This document shows, in pieces, positions 1 through 64,000 of a stretch of DNA of 64,000 nt. Location of the stretch: NCBI GenBank assembly GCA_950106755.1, contig OX467082.1, positions 12,090,001 to 12,154,000 of the forward strand, in the 5' to 3' direction. The notes under the pieces are model-generated. The model was not told where the DNA came from and did no database searches. It saw nothing but the letters and a program-made list of their open reading frames with translations. Made by a program: the position numbers and the translations under genes. How positions within the stretch are numbered: the stretch's first letter is position 1; each line of letters opens with the position of its first letter. The stretch comes from Climacium dendroides (lineage: Eukaryota > Streptophyta > Bryopsida > Hypnales > Climaciaceae).

Positions 1-270
1 AAATGTTCATGTAAGTCGTATAATGTTCACTAGTCTTCAGTGCGATTTAGTTCTCTATTTCTGCATCATGGAAGACTAAATCGTCAGTGGTTTCAGACTT
101 GTCAATTCAACAAATTGAATGAAGTTCATAGAACTAGAGACTCTACTCCTGGGATACAGTTCTCAGTTCGACGAAGTTTTGTTGAACTTGTTTGATCTGG
201 AATGTGTGAAACTGGCTATTATCAATAGAGACGCTACTGATTCAAATTTATCTTTGAACTCATCACACAG
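1..270 (+). other. Intron or 5' flank of glutamate decarboxylase; nothing coding seen
   Basis: No segment here resembles the N-terminal half of glutamate decarboxylase. The stretch ends in a good splice acceptor (AG at 269-270) directly before the first recognised exon, so at least its end is intron. The missing upstream exons must lie outside the window. Confidence 0.6.
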
Positions 271-2118
271 GTGGTTTGGGAGAAATTTGCATCCTATTTT
301 GAGGTGGAACTGAGGGATGTGAAGTTGAGAGAAGACTTTTACGTGATGGACCCTGAGAAAGCAGTTGAGCTCGTGGACGAGAACACCATCCTCGTATGCA
401 CTACCTTCGGCTCCACGTACAACGGCCAATTTGAAGATGTGAAGAAGCTGAATGATCTTTTGGACAAGAAAAATGCCGAGAATGGGTGAGTACTTGAGCT
501 GCATTGAGTTACTGAAGTTTAAGTACGGGTGAATCGAATGAATTACACCATGAATAGACGTTGACAAGTTTTTTTTTCCAAAGTTTCCATCTCAAATCGT
601 GTTGTTTTCAAGGGTAGCATCCCTTGGAACCTGTTCAGTATCAAAAATGGCTGCCTCCATATCACAAGGAGATGAAAGAAAACATTCAGGGACAAAGTAT
701 ACTAATACAAAGAAGAATTAAGCCCTACATGTTTGAACAATAGAAAATTGTTTAGAAAGTTACTAAAATCAACTGTTATTTTCCAAATTGGGCTTTCGAT
801 TTTTAGCATTGTGCACTTGGGGGCTAATATTCAAGCATGTCATATGGTGCATGAAGGTGGAACGTAGGGATACATGTGGACGCAGCCAGTGGAGGATTCG
901 TTGCACCGTTCGTCTACCCCGACATCGAGTGGGACTTCAGGCTGAAATGGGTGAAGAGCATCAACGTTAGCGGCCACAAATATGGGCTTGTTTATCCAGG
1001 AATTGGATGGGTCATCTGGCGCAGCCAGGAAGAATTACCGGAGGAGCTAGTGTTTCATATCAACTACCTCGGCACCGACCAACCAACATTTACTCTCAAT
1101 TTCTCAAAAGGTACTGACGACATCTCTCATAATCCATCACCTCACTTTAGCGTAATGGCGGCTCTTTGGAAATGGAAGTGGCAGCTTCACGTGTTTGAAA
1201 AGTGCTTACCTTCTTGTTCACATTCTGACAAACTCGGGGGTGGCATCGCAGGAGCTAGCCAGGTGATAGCCCAGTACTATCAAATGATACGTCTCGGATA
1301 CGAGGTAAAGATCAACTTCTCCAACAACTTGTGTTGAGTACAAATTACCTGTAATGTCTAAAACTTAATCCCAAAAAAACTAGGAGACTCAAATTCAACT
1401 AAGTGGCAGCTTAGAACACTTCAAACGGATTTTTTTTCATCCCGGTAGCATAAAATATGACCTCATCTGACTTATTAATTTTCACAATATGATGAATCGA
1501 ATTGGGCATTCTCAAAACCTCGAATCCTTGCTCAATCTACAAGACAAAATGAATGAATTTACACTGAAGTTAATTAGGTCTGACATTAAGTGACTCCAGG
1601 GCTACAAGAAGGTGATTACCAACTGCGTCGACAACGCCAAAAAACTATCCGACGCCATCTCCTCCATCGGCAAGTTCAAGCTCCTCTCCAAACCCGTCGG
1701 CGTCCCTCTCGTCGCCTTCTCCTTGTTGGACGACAGCGAGTACGACGAACACGACATCGCCGACAACCTCAAACGCTACGGCTGGACCCTCCCCGCGTAC
1801 ACCATGGCGCCCGATGCACAGAACGTTACGCTCCTGCGCGTGGTGGTGCGGGAAGATTTTAGCACCGGTCTGGTGGACAGGCTGGTGACGGACATTAAGC
1901 GCGTGCTGGCAATGTTGGAGGCCCAGCCTGCCAAGAGACTGGAGCGAGCGGAGCACGCGAAAGCAGGGCAAAAGCAATCGAGGGGGAAAGAGAGGCGGGA
2001 TGAGGCAGAGAAGGCGCACGGGAAGGGGGTGTCTGTGTTTGATGAGAAGCATAATAAGCAAGGACACTTCAATGTGCACAAGAAGCATGGGTTGCACAAA
2101 TCCAATGGTGTTTGCTGA
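271..2118 (+). CDS. GAD: Glutamate decarboxylase, 3' half (four exons, 5' partial)
   Basis: PLP-dependent enzyme converting cytosolic glutamate to GABA and CO2. Exons, joined by GT-AG introns in consistent phase, are 271-485, 857-1110, 1252-1304 and 1600-2118: 1041 bases, 346 residues plus TGA. Exon 1 has the [13 protein letters not shown] and [15 protein letters not shown] blocks. The exon 1/2 join restores a G-W before [10 protein letters not shown]. Exon 2 holds the PLP-lysine motif [14 protein letters not shown] and [18 protein letters not shown], all hallmarks of plant GAD. Exon 4 ends the fold with [24 protein letters not shown] and VVREDFS. The N-terminal half of a usual ~500-residue GAD is off the left edge. 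After the conserved domain comes a basic tail of about 75 residues rich in Lys, Arg, Glu and His, without the Trp usually found in the calmodulin-binding tail of seed-plant GADs, ending in NGVC. Calmodulin control is therefore uncertain. Confidence 0.95.
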
Positions 2119-2154
2119 AGAAGCTCGCCACCGCCAAACTTTTTGCGACTGTGA

Positions 2155-2392
2155 AGATCGAATCCGGAACCCTAATGCAAAGTATGTAGAATCTTCCGAG
2201 AAGGAATGCAGAATTCGGAACCCTAACGCAGAGTATACAGAGTCTCCGAGTAGGAATGCAAAATCCTGAACCCTGATGCGGAGTATACAGAATCTTCGAC
2301 TAAGCATGCAGAATCCAAAACCCTTATAAGCAGAGTACATAGGTTCTTCGACTCAGAATCTGGGATCCGAAACCCTAATGCAGAGTAACTTA
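2155..2392 (+). repeat. About five tandem ~51-bp units in the GAD 3' region
   Basis: Imperfect units containing GAACCCTAATGCAGAGTAT followed by AGAATCTTCGA recur at about 2160, 2212, 2263, 2312 and 2365, starting some 40 bases after the GAD stop. They are probably transcribed as 3' UTR. Divergence between units is moderate, so the expansion is not recent. Confidence 0.8.
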
Positions 2393-2638
2393 TTAGGTTT
2401 CAAACTCTTGCAACCGAGGTTGCAACTGTAATCTTTGTTACATGCACTTTGAGTTTATATTCAGACTTCTTTAATATCACCTTCTGTAATATCACATCCC
2501 TTGGTGTAGCACTCTGTTTAATTACCATGTGAATCATTGGCTTAAGAAATAGCAAAAAGACCTCCCTTTTTCACATCAAAATTTTGAAAATAAATAGATG
2601 CATTTCTATCCTATGTCATCTATTGGACACTAAATAAG

Positions 2639-2802
2639 TCAATCACCAATTTCGAGGATGAATAGTTGCATTTGTATCCTATTAAAAGGATTCTATGTCA
2701 TCCATTGGATACTAAACAAGTCAATCACCAATTTCGAGAATGAATAGTTGCATTTGTATCCTATTAAAAGGATTCTATGTCATCCATTGGATACTAAACA
2801 TC
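2639..2802 (+). repeat. Tandem duplication, 82-bp unit, in a dispersed repeat family
   Basis: Units 2639-2720 and 2721-2802 are almost identical (TCAATCACCAATTTCGAG...GATACTAAAC). Related sequence recurs nearby (about 2560-3230) and in opposite orientation at 4.95-5.17 kb and 8.83-9.35 kb (TGCAACTATTCATCC, GGGGAGGTCTTGTA). This marks a dispersed, probably transposon-derived family. Confidence 0.75.
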
Positions 2803-3239
2803 CGTATCAACATTTAATCCTTAAACAACATGTCAAGTCACCACAGAAATCATCTATTTGGATAGCGTGTGAATTGTTGGCTTAAAAAAATGAAAAAGCA
2901 TGCATTGGGAGATAAGCAATTATAGAAGATGTTTCCTTTTTCTATAGAACTTGGAGGATGAATAGTTGCACTTTTGTCTTGTATGGAGAGATTTTTTGTC
3001 ATTCATCAACCAAAAAATGGTTGCCATGTCGTTTAAGGGTTGAGGATTAATCCTAAAAGGACAAATTAGTGACCGTGGAAATCATCTCTTTAGTTATTAT
3101 GTGAATCATTTACTTCAAAATTTTCAAAAGTACTCATTGGAAGTAGAAGACCTCTCCTTTTTACAACAAAATTCAATGAATAGTTGCACTTTTGTCCCAC
3201 TAGAAGGATTATCCATTAGAGATCCAATGGCCTTGTTGA

Positions 3240-6200
3240 TGTCTAAAGGTTTCCACCTTGAAAGGTGGGGCCATGACTACGGATTCAATCCTCCTAATCC
3301 TTCACTTTATTTGCTACCATTTTCACTTTGCAATTTTCGCATACATAATAAAATCTGCAAATTTTGAATTCTTATTTGCAATCAAAGACCCCAAATGAGC
3401 TTGGGTAAAGAACATGGAATTAATACAACTCGAAATAGGGGACTTCTTTTTTAGAATTACCCAACATTCACCCTGCATGGCCCACTTTATGGGACATATG
3501 GGTTTAATATCCTGCCCAAAAAACACCTTGACCAACTTCATAACTTTTGCATACGGTACCCAAATGTTGCATTCTTTGGTGTGTTAGAACCTCCTTTCAC
3601 TTGCCAAAAAAATATATATGGAAATTTGAGCATTCTAATAATAGTAACCAACTAGGCACAGTAGCAAATGAAGTAGCAGTTTTGCAGGTACCTTAAACCT
3701 TCAGTTGGTGGAAATTAAGAAGATTGGATGTGCAGTGTGGTTTTCAAGGAACATGGGCACATGGCAAGGCACAATTGAGAAGCACCTTGAGCTGGAGCTT
3801 GTAACAAGCAAGTGCTGCACATTACCCCTGACATGACCCGGCGCAACAGACTAATAAAAGTGTCCAATGGATGATAAAGAATCTTTCTATGGTAGAAGTA
3901 TTACCTACAGTAGAAGTACCTAAATGTGACACTTATTTAAGATTTTCAGATCTTGAGGATATGTAAAGAGTAAAACAATGTGTGCTTGTTAGGAAAATGG
4001 TTTAGGAAACCAATTAAATTGGTTTTGTATTTTTTTGAGCTTGTATGAATATAATACAAATTGGTGAAAACAAGTGCGTAGATGTACCTATTGTGAACAA
4101 TAGACTAACATAAAAGTGGGCATGGAAACACAAAAGCAATAGACCCTAAGCTTGCATCACAAAATTTAAATCCTACAATTTGTCACTAACAGTTATCATG
4201 TGGTTATAGTTGTTTCATGGGCTCACATGTTAATTACAATTTATTGCATCATTACGATGCATTACTTTGCATCATTACGATGCAGTTGCAAGTAATACAT
4301 TGTAACAATGCAATAACGATGTAAAATAATGCATTGTAATGATGCGATAAATTGTAATTAATGTGCGAAACCATGAAACCATGATAACCACATGATAACT
4401 GTTGACAAACCGTAGGGTCTAAACTTTATGATGTGTACATCACACTTGTTTTGTTGGTTGATACAAAATCCAACCCCATTAGTGTAACATATTTATGGAA
4501 ACTCATGTGTTAGCAATGGATCCAACCACACTTTAATTTAGGGCTTATTCTAAGTGTTGATAAATGACTGTTGTTATATTTAGGTACACATACCTTATTT
4601 TGGACAATCCCCTTGTGATGGCTTCATAAGGTGACCTATTGTCAATAATAGTTGGATGCACTATTCATTGAAAAAGATCATTTGTTTGTACCTTCTCATC
4701 CACTCATCTCTCTTTCCTCATTGCTTAAAGAGAAGTGCCAAAGCTAACTGTAATAAATGAGTCCATGAGATCAAAATGGCTCTAAATGAAAAATCCACAT
4801 TTATATTAAATAAAATATTAATTCTTGAAAGAAAAAAATCATTGTTTTTTGCATTCTTTTTCATCCTTATGTTTGCACACATTGAGTTACATTTCTCATT
4901 GAATTTCCCATATCCTACAAGTTGAAATGCTTAGGTTATCATAAATAGGTACTTCTACTTTAAGTAAGACAAAAGTATAGATGTTCTCTTTGAAATTTTG
5001 TGTGAAAAAGGGGAGGTCTTGTACAGTAGTTGAACCTCAAATGAATGCTCTTGGAATCTCAGGGGGGTTTTAACACTAAATAATTCACATCATATCTAAA
5101 ACGATGATTTCCATGGTGACCAAGCCAATGTTTGAGGATTAACCTTAGCCTTACTCGGCCTTATCACACATCTAGTTAGCTAAAAATTATTGGATTCCAA
5201 AATGAATTCCAAGTGAGAATTGGTAAGGAAATACAATTTTTTCATCTATTTTTTGGGTACTCATCTTTTCTAATACAATGTACACATCATTCATGGAAAT
5301 AAATTAAATTGGTAGTCTATAGCTATTTTTTATTTTCTTCATTATGTTATTTAAGAAAAATAGAATACATAGGTATAGTCTATTTTAGCTCTTTTATTTT
5401 TTCCTGAGACTTGATTTTGGCTTTCAAAATTCTTATGTTTTTATAAAAGAATGAAAAATGAAGCTTTTCAAGGCCAGCTTAAACTTTACTTGAATTTTTT
5501 TGCATCCCTAAAATGAATATTTTATTGTAGTTTGAAGTTGAGTGTTTATAACTATGTTGATTTCTTAATATAAAATGATATAGCATATGAAAGAAAAAAA
5601 CAAAATTTAATGCAGCTTTTATATGAAGTATCTGAAACTTATTGAAACAATAGGGGCTTTGTACACATGTAGCCCTATCTTTGCTAAAATTTGTATTATG
5701 TATGTGAATGGTTTATCTACAAACAACCCATAATTACCTTTTCCATGTATCCAATGGTACTTAAGTATTCACCATTAAAGAAATCCCATAATTTTTCAGA
5801 TTTTTATTTCTCAAAACATAATTACTATGAAGTTTTTAGCTGAAGATTCTTTCCACCCATTTTTGTTTATTTTATAATATTCTAGATGATGTTGTACATC
5901 CATGTTGAAATTTGTATAATTTTCAAAACTAATTCTCTATCTGATAGGAGCTAATAATTTTCTTTATAAATTCACAATAAGTTCATGCACAGAGGTTTGA
6001 AAACTTTATCATTTATAAAAGACATGATTGGGCTTTCATCTTTGCAAAATAAATTAAAATATTTCATTCATATACATTGGAAAATTGAACATATAGAATA
6101 TTAGGTTTTGAAATTCAACTACTTGATCATAGTCCAGTCCTTTTAGAGTTCACCTTGGACCACTTGAGAGGACTCCTTGAATCTTTTGATTGATTTCAAG

Positions 6201-8774
6201 AATTTCTCTAGGATGGAAAATAATGTTTTTCATCCAGTGTTTTAAAAAGAAGTTGCTTCAATTCATTTTCAATAAATGGTGATCGGTTTTTTTCCCTTGT
6301 GATATTTTATTAACTTTCCAAAATTTTAAAAATGGCAAATCCACAAATCACCACGTAGTGTATTTTGGCAAATTTATGTTTCTTTCTTGGTATCTAGATT
6401 TTAGTCATTAAAATGATCTTTCAAAATTTGAGACTAACTAACAAAATGAAGCTTATTAAGTCTAATTTCTACTTCAATTTGAAAATATGAAAAATTCTTG
6501 AAATTGAATTTTTTTATTACAATTTTTAACTTAGGGACAATAAATATAGAAGGTTGATTTTATAATTTTTGAATAACCCTATACATTGATTTGTATCACA
6601 ATATTTTACACCATAATGTACACCTATACAAAAAAATTCAAAAAAAAATTCAATCATATAGTCTATACATAATTGCAATATATAGTTGCAATATAGGATT
6701 ATACATAACATGGTATAACCACACAATGGTTTCCCCATATGGAAAAGATATTATACCTCCTTTGATGCTTGGAAGAAATTATTAGATAAATCAAGGTTTG
6801 AGGTTGGTTGAAGAGCGATGTAATAGTTGTATATATAAAGAGGAACTTTGAAGTTTGAAAAAGTGGTTACTAGTTTGTCCTTTTAGGGATAAAGTAGAAC
6901 AACTCAATACCATCAATCACCCAATTATAACATCTATTGGATCCTCCTATTTGCATCAGTCATCCACCCACGCTTTACCAATTTAGTCCCAACAAACTTT
7001 GAAAAATCACAAAAAATTCATTTCTTGTTGAAATGTCTTCATTCTACTTGTAAAATAGCTTCTCTCTAACTTTTCAATTTAAAAAAAAAATGTGAGTTGA
7101 CAAATAGCTTCTCTAAGGAACCTAGATAGCAAAGTTGGGTAATAATAGGTTGATCTACCTTAATCCCTAAATGCCCAACCAACCATCATTCATTTAAAAT
7201 TTTAAGCTCATTTTGGTGTGGGCAATTAAATCCCTTTGACCATTTAAAAAAATATATGGGCAATTTTGAAAGTTAACTATTGGAAGCTTTCATTTTTCAC
7301 TAAAAAAGGTAAATATTTGATCTTTGAGAGGTCCTCAAATGCATATATGTACCATTAGTAAGTGTAAAGCTTGCCAAGTTTACCTCATTTTCTGACTTTG
7401 AGCAAAGTTTGTCAATAAGATCACATGATTTTTACCATTAAGAATTTAAGTACACAAGTGTTGATTTGGAGTTATTTGCAATTTCTACTTATAAAAAAAT
7501 TACATTTCAACAATTTCAAGGTAGATTATGTAATGAGTTTGATAGCTCTTCATTTAAACTTAAGGTTTTTGGATGTGCATTTTAGTGTACTAACACAATT
7601 TTTAGTTATTCATGTCACCTCCAATCCTTCAAAACTTTTATTTGCAAATTTTTCAAATATTGTGGGAAAGGACAACATACTAAAAATAGCATACTTACAT
7701 TTCTCTTGTTATAATCTCATACTTCCTATGCATTTTTACACTCAAAATTGGAATACACACTAATAAGAAAATTCTTTAACCCCTAAAGGACCTATGTTCC
7801 CTTTGAAGACAAAATGGATTTTGGGCAAGTTCCTATGATGTCAATTTTTAGTGAAACTTTTTGAAACTTTCTTATAAGATAGAAAAATCTCTTAGCTTTA
7901 AGTGAATATAATTTATATTTCAATTGGTGACTAAAGGGAAAAGTATTACTGTCCTCAATATAATTTTCATGTCACCAAGTAGAAAAGAAATTCACAATTT
8001 TTTTTAATTAAATTAATTTTTTTATTTTTATTATGTATCATATATTATCTACAAGTGAAGATTTGATTCATTCCATTTGGATTAGTAATGTGAAAGTTAT
8101 GAACAATCTTGTTTTATTGACAATTTAAGTATTTTCTCAAAAAATAATTGATAGGATTCATTTTTTAATGCAATTTTCATGTTTTTTCAAGTAACATTAT
8201 TTGAAAAGTTTAAGTTTGCTTTTTAGAACGATCTCACCATTGGAATTATTGTATTTCAATCCCATCTTAGAGCTACTAACAATTTAACTTTTCTTTTCAA
8301 TCTTGGACCTACTTCTACTTATCAGTTTTTTAAAGAATGAAAATCAAGCATTTTGTTTTGAAATTTTTTCCTAGACTTTCAACTCAATTCTTCAACAGAA
8401 AAATTTTAACCCAATGTTCACAATGCAAAAGATTTCCACAAGTGGTGGTCAAAGTCATCTAAAATTGCAAGCGAGTATTCAAAAAAAATTCCACTTTGAA
8501 TGCTAATATCTACCAATATGTGTGGTCAAACTTCATGAAATTTTTATCACATGATCTCATACAAGTAAAGTACAAGACCTTATGGTTAGATTCTAAAAGA
8601 ATTAATTTTTTAGTTTTCTTCAGTGAACGCAATAGAAATGACAATTTCAAGTGGTTTTTGATACCAAAATGGGCTTGGTCTATAGGGGATAAACATCTAC
8701 ATAGTTAGATTTTGAAAAAAAAACTATTTGCTTCATTAGGAATAACTATAAGCCTACATTCATTTTTTTATAGG
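3240..8774. other. AT-rich gene-free stretch
   Basis: No convincing coding region in either strand. Open frames are short, AT-biased and lack recognisable domains. The region holds one foldback element (4.14-4.43 kb) and a reversed copy of the 2.6-kb repeat family near 4.95-5.17 kb. Nothing else stands out. Confidence 0.6.
4140..4427. mobile_element. Foldback MITE-like element, ~290 bp
   Basis: The left half (AGACCCTAAG..., AACAGTTATCATGTGGTTAT, TTAATTACAATTTATTGCAT) is the imperfect reverse complement of the right half (ATAAATTGTAATTAAT, ATAACCACATGATAACTGTT, GTAGGGTCTA). The arms exceed 100 bp with a short centre of repeated GCATCATTACGATGCA. No coding capacity. I could not fix a target-site duplication, so the superfamily is open. 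Confidence 0.75.
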
Positions 8775-9345
8775 AAAAACACACTTTAAAATTATATATA
8801 ATTGTTCAATATACCATTAAGGTCAATATACTATTAGGACTAAGGATGCTCTTAGGGGTTAACTTATAAACGACATTGCGGCCATTTTTTGGTCAATGAA
8901 TGACAAAGAATCTCTCCATGTAAGATAGAAGTGCAACTATTCATCCTTGAAATTTTACATGAAAAGGGGAGGTCTTGTATAGTAATTTTCAAATTTCCAA
9001 TGAGTGCTTTTTTACATTTTTTTAAACCAACAATTATGCAAACAAATGATTTCCATGAAAAACACACTTCAAAATTATATATTGTTCAATATATCATTAT
9101 GGTCAATATACTGTTAGGACTGAGGATGCTCTTAGGGGTTAACTTATAAATGACATTGCAGCCATTTTTTGGTCAATGAATGACAAAGAATCTCTTCATG
9201 TAAGATAGAAGTGCAACTATTCATCCTCGGAATTTACATAAAAAGGAGAGGTCTTGTATAGTAATTTTCGAATTTCCAATGAGTGCTTTTGCATTTTTTT
9301 TCAAACCAACAATTCACACGATATGCAAACAAATGATTTCCATGG
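8775..9345. repeat. Tandem duplication of a ~283-bp unit
   Basis: Copies 8775-9057 and 9058-9345 both run from AAAAACACACTT through GGTCAATATACT, AGGATGCTCTTAGGGGTTAAC and GGGGAGGTCTTGTATAGTAA to ATGATTTCCATG, with a few percent divergence. Parts match, inverted, the repeat family at 2.6-3.2 kb. Confidence 0.85.
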
Positions 9346-9360
9346 TGACCAGCTCGTTGT

Positions 9361-9565
9361 TTAACCCCTCAACGTCACAATGGACGTTTTTTGGACGTTC
9401 AGAGTTCATGAATTTCTCCAAGATGTTGTTCATCAATTAGTATAATCTACAAAATCGGGACAGTGGACTCTCTTGAAATTTGAACCTTAGGTTCATCAAG
9501 TAGTTAGCATGTGGATTCAACAGTGAAGTCCTCAGTGAATCACGAAATTTCTCATTAGGGGTTAA
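9361..9565. mobile_element. MITE-like element with TTAACCCCT ends
   Basis: Starts TTAACCCCTCAACGTCAC and ends in AGGGGTTAA, giving 9-bp perfect terminal inverted repeats over 205 bp. It shares sequence with the element at 18260-18528 (CGTCACA.TGGACGTTTTTTGG, GTGGA.TCTCTT, TTCATCAAGTAGTTAG). The two are dispersed copies of one non-coding family. Confidence 0.7.
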
Positions 9566-9743
9566 AAGGTTAAGTGTAACTTGGACTTGGCAACAACCCA
9601 ACTAAGGTTACACTGGAAGTAGGTAGACTCAGCAGTTCACGCATCATGGCCTGGCCACAGGTATCTAACGTGCGCAACTTACCATACAGTACTGATACCT
9701 TCCCCAATGCTGAACATGCTGTTAGCAATGGGACTGCCTAGCA

Positions 9744-12259
9744 AAGTAGGAGGTCCATCAGAAAGCGCCATTTAAAGGTCTGATAACTAATTCTAGGAGG
9801 TTATGGTTAAAAAAAAAAAAGTTAATTTTTATCGAAAGATAAATGGAATTGGCATCTGACCCAAGTCGTTTCATGTTTTTTGGAGCTTCGAGGAATTAGT
9901 TATGAATTTTTGGAAGTTGAAATGTAAGTGGTCTGATGCTTGGGTTTTGAGAAGTGCCTTTGTCATAAAATGTACACTATTTGTATGTTGTTGTGGTGCA
10001 CAAAGAAAGCAAAATGTACCTTTGTGTTAAAGGATGCATTTGGAGCCCAAGTGCTTTATAAATGTGAACCTCCTACCTCATGAATTAAACTTGGAAATGC
10101 ATCCCAAAACACATTCCAAAATACATACATCGAATCTTTTTTCAAGTAATCGGGTGATTTTGGTCATATTGGGATGGATAATGGGATGAATAGGGGTAGA
10201 AGGAAAATCTTGAGTTACAAGGTACTTGTTAAAAAGACACTTTTTACTAATTTATATATTTATTATTAGTAGTTTAGTTAAAATTTCATATTTTCTTGTT
10301 GGTAAGTGAAAGAAGGTTCTAACACACCAAAGACTACACCATTTGGATACCTTATACAAAAGTTATTGAAGGTCAAAATTGCTTTGGGTAGATGTCCTAA
10401 AATTGTTTTCTTAATATAGATATATATTTATTTTGGAGATGTACATGGAGTAAAGATGGTGGTTTTAGACAAGGTATGTTTATTGGGGTGTCCACCTTAG
10501 TGACCAAAACCCAGGTACCTCGACATTTTGAGTGTGTAAAATTATCATGGAGAGTAAATATTTTGATGATTTGAATCATGGACGTTCAAAAAAAATACTA
10601 TGATCATGTTAGGTAAGTACCATGGCTAACCCTTATAGGATGTACTCTATGTTGGTTTCCTTTGAAGAGAGAAGGAAATTGAATTGGGTTGATGACTTTT
10701 GGGGGTTATTTAGGCAACATACTTTCAAAACTTATAAAAATTTCATACTTAGTCAAGAATATCTAATTTCAAAAGAATCCTAAAAGAAAGACTAGTTTCT
10801 ATATATTTAATGAAAAAATTAGAACATTGTGAACAAAGAATTATTTTGTTGTTGAGCACATGGTCTTAGGATGCATTATTTATAAGTTAACCAATGAACC
10901 AAAAATTCTCATCTCCGTTATGTTTTTAGAATTTCAAGTTGTACAGTAGGAATTCCATCAAAAGCACTCGGGCTCTAAAAGCATCCTCCCTTGCAAAGGT
11001 ACATTTTTTTTTTTCATTGCAAACTATGTACCTTTAAAGAGGTGGACTAGTTTTCAATGACCACTATGTTTCAACTTCAAAAACCCATAATTAATTCCAT
11101 GAAGCTCCAAAAAATATGAAAAGGCTTGATATAAAATCCAATTTCATTTGTGTTTTAAAGAAAAAATTTACTGAAAAATATTTCAAGAAGTTTAACTTCC
11201 CCCAATTAAATGGGCACTTTATGGACCTCCAAAGTGAACTTCCATAAATCAATAACCTCTTTAGAGTGATATCATTCCTTTAGCTTGGATGCATTGAAAA
11301 TGTACAAAATAAGTTTAAGAAAAACTTTTATTGAATTGGGAATCCAGATGTCAATTTGGTGAACATGGCTTCAATCCAAGAGTGTCATAAAATTGCAACC
11401 TAATAAAATGATCTTCAAGCATCATTAATGTTAGAACCCCTCTCTAATATAATATTCTCCTCTTTTAGTCCTAGGGCTATTACTTCAAAAAAGTTCTATT
11501 ATATTGTACACACCCACCATATACATCCTCACTTACATACTAGTATAGAGTACCTTACATGAAGATCAGATTTAATAGAAATTAAGAATTTAAGATAGTT
11601 TTTTTATTGGTTTGGTTTGGTTTCTTGTGTTGAGATCTCTTGAACTATGCGTCCCTAGTCATGTGCTTGGTAGTGTTGGAAAGCCCTTAGAGAAGAAGGG
11701 TGCATAGGCTTTGTTTTGTGACGTTTGAACCCACAACGTGCAAATTATTGAATTTTGAAGGTTTTATGAGTTCAAAAATTAGAAAATTACTTATACTTAC
11801 ATTTTTGTTGTGGCAATGGCATAAGGCACGCTAAGGTTGGAGGCTCTAAAATGGCTCATGCTCTAAAATGGCTTAAGCTCTAAAATGGCTTAAGCTCTAA
11901 AATGGCTCATGCTCTAAAATGGCTTAGGCTCTAAAATGGCTCATGCTCTAAAATGGCTTAGGCTCTAAAATGACTCACTTCTTTAAATGTACACTATTTG
12001 TACATGCTTTTTTTCATAGCCTTCAACAATGTACAACTAGTGTACATTTTAGGAGGTGAGTCATTTTAGAGCCCTATTTCAAAATTCTATAACTAATTCC
12101 ACAAAGCTCCAAAAAATATGAAACGACTTGGGTTAGATGTCAATTCCACTTTTTTCCCAAGGAGAATTTACTGAAAAACATTTCAAAACGTTTCATCTCC
12201 CCAAAATTCAGTTCCAGCCGTCAGATGGTCCATTTATGGACCTCCTACCTTAGTAGGAA
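9744..12259. mobile_element. Inverted-repeat element, ~2.5 kb, arms ~250 bp
   Basis: The segment 9744-9990 (AGTAGGAGGTCCAT, CTGACCCAAGTCGTTTCAT, TTTTGGAGCTTCG, AAATGTACACTATTTGTA) is the diverged reverse complement of 12015-12259. A third copy in the right-hand orientation lies at about 11030-11240. The interior is AT-rich with no recognisable gene, so it is either a non-autonomous transposon or nested copies of one repeat. No target duplication was identified. Confidence 0.6.
11843..11978. repeat. Minisatellite: eight 17-bp units
   Basis: Eight contiguous units of GCTCTAAAATGGCTYAD fill exactly 136 bases, with only CAT/TAA/TAG third-triplet variants and a final GACTCAC. A single inverted unit lies at 12057-12074, and matching inverted tracts (TGTACACTATTTGTACA and GTACAACTAGTGTACA) lie between. 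The array therefore grew from one arm of a hairpin. Confidence 0.9.
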
Positions 12260-13640
12260 TGAGAATCCACATTGCCCAGTCCAAAGTTTTTTTTGAATGG
12301 TTCCAATACGCAGTTCATAAATGAACTGGACCTGACTGACTGTACGTCATTCAACAGCTTCTTACTCCGAGACTTCTCTCCAAACACTCCACGTCCCCAA
12401 AAGTCATGCATGTGTCCAAGTCAAAAAACGTCCAAGAAAGAAAGCCTCTTCGCAACTTCTTTTGAACGCCACTTCCCGAATCAACACCCGGAAACTGACT
12501 CCGCCAGCCACTACATGTGAACACACGCTCAATCACTGACTGAAGAGGTTGCCAGACTTTGGCAATAGAAATGAGGCTCCCAGCACTGGTTCCTGTGAAC
12601 ACAATGACAATGAAACAAACAAACAAACGCCACAACAAAACAGAAAACAACACCGTCTAGAACTTTACATATTAATCTGTCGAATGTGAAGATTCCAAGA
12701 GGGAAAAAAAGCAAGTTTTTTTTTATTTTTTTTAAAGTTTTTGGAAAGAGCAAAAGTAGATTTTTAATCCTTGGAATATGGGTGTCGTCGCCGTCACGAC
12801 ACGAACACGGAAGACGGAACAGGGAACAGCCGAGAGAGACATGGCAGAGAACCCTTGACAATCAACATTTGAATATGTAACCAGGCAAATGGCTACGAAG
12901 GTATCATGCTTTGCGAGATTCCTGGGAGTTCTCTGTTAAATTTTAGTTGGCTGAGGAGCCATCTGAGATAATTTTGTTTACTGTAGTGATCCACTGTTCA
13001 AGGATGCAGAAGCGACTCCTTGGTAAACAATGTTGTGCCGCTTCAGCCTTCTGGCCAAAGACGGCCCACCACCGTCGCCATCATCTCCGCCTTGTACAGC
13101 TGCTCTCTGCTGCTAGCCTGCCTGCTACGTCTCTGTCTCAATTCAAAGGCCCACAAAGCAAGTGTCCGAAATGCGTGCACACTTCACGAGTACAGGATCG
13201 GAACCCAGCAGCATGTGTGCGCTTGGTGGCGGAAACCTGGCACAGGGGTGCTAGCTCTGACCTCGTCAAACCTGGTTACTACCACGGCGACTACCACGCA
13301 GCTAGCTAGGCTGTCGACGCGTATGTGAATATCGCTCACTACTGGTGACGTAACTCATCAGTGAAGCTTCGCACTCAGAGTTTGATCTACGGACGTCAGA
13401 GTCGTCGTCTTCGGAGTCTTGTTCGAGACAGACGAGTGAATGGAATTCATCAATGGAGTGTGAGGAGTGCTGGCACGTACTACACTGACAGCTCGCTAGT
13501 GAGGAGTACTAATGATTCAGCGTCAAGCTTGTGCGCCTGTCCTTCTTCCCCGCAAATCCGGGTTGAAGAAATTCGTGACTGGTCCCTGGTCGTTAGTTAT
13601 AGAGTGTGTAGCGCTTTGAGACCAATTCTAACAGAGCGGG
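12260..13640 (+). other. Spacer upstream of the GT61 gene; no confident gene
   Basis: GC content rises relative to the left flank. Overlapping open frames at about 12947-13328 include a hydrophobic stretch (ALYSCSLLLACLLRLCL) resembling a membrane anchor, but both frames are equally open and no family motif is present. I call it promoter and 5' leader territory of the downstream gene, or a decayed fragment. Confidence 0.4.
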
Positions 13641-13644
13641 TTTT

Positions 13645-13985
13645 TTTTATATTGATTGATTGTGTAGCAAGTCAATAGCAGAATTTCGAAACTCACGAAT
13701 CTGTGGACCTAGCTTGGGCTTGAGCACGGAGAGATTGACTAATGCATCTGGATTACGTCGTGCTTAGTGTTGATTGCGAATTGAAAATTAGATATGATCG
13801 TAGACTGAGTGACTAGTATTCTTGTAGAGATCAGTATAGGGCGATTAATTTGCATTGATTGTGCAGCAAGTGACTAGTAGTATTCGGATTGGGAGGCTAG
13901 TTTCTTACTCACGACAAGATTGAATGCATCTGGACTACAACGTGATGCAGTGCTCAGTGCTGATTGAGAATCAGATATTGTAATT
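13645..13985 (+). repeat. Imperfect tandem duplication in the GT61 leader
   Basis: The block at about 13650-13790 (TTGATTGTGTAGCAAGT, TGACTAATGCATCTGGATTA, TAGTGTTGATTGCGAATTGA) is repeated at about 13853-13985 (TTGATTGTGCAGCAAGT, TTGAATGCATCTGGACTA, CAGTGCTGATTGAGAATCAGA). The period is roughly 200 bp. It ends about 110 bases before the chosen ATG and probably forms part of the 5' UTR or proximal promoter. Confidence 0.7.
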
Positions 13986-14092
13986 GGATATTCGGACGTG
14001 GTCGACTTGATTACGACTGTGCGGACACGACTGCGAATATAGATCGAATCTTAGCGAAAAAATCACGTCAAGGCGAAGACGGAGATTGGTGC

Positions 14093-16944
14093 ATGAGTGA
14101 GCAATTGAATGGGAGGCACACACACCTGAGAGAGCTCATCGGGAGTGGAAATTGTTACAGGGGGATGCAGCAGCTGGCGAATTCTAGATTGGGACAAGCG
14201 GCAGCGAAGGAAGTAGCTTTGTGGGGCAAGCTTGAGAGCCTTGGATCGTTGAAGAAAATGCGGATGAAGCTTGATGGGTGGAAGCGGAAGGGGTACCTGC
14301 GGGCGGCAATGGACGTGTTGATGGCGAAGAAACGTGGTGTGCACGCGCTTTTGGCTCTTGGCTTGGTGCTGCTCTTGGCCGCCTTCATCTTGATAATGCA
14401 TCTTCGCGATTTTTCCTCACGATTGGGTACGTCGATTGCGCAGCCTGTCTCTCTTTGGTTTGTTATCAAAGAATCCGTGAAAATGGCAAAATCTCAAGTT
14501 ATGAAGCTCTGTGCTCTTGGAGGGTATGATTTCGGCACTTGAACACGACATATTGACGAATATGACCATTGTGCCTTAGTTCAAGTGTGGCAATCTCCGT
14601 TTGCAATTCCAAAGAGGTCTCTAGCATGTGGTATCAGTGCCGAGTGGATGCGATGTTGCTGGACATTTGATCCTGCACAAGGCACGTTGAAAATTTATAG
14701 CAAATTCGTAATCAATGGTCGACGCGTGAAATGAAACTAAATAAATCAAATCAGTTCAAAGAGCGCCAGTGTTTCCACTGCTCTCGCTTCGTGTTTGTCG
14801 AGACTTCTACAGAACAATTTCATAGAGTATACATCTAGGCTTTAGAAATGATACTGTAAACGCTCCCTCCAGGATTGATTTCTGTGATTCAATCATCATT
14901 TGCTCTACTCTTCACCAACTCCATCCTTGAAACAGTAGAGCAATTGAGTGCGTCCCATAGTAGAGTGATTGATAACGCTCACTCCCCTGCTTCACCAACG
15001 CAATCAAGCCTATTCGGTAATGCATTCTTGTAGAGCTCATAGCGATCATTGTTGTTGTTGCCTTGGATGTTATATTTTCTATCAATTCGGCAACAGTGAG
15101 AAGGCTAAATTTAGTGTTGAACTGCGCAGGTACTGAGAGCACCGCACGACTGCCCGGTACCATAGATGAAGAGTATTATTTCCAGTGCGACCGATCCCAA
15201 TTCCGTTCCGACATCTGCAACCTCCGTGGTGACATCCGCTTACTGTCTTACAACAAGACGAAAACCTTCGTGCTTTACACACCAAACAGCCTCCCCCCCC
15301 GGACGGAAACCCTAAAGCCCTACACACGCAAATGGGAAGAGGGCTCCATGAGCTCTGTGAACGAGCTTTCGCTTAGAACTCAGGTTGCAATTTCTCCTCG
15401 TCGGAATTGTGATGTCCTTCACACGGTTCCTGGCGTCGTCTTCAGCACCGCAGGGTACACGGGGAACTTGTACCACGAGTTCAACGACGGGCTGATCCCG
15501 CTCTGGATCTCCACACAGCACTTGAACAGAGAGGTCGTGGTTGTAATCTCCAGTTTTCACGACTGGTGGTATACGAAGTATAGTGATGTGATGGCGCAGA
15601 TAACTAAGTATGAGATCGTGGATCTGGAGGAAGACAAGAGAGTGCATTGCTTTCCGGAGATTGAAGCCGGGTTGCATATCCATGGCGAGCTCGCGGTAAA
15701 CCCTAAGCGAATGCCGCAAATGGAAACCATCCGCGGGTTTCGAGAAGTGCTAAATCGGGCGTACAATCCAGGGCCAATTCAAGGTACAACACTCTTTCTC
15801 CATCTTTATTCCACAAGTTTATACACTTAACTTGCTTTCTTGGAAAAACTTATCACAATAATACCTATTTGATTCAGGATCATAAGACATATAACAATTA
15901 TGCATTATTGACCAAAAAATCCAATTAAGCAATCAATGCAAATTAGATTGTAAAAACAGCTGGGACAGATGCAGAATCGGGAACCTCTCCGCTGCAAAAT
16001 TTCCATACACTAGTTGTTCAAATGGCCATATCTTTCACAATGCAACTCCAAATCCAATATAACTAATTTCATTACAATTCTATCCTGATTGTGCATCGGT
16101 CGGCATAAAAAATAAAATCTGATGCTGCTTCTATGTTTTTTTGCAATCCCCTCAGGATAACGTCACGGTTGTGCATGGTTGACCAAACAATCCAATTATT
16201 CAAGTAATGCGAAGCAGATTGTAAAATAACTTGTTTCAAATGGCTATATCGTTTGCTACATAACTCCAAATCCAATAAAATAAAATAAAATTCATTAGAA
16301 TTCCATCCTGCTTGTGCGTCTTCGGGCTCACAAATCTAATGTCGCCTCTATTCACTGCAGGCCAACTTCAGGAACCGAAATTGGACAAGCTTAAAGCATC
16401 AATGCCGCGCTTGACGATAATTCTCCGCAAGAAGACGCGCAAGTTTCTGAACTTGCACAAGATCGTGGACCTCGCACAGAAATTAGGGTACAGAGTGAGC
16501 TTGGTGAGTCCCCAGCCGTCGACAGAGCTCAGGAAGATTTTCAAGCTGCTCAACAAAACCGATGTCCTGCTCGGTGTGCACGGCGCCGCCATGACGCACT
16601 TCCTGTTCATGCGACCTGGGACGGTGTTCATCCAAGTCGTCCCACTGGGTACCGACTGGGCTGCGAATGAGTATTACGGGGAGCCAGCCGTGAAGCTCGG
16701 GTTACATTACATACCATACAAAATCACACCGAAAGAAAGCTCCCTCAGCGACGTACATGCTGCGACTGATCCCGTGTTGGTGGATCCCGAGAGCATCACG
16801 CGGAAAGGGTGGGAGAGCTTAAAGAGGATCTACCTTGAGGGGCAAGACGTGAGACTGTCGTTGCGACGTGTGAGAGAGGTTCTAAAGGAAGCGAAAGCTG
16901 TCGTGAACCTTAAACCCTCAAAAGTCTTAAACCCTAAATCCTAA
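14093..16944 (+). CDS. GT61-family glycosyltransferase, three exons, type II membrane protein
   Basis: Probably a Golgi enzyme transferring xylose, arabinose or GlcNAc to cell-wall polysaccharide or glycan (known for the GT61/DUF563 family; the substrate is not readable here). Exons 14093-14426, 15130-15783 and 16361-16944 join in phase at GT-AG sites to give 523 residues plus TAA. The ATG at 14093 is chosen because the frame upstream has no earlier ATG. A cytosolic tail of ~80 residues precedes one membrane helix (GVHALLALGLVLLLAAFILI, about residues 83-104) and a stem. The catalytic region includes CDRSQFRSDICNLRGDIR, the GNLYHEFNDGLIPLW block, and the family hallmark GVHGAAMTHFLFMRPG in exon 3, followed by a YYGEPA/HYIPYKI region. 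Length and order fit the family. The last ~16 residues run into a telomere-like AACCCTAAA tract, so the C-terminus was probably altered by it. Confidence 0.93.
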
Positions 16945-17000
16945 AAATACTAACCCTAATCCCTAAAAGTCTTAAACCCTAAAACCCTAAAACCCTGAAC
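16908..17000 (+). repeat. Interstitial telomere-like tract (CCCTAAA-type)
   Basis: Degenerate AACCCTAAA and AAACCCTAAAAC units with TCTTAAACCCTAAA spacers overlap the last codons, stop and early 3' UTR of the GT61 gene. Copies are imperfect, so this is an old interstitial tract and not a chromosome end. Confidence 0.8.
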
Positions 17001-17569
17001 AGGACGCATCCGTAGACTGAAGTGTAGATTGCTGAGTATATTGGCCGGCGCATTGCCGTTGTTGTCGAAATGTGTATCATACTTAAGAGTTGTTTTTGAG
17101 CTTTTCTGAATCCTTTTTTCTAAGTGACGATTGACTCAAATGCAATAAGAGAAGATTGAGGGAATTTTTAGGAGAGATTTGCTTTTTTCAGGGAATATTA
17201 CCAACATTATGGTAGTGTGCTGTAAAACGGACCATCTTCTTCAAATGGTCCCCAGTTTGAGGGGGCAGAATGGAGATGAGGTGATCCTTGAATGGACCAC
17301 TTTAGCAATTGAATGCATCTAGGAAAATTGATTTTTTTTCTATTGCAAGAGCCAATCAAAGTCTTTGAATTTGCACATCTCTTTACAATTTGCAAGTAAG
17401 GTAGTTTGCGGCCTCTTCAAATCATCCCTATATTTAGATCTGAAATGGATAGTAGGTGGTTCTCAAATGGACCTCTCAAGCCATTGAGAGAATCGAGAGA
17501 AAAACATTATTTATTGTAAGAGCCAATTGTTGGCCTTCATTTACTAAAATCACTTTAGAAGTTGCAAGT

Positions 17570-18020
17570 GGTTGGATTTTGGAAGACCTAGGGTCACAAA
17601 TAGGTGCCTACAATAGTTTTTAAAAAAAAATTCATAAGTAATTCAAAAATGATTCAAAAAATATGAAACCACTTGTGACGTTCCACATCCATTTTTCTTT
17701 CTCTGAAAAATAATCCAAAAATATTTTTATTCATGGAAACCTTTGTAAAAAGGGACCAGCTGGTAAATGGTCGCTTTAAGGCCATACTACCTTAGATGGA
17801 TTTTGGGAGGCCTACAATCACAAATAGATGCCTATGTCCTTAATCTTTGAAAATTTATAAGTAATTTGAAAATGCTTGGAAAAATACAAAACCACTTGTG
17901 TCAGGTTCCATGTCCATTTTCCTTTCTCTGAAAAATGATTTAAGAAATACTTTTGTCCACAAAAACCTATGGAAAAGACGGACTGGGCTTTAAATGGTCG
18001 CTTTTAGAGCATACTAACAT
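17570..18020. repeat. Tandem duplication, ~230-bp unit
   Basis: Both units run TGGATTTTGGRAGRCCTA, CACAAATAG.TGCCTA, ACCACTTGTG, TTTTCYTTCTCTGAAAAAT and AAATGGTCGCTTT...CATACTA. They are clearly diverged. The surrounding 16.95-18.25 kb has no gene. Confidence 0.75.
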
Positions 18021-18259
18021 AGATGACTCATGATAATTAAAAGGTTGCACAAGCATGTTCATAACTTGTGTGTTATTTATTCTGCAATGTTGGGTGGTTT
18101 TGAGTTGGAGGTGATTGAGTCTTCTTGCCATTGGTGCTGAGAGCTGCAGCATTCACGTAACATTTTTATAGTTTGCTTCAATTGGATTTCTTTGATGTAA
18201 TTCTTGTTACATCAGTCTCAACATAAACTCTTTTCAGGTATCCCGGGAAGTAACATACA

Positions 18260-18528
18260 TCAACCCCTGAACGTCACAGCGGATGTTTTTTGGATGTTGA
18301 AAATCCGAAAATTTTGAAAGCACCTATTCATCAAATATTATAATCTCAAAATTTAGATGGTGGATTCTCTTAGAAATTGCACGTTCACGTTCATGAGGTA
18401 GTTGGCTCCAAAATCTAACCATGAAATCCTCAATAAATAAGGCAAGTTTAAATTATTCCATTTTTCCTTATCTAGTTGCAAAAAAACTCTTCAATTCTAG
18501 TGTTGAGCTTGTGACATTCAAGGGTTAA
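18260..18528. mobile_element. MITE-like element, second copy of the 9.36-kb family
   Basis: Begins TCAACCCCTGAACGTCAC and ends GTGACATTCAAGGGTTAA, an 18-bp imperfect terminal inverted repeat. The interior matches the element at 9361-9565. Non-coding. Confidence 0.75.
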
Positions 18529-18529
18529 G

Positions 18530-19020
18530 GTAACTACACTAAAAATCACAGAAATAAGGAATTCAGTATTGTTCCCATTATATTGAGAAACTTTTTGTGG
18601 GACCCACTTTGTTGGTCATCAAAATAAGATTCTAGATTCTTTTCAAATGAGTTTTTTTACACCATTTGAATAAACTATGAATTTTTAAAGTGTTGGAAAA
18701 TAAGTGTTTTGAAATCCACCCATAGACTCCCATGAATGATGGGAGTACACTTTAAGCAAGAATCTAGAGTGGTCGATTTATGAAAGTAGTCGAAATTAGG
18801 TGTAGTTACCTTAGAAGTAATTTGGAATCTAGGAGAGGCCTTGTGGACACTACTATAGTCAAGACTGGTGATACAACATAACAATGCATGTTTTGTTTTA
18901 TGGTGATTTAGGTGGTCATTTCTAATGCTACTAAACATGCATTAGATGATGCAGCTATATCAAAAGGCCTAAACTACTACTCCAAATAAAATGAATAGCA
19001 TGTACCCACAATATTGTGTG

Positions 19021-19090
<70 letters not shown>

Positions 19091-20257
19091 TTAAATTATT
19101 AAAATTTCATTTTAACCTTCATTCAAGGTAATAAGTTCAAATATATATTATAATTGATACTCCGTATATTTCTAAATAATACAAAAGTTTCTTTTGTATT
19201 ATACAAAGGAAGTATGATTTTATTTTTTATTTTAAAAATCATGATAATTTTTTTTCCATCAAAAATTCTGAAAATAAGTAGTAGAAAAAAATACATTCTT
19301 TTACAAGTGAATAATATCAAAAAACTTATATATCGGTTATATAAAAGAATAAATTTAGCTAAATAGTGAAATTTCATGTTGTTGTAAACAATATTTTGGT
19401 AAATCTTTATATCAATTTCCATTGCCACTAGTACCTTTTGAAAAAAAATTCAAATTTATTAGATTATTTTTGCCACAAGAGTGTTAAAGCAAACTTGCAT
19501 ATGACAAGCAAATCACCCATGACAAGCAAATCACCCATGACAAGCATCTACAAAATGATCTATTAGAGTCTTTTATCAACCTATAACAAAAAAATTCTAA
19601 TAAATGAGATTAGAACTACAATACTACATTAGATTGGTTAGTGGCCAAAATTAATGCCTTGGGCGAGGCCTTGGGTGATGGTAATGGAGTTATTAGTGAT
19701 TGCTTTAGAAACTTCTACGGTACATTCCTTTTGTGAATCATGCTTTTGAGAGTGAAGACACTTGATTTCTTATGTGATGTTGAAATTTCAACTTCTCTTG
19801 TCAATGAATCATGTATTACAAATGTCAAACATTAATTTGTATCTAAATCTTCATTTTTGTTGGTGTTTAGCTCTAGTTCTTGCTCTTTTTCTTCTTCAAA
19901 TAGAGGTGTCTTTATGTTCACATCTATAGCCACCATTTGAAATGATGGATTAAAAACTTGCTATAAACCACATGTGTACCATCTATTTTGGATTTCTTCA
20001 ATCATATGCTTGCTTTATAAATGTTTCCATGTTTTGTATAACTATGAACAAAGATGAGGCTTCAATGCTTTCATTTTAGTATCAACCTTTACATCTTTTG
20101 TTGTTATATGTTCTAGTTGCTTTATAATATCATTTGATTGAAAAGAGTCAAAATGCTTGTTTGAAGCCATGTTTGAAAGGTTCTTGTAAAACAATATCAT
20201 CTATCATATTACTAAAATCATAACTCCCTCTCTAATATCACAAATGCCACCATTAAT
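18530..20257. other. AT-rich gene-free stretch
   Basis: No coding region is supported. It contains the (TA)n microsatellite at about 19027-19083 and a short direct repeat of ACAAGCAAATCACCCATG near 19505-19542. Open frames in 19.12-19.43 kb are products of extreme AT content. Confidence 0.6.
19027..19083. repeat. (TA)n microsatellite
   Basis: About 57 bases of uninterrupted alternating TA, flanked by further AT-rich sequence. Likely length-polymorphic and prone to assembly error. Confidence 0.95.
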
Positions 20258-21072
20258 ACTAGGGGCTCGTGCTTGCTATGCTACGCATTCATTGTATCAC
20301 ATGTTAGTAAAATTTTGATATATTTGAATAGAATGCATGACAATGATTTCAATAAGTCTTTAAAATAATTATTTTAAATATTTTGTAAAAGTATTTTCAA
20401 TCATGCATACATAGAAATCGTATTTTCACACAATGTGATATTACAAAAATAGAATAGCAGTTTGCAATCACCTTTGTAATATCACTTTTTACAAAGGGTG
20501 ATATTATAAAAATAATATAGTTGTTGCAATTAAGATGATATTAAAGAGGATCCATAGGATGATATTATAGAGGTAGCAATTCCATTGCTTCTCTTGGCTT
20601 TACACTTCTTTGCACTTCTACGATTTTGTGCTTTTGTGAGCTTTGAGCTTTCATGATTTCAATTTTCTATTGCTAATACCAAATGATTTTGAGAAATTTA
20701 TTCAATTGAAGCAATTTTGGATTCCACTACAATTAAGTTGTTCACAAAGCTTTTGAGATTTACAAGTTTTTCCTTTAAATTTTTCTATTTGGGTTGCCAT
20801 TGTTTGTAACAATTGAGTCAAATTTCTAATGCATTCTAATGTATGTGTATCTTTTACCGTATTCATCATTGCATGTATTTCATTCATCATTCATTAAATT
20901 TCTATTGTTTATTTTAGTATATGCTTATTTATAAAAAAAAATTATATGAAGATTTTAGTCATTTTTATCTAAAGATTTATTGAAATTCTTACTCTGCATT
21001 CTATCTAATACATAAAAAAATTTATGAAATTCTAATGGTGAATGCGTAGCATAGCAAGCGCCAACTGCTAGT
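20258..21072. mobile_element. Non-autonomous TIR element, ~815 bp
   Basis: The left end ACTAGGGGCTCGTGCTTGCT and right end (reverse complement ACTAGCAGTTGGCGCTTGCT) continue into a shared ATGCTACGCATTCA, giving ~34-bp terminal inverted repeats, the inner 20 identical. The interior is AT-rich with internal inverted motifs and no credible gene. No matching target duplication is visible, partly because another element abuts the right end at 21074. Confidence 0.7.
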
Positions 21073-21073
21073 T

Positions 21074-21293
21074 CATTATAAGAAACCATGTTTTAGGTGA
21101 TGTTTAATATAACAATTGATATTTGAATCAATGGATTTTAGATGATGTCAAAATTTAATAACCTTTGTTTTTATGTCAACAATGACATTTAATGTAATAT
21201 CTTGATGTTATATTGGACGTCATTATTGACAAAAAAGAAAAGGTTATTAGACTCGACTCAAACATCAAAGAAACTCTAGTTTTTTTTATAGTG
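21074..21293. mobile_element. Diverged foldback MITE related to the 59.5-kb element
   Basis: Starts CATTATAAGAAACC and ends TTTTTTTTATAGTG. It shares with the 59472-59687 element the order AAGAAACC, GTTTTAGGTGA, GGATTTTAG.TGA.GTC and the central AATATCTTGATGTTATAT palindrome. The duplicated flank is no longer clear. A decayed member of that family. Confidence 0.6.
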
Positions 21294-22492
21294 GGTTGAT
21301 ATACATTGGTATAACTTTTTGGCACAAAGACGATAAAGATTTGAAGATGATTTATCTTCATCTAAGATTTTAATTATGTTGACTTGTGTACACCTCAACA
21401 ATTTATCAACCAAATCATTTTCATATCTCTATCTAGCTTTAATTGCCTTATTTACTCTTCCATGTATGGTTGTAATATTATCTCAATAAAATCCTTGCGT
21501 GTTTCTATATTGGACCAATGATTCTTTGAATATATAAGTTGTTACCTAACTTCTTCAAATTTGATTTGTTCAACATTTTGTGGATGTAAGCATTTCATTA
21601 TTATCCCTGCATAGACAATTTGGAATGGGAATAGATGTCACAGATGTATAACAACTATGAAAGCTTCTCAAGAAGCTTTTCACTTGGCAAAAGCATCTCA
21701 AGAAATTTCCAACCTTGTAGAACCTTGTAGAACTTTGTGCAAGCTTCTAAAATAGTATCCAAGCAACTTAAATTGTTAAGTATAAATAGGAGCTAAGATT
21801 AAGGGGTTCCTTAGTCTCAACAATTCATTCTATAGTCTAGTTCATAGCACTTAGCCTTAGCTTTTAAGCATAAGCTTTGTTCTTTGTACTCTTATTTTTT
21901 AGAATACATTTTACGTTTTTAGTAAAGATGTGATCTTTTGTTTCTATTCAGATTCTTGTCTATATTATTTTTGTTCTCAACCAAGTCTATATCTAACAAT
22001 TTGTCGAGATTGCTATTCAACATCATCAAAGTTTTACTACTTTTAAATAGAATGGGGATTACCATTCTATCTAAAAACTCTTAGCTGTTTTAGAAGTTGC
22101 AAATTACTGACTTCTAAATTGATGTTGTTGCCAATTGTACACACATTCCAAATTTTGAGGTTTTATCAATTAAATTTGGCTCATTACGTTCCTACATTCA
22201 CAACAATATCCAATGGATGTAGCTCATATGGGATTGGTGGGAATCCTACTATTTGAATAAGCACTCTTTTGGTTTGTACTACTTTTTGAGAAAAATTCTC
22301 CAGTCTTCAATAACTTTGAAACATTTCTCGCAAGATTTGTAAAGTTTTTTAACAAGCACAATAAGATTTGTTCTATAACAACAAAGATTTGCAACATAAG
22401 ATAAGAAAAATGATCAACATCGGTATATGCTTTACATTTTTGTCAATTAGCATTATAGCATGCAATATCGATTAAGGCGAATAAGCTTTAAT
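21294..22492. other. Gene-free AT-rich stretch
   Basis: No open frame with recognisable content. A short near-repeat of CTTCTCAAGAAGCTTTTCAC and CATCTCAAGAAATTTCCAA lies near 21660-21700. Nothing else is supported. Confidence 0.55.
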
Positions 22493-23312
22493 CACTAGTA
22501 AAAAAACAGTGACCACCATAACAAAAAATTAATAAAAAGTGTAGATGTCGTTTGTATCCTTGGTTGCATTGTTTTGGATAGTACCTAACAAAAAACTATT
22601 GTCCATTTTGTTATGGTGGTCAAGTCAAAAAAATAATAATATTAATTCATTTACCAATTTGCTCAATGAATGGCTGCCACCTAGCAAGCCCAAAACTGAT
22701 CCAATACAAATTGCTACATAGGCAAAAAATGAAACATAGATAGGTCTAAAATTTATAATTTATAATTTAATTAGAAAAAAGTTAAACTTTATAATTTACT
22801 AAGAAGAAAGAAGACCAATTTTTCATAATTTGGAGATTGGTGATAGAAGAAAAGAAAAGACCAGCTCTATATACAAACAAGCTCTTTATATAAAATTAAG
22901 ACTATGAGTGATTTACATATCCCATATGAATTGTTTGACCTTTTATCACACCATTTGTATTAAGAGCTTGTCTTCTCCTCTCATAGGTCATTAAAGTCAC
23001 CTCTCTTTTCTCACCAACAAGTCGAAGGCATGTCTTCTTCCTTCTACTTAAATTGATTTCTTGACATAAGATTTCATTCATGGTGATTTAAATATTGCTC
23101 GAATAATGAAAACTTATTTGAAACTTTTGAAATTTATAATTAACAAAAAAATATTAACTTTTTTGTTGATTTGAATGTTGTACTAAATTCAATGACCATT
23201 TTAATAGCTTGTACCAAATCAACAAAAAAATTGTTAAAATGGTCAATACAATATTTTAGTCAATAAAAAATTGTTAAATTTTTGTTGACTTGGACACCAT
23301 TTTCTAGTAGTG
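22493..23312. mobile_element. Non-autonomous CACTA-ended element with AAT target duplication, 820 bp
   Basis: The left end CACTAGTAAAAAAACAGTG and right end (reverse complement CACTACTAGAAAATGGTG) form CACTA-type termini. They are flanked on both sides by AAT (22490-22492 and 23313-23315), the 3-bp duplication typical of CACTA transposons. The interior has inverted ACCACCATAACAAAA/TTTTGTTATGGTGGT and repeated TTTTTGTTGA motifs but no transposase. Confidence 0.8.
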
Positions 23313-23687
23313 AATAAGCCAATTCTGCTATGGCCTATGCAATGAAGTAAAGGATTTATTATCCTTACTAGATCTTTCGATATTCAACGAAGCGATCATC
23401 TAAGCTGTCAAATGTGATAATCATCCATTTAAGCAACAACAAGAGACTTGCATGGGCTACACCACGATCGTATGTTGGTTACTTTGCTACTTCTTCAACA
23501 ACCATTTCAAATAAACAATCTGAAGTAGAAGATATGTAGATTGATGTAGTCCGATTCAAACTTTTAACTAAACAAACAAAATGATGCCAATGTGAGGAAG
23601 AACTATGCCTCTATTGTTGAAAGCAGGAACATAAAATCGATAGTTGTCTAAAAAAGCGGCAACGCGCACCTCAAATTTAAAGCGCAA

Positions 23688-23990
23688 ATGTTCAATGAAA
23701 TAATGATAATTTTTTTTGCCTCAATAGGAATCGTGCGGTTGGAGTCTATACTGTTATCAACAATTTTAGGATTTGTATTATCTACAAATCCTACGCCTTG
23801 TTTTGTTATACCAATGTGTTTAGGCCCCCCAAAAATTGAAACCCATGTCTTAATAGATTCAAGAGCCTTAGCATATTTTATAGATGAATCTTTTGTCAAA
23901 ATACATAGGATGTTGTTAACCCAAAAATGATAGCAATACATATTGAGGTCATTGATGGACAATGACTATCATCTAGAAATGTTGCCTACA
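23688..23990 (+). pseudogene. Ty3-type retropepsin relic
   Basis: A short frame reads ETHVLIDSRALAYFIDESFV, which fits the flap-and-active-site pattern of retrotransposon aspartic proteases. The expected Asp-Ser-Gly has become Asp-Ser-Arg. Continuing in another frame with one further stop is IHIEVIDG and then a SSRNV-like tail, as in the C-terminal half of the same domain. No gag, reverse transcriptase or long terminal repeats were recognised nearby, so this is an isolated, broken fragment of a plant LTR retrotransposon. Confidence 0.5.
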
Positions 23991-24444
23991 AAACAATTCC
24001 TTTGTAGACTATGGTAGAAAATCATAATAGTTACGTGTTTACAATATTATTCGTTCTCCTTCTAGCCCTATTATTTTAGGACTTTGATGTCTTGAAAAAT
24101 ATAACCCTCAAATTGATTAGTCAAACCATAGTATTCCCCTTTTTTTTTAATGAATCTTCTATATTAGAGCCTTCCACAAAACTTTGAACATCCCATTGGA
24201 AATTCTAGAAACCATTATTTTTTGGAGCAAATGCATGGTTTTGTATCAAAGAAGGTGAAAAAGGGAATGATTAAAAGCTTCCCATTTATATATAAATATA
24301 GAGAACCAATTTCAAACAGGGTTGTCATAACGGGCGAGTTAGGGTCGTCGGATGTCCCGAACGGACGGACGGTCCGGACCAATTGGACGGCTTTAATTTT
24401 TCAAAGTTGTGGAATTTTTTTGAATGACACGTCACCTCAAACAG

Positions 24445-24775
24445 CGAATCCAGGGCGCGGACGACCGGACGTCATGTGTGGGCGCGGACGTCACCGTGCC
24501 ACCGTCAGGGCGTGGACTCGTGAAGTCAGGGCGCGGACTTCAGCGTGGGCATCAGGGCACGGACTTGTGCAGTTAGGGCGCGGACTTCAACGTGAGCATC
24601 AAGGCGTGGACTTTAGCGTCAGGGCGCGGACTTGTGTTGTCAGGGCGCGGACTTGTGATGTTAGGTCGCGGACTTCAGCATCAAGGCGCGGACTCGTACA
24701 CTTAGGGTGCGGACTTCACCGTGAGTGTGAGGGCACGGACCCCAACGTCACAGACAGGGCGTGGACGGGTAATCA
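24445..24775 (+). repeat. Left subterminal array of the GGGCGYGGAC motif
   Basis: About 14 copies of GGGCGCGGAC and one-base variants (GGGCGTGGAC, GGGCACGGAC, GGTCGCGGAC), all in the same orientation, spaced roughly 20-30 bases apart by variable spacers such as TTCAGCGTGAGCATCA. The spacing is regular but the spacers are not conserved, so the 10-mer is the unit under constraint. It begins about 130 bases inside the element A left end. Confidence 0.9.
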
Positions 24776-25174
24776 GGTAATGGTGGATTTTATTTATGTG
24801 TTCTACAATATATGTAATATATATACATATTTTTTTTGAACAAGGTAATGACCCCACTGCATTTAAAAGAACCAGTAACTACAATATATTTTACATGATT
24901 GCACTCACCAATGTTTCCAACATGCACGTCAAATACAAAAATGCAAAAAAATAATAGTAGGCTGCAATGTTTGTGATAACCAAAACTGTTTATAAAATTC
25001 ATGCATTGCAAAGTACAATAACAATACAATGAATCTATACTTCCAAAATACGCCCACTTTCTCATAGGTTATCTAAGACAATCCTTTGGCTTCTCGTCCA
25101 TCTTTTTTCCAATTGCTACAATTCTCTTCAACTCTTAAAGACCCGAGATCTACCATTGATGCAACTCTATAACC

Positions 25175-28100
25175 TCAATTATTCAAACGACTTGACCTAC
25201 GAACTTCTTGGGCACCTGGATCCGCTGCATTAGCATCTCGAATGACAACATCATCATCCTCAGGTGCCTCGCCATGGGCATCTTTGTTGCTATCATATTC
25301 ATCTTCTGCTTCACCACTGTCTGTGGTCCAATGTCCTTCAACTTCCGAGTTTTCATTTCGAAGTTCTACAGTAGTTTGACCTTGACTACGTTTGCGCTTC
25401 AACCTCTTATGTCCTTGTGCGTGGGAATCTTCTGCATCTGAATTTATAGTGGGCCTACCTGGAATTGTAATTGTTGGAACAACAAATGCCGGGGTTGATC
25501 CACTAGGTCCTGGTACGTATGTACTTAGGAACAGTTCTACCACCCTATTTGGATCTCTTGCCCCAATTCCGAGAAGTGGACGATTAGTAGGCCTTGATGA
25601 TGATGCTTCTCCAATTTGTTGACCTTCTGTTTGTCCACGGCCTCTAGTCCCTCCACGGCCTCCAATCCTTCCAATTCCCCCACGGCCTCCAGCCCTTCCA
25701 CGGCCTTATTGATATTGCCCTACTTCATGATGAACGGAGGGCCGAGGAGCTATAGATGGTCTATCCCCAATAGTACCACGTGAAATGCTTTGAGGAGTCA
25801 AATGAACATTCCCCACTGAGTCTAACCCTTTTTGAGAAGGTCTTCAGATGGCATTGGAAGTTGTTATTGAAGATGGGTCTACGGAATGTGGCGTTTGTGT
25901 ACCTTGCTCTAAAATAGCAGGATGGCCCGCAATTGGAGCAGGTACAAGGGCAAGGTCTTTTGCAGGGTCCACAAATGCAAAAACATCATCAGGGTCCATA
26001 CGCTCTAGATCAAAAGGCCTTCTCACATTACCATCCGGTTGATTTCTTGCAATAGGGCGTGCCATTCTTGCATTTCTAACGTTTTTGTCATGGTGTCCTT
26101 GAATAGTTCTAATGTTACGAGTTGATGGCCTCACTCCCGTAAGCCCTGTATTGCCATCTCGATTGTGAGAAGATCCTCCACGATTTGGATTTGCATTCCT
26201 CCCCCTGTTTCCGTCGCCATCTTCATTTCCACCACCATTTCCATTTCTACCGCCATTTTTTGGAGGGAGGTTGTCATCATCGTCGTTGTTGTTATGGGAA
26301 ATACCATCATCGACGTTATCGTCATTTGGATTGTCGGTCTCTAAAGAAGACGACAAAGCTTGGACTTCAGCATTCCCTTCATTTTGAGGAAGTGGAGGTG
26401 AAGGATGGCGACGTAGATTGGGTGGAATGGGTGGCCCCCAAGGACCCCAACGACCATGAAGGAGTTCCTCCTCTCCATCGTCATCATCTCCATAGTAGTT
26501 CCTCGCTTCCTCAAGGTGATCGGCTCTTCGCCTCCAAAGATCTGGGTTTGCTGGATACTCTTGAGGGTTTAGATTGGCTTCTCCATCAACCTCTTCTTCT
26601 TCTTCCTCTGCTTGCATTGCGTCGAATTCCCGATTGCGTTCATTCACCGGGATTGGACCAAGGGCATCTGGATCGGAATCCTCCGAGTATATATTTGCAT
26701 CATACCAACGAACTGGATCGGCTCCTAGTCGCTGCTGAAGTACATGGCTATTGGTATAAATATATACCAATAACTCTGCCTTTTCGGGGGCTAATCGATT
26801 TCGGACCTTATTGTGAACAAATGAATAGTTACTCCAATTCCTTTCACAAGAGCTTGCGGAACATGTGAAGGATAAAAGACGCACGGCAATTTTAGAAAGA
26901 GCCCGATCTCCAACCCTGTGCCACCATTGGTGGGGAAGCATTTGTGTCACACGGATGTTGGGTGTCTCAGCTACATTGTACGGTCCAGTACCCTCCTCAA
27001 ATTGTGTTAATTCCGCCAACACATCATTGAAATCCACACCCACTGAATCTACCATCTTACGGATGACTTTGTACAATGCACATAGGGCAATTCCATCCAC
27101 CCTGAGTGCCACATTATCCAAGAGGTATGGATTCAAAAGGGCCGCAGCGTAGTGTGTATCTTCAAAAGCCATCTCCCACCTTTCATTGAAAGATTCTTCC
27201 AAAGATATCGCTATGTCATTATGTAAGCTGAAAGGTGGTTCTCTTAAAGAATACACGTGTCCTCGCAAATTGTGCATTACGAGCCACGCCCGACCCATGG
27301 CTGGTTCTCGTCCATCAAACACACGCAAAGCCTTCAATATATCTTCAGTTATGTACACGTAATTCACACATCGTTGCCAGAAGGCCACATCTTGAATGGT
27401 GTTTCAGACATTACGTGCAGCGGTAGCTGATTGCGGGCCATTTTGTTCGTTCCGTAAGGTATCAAAGTAATTTAGAACACGTGGGTGGTTATTCAACCGC
27501 TCCAAGACTGCTCTGAGTCTCACCAGGCGTTGCAACATGAGGAAATTACAAGCAAAGCGGGTTTCAGTAGGCACTACGAGTTGTAGATTCGGACTGAACT
27601 CACGGAAAACCGACATGGTCGCATGATGGTTTTGAATGTATTGGCACAATCTTTTTGCCCTGACAATCAAATCGGCAAATTCCTGGATTTTGGCCCAATC
27701 TTCCAACATGAAATCCAATGCATGTGCCATGCAGCCTTGCGCAAAAATGTGCGGGTATATTCGAGTGATGTCTTGCAATGCCCCAAGCATGTTTGCTACA
27801 TTATCTGTGCACACTTGTGTCACATATTTGGAACCCACCTTCTCAATGTACACTTTCATTTGGTCCGCTATATAGCACATGGTTTTCTTTTGTGAGGTAG
27901 TATCAATCAACCCCAAAAATACATCACCTGCGGGGCATGACATCATCACATTTATGAGAGGCCTCCGATTGACATCATCCCAACCATCGCTGCATATCGT
28001 CACCCTGTAGTGCTTCACAGCAAAACCAACCTTCTCCTCAATCTACTTCTCAATTTGCAACCTCCTTGGTTCAATTAAATTAGTCCTAAACTGATGGTAA

Positions 28101-28912
28101 GAAGGTGGACTATATTCAAACCTCGCCAATGAAGTTGTCCTCACAGCCTCGAAGAAGGTTGGATGCCTTGCTACATTAAATGGCACATTTGCTTCATAGA
28201 AAAAACTTGCCCACTTCTCATCCAACTCCTTCCTCTTTGCAATGTTGAATGCGTCTACCATGCGCTGCTGATGTAATGATCCATATCTCGTAGAATTTGA
28301 TGCAGCAAGGCTATTGGACGTTTGTAGGGTTTCATTTCCTTCTGAAACGTTTGCCCCTTCTTCCGCTCTCCCACCATTGACCCCACCCGTCACCTCATTT
28401 TCTGTGGCTTCACTTGAATTTGCAAGTGGAGTTGTTCTAGATGGCGCACTTTGAATTGGTTCTCCTTCATACATGTCCCCAGGATCCATTCGTAGCGGGA
28501 CAAAACCTGCACAATTGGCAAATCTATGGCGCACTGCACGAGGCATACTTCGACAAATTGACCTCTCCGATTTTGAGCCATATCTGAAATGTGTAAAAGC
28601 ATGCTCACGTTTGTAACTGAAGGTCCCAGCACAAAAAACACAAGTCGCCTTCGTCCCATTCTCCGCAAAGTTTACACTAGTAGAAAATGCAGGAATTTCA
28701 ACAGAATTCTGTTGTTTCGGTCGTGTTGATTCGGTCACTGAACAACAAAAATCTGTTGAAATTAACATATTTCTATTAATTTCAACACATTTCTGTTGTT
28801 CAGTGACCGAATCAACGCAACCGAAACAACAAAATTCTGTTGAAATTCCTGCATTTTCTAATAGTATTAGCCACGGTTCCCATTCCTTGGTCTGCTTCCT
28901 TTGACTTGCCAT
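25175..28912 (-). pseudogene. BED-finger hAT transposase of element A, four in-frame stops
   Basis: One reading frame runs from the ATG at 28912 to 25175, broken by TAG (28043-28045), TGA (27404-27406), TGA (25844-25846) and TAA (25706-25708), with no frameshift. In order: a BED-type zinc finger (CVFCAGTFSYKREHAFTHF); a DUF659-like region with ICSDGWDDVNRRPLINVMMS, QVCTDNVANMLGALQ and GCMAHALDFMLEDWAK; AFWQRC; and the hAT C-terminal dimerisation region (PHQWWHRVGDRALSKIAVRL, SSCERNWSNYSFVHNKVRNR). A low-complexity acidic and Arg/Gly-rich tail ends in RRSSRLNN. The enzyme would excise and reinsert the element. The BED finger is the natural candidate to bind the GGGCGYGGAC arrays. A foldback MITE sits in frame near the N-terminus (28675-28866). 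Confidence 0.88.
28675..28866. mobile_element. Foldback MITE with TTA target duplication inside the hAT coding region
   Basis: 192 bp, almost wholly a long inverted repeat: it starts CACTAGTAGAAAATGCAGGA and ends TCCTGCATTTTCTAATAGTA, flanked by TTA at 28672-28674 and 28867-28869. The CACTA-like end and 3-bp duplication fit a CACTA-type MITE. Insert plus duplication is 195 bases (65 codons) and contains no stop in the transposase frame, so the frame continues through it, just upstream of the BED finger. Confidence 0.9.
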
Positions 28913-29224
28913 TGCGTTCAGTCGTTCACAAATAATTCCAAATGTCTTCCTCCTCCTTTGTATTGAAGTTAAAAAGACCAAAGATATACCGAACAAAGTA
29001 TCAGTAACAACAGTTAGCGCTAATCCACTGCTTGAATTGATTTTGACATCACCTCAACAGCAAACTAGGGCCATCTGCCACCCAAGTAGACTCACAAGGA
29101 GCTCAAAATGAATTGAAGTCCAAGAGATAGAGGCCAGGTGACAAATGTGGGGAATGCTCGGTCTTCCTTTTCTATATATACTTAGGGAATGCAAGGGTGT
29201 GGACTTCATCGTTGTGCGTGCCAA
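28913..29224. promoter_or_regulatory. Probable promoter region of the hAT transposase
   Basis: The interval between the transposase start (reading leftward) and the next motif array has no coding evidence. A TATATATA tract at about 29173-29180 could serve as a leftward TATA element. The motif array beginning at 29225 lies directly upstream. Confidence 0.4.
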
Positions 29225-30115
29225 TAGGGCACGGACACACAATCTGAGAATTTGTGAAGGACGTTCACAATGCACACCTGAATTCTTGGCATCAGGGCGG
29301 GTACAGAAAGGTAGGGCGCGGACTTCAGGGCGTGGACGTCATCATAGGGCGTGGACTTCAGGGCGCGGACTCCAGAACAGGGCGCGGACTTCAGAACAGG
29401 GTGCGGACTTCAGAACAGGGCACGGACTCTAGGGCGCGGACTCTAGGGAGTGACACCATAACAGAAATGGGGGTGCGCACATGGGGATGCACTGAAAAGT
29501 AGGTTGACCTCTGGCATGGGATCCCTCCTTCTTCCTATTTAATGGTCTTGGAAGATGGTGTCCCTCCTTTTCATGGAGAAAGGAAAACATTAAATGCTGA
29601 CACACTTTGTTTTGGATTCCTCATATTTGTGGGGAGAGAAGTTGGCAAAGTTAAACATACGTTTTCGCTGAATGGGCTGTATTAGGGCACGGACGTAGGG
29701 CGCGGACTCTTGAGCGGACAATTCACAGAGGCGGAACTTGAGAGAGCGCAGCTGAATCACAGACTCCATGGCTTGGAGTTAAAGTCAGGGCGCGGACTTG
29801 AAGTCAGGGCATGGACTCCAGGGCGTGGACTTGAAGTCAGGGCGCGGACTCCAGGGCGTGGACTTGAAGTCAGGGCATAGACTTCAGGGCGTGGACTTGA
29901 AGTCAGGGCATGGACTTCAGGGCGTGGACTTGAAGTCAGGGCATGGACTCCAGGGCGTGGACTTGAAGTCAGGGCATGGACTTCAGGGTGTGGACTTCAA
30001 GTCAGGGTGTGGACTGCAAGTCAGGGCGCGGATTTTAGGGCGCGAACTTGAAGTCATGGTGCGGATTCCAGGGCGTGGACTTGAAGTCAGGGCGTGGACT
30101 CCAGGGCGTGGACGT
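29225..30115 (+). repeat. Internal arrays of GGGCGYGGAC upstream of the transposase
   Basis: Three groups in plus orientation: about ten copies at 29225-29450, two at 29695-29715, and about twenty at 29787-30113. The last group is a tandem of ~24- and 48-bp units reading GGGCGTGGACTTGAAGTCA and GGGCATGGACTCCA. Open frames through the array encode only repeated GLQGVDLKSGH-like peptide and are not genes. Confidence 0.9.
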
Positions 30116-30565
30116 GGTCGTTTAGCATAGGAGACATGACTTTGAAATGCGCTTGGGCTTAACATCCTTCAATCCGTCCTATTCTTGGAGCAGGTGAACC
30201 ATTAATTTCAGCCTCAACAACTTGTTTTGGATTCCGACAAGTCAATGAAAGTAAGAGACCAAATTAAGAGCTCCACGGACTAAGATTTGGAAGAAACTTC
30301 ATGGAAGAGCATGTCCCATCGTTGTGGTAGAAAATGTTTCTCCTTACTTCTTCTAACACTTCAAACTACTTTGAACCAACATATACTTTAGGGTGTAAAA
30401 CAAAGACTCTAAATTCTTTGATTTAGGAAATGGTTAGAACACTTTGAGGAAATATTTTGGAAATGTTTTGGAAATGTTTAGGCAATATTTTGAAAATGTA
30501 TTGTACTCGATAAAATCATTATTTTGCTATTTTTCTTGCTTCATTAATTAGAGAAATTTTTCTAT
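30116..30565. other. Spacer within element A; nothing coding
   Basis: No credible coding sequence. It includes short repeats of TTTTGGAAATGTTT near 30450-30500 and leads into the degenerate array that follows. Confidence 0.5.
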
Positions 30566-31500
30566 TTTTTTACTCCAATCCTAAAATTCTTTTATTCCAA
30601 CTCATTGTCATTCTTTTTATTGGTGAATCATTCCCTGTCCTATTTTTGTTGGCTATATTCCTAAAACTCTTCCATCCTAAGTCAATGCCATTTTTTATTT
30701 ATTCCATCATTCCCTTTCCTATTTTTTCCATGAATTAGGAAAGCTCTCCCATCCCAACTCTATGCCATTCTTTTTGGGGTGGATCATTCCCTCTCCTTTT
30801 TCTATAGATGCTTCATTCCTAAAACTCTCCCATGGCAACTTATACTAATTTTTTTTCTTTTGGTTGAATAATTCTTTTTTCTATTTTGTTCCTAAAACTC
30901 TTCCATCCCATTTCATAGTTCATCTTTTTTTTGGTGAATCATTCCCTTCTCTATTTTTTTTTTGCTTATTTCTTAAAATTCCCCCATTCCATTGATCCCA
31001 ATTCCAAAATTCCCAACTCAAAGCCCTTATTTTATTTTTGCTTATTTCCTGAAGTTCTCCCGAAGCCATTAATTTATTTTTGCTTATTTCCCAAAGTTCT
31101 TCCACCCCAACTCAAAGCCATTATTTTTTTGTTCCATCATTCTCTTTCCTTTTTTTGTTTTTGCTTCATTCCTAAAACTCTTTCATCTCACTTCAATGCC
31201 ATTAATTTTTTTTGTAAATCATTCATTTTTTTTTTGTAAATCATTGATTAGCGAAATAGATCCATCTCAACCCAAGGCCATTTAATTTTTGTATTCCCTA
31301 AACCCATTCTTTATTTTTGGGCCTTGATTTGCAAGATTATTCTATCCCAACCGAATGCCATTCATTTTCTTGTATACCATTCCTTCCCAATTTTTGGCTT
31401 TTATCCATCATTCCTTTGCATATTTTGCAATTAAATACGTACCTATTTGACTATTTTCATCCCATTATTTTTGGGTTCCATCATTCTTTATTTCCTTTGC
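30566..31500 (+). repeat. Degenerate ~70-bp tandem array, left copy
   Basis: Recurring blocks CCTAAAACTCTYCCATCC, CAACTCAATGCCATTCTTTTT and GAATCATTCCCTTTCCTATTTTT succeed one another through 0.9 kb. The same units in reverse complement occupy 36.75-37.63 kb, so the RING and kinase genes lie between inverted arrays. Confidence 0.8.
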
Positions 31501-31906
31501 ATATATATATAAAAATAAATAAATAAATTTAAAAAATATATATATATATATATATTTCCATTAACAACATTTCAAAAGCGTTTTTTCCTAGTAAATGACA
31601 TTTGTGGTCGTTTTCTAATTTTATTCATTGATTTGTGTTTGGGAATGAATTGTACTCCAATTCAATGACATTTAATTTCATGGTATAAATAATTTTAATA
31701 TGTATGAAGTGGACAAGTCGTTCCAAATGAGTACGTGCAAAAAATGAACGAAGTCACTTTGGGCAAAACCATTCAAAACAAAATCATATATATTTCATAT
31801 GCATAGTGTAATACAAAGTAGAAACGTATATAAGCCTATATAATGCTAGGAAAGTAAGTCTTCTAAGAAAACCTAAGCTCACTAGCTAAAACACTCTAAA
31901 CTGTAC

Positions 31907-34239
31907 TCAATCCATGTTCATTGGACTGCTTGCATTGACACTTGGTCCAGCCTCATTGTCATGTGTCCTGGCGCGGACTGGAAGGTCTTCATCTGAGCCT
32001 AAACGAAGTCTACAAACTGCGGATCGGGTTCTCCTTGCTGGTCCGTCTTCCTCTAATATAGTCCTCAATATTTGTGATTGTTTGAGGCTCTCAAGACATT
32101 GCAGAGTTCCTGGGCTATGCTATTCCATCAAATAGTCCATCCCTTCATCTCGAAAGGTTTCTCTCCACTCTAACTCTGATAGTAGTGCAAGTTCAGCTGG
32201 GTCTGGCATGTCAATGTCTCCCCCGATACACATGCCTTGGTCATCAGTAATGCGACGTCCATCAACGCCCCACAACCATCCACGAGGATGAGGGCCAAAT
32301 TGGAAGTATTGTCCAGCCTCATTCCAATGCCCATTGAAGCATTGGAAAAAGAAATTCCGTCGTCCTTGGCTGAAGTTGTCCTTTAGTGGAACCAAGTGGT
32401 GGCACACCTCGACAATTTTAGATGGATCTGTTTCCCAATCCCATTCGGTACAAAGGTGTTATTTGCCCAACGAATGGATGTTCAATTTCCAGCTCCATAC
32501 CAAGTCTGTTCCCCACTTCGACGAATGATCAAGCGCATTTTCTTCATTGTATTCCCAATGCGGTGGCATGTAGGGAACTAATCCAAACAACTCATACAAA
32601 CGCTCATGGAAAGGAGCCTTGCACAATGAACAACGTCGGCGAACAATCATCAAGCTAATTAGGCAGAATAGATGGTACAAATGTTCGCACGTGCCTAGGT
32701 GCATTCTACCATCCGGGCCAAATGGATTAAGGCAAATGGGACATGTAGTTCCATCATGCACGAAGGTTGAAGGGTTTGGCCACAGTAGTAATGGATTGCC
32801 CTGATGGTCGACGGTAGTGCCAACTTGATTCTTGAAATCCCAACCATGTTTGGACCAATCGATGGTTGTTGGTTGACCAGTATTGTCGATGGTCGCCATT
32901 TCATCCATGTTGAAATGATCATCCACCAGGGCCCACGATGTTAATCCAAAAACCCTCTCCTGATTGTGTGCGCCGTAATTGTGGTCAATTTTTTTGAATT
33001 CTTCCACCATTTGCCTAGTCCTGTCAACACTGAAGATGCATGCCATCTTCTATTGATAATACTGCTCCATCAACGCATGCAATTGATTTTTCAATCTCAA
33101 ATTCTTTGCAAGTGTGTCTGTCAGTTGCGTGCTTTGGTCAATAGGCATTGCTGCAACTTCATTCGTGGGTAATTCTCCGAAGGACAATGAATCATCTTGA
33201 GTATTCATTGTTGCACCAACTTCTGCATGTTTCAATGGAATTTGAGAAGTATTCAAAGGCCCTTGTGCTTCCCCTCGTGGATCTTGACCAGCATTGGCCA
33301 TTGTTGCTGCATGGAGAGTGTGTCAAAGTGCCTCCATGTCACGTTGTTGTTGATTGATGATGTTGTCCTTCTCTTGGATTTTTTCCCTCAATTTGTTAAC
33401 ATCATTATACAAAGAACGCAATTCCGCATTCTTGTCATTCACTTCGGTCAGCAAACTCTGAATTCGGTTTGCAACAGTTGTAACATCGACAACTCCTACT
33501 ACTGGTTCGTCCGTAGGTGGCACCTGTTCCTCCACAACATTTTCAGGTAAAACCTCAGCAGTTGCGTGCGCAGCCCTTCTCCTTTTAGCACGTTGTTGTT
33601 GTGTTCTATGGCTGACTAGAACTACCACACGAGATCCATTAGAGTCGCTGTCCGTAGATGAGTCCGGAGTCTCATATGTTGTGGTGGTTGAACTTGTGTA
33701 GTTGTTTTCCCTAGACTACCTTCCAGATATCTTTTTACCCCCCTTGGAATGAATCCATTTGCTGGGGTAGGAATATTGACATCTTTTCCCATTGTCTTCA
33801 AAGTTGACCAATCCACTCTCTTGTTCAACTTCACCTCTGCATGGACCCCTTGTGCAATGAAAAGATGCACTTCATTGCGCGGGACGGTCGCGACATCATA
33901 CAACACTTGGACCACCTCAATGCATCGGGTCGTGAACTCCTCGTCAAGGCAATGTTTCAAATTTGCCTTGTGGAAGCGTCTGTGGAAGTTGTGGCGCTTT
34001 TCTGGGAAGATGTTGTCAATGTGGCACCACTCGATGTAATTGGCGCAGTCATCAAAGGTCCATGGATCAGGCACGTCCTCCCACCCCTTGAATGCAAGCT
34101 TGGTTGGGTTACGTAGAACATGCAGTCGCTTATGATGTTTATTTCCTGGTTGAAGTCGGGTCTTGTCTCGTTCCTCCTTGGTCATTCTTGGTGGCATAGC
34201 CATTTTTGCAGAAAAAATCGAAAACCTCCCACGTGGCAA
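31907..34239 (-). pseudogene. RING-H2 coiled-coil protein of element A, broken frame
   Basis: The leftward gene starts at the ATG at 34239 or an internal Met. The N-terminal segment (33622-34239) is basic and has NKHHKRLHVLRNPTKLAFKG and DDCANYIEWCHIDNIFPEKR. Around 33690-33712 the frame shifts into TYETPDSSTDSDSNGS and a Lys/Arg-rich patch. A coiled coil follows (ANRIQSLLTEVNDKNAELRS and following heptads), then a RING-H2 finger near 32650-32740, CPIC-x14-CEHLYHLFC-x10-CSLC, as in E3 ubiquitin ligases. The C-terminal part has GRRNFFFQCFNGHWNEAGQY and GWLWGVDGRR. In-frame stops: TGA 33323, TAG 33050, TAA 32459 and TAG 32120; final TGA 31907-31909. I recognise only the RING. The rest is unfamiliar, and a role in ubiquitination of host or element proteins is inference. 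Confidence 0.65.
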
Positions 34240-34793
34240 TCAAGAGGACCCCGCACAACGCTCACAACCAACTCAATGAAGAGGTGGAAGGCTGAGAGTA
34301 TGTAAGGCGGGGACGAATGGGGCGGGGACGACTTTATATAGCGGGAGGTGGAGTACGCCAGGGCGCGGACGCCATTGATACGGGGGCGCGGACGTGAAGG
34401 CAGGGCGTGGACACCATCGAGCGGGGGTGCGGACGTCAAACTAGGGCGTAGACGCCATCGATGTGGGGGCGCGGACGTGAAGTGAGGGCGTGGACGCCAC
34501 GTGCCAGGGCGCGGACGTGTGGGAACAGGGCGAGACATGAAGAGATGGGGCGGGAACGCGAGAGGATGGGGCGTGGACGTGAGGGAGGGGACTATATAAA
34601 GCGAGTCCCCGCCCTCATTTTTTTGCTAAGTTCGCGCCCTATGCCTCACACGCTAGTTCTAACGGCCTATGTGAGTGAGTTTGGTGGGTGGTGGGCTTGG
34701 CCCGCATATGTGACCCGGTTTTTTTAAATTTTTTTTGAACTTCCGTGCTTGGGGAGAGATACGGAGGCCCATTGTATAAAATATTCTTCATTA
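34240..34793. promoter_or_regulatory. Divergent promoter region with GGGCGYGGAC motifs
   Basis: Between the leftward RING gene and the rightward kinase gene lie about nine GGGCGCGGAC or GGGCGTGGAC motifs (34360-34580), alternating with GCCATCGATG-type spacers. GGCGGGGAC variants occur at 34307-34330, and two reversed copies near 34600-34640 (TCCCCGCCCT, CGCGCCCT). TATA-like tracts occur at about 34332-34340 (TTTATATAG) and 34590-34597 (CTATATAAA). The head-to-head layout fits a shared bidirectional control region. Confidence 0.65.
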
Positions 34794-36373
34794 TGACAAG
34801 GGAAGGGAGTGGATCGGCGGAGAAACGTCCCATATTCATAGATTTGGATGACGTCAGTGAGATGGTAATTCCATCCACGAATACATTGGTGGCCTCAAGT
34901 TCATCGAATCCTTCCTCATCGGGCCAAAAGAAGCGCAAGAAAGCACCCAATCCCCATATGCCTCCACACGAATTCATAGTTGAACGGAGAGCAATAGTTG
35001 TGGTGTTCTACACTCGTTGAAGTACAACTATGTTGACCAGGGAGTATGTGGTGCACAACAAAGAAGGATACCACAAATTGACGAGGGACCTGCGAAGGGA
35101 GATGGAGTCCAAATTTGAATCATCAGAGAAATTCAACAATTTCTCTGATTATTGGTTGCACCAAGACTGGCTGGATAAACAGGTGGTTGCCTTCACAACC
35201 AATATAGTGTCAAATTGGTGTTACCACACGGGGAAGAAAGAAGATGGTAGCAATTGGGACACGCAGAATAAAGAGGTGGTTGCAAAGTTGAAAATCATTC
35301 AAAACTTCTCTCAACAATTTTCTTCATCGCGTAAGAAAAAACAAGCACCATGGAAAGCGACAATAGAAGACGCCATAACGGCTCATTGTGTGAGTGGAAC
35401 ATTCAAGTGGCTTGAAAATACAGTGAAAGTCATCCCCATGCCGGACAATAGTGAGGTTGGTTCATATGGGACCGTGAGGAAGGTGATGCTTACAAAACTT
35501 GAGAGCATTCCTAGTTGGATATTTTTTGTTGGGAAGAGCTTGAAAACCACAAATGAGAAGGAGAAGCGCCAAGGAATCATCAATGAGGCGGGAGGGTGTC
35601 CAGTGATACATCCTGGCATCATTCGAATTGCGTACATCCACCCTAAAACGATGGAAGGCTATACCCTATGGTGGAATGGAGGATCTCTAATTTCTTTCTT
35701 ATCCAAGTACAATTCGAAAGTGAACGAATCAGTGGATGTGGATGACATTGAGTGTGAACAAGGTACGCTACTGACAAAAGAAGAGCTTGCATGGGTTGCA
35801 ACTTACCGAAGGAACCGAGTGAACTTGGCACTCTCCTTGCTTGTCATTGTGGGGAAATGCCACGATGTGCAGTACATGCATAACGACATAACTCCATCCA
35901 ATGTTTTGCTCCATTTTGATGATTGGAAAGAGCACAGGGTGTACATAGGGATATGTGATTGGGGACTTTCTAGCCGAGTTGTAGAGAAGGAGCCATCAAG
36001 GTATGGCTTTCCCAACATGGAGACCCTAGCGAAGGAAAAGAAAAAGCGAAAGTTTGCAGCCCCTGAGTTGTTTTATGTATACGGAGAGCAAGGTTCAGCT
36101 AATTCAATTGAGGCCATGCAAAAAACGCATTTGTACTCCATGGCAGCTGATGCATATGCGGCGGGATGGATAGCAGCTGCAATTTGGCAAGAAGAGTGGG
36201 ACCCCAAATACTTTACAACAAAGAATCCAGAGCAATATGTGAACCTCAGGATCAAATTGAGAAGCCTCATGAAAGATGATGTGAGTGAAAGGGCGACAGT
36301 GCAAGATGTTCTGGACACATTGAAAAAGGCCCCCCACTGTTGGACTATGCCAGATTGTTGTTATCGTACATAG
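34794..36373 (+). CDS. Protein kinase-like protein of element A (one in-frame TGA)
   Basis: The frame opens with MTREGSGSAEKRPIFIDLDD, continues through a Ser-rich basic linker, meets TGA at 35018-35020 and resumes in the same frame to TAG. The main open segment (35030-36373, 447 residues) has the kinase landmarks in order: glycine loop GSYGTVRKV (about residue 144), a candidate ATP lysine in FFVGKSLK, catalytic loop YMHNDITPSNVLL (Asp and Asn kept, usual HRD now HND), metal motif DWG in place of DFG, AAPELF for APE, and an F-helix like ADAYAAGWIAAAIW. All key catalytic positions appear present, so activity is plausible if the TGA is bypassed or absent in sister copies. The ~130 residues before the kinase domain are unfamiliar. 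It is probably captured host sequence; its substrate is unknown. Confidence 0.78.
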
Positions 36374-36745
36374 TATTTAGTTTTTTTAATTTTTGTAGTT
36401 TACCATATAGTTCAGGCACAGAAGGTAAACCATCCTCGTAGAGGACCATGTGTACATACTTGGCAATTGCGAAACATCTCAAATATATATAAAATCGGAT
36501 GTATTCTCTACTCAAAATGTCATAATATATTAATATGCCATATCATTGTTCTTTCTCATTGCATTTTTATTTTTTATGAATTCTATGAGTTGATGGTAAA
36601 ACCTCTACAAAACAGTGAATGCAGTAGTTTGGTATAAAAATACATACACTGTATTTTTTCAGTAGGTCTATGTTTTTGTTTTTTTTTTTGAACAAATGGA
36701 AAAAACAATGTATTAAAAGAACAGATCTATATTCTAGAAGTTAAT
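36374..36745. other. Kinase 3' flank; AT-rich
   Basis: No further coding sequence. Poly-A-signal-like AAATATATAAAAT lies at about 36480-36492. The rest is AT-rich spacer before the inverted array. Confidence 0.5.
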
Positions 36746-37632
36746 GAAGCCCCCCTCCAAAAGAAAGTAATTGATCCACCAAAAAAAAGAATGACATTGA
36801 AGTGGATTGGAATAATTTTAGTAATGAAAAAAATAAATAAAAGGATAGAGAATGATGGAACAAAAAAATAAGAATAATGGCTTTGAGTTCAGATGGAATA
36901 ACTTTAGTGAATTAGAAAAATAAAATAGGGAAGGGAAATAAAGCAGAACTATGAGTTCGAATAAAATAGTCTTCCTAATTAATGAACCAAAACAAAATAG
37001 AAATTGGAAATTTGGAATGTTAGAACATGAAAATTGTCCATTTCTTTCAAAAAAAAAATGTTCGAAAAGAAAAGAATAACTATGAGTTGGGATGGGAGAG
37101 TTTTAGGAATGAGGAAAAAAAAAAGAGAGAATGATCCGAACCGAAAAGAATGGCATAGAGTTGGGATGGGAAGAGCTTTGTTCATTAATGGAAAAAAAAT
37201 AGGAAAGGAAATGATGGAACAAATACAAAATGGATTGGGCTTGGGTTGGAACAATTTTGTGAGAGAGAGAAGCCCACAAAAAATAGTGTGTCAAAGTGAT
37301 TTCAACTAACACCCCAAAAAATTACCATTTAGTTCAAATAGAGTTGGGATACCACAAAAAATAAATGGAATTCACTTGGGATGAAAGAGTTTTGCTATGG
37401 AGCAAAAAATGAAAGGAATGGGAATGATCAACGAAAAAGAAATGGCCTCGGCTTGGGATGGAACAATTTTGCTAATCACGGAAAATAAAATAGGAAAAAA
37501 AAGTCATTCCACCCTACACAAGTGGCATTGAATTCAAATAAAAGACTTATGGTAATGATGCCAAAAAAATAGGAAAGAGAATGATTCCGCCCAAAAAATA
37601 ATGGCAATCACTTGGAATGGAAGTGTGCTTTA
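36746..37632 (-). repeat. Degenerate ~70-bp array, right copy (inverted)
   Basis: Units such as AATGATGGAACAAAA, AATGGCTTTGAGTTCAGATG, GGATGGGAGAGTTTTAGGAA and AAAATAGGAAAGG are the reverse complement of the units at 30.57-31.50 kb. Open frames here are chance readings. Confidence 0.8.
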
Positions 37633-37689
37633 AAAATCTATGTCCAAAAGGGGAGATGGGGTGACCAAAGCTTTTGAAAAGCATACCAA

Positions 37690-38040
37690 TTTATTTTAGG
37701 GTGGCCAATTATTTTGAAGGAGTTATATAATCTAACATTAAAAGAAATATGAATGGTGGAGTGCTTTCGAATATGGAAATGCTTTAGGTGTCAGTGTAAT
37801 ATAATGTAACATCCAAAAAATTTATGGAATGGTGGATTGGTGGAGTGATTTGGACGTGGAAGTGGTTTGGGTGTTACAAGCTTATAATGAGGTAATTTAA
37901 CACCCTACAAAAATATGGAATGATGGATTGATTAGGATATGGAATTTATTTGGGTGTTACAGTGATATGATCTAACATTAAATAAAAATATGGACTGTTG
38001 TAGTGACTTGGAATATGGAATATGAAATGGAAATATGTAA
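37690..38040. repeat. Short tandem units near the right end of element A
   Basis: Three to four diverged units of ~75-95 bp share ATATGGAATGGTGGA, TGATTTGGA.ATGGAA and TTGGGTGTTACA...ATCTAACATTAAA. Non-coding. Confidence 0.65.
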
Positions 38041-38069
38041 AATGCATATTAATTTAGTATATTTATTAA

Positions 38070-38128
38070 ATCCCGTCCGCGCCCTGACGTTCACATTCGC
38101 ACCCTGACGATGGCGTCCGCGCCCTACA
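38070..38128 (-). repeat. Right subterminal GGGCGYGGAC motifs, reverse orientation
   Basis: Three copies read on the plus strand as GTCCGCGCCCT, TTCGCACCCT and GTCCGCGCCCT. They lie 160-220 bases inside the right end. Their reversed orientation relative to the left array is what inverted subterminal transposase sites would show. Confidence 0.8.
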
Positions 38129-38291
38129 TGTTCCAAAATCCACGTGGCATCCCAGTGGCATCCACGTGGCCTATTTTTCCATTTTCATAAAGTCAACTTT
38201 GTGTTGACTGTATCGGACGGGCGAGCCCTCTAACGGACAGGCGAATCGAACGGACGGGCAAATCGGACGTCCGTCCATTATGATAACCATG

Positions 38292-41200
38292 TCCACCGTC
38301 CACCGCAGCAGAGAAGCCCACACTATGAGAACCACTATCCTTATGCTTCTTCTTGCGGATGCTTGGAGGAAGCTCGGAAGCGGAATGAGATCTCAACCGT
38401 TGATGAGGCGGCTTTGGCAACATCGTATCGTCATTGTTTATATACGGAAGACCAGATCCAGTTGATTTGGAGGCGAGAGATCGTCGTTGGTCTCTGATAA
38501 TCCTCTGACGGAAAAGTGAGTCCCTTGACAGCGACTGTCTACCTCCTCTAGATAAAGGAAGACGAGGATGATTATCCTCGACCCGAGGTAACTCAGGTGG
38601 AACTTACGGTTGCACTTGCTCACTCCGGAGGGAACCCCCAGATGCAAACCTGGTAACAGGTGGAGCCCACTGTCGGACCTGCTCACTCTTCATAGAACCC
38701 CGAGACGGAGATCTAGTATTCAGGTCTCTGAACAAAACGGGCGAATACGTTGGGGAGGCTGAAAGATCATCTTGGACTCGAGGATCCCCTGAGGATTCCC
38801 CCATAGGCAACTCCAGTTTTCTGTTCGTCGCTATCTCCGTCCGGGGAGTTGGCGAGAACGATCCCCCTCGTGTCGAGGATGTCCGCTTGAGCGGGGACGG
38901 TGAGCAGATAGGGATCCTCACCGGCCCTCGACTCGGGGGACTGTCCACCACACCGTCCTTGACGTCGCCCTTCGAGTAGTCTATGGCCGCAGACGTTGCG
39001 TCTGCCGCTGAGTGCAGTATGTATGGTTTGGAAATAGGCGCAGGACCGCAGCTCCCCCCAACCGAATTCGATCCATTTGACAGCGTTTTCTCCGACCCGG
39101 ACAAAAGACTCCTCGTCAACTTGCGCTTAGGAGAGGGTTGTTTTGCACTCGCTCTTCTCACGGTCTGCCGAAGCAAAGTTCATGGAAGTCCCCCACCCAT
39201 GACAACCCCATATTCAAAACAAGAGACACGAGAGAGTCCCACGAAAGCGTACCCAAATACGGTTGCCAAAATATATTTACACATTAATGTAGCATACAAG
39301 ATTATATAAAATACAAATTGTCAATCGAGTCCCAACGGCTTGGACGTGTTACTCTACGTCCTACGGCGGCCTCTCCCTATGACTAAATTCTCCAATGGCA
39401 AATTGTATCGCACCCCCATGTTCTGTGCGGATTCTTTCATGGCTTTCACAATCCGGTTGTGATCGTAGTCACGAGCGACAAGCGGTTTGAGACCAATGCG
39501 ATTGGCCTCCACGTATTCTCTCAATCTTCCCGGTTGGCAGTCCGAGATGAGCCGGCGGAGCCACGGTAGGAGGTCCCTCATGAGGACGTTGTCTCTCAGT
39601 TTCTCGTGATCCCAGGTTTTGAGAATCACGTTGTTCCCTCTCTCATTGCAAACCCCCTTCCAGAGGGAGTCATGATCAGGAGGGTGTTATCGGCATTGAA
39701 GGACGTGTCTCCGCTGGGATTAAGGAACAATGTCTCGGCTAGGACTTTCATCATCACCTGTCTTATTCCCAGGTGGAAATACTGTCCCGGAGAGCATTCT
39801 ATTTTTTTGCATTGATCTTGACTCAGTACATCAAACAGGGGCCTGCATCCGCTGAACAGATGTGCAGCTATGGGTTCCGTGTTCGTCTTGAACATGGAAC
39901 TCCACACGAGAACCCTGTTTGCAATGTACGAGGCCTCCTTGAGGAATTCCCCTACATTTTGGCGAGCAAAAACCGCTTTGGGTCCAATGATCGTGGGGTT
40001 CCTGTGGCATAGAACATTGTCTTCCACTTTGTAGGGCTGGAATCTATTATTGAGCCCATACGCCTTCGTGGCAACTTGGTAGAGCATGCCGTTCAAGTCG
40101 AAGACAATGTTCAGCCAGTTCTTCCTTGGTTGGGGCTCTACCGGTGCTATATTTCTAGGGACGACCTCTCTCGCGACCTTCAAACCTACCTGATCAATGC
40201 AAGACAACATAGAAATGGAGTTACCTGATTAAATGCAGATTCAGGTGAGCCAGACAACGGGAAGGAACACTCAAATCCACTAACTGGTTGCTTGCTCCCC
40301 TTAGGAAATGCTTTCATTGGCAGTGGGCAATGCACGCTTTTATGTTTTTTGAGCTGATCAAGAAAACATGGACAACAAAAGACAATTAGACTTGTAGTCC
40401 ATTTTCATATGGCAACTTGTACATTTTATTTACAAGTGAAAAATTTTGCATAGATGTTTCTTAGAATCTATCTAGTGCCGGGTAAATTGTACACTCATGT
40501 CTATGCTACACTAGTCTAGACGCACTGCAGCCACAGACGGGTTCGCCGTCCGCACCAAGCAATCAAGGAGTGGCCACGCCATCCTATCAAGCAGCAAGAA
40601 TACAAATGAGCATTTGCAGACCTACACAAAGACTTTGCCGCTGCCAGTCAAACAAGACAGCCATCTACCACTCCGCATACAAACTTATGAGTCAATCGAA
40701 ATCGTAGGGATCAGAGGGTTGTACCTGCGAAGACTCAATCCCATGCGGTTCATCCCCCACCTCTATCGGGACGGATGCGTCATGCCCCTCGCCCTCCAAG
40801 TCCTCTGGAACGTCTTTCTCGTTCTCTCCATAGTCCACCATTTCCTCTAAAGAAGTAGGCAACTGCAATGCATGAAGATCTTGCGCAAACGTCTGACAAT
40901 CCGGCTGCTCTAGAACTTGGGGCTCGTTGGTAGCCTCCGCACCAGAACCAGGCAGCTCTCTTTCTTCAGTGTTATCGTCGAGTCGACGATAACTCTCCTC
41001 CACCAAAGAGGTCTGCTGCGTCTCAGGGACCACAACCTCAAACCCCGCTTCATTGGGCGAGGACACTCTTTGCTGCTGGGATCCCTCCCCCTTATCGTCG
41101 ATTCGAGGATCCGGCAACCCAGACACCAACTTCTGGATATCCGCTGTCGCGGCATTGCTGGATGTGGATTTGGGAGGTTGTGGCTCTAATGCACTCCGAA

Positions 41201-43403
41201 GCGCCACTGGGAGTACTAGCGATCCGCCAGACTGGGATTGAATTGCGGCAAGGAGTTGGCTCAACTGGTTCTCCAAGTTGTAAATCTTAGCGTTGGACTC
41301 CGCCTACACGTTGTGGATTTTGGCATTGGAAGCTTGCGTGCTGGCGATAGCTTCCTTGAGTTCCCTCTCTTTCTCTTCCCTTGCCTACTGCCTTGCGATC
41401 CTCTGCCGCCTAGCCTCCTCCTGGTGAACCTACCAATCACCCTCGACTTTGATCGTGCCGTCAAGTCGGAGTATAGGCTTCGTGTTGGGCATGCCCTCCG
41501 CGTCGTCTTTGTTAGAGGAATGCGGTTTGTCAATTTCCTCATCGTCATTGATCACGATTATGCCGCCCGAGCTCTCTGACTTGGACGGTATCTTTTCAAG
41601 CGACGACTGCTTCTCCTGAGAAACCTCCATATTTTGTTCCTTCTCCGATTCAGGGACGCGCCTTCCCTTTGACGCTTTCTTCACCGATCCCTTTTCCTTC
41701 TTCTTTGATTGAGCACGCTGCTGCTCTTTGAACTCGGTGTCGGTTTCCATACCTTCATCCGCTACCACTGGTTGTGATCCAGCTGGCTCCTCATTTGAGC
41801 GGGGAAGCTGTTCTTCCATTGCAGCAAGCTCATCTTGCGCTGCAGTTGTCTCGTCTTGCGTTGCAGCTCGTTCTCCTTCCGCCACAACTGGCCCGACTTG
41901 CGTTAGAGCCGACACAGCAGAGGTGGACATCCACATATATACCTGAAATGTGTTTGTCCCGAACTGGTCGATGCCCTCCACGCCAGGATCACCGGTCAAC
42001 TGTGGACCAACAGACTCCGTTTCCCGCTGCTTGTTTGCGTTGACATCAGCCGGTGAATCAAATGAAGGTGGCGGCGACAGTGGTGAATTTGAATTCACCA
42101 CCACAGGCACGCGACTGGGTGGTCGGACGTATGCCACGGAGTAAGGTGAATTTGAAAACATGAAATCATTCTTGTCCATTTTATCCGCTAGGTAGGCAAT
42201 TCTATGGTAACCATTTCTCTCAACCCTGTCGTAGAACCCATAGAAATACGCCCCGAACATCTGAAACAAGATTCACATACATGAAAATTGAGTTAGTAAT
42301 TACACGAACGACAGTATCTTTGCCAGAATCACATCTACGTGGTTGTCCTCGGGTCGACGATAGGCCACCCTCCCACAACATACGTGAAACTACATACTAT
42401 GAAATTCAATTATATGCATAGTCTAGGAGGCTATGATTATCCTCGTGTCGAGGATAACTACTATAATGAGATAGTGACAAACCTTTGCCGCCAGCATGAA
42501 TTTAGGCCCACAGTATATGCCAAGTACGTTGTCGTCCGGCATCGCAAAATCTTGGAGGATCTGTAAGTAGAACTCCATCCTCAGTTCCGTCACGTGGATC
42601 CTCCACTTCACCTCGGTGTTCTTGGCGACTTCATTGTGGTATTGGCAATTGATAGGCGTTACATACTCACGCTTAACCAATCCACGAACAGAAGTCGCGA
42701 ACTCGTTGTCTTTCTTAAAGAGAAAAAGTAGAGGCACATCGTCAGCCATGTTCCGATTGGTGCAGTTATCTAGCATCTCTGCCTTGGCTGGGACATAATA
42801 CGACTGTTGGCAGTCATAGTCCTTCATCTTCTGCGCTGCAAATCTCATTGGAGCCTTCACGTCAGCCTTGTTGCGTAAAATGACGAGCCAAACGAGAGGC
42901 TCATTCATTTTTGGCTCAAGCTTCTCTAATAGAAACTTAAGAAGAGGGTCCACTTTTGCCAAATTATCGGTGGCCTTGCACCTTGGAGCCTCCCTCACAT
43001 CTAGAAGCGCGAGGTTGATCTCTCAATGCAGGTACTTGTACTTTGAGCTAGTCACCAACGCCTTTGCCAGAAAATCAATCCTCCTTACTTGCACACCCCT
43101 TGCTGGATCTGGCAGCTGGTACTTCAACTTCATGAAGGTACTGAACATGTGAGGAACCTCGGGAAAATTCTTCACGAGATCCTTTGCTCGCTTATCCTTC
43201 ACCTCGTTTTGAAGCCTTCTCTTGAAGTACTCATTCTTGGGGTGCGAAAGGAGAAAGTCCCAAGTCGCGGACGTAAACATGTGCCTTGCTTTCCATGACC
43301 GCCAGGTTGCGGTAATCACATCGCCCCCATTGTCAAGAAACTTCAGAGCAGGATTTATTGCAGCAAGGTCTTGGAGCATGTGAGTGCCCATTTGGTCACT
43401 CAT
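38292..43403 (-). pseudogene. Element B leftward gene 2: coiled-coil protein with FCP1/HAD-like domain, broken
   Basis: Starts with MSDQMGTHMLQDLAAINPAL at 43403. TGA at 43023, then exon to 42483; intron (GT-AG) to 42261 holding two palindromes; exon from 42260 (MFGAYFYGFYDRVERNGYHR) through an acidic, Gln/Glu-rich low-complexity region. Three in-frame TAGs (41430, 41385, 41304) interrupt a Gln/Arg-rich coiled coil; the exon ends at 40725. The exon from about 40192 has a HAD-like domain (WLNIVFDLNGMLYQV, VLVWSSMF, NTLLIM). The usual DxDGT nucleophile motif is DLNGM and the late acidic pair is missing, and a frameshift falls near 39.65 kb. The C-terminal part (39176 leftward) is Ser/Pro/Arg-rich with a basic SASELPPSIRKKKHKDSG stretch, cut at the element A end. 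The protein as a whole is unknown; the HAD call is by motif. Confidence 0.6.
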
Positions 43404-46400
43404 GATTCAGAATTGTTTTTTTGGGATTTTATAAAGTTTTGAGTGTAGTTTTATATACAAAAGGCCCAAAAAAGAGTGAATAACCAAAACGGAGATGTCA
43501 CATACCAATATGACTATTGGTCCTAATTGAGGCATTTTTTGTTATTTGTAACCAAATTCTGCATGTAGATAAGGTAGAAACCCAGAAATTGTACAAAATA
43601 ACCATGTTTAGTAGAAATTGTCCAACTTGTCTAAACCTGCCTTTTAGTGACAGATCCTAACCAAATTGGTCCAAGGGAACTATGTAAAAACCTTAGTATA
43701 GATTCCCAAAGAGAGGTTTCAGTTTTCCCATTCCATTGGCAAAATAGTAGAAACTCCAATTGTTAGCCTACAGGTGAAGAAAACTCAAGACGAATCATAG
43801 GAGGGCATCTACAACTTACATACGGTAGTTCGAAGTAGAAATCATGCCAGGAGTCCAAGGGAGCAATCGGCTCACCAAGATTCCCTTTTATTTGGAAGAT
43901 TCCTTTTTTATCGGAAGTTAAAGGAGATAGCAAGATTTGATTCTCCCTCCTTAGATGTGAAAAACGGGAATATGAGTTTGCACATCCCTTGTGAAATTCC
44001 ATGAGAGGTTCCATGAAAATTCTCGGTTTTTTCTGATCTTCAAAAGATCTTTTTCCGGGTAGTCAATCGTTGAAAGTAATGATGGGAAATTCCTAGAAAT
44101 TACCCAGACAGCGGTAAAATCTCACTAAAAATTAAGGTAGATTCTTTTATATTAATAACAAGCTCCAATAAGTTTCATGGCATTCCGATAGTCAGAAGAT
44201 GCAAAACCATCAAGATCCTCCAAAATTGACAAATTTAAAGATTAATCGTGGAGTTGATCGGCGTACGGGGAGCATACGAAATCAGATTAAGGTCAAAGTG
44301 GGGTCTTTTCTTACTCCCTTACACCTACTAAAGAGCCTAGGCTAGTTACTTTTCTAAGAAAAGTTGATCTCCAAAAGTTGGGTTTTTATCCAATTTTGGT
44401 CTTCTAGTTAGCGCTAGAAATCTTTGTGATTTTGACGTAGGAAAAAGGGGAGGGGATTTTTTAGACTAAAAATGGCCTTCTGAAGCCAATGGCGCAATCC
44501 GTTTGTAATTTGGAGCATTTCTCCAAAAGTTAGGAATTTGGACCAGCGTAGAAGTGAAAATTGGGCAAATCAGATGAAAATCTTAATTGATAAGATTACC
44601 TTGTAGGAAAAGAGAGGAGGGGGGTGCCCTTGGAAGAGTATATAAGGTCATCCATTCTCCTCTCAAAACACCCCTTAGGTTCATTTTGAACCGCTTTGTT
44701 TTCATTTGGATCCATTTAGTTGGATTTTGGCCATTTAGGCCACGTTGCCAAATTTCTTTGTTTTTGGAGCATTTCAAGCTCCTTTGTTGTTGTTTTTGGA
44801 GCTCTCTTGAAGGACTTGGGGTCCCTTCAAGCTTAGCTATCTTCTTGTGGCATTTCTTGTGGGTTATTTGAAGCTTGGGTGATGTTTTGTGGAGTTCTTG
44901 TATTTTGTTGACGTTTTGTAGGTGTTTTGAACTAACTTTATACTAATCTAGAGTCTCCTTCCCCTATGACTGGCGATGCCGCTTGGGAAAACTCTCTAGC
45001 GTCGTTTAAGTTATTTTAGCACTAACATTTGGTAGCTTATTGTTTACTTAGAAATCATTTCCCTTGTGGTTGTCCGTATTCTCCTTGTTTCTTGTATCAT
45101 GGCAAAGCTTTGACTTCGTGTGTTTTAAAGTCGGGAGTTTTGTTTAGGGATTTTGTTAAAACACGGCGGAGCCTTGACTTTGATTAAAAGAAGGTTATAG
45201 AATTGTTAGTGATTTCCCAAGAGACGGCGAAGCTTTGACTTTGATTAGAAGAAAATTATAGAATTTTTTTAGTGATTTCCTAAGAGACGGCGAAGCTTTG
45301 AAATTCTCCTTTCTTTTGATCATTCCTATGTAGTTAGGCCTTTTGGCTTTAGTTTGATCAAGTTGTCATTTTTAATATTAGTCTTTCTTTAGGGCCGAGA
45401 CCAAGGGTGTAGTCAGGCCGCTAAGAAGAAGGGTCAGTACAAATTGAAGTTCAAAATCTCATAGTAGAGGTCAAGAGCTTTCCAGAAACATAAAATACAA
45501 AGAAATCCGAGCTAAAATGAGTAAGATATAAGCAGATGAAGTTTCAGACACTAATTAAGACTCAAAACTTCATCCATGCATAACTTCTACTAGAAAAGTC
45601 CAATTTGCAAGTTCCACATCAACTTAGAAAGCTAGTTTTAGCCTCTACAAGGAAAACATATTAAAAGTCTAAAAATAGTAAGCTGTCAAAAGTCAACCGA
45701 GAGCTAAGGCATTTGATAAGGAAATTAGAAAATAGATTAGAAGAGAAGAAAGATAGATTAGAGAGGTGTGATTAGCAAGAAAGAATGCAAAACAAAGTTC
45801 TATCTCACCACTCTTTCAACTCTTCTAGCTTAGACTAAGTTTGAGTTCAAAAACTCAATAGGAATGATAGTTGTGAATTGAAAACCAAATTGTTAGATTG
45901 TTATAGTTGAAGTTGAAGAAGAAGGAGAAATCTCAAGTATCTAGAACAACCAATAGGATTGAGACACGAAGGGTGGACCATGTGAAATATCGCAAGGTGT
46001 CATTAGGCAAGCGAAAAATGGAAAAGTAGTGGTTAGGAGGTCAAGAGTTTTCTAAGCCAACCATTAGAAAAGTATAGTATAAAATCCCAAATAGAAGAAA
46101 GGAGGAATAGTAGCTAGAATAGTTGCAAATTTGTATTAAAAGTCTACTTTCAAGCGGTGAGCATAAATTACCGAGCGACATAACCATGGAGGAAAATGGA
46201 GATCCTGGAAGACTCATCTACAATGTCCAAGACGACTCACAAAGTGAGGTAAGATTCTAAATACCCAAATTACTATCAAATTGCAAAGTAGATGGTTTTA
46301 AATACCTTAGCCGAACTAACCTTTCAAGTCAGAATATTAAAACTAGATTTTTTCCCAAGTTTTAGATTCAGATTGTGATACCTTTAATTTAGAGGTTTCC

Positions 46401-46865
46401 AAAAATGTCTCACACTTAGAAATCCAACGAAAAATGAAAAAGATAGAGACGGATGAACCGATGAAGTTTAAGGGTCAAAATGAATGAAAGTTAAATAAAT
46501 CATCTAAAGTCAACCATATTAGAAAGTCAAATAGTAAATAGAGTTCAGAGACCAAAAGTCAAATCTCAAGTAAAATTATAAGGTAGATTAGTAGAAATCA
46601 ATGGATGAAGTTTGATGAACCAATTAGCTGTCAAACTTCATCCTTCCATAACTATTGTTAGAAAGCTCGGATGAGGACGAGTTTTATATTTTTAGAAATG
46701 GCATAACATGTTCTATCACTTAAAAATGATAAATATAGACTGAATTCATTTTGAATAAAAACCACATTGGCTTAGTTAGTTGAGATAAAAGGGTAAAACT
46801 TACAGTTATTTAGAATTTCTTGTTGTTTTGTTTATTTTTCACATATAAAAGTTAAAAAAGATCCA
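43404..46865. other. Spacer between element B leftward genes; possible old insertion
   Basis: No palindromes and no credible gene for 3.4 kb, unlike the DNA on either side, so an insertion is possible. At 44630-44680 a promoter-like AGTATATAAGGTCATCCATT precedes a leader, and CCTTCCCCTATGACTGGCGA follows near 44960. A ~68-bp tandem (GACGGCGAAGCTTTGACTTT, 45164-45302) is present. Terminal repeats proving an LTR element were not found. Confidence 0.4.
45164..45302. repeat. Two to three tandem ~68-bp units
   Basis: ACGGCGRAGCYTTGACTTTGATTAR, AGAAR.TTATAGAATT and TAGTGATTTCCYAAGAG recur with high identity. Confidence 0.8.
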
Positions 46866-46914
46866 TTGCTTAGAAGGCAAAATGTATTGACGCTAGGCAC
46901 CCTTAAGACAAAAC

Positions 46915-49071
46915 TTACAAAACAATACAAAGAACCTGGTTGTGCAACGCTAGTTTACCATGGGTGGGTAAAAAAGTGCTCACAAAGCACGACTTTTTTG
47001 CGCTTTCTACGCTCAACCCGGTCGCCCGCTGCCATATTGTCTGCCACGAGAATTCTAGTTTTGGACACGGACAACTTGGGATATGCAGCTCTGCGATTTG
47101 GTGTTTTGTTGAGGAGGTGCTATACAAATACCGCGAAGTCTGTGTCCGTGAAGTGGCCACAATGTCTGAAGAACTCTCGCTTTAGCGACATGGACTTTCT
47201 TTTAAAGCCCTTCAGGTCTTTGTAAAATTTCCCTGAAATTGGCTCGATGAGCTCGCCTTCGTTGTGCTTTGTGAGGAAGGTCTTCCAGAACGCGAAGAGA
47301 TCGTCTCGCAAGGTGATTATTTGGATTTCATTTTGTAGGTCCGATAGACCCTTTACAGACGCACCATCCTTTTTAGAATTGATGCTCTGGTACCTATCTA
47401 CAACTACGTCCATGAAACTTTGCACGATAATAAATTATTTGTTAATACAATTGAAAAGAACAAGAGTACATGAAATTGATCGAATCCTCGACTCGACGAT
47501 ACTCAAGCAAATTCAGTAGAGTAGCAATTTGATTGTGGACGTAGTATATGGACTTACACTCAACAAATGTTTAATTCTAATTCTATCTATTGGTAATTGA
47601 AACGATATCATCGACTCGAAGATAGTCGAGTGGTACATTTTCTCACCTTGTACTTAATGAGATTGTAGACGGCCTTGTTATGTCGGACCGCATCCTCGTT
47701 GGCGATATTGGTAGTGCGCTTGCAAGAGAGCCAGATATTGCGACAATTGATAATCTGATTTCCCCATGTGGGTTGGGCGTGATCAAGATGATTGGTGCAG
47801 TTGTAGAACCTGGAGATATTCCTTAACTTGTTGGGATCTAGAGTCCACACAATCAAAGCATCCCACGTCTGAAGTTCTACCCTTCTGGCTTCTCCGCAGC
47901 CTGCCTTCTGAAGCTCCTTGGCTGCCGTAATGCTATGCTAACCGTTTATTATCATAAATTGGCCAGTCTCTATCTCCTCCCACTTCGTCGGCTTTTTCTT
48001 TAAGAATTGATTATCCAAGCCGATGGAAGTGAGGCAAACTTTCTGCCGTTGTTTGATGTCCCCAAGTTGGACAAGTTCATTCTTCACTGACTCTACAATA
48101 TCCCTCTGCAGAGTTCGAATGATGTACTGGTCCCGCGCAAGAATGCACTGCTTAATATGCACTTTCACAATCTCTTCACCCAAAATGAAGTAGGACTTGT
48201 GTTCGGCCCAGAAGTTTCTTTGTATTATGGCGAACTTCTCGTAATCTTCTATTGGAGCGTCTGATGTCGTTGGCGTTGCCTCGAATATAGTCAGAGCTGA
48301 TCCGGAGCTTCCTGCACCCACTTGGCCACTGGCGAGATTTGATTTTCGCCTCTTCCTACTGGACTAGTTCGTCTCGGTCGGAGGAGGATCTCGCTTCCTT
48401 GGCTCTGATCTTGCTTGACCGGGTCGTGTTCCCCGATTGCCGTCACCAGAACGAGGAGGAGGTGGATTGGGTCCAACATCTGATAGTGCCTTCGTATCCT
48501 TAGGTTGACTCCCTCCCACCGCCGGTGCAAGCACACAATTAGCCATTGTATAATGGTCGAGCGTTTGCCATATCCAGCGAAGTCTACTGGCGTTCAACTT
48601 TGCAGTTTTGTTTATCCAGGGGCCGTATCCACATTTTTGAAACTCAACAATCAGCGAATCCATTTCGGACCCCTCCAAGAATGTCATCAAGTTGTCAAGG
48701 TCGAACTTTGCATGGTACGCATTCACATCGATTACTAGTGAATGAGTATGTTCGCCTGGCTTCCCTACCTCGTCCACATCACAAAGGGTTATGACGACGT
48801 AGTTTTCCAGGTAGTCGTCGATGAGGATCACCTTCTCCTTCATATTCCATGGAAAATATTGCATGTTTCTTTGGGCTCGGTATCGTAAGTACATATAATT
48901 TTTCCATCGACTGACCCCAAAACTCCAGGTACTTATGTGCTCCTTAAAACGCCACAGTTTTCCATACGTAGCCTCCAAGTCTTCATACAGCGGATCTCCT
49001 AGAGAAGGGTGTTCAAAGGCTTCAATGTGGCTCTCGGTCACTGAGTAGTTGTAGTCATCTACAGCAGCCAT
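46915..49071 (-). pseudogene. Element B leftward gene 1: unknown protein, in-frame stops
   Basis: The best start is the ATG at 49071 (MAAVDDYNYSVTESHIEAFE), preceded by an acceptor-like TGCAG, so a 5' UTR intron is likely. The first segment (to 48364) has LWRFKEHISTWSFGVSRWKN, VVITLCDVDEVGKPGEHTHS and GYGPWINKTAKLNASRLRW, then a Pro/Arg-rich linker. TAG at 48364 precedes SSRKRRKSN, a possible nuclear signal. The next segment contains YEKFAIIQRNFWAEHKSYFI; TAG at 47938 precedes KELQKAGCGEARRVELQTWD and NISRFYNCTNHLDHAQPTWG. An intron of ~220 bases carrying two palindromes leads to FMDVVVDRYQSINSKK and FKRKSMSLKREFFRHC, with TAG at 47120 and a tail to about 46.9 kb. No known family is recognised. 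Its position and shared palindromes tie it to gene 2 and the rightward transposase candidate. Confidence 0.5.
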
Positions 49072-49122
49072 TTCTTTTCTCCTGCACATGCATTTTGTAT
49101 TCACAGTTATGCCACAGTTCTG

Positions 49123-49863
49123 TTATCGTCGAGTCGACGATATGGGTAAAGTAAGATTCTATGTTATTGTGATCGATATTTCATGAGGTGCTCTTGTATT
49201 GTAATTATTTGGAAGTGTTCTTTGCGTTTGTTTATTGGCTTTGGCATTTGTCTCATTTGTGGATATCCTCGATTCGAGGATACTGTTTTCTAAATTGCAT
49301 ATTCTCGACTCAAAGATTTTGATTTTTGAAATGGTTGTGCTGTTGACTGGTGGTGGACTCAGGTTTTTTGTTTCTTTACTTTGTTTTCATTTACTATACT
49401 AGGTAAATTATATTGATTGTAGCTTCGAGTTCATGGTTACAATATAATACTATTTATCTTCGACTCGAGGATACCTGGTGGGCCTGGTGGGTCTATTTAT
49501 CTCCGACTCGAGGATCATTTATTGTTATGTGCTGTAGTTTGTTACTCAGGTTATATTTTTTTGGTCTTCCGCATTCGATTTTCTGTCATCCATTTATTTA
49601 TTATCATATTTGGTTTTCAAATATCGTCGGGTCGACGATAATTATTTGCTTCTGCTCTTGATATTATAGTTTATGGTCTGTCATTGGTTTTGAATTTGTT
49701 TCGTTTAGATAGTGGAATTGATCTAGTCGTCTTATTTTGCGTTATCTTCGATTCGACGATTACTTCATGAAAATTGGAGACAAAGTTGAATCACGGATGG
49801 AAATAGTGATTTGGGGAGATTGGATTCAGTTATTTTTGTTGGTTATCCTCGAGTTGAGGATAA
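49123..49863. promoter_or_regulatory. Cluster of eight palindromes upstream of element B gene 1
   Basis: TATCnTCGnnTCGAnGATA copies lie at 49123-49142 (TATCGTCGAGTCGACGATA, perfect arms), 49264-49282, 49300-49317 (weak), 49454-49473, 49497-49515, 49622-49640, 49742-49760 and 49843-49863, spaced 40-140 bases. The cluster begins about 50 bases upstream of the start codon. It occupies either the promoter or a 5' UTR intron. Confidence 0.75.
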
Positions 49864-50233
49864 ACCTTGGTTAGGGTTTGCTGCCAAATCAGTATTCAGT
49901 TTTTCTAAACCTAAACCATAGACCATATAGAAATTGTTTTAAACCTACTACAAAGGAAAACCTCACAAGAACTCTAAGAATCATACATGTAGGAACTGAA
50001 GAAGAAGGATTGGAAACGAGAAGCATTGTGAACCTAAACCCTAAGCCCTTGGCCATTCCAACAAGGTAAACAAAGGAGGAGATGTAAAAAACAGAATTTC
50101 AATTGAAGTTCAAAAAATTGAATAACTTGTGATGTTGGAGATGAACATTGCCAGTGTTGTGGAATGACACGTACAGTTGTCACTTCCAACGTCACCAAAA
50201 CATAAATTTGTACTCCCCACCACAACTAAAAAC

Positions 50234-50505
50234 ACTACTAGTCTCTGCACAACAACAACTGATTTCCCAAAATAAGTGAAGTGCGCCTTCTGCAGAAACC
50301 CAGCAAAAACACACACGCCAACAACAACAAGAACATACACGGGAGAGAGAATGCACGCCACAACTACAAACAGTACTAGTCTCTGCACAACAACTGATTT
50401 CCCACAATAAGTGAAGTGCGCCTTCTGCAGAAACCAGCAGAAACACATACAGCAGCAACAACAAGAACACACACGGAAGAGAGAACGCACGCCAACAAGA
50501 ACACA
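50234..50505. repeat. Tandem duplication, ~138-bp unit
   Basis: Both units read ACTAGTCTCTGCACAACAAC, TGATTTCCCA.AATAAGTGAA and GTGCGCCTTCTGCAGAAACC, then ACACAC/CAACAACAA-rich sequence. The Cys/Leu-rich leftward open frames at 50.1-50.66 kb arise from this low-complexity DNA and are not annotated as a gene. Confidence 0.8.
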
Positions 50506-50509
50506 CACG

Positions 50510-51720
50510 CCAACAACAACACACACAAGAGAAGTGGCACGTACCAAGGACGATGCTGGAGAAGTGCTGTAAGGTAAGCAATGCAAGGGAAGCGCCGCAA
50601 GGGAAAAGAGACTCACAATCCGCCAAAATTTTGCTCAGAGAAACCCTAGCTACTGCAACCACAAGCGCCCAAGAAACTACTCACTTAAACCGCAATAACC
50701 TCCTCCCCATCAGAACTAAACCCCCAATACATTCTAAAACCTACAAAATTGACAGCAACAGAAGATCAATATAAGACAATCGTAGCTTCAACAGCAGCGA
50801 TGTCCCTCCACAGCGGAACCGAACCTCCGAAATGAAAAGGCAGCCACAGGGTTCTGGGGTTCCGCCCAAGCCTAAGCAACCTCTTGCTCGCCCAAAAAAA
50901 TTAAAAGAGCCCCCTATATTGAACTAATTTTCAGAATTTCTGCACTCCCAGGAAGTAATTTGGGGCCTCTAATTGCAAATATGAGTTTAGAATTTTTTTT
51001 TTAAAATTTACGTAAAAAATAAAAAAATTTCAGTGTTTTCTACGGGCAAGGGCAGGCAGGCGTTTTGGCAAATGCTTCTGGGACTCCGTGTAGATTTCAT
51101 TTTTGAATGGTGTGTCATGAAAATTTTATTGTGGGGTGAAGAATTTTCTTTTAATGTTGTGGATGAGAATAAATTTAGTTCGGTACAAAAAATATCCAAT
51201 GAAACTTTACTTTTTGATAAAAAAAGTCAAAAAATATAAACTTTTATTTAGGAATGGAGCTTCATACATTCATTTTATTTATGATATCTTATTTAGAACT
51301 ATGATATTATAAGAAAAACTAGTTCTAATTCCTAAATTCCTAAAGTCATTTGGTGTTATAGGATCAAAAATTTTCCTAAGTATTTTACTAATGCTTGCTT
51401 TAAAATCTTTTTCTATTAAAAACAAATTCTAGTAGATTTAATAATAGAATTTTTAGGTATTTGTTCATTCAAGTATATCTTTCTAAAATTTAAGAATAAA
51501 AATTTATCATATATTGCAAGATCTAAATTATTGAATTTCATAAATAAACATTTTTCAAGCCTTTTATCAAAAGTAGAGTTTTACCTCTTAAACCATTTTG
51601 TTCCAAAAGCATGCATTATTTCATTAGGTCTTAGTAATCTTCAAGTTGTACTTCTTTCTACATTTACATATTCAAGAGCCATTTATGAAATTTCAAATTT
51701 GAAGAGCCATTTATCAAATA
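50510..51720. other. Gene-free spacer
   Basis: No supported coding sequence or palindromes. It becomes AT-rich after 51.0 kb. Confidence 0.5.
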
Positions 51721-52440
51721 GGTAGAATTTATAAATAGCACCCTCATGTGAAATCCATGACCTTCACATCGAATCACCAATTTGTTTCACTAGTGCATGC
51801 ATTCCAAAATAATTAGACCCACACTGGATTTTAAAAATACCCTAGAAAATAAACATGAAACTCATGAAAATAATGTGGAATTGAGAAGGAAAAATATAGG
51901 TAGAAGTTGTAAATAGCACCCTCACGTGAAATCCATGACCTTCACATCGAATCACCAATTTGTTTCACTAGTGCATGCATTCCAAAATAATTAGACCCAC
52001 ACTGGATTTTAAAAATACCCTAGAAAAAAAACATGAAACTCATGAAAATAATGTGGAATTGAGAAGGAAAAAAATAGATAGAAGTTGTAAATAGCACTCT
52101 CATGTGAAATCCATGACCTTCACATCGAATCACCAATTTGTTTTTCTAGTGCATGCATTCCAAAATAATTAGACGCACACTGGATTTTAAAAATACCCTA
52201 GAAAAAAAACATGAAACTCATGAAAATAATGTGGAATTGAGAAGGAAAAAAATAGGTAGAGGTTGTAAATAGCACCCTCATGTGAAATCCATGACCTTCA
52301 CATCGAATCACCAATTTGTTTTTCTAGTGCATGCATTCCAAAATAATTAGACGCACACTAAATTTTAAGAATACCCCGGAAAAAAAACATGAAACTCATG
52401 AAAATAATGTGGAATTGAGAGGAAAAAAAATAGGTAGAAG
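51721..52440. repeat. Four tandem 178-bp units
   Basis: Units begin at 51721, 51899, 52077 and 52255 with GGTAGAAGTTGTAAATAGCA or close variants, and a partial fifth starts at 52433. The period is exactly 178 in each step, and the first three units differ at only a few positions, so the array is young. Contents: TTCACATCGAATCACCAATT, GCATGCATTCCAAAATAATT, AAAATACCCTAGAAAA. Confidence 0.95.
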
Positions 52441-53545
52441 TTATAAACTTCTACTTATCTAATTTTGAAATGGTTTGGTTGTTTTCTCTTTTATGATTTT
52501 GGGTGGTGTACATTTTGAGCTAAATTTTTGAGTAGTCTATATTATAAAATTAAAATTACTAGAACTTACAACTTTGCTTTAAAAGGTTCAAAACGGAAGA
52601 CTCTGGGTACCTAAGTACAGCACAAGAAATTTTGGTTTATAATTCACTTCTTCTACAAAAATCTTGCAATGCACGTGGATAAACATATGATCGTAGTCTC
52701 TAAAAAAAATTTTATACATTCTCCAACTTATATAGTTTAACTACATACGTTTACAAATGACAAAACAAAATCATTTCAAAAGTTTTCTGATTCTCGCAGT
52801 AGGAATGGCATTTTGAAAACTCATATGATAAAAAAAACTCCGTAAATCTTAAAGTGTCAAATACTTTAGGACCAAGTGGCCCACTACCTACAGCACAATG
52901 TTTGCACGTGACTCAAAAAATACACCCTTGAAAACCCTAACCGCAAACCCTAAACCCTTAACCCCCCCAACCATATCCTAAGAATCTGAAGCCTACAGCT
53001 CGAAATCCTATAGGCTGAACATGTCACCAAGTACGTCGCCGTAATTTATTCAGAAAAGGATGCCACTTTACAGTCGTCATTGCAAAACGACAAACCTTCT
53101 ACCAAAGTCAATGAAATTTGGAAATAGCCAACGTAAACGGGCGGAATTTTTCTTAGGCGTCATTTTTAGCACCACTTTTTAGCCCATAGCCCTGTAATAG
53201 TGCACTCAAGAATAGGAGGCATTTCTTCAGTAATTTGAGGAGCCATTAATATGCCAATATTTTACGGAAATTTCAAATTCTGAAATGCCCGCGCTCATCT
53301 TTCCCGTCCTTCGTACAAAAGATTCCTGCCCCATTCTTCTTGTTGCTCCGTCGACCTCGAAGTACAACCATGACATTCGATTTTCTCTCACCATTTGTTG
53401 GTTCGTCACTTGCGCACATCACTCCTCCATCTTCTTTGCCGAGAGCTTATCGTTGTTCCTTTCCAAGTTGGTTCAGGGCGACGAGAGCTTCTGAGTTTCA
53501 AACGTCATTATTGATTGTGAACCGCATAAGTTCTGTCAGGCTCTG
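52441..53545. other. Spacer and probable 5' leader of the rightward element B genes
   Basis: A telomere-like tract (AAACCCTAAACCCTTAACCC) lies at about 52941-52965. A GC-richer segment at 53.28-53.55 kb ends in a good splice donor, CTCTGTAAGT at about 53541-53550, and may be a 5' UTR exon. No confident open frame. Confidence 0.4.
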
Positions 53546-53770
53546 TAAGTTTGAGGTACACATTGTATCCTCTTCTTCTTTCTAGCTTTTCAGAGACCTT
53601 GTAAGTACACTTCTGTTCATTCCAGCTCAATCGACATGTACATGTGAGTTCATGGACTTCTATTTTGTAAGGAGACGTTGTTGTGTTAGCCATCATTTAG
53701 TCTTCGGAATGAATCTTTCGAAATATGCGGTGAAATATTCGGAAACATTCTCACTGTATATTTGTGAGGT

Positions 53771-54665
53771 CATCGTCGACTCGACGATAACTCCTTTCTA
53801 GTAATTACTGTTTGATGTTCATCACCCGTTTTACAGTAATTGTGGTTCACAGAATGATTCGGAGGTTATCATCGATTCGAATATAAATATATTCCAACGT
53901 ACTGTCTTATCAATATCATCAATTCGATGATAATTAGGTTCACAATGTTTTTGTGAGTTTATCATCGGTTCGACGATAATCCTTTACCAATATACTATTT
54001 TATCTATATCATCGAATTGATGACAATTGTGGTTCACAAAGTCTTTGGCAGGTTATCATTGATTCGACGATACAAAGTTTCGAACAAATTCTTTTATCTG
54101 TATCATCGAATCGACGATAATTGTGGGTCACAAAATGTTCAAGGATTATCATCGGTTCGACGACAATCATTTTCCAATGTACTGTGATTTAATGTTATTG
54201 ACGACTTGATGATTATACTTTCTATCAGAGGTATTATTGACTGTAGTATTTTCTAATATTCATAGATGTTTTGATTGTCCCTGGTTTCGAATTATGACGT
54301 CAAATTATTTATCGTCGAGTCGATGATGTTGTATCTGAGCATTCAATGGGTTTAAGTACTTGTGATTGAATTTTGGAAAATGAAATTTAGTTCGAAGTCA
54401 TTGATGTAGCCCTGTCTTTATCCTCGACTCGACAATAAGGGATTTAATTCACACATGGTTGTCTATGACGTGGTTTTGGATATTGTGTTTTTCTTCAATC
54501 CCTCTTTTTGAAATCCTGGCTGATATTTTGAAGTGCTGTGAAGTATGTCCTATCTTTGAATCATCATTTTGAAAAGCTATCATGCAAAGTTTGATTATGG
54601 TATGTAACGAATTTCTTGTTTTGCAGTTAATATTGATAATAACCTTATCGTCGAGTCGAGGATAA
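53771..54665. promoter_or_regulatory. Cluster of twelve palindromes upstream of the rightward genes
   Basis: Copies at 53771-53789, 53866-53886, 53914-53932, 53959-53979, 54007-54025, 54053-54072, 54101-54119, 54146-54166, 54195-54216 (weak), 54309-54329, 54418-54438 and 54645-54665. In 53.86-54.17 kb they recur about every 47 bases. A donor-like CTCTGTAAGT near 53541 and an acceptor TTCTTGTTTTGCAG at about 54613-54626 suggest that most lie in a 5' UTR intron, with the last copy in the leader 11 bases before the ATG at 54676. Confidence 0.8.
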
Positions 54666-54675
54666 GGCTTTCATC

Positions 54676-55068
54676 ATGCAGTTCTTTGCGAGAAGAATGA
54701 ATATTCATTGCCCTGATGAGTTCGCTGTTCCACTGCCCGTATTACCTCCTGATGTTGCTATCTGCGACGGGTTATCTCGACAATCTTGGATTACCAGGGG
54801 TGTCACCCTCAGAAACGAATCTGGCAATGACGTTGCCAAAGGAGTTTGCCAGAGTGTTGACGTGGATCTGGTCATCGACGAGGATGGAAAACCCTTGGGT
54901 GAAGAACGTGTCGCCATTCAAATTGCACAATCATTATGCGAGGCAGAAGTTCCGTCAGGTTGGATGTGGGCATTGCATTCATGGCACATTAAACAAGTGT
55001 TCTTGGACGGTGTTAGTTTGTATGACCATTACCAAACACATAATCACATATTTACAATATGGCTATGA
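54676..55068 (+). CDS. Element B rightward small protein or first exon, unknown function
   Basis: 130 residues beginning MQFFARRMNIHCPDEFAVPL, with SVDVDLVIDEDGKPLGEERV and AIQIAQSLCEAEVPSGWMWA. No family recognised. Its start follows a palindrome and an acceptor-like site. Its last codons overlap the next frame's ATG by 10 bases in a different frame. It could therefore be a separate protein or a 5' exon spliced to the next frame; no clear short intron could be assigned. Confidence 0.5.
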   Translation: MQFFARRMNIHCPDEFAVPLPVLPPDVAICDGLSRQSWITRGVTLRNESGNDVAKGVCQSVDVDLVIDEDGKPLGEERVAIQIAQSLCEAEVPSGWMWALHSWHIKQVFLDGVSLYDHYQTHNHIFTIWL

Positions 55069-57578
55069 ATGCATCGAACCGTCGCGTTCGGTTTGGAGTA
55101 CGTTCTTATGAAACCTCTCAAGAGAAAAGGGATGTAGTCTTGCCTCCCAAAAAAGAATCCCTTTTGAATGCACAGTCAATTATTGAGGTGTCCACCAAAC
55201 CATGTTGTCAGAAGAATTGCTTGCAACATTTTCCGCGCCATGAAATCGAAGCGATACATTCTGAATTGCATGTGAATGGTGGAGTGTATATCCGCAAGCA
55301 TGTCCTTCTTGAAGCACATAGGCAAAAGCACAAAGATACAGCTGGGAAAGAATGGATAACTTTGAAGAATATGGAAGTGTGTCTTCTTGCTTGGTGGAAC
55401 ATCCACGGGATCTCCAAAGCTACCTTCTACAGGTATAAGGCCATGGCCAAAGATGGGAAGCAAGTAGAGGTACATGGGAATGTGGGACTGAAGAAACCAT
55501 GCCTGCAAACTATACAAGCTACTGCCACGCTTCGGATGTTGATTGTTGGTGACGCCGACGAAATGCCACACAAAACAAGAACATTGCATTCAGGGGAAAA
55601 AATCCCTGCAATGGTTTTTCCATCAGCGTTTCGTTGGAGTGAGCAATTGCCAAAAATTAACGAGGCCAATGCAAAATTCAATTTGCCTCCAATTTCCTCT
55701 AATGGTTTGAGAAACATCCGTCGTGCTTCTTTCCCTGAATACGCTGCAAAGGCTCGTGGAGACACTTTTGCAAGATCTGGCCTATGCGATACGTATAAGC
55801 AATTGAGGAATGCTTGCACTCCGATGTCTAGTGCGCAAGACAAGTGGGGCCGAATTTTGAGTACACACCTTTCAGAACAAAAGGCACATAGGCAACTCTA
55901 TTATTCAAATCGGTATATTTCAGAGACATACCCTGAGAAGATGCTTTGCATCATCCATGATAAAATGGATCACTCCAAGACTGCTTCTCCTCACTTCTCT
56001 CACAAGACAAAAGCGACGGATTCATATATGAAAATGCCCGTTGCAGTGATAGGTATGATTGCTCACGGTCATGGCGACGTTCGGTATGCTCACTATGGCT
56101 TAGAGATTTTTCCCACGGACTCGAATCATACCATTGGGTCCATTGCAAAGTTGTTGCGTGATCTCGAAAATCCGCCAAAGAATTCATCGCGCATATTATT
56201 TTCTGCAAAAAATGGCCAATCTACTTTAACTCGAGCGCTGTTAGAGGGTTCAGATATTTGTGTAGATTCCCTCCTTCCTCCACAAGATGAACCTCTTCCA
56301 GCTAAATCTCTACCGCCCATATTGACTCTACAGTTGGACAATGCGTCAGGGGACAATAAGAATCGATGGGTTTTTGCTTTTTGTTCTCTACTTGTGTTCA
56401 AAGGCATTTTCCGCGAAATATACATCAACTTCCTCATTGTTGGCCACATTCATGAAGACATTGATGCCCTTTTCGGTCGTTGGAGTACGCAGTTGAAGAG
56501 CAAGGATTATCCAACACTTCCGAAGCTCATGAAATCCTTTATGGATTGTGAATCCCACCCCATCATTCCTCATTTTATTGAGGAAGTTCCTGATTTCAAG
56601 TGTTTTGTGCAAGGCTATTTGGGCACAGGTGGGGATTTCTTGGAAGGTCATTCAAAATCCCAACAATTCAAGTTCCACTTGGATTCAAGTAGATGGCCGT
56701 TGATGGAGTACAAGAATTTGTGTACAGAGAAGAATTGGTTGCCAGATCACAGCAAAGGAATTCGCTTATGGTCTGAGACTGAAGATGGGCGTCCTCTCGT
56801 GCTAAGCGGTAGTCCACCACCTCTACCTCCACAGCAGATGAAATCGTTTGGTGAGATCAAAAAGGGTTTAGACAGTTTCATTGCACATTGGACCAAAATG
56901 GCGAACAATGAAGACTCTGGATCATTCAGACTCAAGAATGATCCCATCAAAGATTATTGGAAGGGTGTTAGAAGCGCTCTCGATGAACCTCTAGTTGTAC
57001 GTCAGACATTGAAGGATGGATTTTGGCTAGTTTCTAGGATCAGGGAGGAACCGGAAGACACAAGGCAACAGGATGGCACATTGGGAGAACAATTTGCAGA
57101 GGATCCACCCTTCGTAGGTCATAGACGTGACCGCCCACGTCCTTCCTTTCGAGTTCATCGTGATGTTTTTGCAAGTTATTTTGTCATAGTGCGTCCTGCC
57201 GATGAGGACCCAAAGCCCTTCTAGCCTGCTAGAGCGCTTACAAATCCGAATCCAGATCCTGGCTATATTCATCAGATCCAAATCCAATATTGGACGCCTG
57301 TTTCAAGTCGTCACATTGATATGGATACATATGCTAGATGGGACACAAGAGCAGGGAATGTTTGGTGCGAGGACCGTGTAATTCCTCTGTGTTGGTCAAA
57401 CACTGATTGTATCATGACAGCTTTTAAGGCGCGTGGCAAAAAAGGGGCCCAAGATCAACCTCAAATTCTTACAAAAGTTACAATTCCCAAACCACAGATC
57501 GACATCATCAAATCATCGGTTGCAGCCTTCGAATCTAATTCCAATGACAATGCGTCTATGGTTGAAAGCGAGGAATAG
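55059..57578 (+). CDS. DUF7869-like putative transposase of element B (one in-frame TAG)
   Basis: Opens MAMNASNRRVRFGVRSYETS and runs 721 residues to TAG at 57222-57224, then continues in the same frame as a further ~118 residues (DMDTYARWDTRAGNVWCEDR) to 57578. Features: a Cys/His cluster CCQKNCLQHFPRHE (about residue 49), a helix-turn-helix-like NIHGISKATFYRYKAMAK (about 114-131), and an RNase H-like core with acidic residues in IIHDKMDHSK (Asp about 301), ILTLQLDNASGDNKNRW (Asp about 427) and VGHIHEDIDALFGRW (about 461-475). This spacing and the LDNA..GDN and GHIHEDIDA motifs fit the DUF7869 group seen in many eukaryotic repeat-encoded proteins. The Asp/Glu triad suggests a DDE-type nuclease, which is inference. 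It is the longest intact frame in the window and the best candidate to act on the palindromes. Confidence 0.7.
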
Positions 57579-58430
57579 ATTTTAGTTAGTTCTGTTAGTA
57601 AACCATCATGTTGGAGACTAACATACAATCGCTTTCACATTTAGATGTTTTGAAAAGTTTGTACTATAGTAGGTATATGTTATGTTGTTTTTTATCATGA
57701 CATTCTAGCCATGTAATAGTTTTGATTTCTATAAATAGTATATTATTTTTTTTTGTTATTGTGTTTTCATACAGTGTATTTGAATTGCTCTTCAAATGTA
57801 TTTTCATGGAAAATGCTTCATTTCCTTTTACATTCATGTACATTAGTATTTCGACATGAGCAAGTCTCAATCAAAAGAAATGTCTCATCTTAATATAACC
57901 TCTTTGTATCTTTAGTTACATTTTTTAAAAGTTTCTTATGAATTAATAATTGAAACACTTAATATTCGATTTGAACTCCTTCTATTAGTAATAGCCAAAT
58001 ATATAAATTAGTATATTAACATTTTTGGGTCTCAATTTATTCAAAAGTCTCAATTTAATGAACACTAATTTTTATCTGAATATAGAATGAATTGAAATGA
58101 GACCCAACTTGTGTCATTTCAATGATAAAAAAATCTTAATCTAAATATAGAACGAATTAAAATGAGACCACAACTTGTCTCATTTTAATAAATAAGGCCA
58201 TTTTGTATAACTAAATCGGAATACGGACTAGACACAGGTCCTGGTGGTTCTTTCTTAGATTTCGGATAACAGTGGAAGACATCTTAAAACTAAGATAAGA
58301 GAGAGATTCAGTAGATTAAAGAAGAAAGAATGATAACCGGAATACATTCCTAATCCGGATGTTTAAAGGAGTTACAAACTAAATCCCTGTGAAATGATAC
58401 ACGAGTCACTTAGTGGTGTTTTTACGCCAT
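57579..58430. other. 3' flank of the transposase candidate; AT-rich with small duplication
   Basis: No coding sequence. A ~75-bp diverged duplication (ATCTGAATATAGAATGAATT, AAATGAGACCCAACTTGT) lies at about 58035-58195. Possible polyadenylation region for the preceding gene. Confidence 0.5.
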
Positions 58431-58439
58431 TAGGAGTAA

Positions 58440-58876
58440 TTGTTCTTTCTTGTGCTACGACAACGGCGAATGTTACTTCCCTCGCACATTTTGTTTTGGC
58501 GGACGATTGCGAGAGAACAACAGCGGTCGACGAGCTCTAAATCAATTGGAAATGTACGTCCGTATATAAACAATGTCGATATGCCACGGCCGACACCTCG
58601 AGGATCGAGGTCCATGTCTTCCTCCGAATTACCTCCACGCAAGCGTCAAGCAAAGCACAAGGACAATACCTCTCCAAGTATGGATCTCAGCAGTGGTGCG
58701 CAATATTCAAGTGCATCGTACTATTCCTCACGACGTGAGGATATTTATAGAGGCATGGCAAGGCTAAAGGCGTTGGAGGTGGCCAAGAACAATTGTATAG
58801 GCCACAAATGACGTTTGGTCAAGCCGATTCAATTTTGGACGCCATGGGCGTCAAATTGCCTAAACCCTATAAATAA
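58440..58876 (+). pseudogene. Fragment related to the C-terminus of element B gene 2
   Basis: Reads VRPYINNVDMPRPTPRGSRS then MSSSELPPRKRQAKHKDN. This parallels YINNDD...LPKPP, SASELPPSIRKKKHKDSG in gene 2 near 38.3-38.46 kb on the opposite strand; DNA similarity extends over ~130 bases, including CCGTATATAAACAATG. Beyond the point where gene 2 is truncated, this copy continues with a Ser/Tyr-rich stretch and, after a frame change, FGQADSILDAMGVKLPKPYK and TAA at 58874. It therefore shows what the missing tail of gene 2 may look like. Confidence 0.55.
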
Positions 58877-59468
58877 CATGATAAATAGAATACATAAAAA
58901 AATTACTTAGAAAAGTTGAGATTTACGTGTATAGTTAGCCTCTCCGTTTCTACACAAATTAGAGTACCTAGTGCTCAATAGCCATTTACGTCCAGTGACA
59001 TCGTGATAGAGGCTTGAAAGTTCTTTGTGTAATTAAACTCCCAAGTAATTTGAGCTTACTAAATGCAATTCAACTCACTTTTCTATGCATCTATTTATTC
59101 CTTGCTAATTATTTTCTAGAATGTAGCCTTAGAGATCTTTATTGTTGTTGTGAGTTGAGGGTTCATTTACAACTATTCAATCAATTGAGCTTCGCACTCG
59201 GGTTTTCAATGTCTCAAAATGACCATTTTGTCTAAATTTAATGAATATGGCCTTAATTATTGAACTTATCAACATCAAATGAAATTTCCACTTACGTTGA
59301 AAACAATCAAGCCCTTCCTTTCTAATCAAGATACAAACACTATATATGTAACCATGGAAAGATTTTGAATTTACTTAATAGCCTACAACATTTTCTCTTC
59401 CCATAAATTTTTTTTCACCTCAACTGAAATGGTTGGATAATTTACAAACACATTTTAACGCAAGTGCT
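58877..59468. other. Gene-free spacer
   Basis: AT-rich; no open frame with recognisable content. Confidence 0.5.
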
Positions 59469-59471
59469 ATT

Positions 59472-59687
59472 CACTAGAAGAAACCCGCGTTTTAGGTGAC
59501 GTTTTGTAATTTTTTCAGACGGATTTTAGGTGACGTCGGAAAAAACAACTTGTGTTTTTTTGTGTCTAATATAACATCCAGATGTTATATTAGATACAAA
59601 AAAACACAAGTTGTTTTTTCTGACGTCACCTAAAATCCGTCTGAAAAAATTACAAAACGTCACCTAAAACACGGGTTTCTTCTAGTG
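59472..59687. mobile_element. Foldback MITE with CACTA ends and ATT target duplication
   Basis: 216 bp forming a near-perfect hairpin around AACATCCAGATGTTAT. Termini are CACTAGAAGAAACCCGCG and its complement ACGGGTTTCTTCTAGTG; ATT flanks both sides (59469-59471 and 59688-59690). High arm identity implies recent insertion. A diverged relative sits at 21074-21293. Confidence 0.95.
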
Positions 59688-59690
59688 ATT

Positions 59691-61031
59691 GGAACTCATA
59701 ATGTGCAGATTATAGAAAATCACTCCTCAAAATTTATTGTACTTCATTTTTAATCATAGACTTGTGCAACTTCAGCAGCTAAGCAATTCAATGCATCAAA
59801 AGTACCCTTATGAACCACAACATGATTGGTAACTAACCACCCATACATGGAATATCAGCTGCCTCTAATGACCAATTTCACTAATGTGCAACTACTTTCC
59901 ACAATATTAGCTACAACCATTCCAAATAGAGGCAATTTCATATTTACCTAATTGCTAGTTGTCAACTTTCCAAGCACAAGTCCTGTAGCCGACCATAAGA
60001 GCATCGCCATCATAGGGTGGCCAATTCCCTATGGTAAAGGCTGCTTGGCATGCCCCAATTGTATCCAGTTCACTACTACCACACAACTTCCCACCATTCA
60101 AATGGCCAAAGCACCCCCAATCCTTTGCAAACTTTGTATTGACTCAGGCTCCCATGAATTTCAATACATCATTCTTTAAAAAAAAAAAAAAAATCTCCTC
60201 AAACATTTCTTGCTATAATAATCATCATCTTGTTTTTGAAGACAAGCTTTGTTGCTTTGCACAAGATTGCATCAAAAGACATGAACAATCGTAAAACTCC
60301 GGGTACAATTCAATTTCCTCATCTACGCTCTGCGAAGGGGAAATTTTAAATTTTTGATGCACCCGATTGCTAAACAAGCTCAGCTAGTGCTACAATGGGG
60401 ACAACAAGTGAGACCGGGCTACCTTTTGTCTGTCTTGGCCCCATAGACTATACATGGTAGGGGTGGCAATGCTCTAAAGCCTTATAACTCATCAGTTACT
60501 ACTGTCGAGTTGCTCGGAAATAGGACATTGTATGTTTTGAAAATAGACCAGACTATGTTGCAAAAATGGGATGACGATCGGAAATGGGTCAACTCCTATA
60601 GCTAGGATGAAATTTTTGCACCTGCTCCCAGCATTAAATTCAATGGCAACAGAGAATCTTAGTGTGTTATATAATCCAAAGTTTTTGTTATATTCTTCTG
60701 AGAATTTGTTATTGCGTTAACAAGTTGCAGGGATTTGAGATATACGGTAGCTCATGACACGTTGATGTAAGAACTCCCCACTTTGAGGATTTTGATTTTG
60801 TCATGAATATGAGTTGCCATTGCTCCATGAAGTTTTGGTCTCCGGTGAGTTTGGATGCGGCATTGCATTGTCAGGCTCTGTTTTGATGTTTCATCTTTAA
60901 AAGCTTGATTTGGGTTTAAGTACTTGTGACAGGGGTTGGTGATCGAGAGGTTGTATTACATCATTCGGTTTGTAATTGGTTGTTGTGATCGAAATGGACA
61001 CATGTGAAGAGGCAATTCAGATACTACCACA
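59691..61031. other. Gene-free spacer
   Basis: No gene supported. Includes a poly-A run at about 60178-60193 and mixed AT-rich sequence. Confidence 0.5.
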
Positions 61032-62589
61032 TGTAAAGAGGCAATTCAAGTACTACCACTTGCATTGCGAAATGTCCTCAATGAAGAAGTTCGACAAGCA
61101 ATCATGAAAGTAAGTCGAGTATTCCAACATTTATGTGCCAGAGAAATCAAAATCGCCGATAGAGATGCTGACATGAAGGATGCAGCTGATGCACTTTGTA
61201 TGATAGAGAAAGAGTTTCCGCCTACGTTCATGGACATTATGTCTCACTTGATGATTCATTTAGTACAGGAACTCTATCTTTGTGGACCAGTTCATTGTCG
61301 ATGGATGTATCCCATTGAGAGGTACATGAAAACTTTGAAAGAGTATGTGAGAACATATGCAAGACCTGAAGCAAGCATGGCAGAGGGATATGCTATGTCT
61401 GAGTCATTAGGTTACTGTACGAAGTATCTACAACATTTTGAAGGAACATGTCATCGTGTATGGGATGATAAGGAGGAGCAGAGAATGAACGATGAAATGC
61501 TACAAGGAAGTGATTGGTCACATGAAATGTCTGAGCAGTTTGTGGAGTGGGCACATGATTTTGTTCTATCGAATTCAGCAGACTTGGAAGTCTGGAGACG
61601 GTGAGTGAAAGTTTCCTCTACAGTCTAGTCAGAAGTATTTTACATAAGCAATGTTATACAAGAGAGAACGTAGAAGGCAATTGCATATTCTGCTATACTG
61701 TGTTCACAATCATGTTACACGTAAGAGGATAGTGTTTGATTCTTACTAAGTGAAAGTGTTGGTAATTAAAACACTGCAATGTGTTGTACTATATTATGAA
61801 GGAGAAAACAATGTTAGAATGTAGTACTTCTTTGTTTCAAAATCCTGTAAATTCTTTTATTGAATGTTCAAAGAAACATATTGAAGTCCAAGTACCGAAA
61901 TGTTGGATGTTCATATTCTTGTGAATCACAATTGTTAGTTATGCAAGTGGAGTACAAGAAACACACATGGGAGCAAGTGACTAACTAGTTCTGTTATAAG
62001 CAGAGAATACACAAGGACAAGTGAAGAAAGGGCTGAAGCTAGGCATGCTTTTGCTTGTAAATTTGTTTTTCACTATGGACGGAAAGTCAAAATGAAGTAT
62101 CCAGAAGAGTATAGGCCTCTACCCAAATTTGTTGAGTGGTTGCCTTTGCAAGTTCAGTAAGCTAGAGAAGGCCCAAATAAGCCATCTAGAGATGTGATTG
62201 AAGCCGCACAACTCCCTGAAAAGAAAGCTACTTTTTATAGAGCAATGTATGCTCATGGAATGCACTTGCGTGTTCAGAGTGCAGAGGAAGATAAAATTAC
62301 TTGTAACAGCGGAATAGCAGTGTCAATGTTGTGTCCAAATAGGGGGAAGTCATGTAATGAGGCTCGTAAGTGGGAAACTGAAGAATATGTGGGCTGGATT
62401 CAAGAGATATTGAAACTGAACTACCGCAGTCATTGTTGTGTTGTACTCCTGTGTTCATGGGTTCCAGCAAAGTTCAGAGCAAGCAATGCATCTGTTGTGA
62501 GAGACAAGTATGGCTTCATTCTGGCCAATTTTTCCAATTGCCTTCCTTTGGGACCTTACTCATTTGCATTTCCCACACAATGTCAGTAA
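61032..62589 (+). pseudogene. CACTA (En/Spm) TNP2-type remnant: DUF4218 and DUF4216 regions
   Basis: Two fragments of the long second protein of plant CACTA transposons. At 61032-61604 the frame reads VLPLALRNVL, then FPPTFMDIMSHLMIHLVQEL, CGPVHCRWMYPIERYMKTLK and ARPEASMAEGYAMSES, matching the DUF4218 pattern. Further on (about 62040-62589) come KMKYPEEYRPLPKFVEWLPL, a TAA at 62158, and then a DUF4216-like stretch (EEYVGWIQEILKLNYRSHCC, VVLLCSWVPAKFR). The upstream transposase core (TNP2 domain) is absent from the window and no CACTA ends were assigned. The intervening 61.6-62.0 kb is non-coding, perhaps an intron. The copy is decayed. Confidence 0.85.
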
Positions 62590-62793
62590 GTGTTCTTCTC
62601 GGACGATTTGGAAAAAAGATTGAGTTCTGGAGGGGATTAGAAGGTTGTCTGTGGAACGAAAGTTCGAGGCTGCCGTGCAGACACTATGGCAACAAGGCCA
62701 GAGATAGACATTTTGGCTTTAAGTAGGGATGAAGACTATGAGGGGCTGAGAGTTCGGGCTTGATTAGAATGAATTTTGTTAATGTTGTGTTGA

Positions 62794-63050
62794 AGGGAAA
62801 AGAAATGGCTAGGATATGAAGGAACTTGCAAATCATGGCGTCGATGTTGTATAGTCTTACAAACAAACATGTGTTAGACATGAATAGAAGGAATGAAAGG
62901 TAGAGAGGTTTTCATTGCAAGGGGAAAAGAAATGGCTAGGATATGAAGGAACTTGCAAATCATGGCGTTGATGTTGTATAGTCTTACAAACAAACATGTG
63001 TTAGACATGAATAAAAGGAATGAAAGGTAGAGAGGTTTTCATTGCAAGGG
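62794..63050. repeat. Tandem duplication, 127-bp unit
   Basis: Units beginning at about 62794 and 62921 (GGGAAAAGAAATGGCTAGGA ... GAGAGGTTTTCATTGCAAGG) differ at only two or three positions, so the duplication is recent. Non-coding. Confidence 0.95.
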
Positions 63051-64000
63051 GAAGTTCAATGTTTGTTATTCGGAAGTCTATACCTGTGAGTATTCACAAA
63101 TGCTGCTGGCATTATGAGCAACTGATGATGATTCCTGTGCAAATCAAATGAAGCGCAGGAATAGTGTTTCATTTTGTTCTGAACTTCTGATGCATTGTGA
63201 ACAATGTGTGCATTTCAGTAAAGGACATTGTTTACTTATTTGTGTGATAGATGCAGGCATTTGCAAAGAGAGTATGATCAAAGTTTTGTTATGTACAAAA
63301 TACGTACCAAAATTGAACTAAAAGGTCTAGAGTACATTGCAGAAGCGTAGAGGCTGTTGTTGGTCAAAAGATGTGTAGGCCTTGTTTCATGTTTTGGATA
63401 AGGAAAAATGAATGCATGTGAAATCATGAAAATGTAATTTTTTTTTGAATTGAACGAAGACATTTGGATGTTAGTTTGAAAGACTATGGTTCAAGAAATT
63501 CTTTAACTTGTATGTGCTGCGGACTGCACATTGTCACATAACGGACTAATAAATGCCAATGTATAGGTGAACACCACAGAGTCTTGTAGAACACGAGAAA
63601 TGTGTTTCTTGTTAACAGAAGAATGTTAAGAAAAACATAGTTGCGATTCCAAGCAGAACATAATGATGTCATCCACGACAAATAAAAAAGAAATGAATTC
63701 TTAATGGAAATCGTCGTGCATACAATGCTAACGGAATGTGTTGCTAGGAGGACGTCATTGTCCACGATGGCAGAGCTTGCCAGAATTCTGTGTTTTGTTT
63801 TTGTTCCACTAAATGAGTCTAACAACAAGATGAAGACGCAACATAGCCTCATTCGACAGTTATGTTTCAAATGCCCTGGATAATTTGTTCTAACATACTG
63901 GTAAACGTAATGGCCATTATCAACTAGAATTGACATGGAAATGTGGTCACCAAACAGAAAAACATCAAGGCTGAACATGACCTTCAACAGGGTTTCCTTC
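63051..64000. other. Unassigned right edge
   Basis: The longest open frame (63484-63987, minus, 167 codons) lacks recognisable motifs and has composition like its surroundings, so I do not call it a gene. Nothing else is seen. Confidence 0.45.

Follow-up and report, generated by a model that had tools for sequence, protein, structure and literature searches.

Within the 64-kb window (the whole stretch of DNA analysed), a 19-bp palindrome recurs inside a broken, moss-like mobile element that carries two divergent genes, gene A on the minus strand and gene B on the plus strand. We give a probability of about one half to the reading that this palindrome is a private, VANC-like site through which a dimeric protein, most likely of element origin, acts on the element's own genes. 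The clusters near both gene starts, the intron sites, the lack of lone exact half-sites and the conservation of the letters together argue for a dimeric reader that recognises the duplex. Such a protein, which the element itself most likely encodes, would bind the putative 19-bp site; the clusters upstream of genes A and B, probably located in 5'-leader introns, and the single copies in downstream introns would recruit it to the element's transcription units, where it may counter host silencing or drive transcription. We infer the protein nature of the reader, its action on DNA, its origin from the element and its role.

The palindrome and its distribution in the window

Scanning the window with the pattern TATCnTCGnnTCGAnGATA and allowing up to 3 mismatches returned 27 places, equal to 54 strand matches, all located between 38,573 and 54,664, against a chance level of 1.04 strand matches on average and 6 at most in 100 dinucleotide shuffles. 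The remainder of the 64-kb window, its host-like genes among it, yielded no palindrome with up to 3 mismatches, which bears out the claim of the initial annotation that some 27 copies are confined to 38.6-54.7 kb. A stricter pattern with up to 5 mismatches added two weak copies, at 38,863 (5 mismatches) and 54,196 (4 mismatches), bringing the total to 29 places. The unit, previously given as about 20 bp, is refined here to a palindrome of 19 bp (TATCnTCGA-n-TCGAnGATA), in which two 9-bp arms flank one free central base and positions 5 and 15 are also variable. Across 28 aligned window copies, 13 of the 16 fixed positions show the consensus letter in 25 to 28 copies, and positions 1, 9 and 19 show it in 24, 22 and 21 copies, respectively. 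Outside the palindromes the window contains no exact half-site (3.2 expected) and 26 half-sites with one mismatch (64.8 expected), both expected values coming from mononucleotide shuffles, in which CpG depletion is disregarded.

The region from 38 to 58 kb gave no Rfam match at gathering thresholds, and a literature search for the TCGAGTCGA form of the motif, the only form searched, together with 'palindrom' returned no plant paper as judged by titles. Among viral contigs, 39 stretches each contained one exact motif match at a single place, which were taken as chance; no relatives of genes A and B were found among these contigs.

The coordinates of the palindromes and of the genes that surround them are collected in Table 1. 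Of the 29 places, 24 are either upstream of genes A and B or within their introns, two lie in coding sequence, and three are weak and uncertain in setting. The clusters described earlier as lying just upstream of both divergent coding blocks were recovered (eight copies for gene A; eleven, plus the weak copy at 54,196, for gene B), as were the additional ones, two in each intron of gene A and two in the coding sequence of exon 3. Since coding potential stays high around both exon 3 copies, a strictly intron-only distribution is ruled out. The copies from 53,867 to 54,147 upstream of gene B form an array with a spacing of 46-47 bp, repeats being detected around 53.8-54.2 kb, and this array probably grew by tandem duplication. 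On the 5' side of gene B, candidate splice donors at 53,601 and 53,644 and an AG located 17 nt past the last palindrome suggest a 5'-leader intron. By analogy with a related contig described below, the cluster upstream of gene A is likewise supposed to lie in a 5'-leader intron; the candidate donors upstream of this gene score low.

Table 1. Palindromes, genes and neighbouring features of the element (positions in the window).
Feature	Position	Strand	Remarks
Three weak palindrome-like sites, membership uncertain	38573..38881	.	38573, 38768, 38863; 3-5 mismatches
FCP1/NIF-like reading frames, link to the element uncertain	39354..40228	-	broken; NIF E 0.0058, 16.8 bits where the curated cut-off is 21.8
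Gene A, second part	40692..43403	-	remainder of exon 2 (to 42483), intron 2 42482-42261, exon 3 42260-40692; in-frame stops, broken
Palindrome in gene A exon 3, coding sequence	40973..40991	-	pattern match and coding potential
Palindrome in gene A exon 3, coding sequence	41093..41111	-	pattern match and coding potential
Second palindrome in gene A intron 2	42344..42362	-	relative P0125 likewise has two
Palindrome in gene A intron 2	42438..42456	-	26 nt past the 5' splice site
Interruption of gene A exon 2, about 3.6 kb, ends approximate	43390..46985	.	absent from 10 exon-2 relatives; palindrome-free
Gene A, first part	46955..49071	-	exon 1 49071-47647, intron 1 about 47646-47420, start of exon 2; in-frame stops, broken
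Second palindrome in gene A intron 1	47483..47501	-	relative P0139 likewise has two
Palindrome in gene A intron 1	47606..47624	-	22 nt past the 5' splice site
Eight palindromes upstream of gene A	49124..49862	.	49124, 49264, 49300, 49455, 49498, 49622, 49743, 49844
Twelve palindromes upstream of gene B	53771..54664	.	53771, 53867, 53914, 53960, 54007, 54054, 54101, 54147, 54196 (weak), 54310, 54419, 54646
Gene B, DUF7869 protein	54697..57578	+	frameshift near 55.05 kb, in-frame stop 57222-57224

The element and its surroundings

Gene A, on the minus strand, extends from 49,071 to 40,692, with two introns and several in-frame stops, mostly TAG. In a low-confidence structure model, a domain near the end of its exon 2 resembles the N6-adenine-methyltransferase fold. 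For the parts of gene A and their relatives, Pfam gave no family with a useful E-value (0.09, 0.032 and 0.043 at best) and no methyltransferase family. When compared by hhalign with eight proteins, exon 2 scored best with E. coli YhdJ, on the expected motif (E 0.12, probability 0.5%); the best match in a PDB profile search was PRMT7 (E 1.1), and sequence profiles do not place exon 2 among the beta-class N6/N4 DNA methyltransferases. Exon 2 is interrupted by an extra stretch of some 3.6 kb, in which a seed search found no terminal repeats. The exon-2 relatives read straight through this spot, so that the stretch is probably a later, nested insertion.

The full-length relatives of gene B are about 940-990 aa long. 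DUF7869 is the sole Pfam match of this gene; its structure model has a pLDDT of 64 and gave no match at E 0.001 in a structure search, and no mention of DUF7869 was found in the literature searched. Based on conserved acidic residues, a transposase would be our guess for the DUF7869 protein. Between 37.5-40.7 kb and 57.6-60 kb no convincing terminal repeats were found that could mark the ends of the element.

Several other features were observed in and around this region. Tandem repeats of 178 bp, without palindromes, occupy 51,716-52,549 between the divergent genes. Inverted stretches at 38,301-38,472 and 58,535-58,698 are about 70% alike and translate into similar peptides. Diverged inverted repeats (30,558-31,400 and 36,759-37,626) flank kinase-like (35,030-36,373) and RING-like (32,459-33,046) reading frames, possibly as another element. 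A reading frame with a hAT dimerisation domain is located at 25,844-27,388, and a DUF4218 frame, which we take to be CACTA-type, at 61,065.

Position of the palindrome in related elements

The named relatives of the gene B protein come from the mosses Ceratodon and Physcomitrium, which makes the host probably a moss; most relatives derive from metagenome contigs. For gene A, 40 proteins related to exon 1 (33-67% identical to the window's) and 10 related to exon 2 (47-69% identical) were collected, while the protein search found none for exon 3. If equal contig sizes are taken to mean the same contig, genes A and B sit together in relatives as well (P0137/P0124/P0006, 46,150 bases; P0144 and P0013, 460,842; P0129 and P0108/P0118, 493,283).

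Nearly all relatives are protein sequences, DNA having been seen for one of them (L040). Many are bare, unspliced reading frames that run past the splice donor, making the intron readable as peptide, and a tail was considered readable with 12 or more residues past the donor. Out of the 40 exon-1 relatives, 11 had no tail, 8 had tails that were too short and P0154, whose end was unaligned, was set aside, leaving 20; for P0133, P0135, P0136 and P0148, where the script started the tail a few residues early, the donor position was set by eye. A palindrome follows the intron 1 donor in 15 of these 20 relatives (15 of 21 if P0154 is counted as a miss), the exceptions being P0149, P0151, P0156, P0161 and P0164. 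Ten of the 15 were recognised by pattern and five by eye (P0132, P0135, P0136, P0137 and P0150), P0136 reading SSSR before a stop. Four of the ten exon-2 relatives had tails that were too short, and in all six readable ones a palindrome follows the intron 2 donor (five by pattern, P0124 by eye).

In 13 of the 15 exon-1 relatives the palindrome lies 17-24 nt past the donor (32 and 80 nt in the other two), and in five of the six exon-2 relatives 15-27 nt past it (89 nt in P0121, for its good copy), compared with 22 and 26 nt for introns 1 and 2 in the window. The palindrome is spelled in three frames in the exon-1 relatives (YRRLDD or YPRLED; ILDSRI; SSGRR and similar), which means that the conserved thing is not the peptide, and the peptides between donor and palindrome appear mutually unlike by eye. 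Among the 15 positive exon-1 proteins the pairwise identity has a median of 49%, with three pairs at 76-84%; they are 37-67% identical to exon 1 of the window, and the six exon-2 positives 55-69% to its exon 2. As the same intron place is shared by most of these distant readable relatives, the palindrome is probably kept by selection in the family. The motif was also seen directly 5' of the start of the gene B relative P0003 and at the 5' ends of the gene A relatives P0143 and P0145, the latter copy read by eye. A control with patterns of this type on P0001-P0120 picked up the 5' copy of P0003 and, in P0097, a single unrelated spot.

A scan of a genome collection yielded the 4.2-kb contig L040, which encodes gene A and stops inside exon 2. 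Its unbroken exon 1 (P0158, which together with L040 counts as one relative) is 37% identical to that of the window. L040 contains five palindromes, all of the C form and with at most one mismatch (10 strand matches versus 0.13 expected). Based on predicted splice sites, four lie between the best-scoring donor (1,390) and the start-codon acceptor, and one lies 21 nt into intron 1, which measures 124 nt versus about 227 nt in the window. The contig, moss-like and intron-bearing, is filed in the cyanobacterial bin AVDCRST_MAG81 (CADCWO010000074.1), a likely contamination.

Candidate readers and comparison with known systems

The protein-site reading draws on the privacy of the palindrome in the window, the absence of lone exact half-sites and the conservation of its place in relatives. 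Against it stand the 15-27 nt donor spacing in most relatives, which a DNA-binding role would not predict, the two copies in coding sequence and the intron 1 motif missing from 5 of 20 readable relatives. The CpGs of the palindrome core, of which 51 out of 58 are retained in the 29 palindromes, can be set against observed/expected CpG ratios, with palindromes masked, of 0.55 and 0.69 in the flanks of the clusters, 0.63 between the genes, 0.55 in the interruption and 0.72-0.87 in the coding parts, the last values indicating that CpG loss was not uniform. This retention at the sites of a broken copy counts in favour of the protein-site reading in that it fits lower methylation, but it could simply reflect late decay.

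The nearly constant donor spacing, maintained although the size of intron 1 differs, points rather to RNA. The palindrome could fold in the pre-mRNA into an 8-bp hairpin with a three-base loop, some 22 nt past the 5' splice site and in the leader introns, serving an RNA-binding protein or the tuning of splicing, an explanation that we regard as less likely. It agrees with the folding of the five L040 copies on their own at -9.8 to -17.6 kcal/mol and with an intronic location of 24 of the 29 window places if both leader introns are real. The letters themselves, however, are conserved more than a hairpin requires, and 8 of 25 window copies fold at only -0.5 to -3.9 kcal/mol, albeit in a broken element copy. 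The resolved asymmetric pairs in relatives (G-G, A-G, C-C and C-T) break the stem in its middle, and none is G-U, although G-Y reads could hide one. Furthermore, two copies are exonic, the leader introns are predictions, and the spacing may be inherited.

Pairing was also approached through arm symmetry, said by the initial annotation to be kept while the base varies. In the decayed window copy this holds weakly, with positions 5 and 15 exactly complementary in 11 of 28 palindromes versus 7.5 expected (shuffle P 0.09), or in 9 of 21 versus 7.4 without the seven tandem-array copies (P 0.29). A second scoring, by purine/pyrimidine, was chosen since position 15 is not fully determined by codons, and it followed the exact test with its P of 0.09; it gave 20 of 28 in the window versus 14.1 expected (P 0.03) and, for the copies that could be read in relatives, 15 of 20 (P 0.05). 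Taken together, 35 of 48 versus 24.1 expected (P 0.002, which is no true probability since the sequences are related) make the effect moderate once relatives are included. Six frame-c copies with an unreadable position 5 and possible extra copies at the ends of P0123 and P0138 were left out of this count, to which three proteins contributed two copies each. Complementarity of the bases that flank the core also exceeds the shuffled level, in L040 at 14 of 20 versus 10.0 (P 0.03, or P 0.10 for positions 2-4 taken alone) and in the window at 43 of 112 versus 34.5 (P 0.04). These symmetry effects are moderate, come from related sequences, and could be explained by palindrome-perfecting mutation as well as by selection for pairing. 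Many of the A/T variants are presumably the CpG decay products expected of the G form.

It is unlikely, in our estimation, that an element protein with the methyltransferase fold reads the palindrome about 22 nt past the splice donors, on the pre-mRNA or during transcription, as a form of intron-based self-recognition. We find it improbable, too, that a host transcription factor binds the palindrome and that the element keeps it as a promoter or enhancer: copies do lie upstream of both genes, and the TATC/GATA ends resemble GATA-factor sites, but the inner letters are conserved at least as well as the ends, host-like genes and the rest of the window lack the palindrome at up to 3 mismatches, and further copies sit in both gene A introns and within coding sequence. 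A tiny self-spreading palindrome favouring the element, proposed earlier as one option and suggested by the abundance of similar short palindromes, including the two in coding sequence, is very unlikely, as distant relatives carry the motif at the same places and it is missing from the rest of the window and from the 3.6-kb interruption.

The protein-site reading has its closest counterpart in the VANDAL elements, which encode a VANC protein and a Mutator-like transposase. VANC is an anti-silencing protein whose binding causes loss of DNA methylation. According to the available parts of two papers on Arabidopsis, the VANC21 motif is YAGTATTAY (PMC5735166; PMC10398659), VANC targets carry tandem repeats (PMC5735166) and these targets diverge rapidly (PMC10398659). 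As far as those parts go, VANC motifs are likewise short, enriched in one element family and mainly non-coding, including introns and upstream regions, and they occur in two letter variants (C-type and T-type) and were built up by tandem repeat formation. The present motif is confined to its element within the 64-kb window and shows the same type of location, and the repeats in the gene B cluster as well as the privacy resemble VANC targets as portrayed in the available part of PMC5735166. In contrast, VANC motifs there comprise 8-9 bases in same-orientation arrays, and the word palindrome is absent from the available part of PMC5735166. The present motif is a 19-bp palindrome kept at a nearly constant distance from splice donors among proteins 37-69% identical to the window's, whereas VANC targets diverge fast, which counts against a VANC-like reading. 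The gene content differs as well, gene B encoding a DUF7869 protein and gene A, which has no Pfam family, a methyltransferase-like one according to the low-confidence model.

CACTA (En/Spm) elements also possess many copies of a short site, namely the subterminal repeats bound by the element protein TnpA. Such CACTA subterminal repeats are mentioned in the available part of PMC2613891; they are located at the two ends of the element, whereas the present palindromes lie between and inside the genes of an element whose ends were not found. Introners, which create new introns (PMC9860276, as far as available), likewise tie a repeated sequence to introns, but the introns described here are common to relatives and the repeat is a 19-bp island with exonic copies too.

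Sequence-specific self-recognition by transposons has been described for the Arabidopsis VANDALs (PMC5735166 and PMC10398659, in their available parts). If the protein-site reading is true, the palindrome would represent a counterpart in an apparent moss lineage, palindromic in its site and retained across strongly diverged relatives, with a methyltransferase-like partner gene and a nearly constant place in introns, and such systems would be older and more varied; the 19-bp site provides a ready bait for the putative binding protein.
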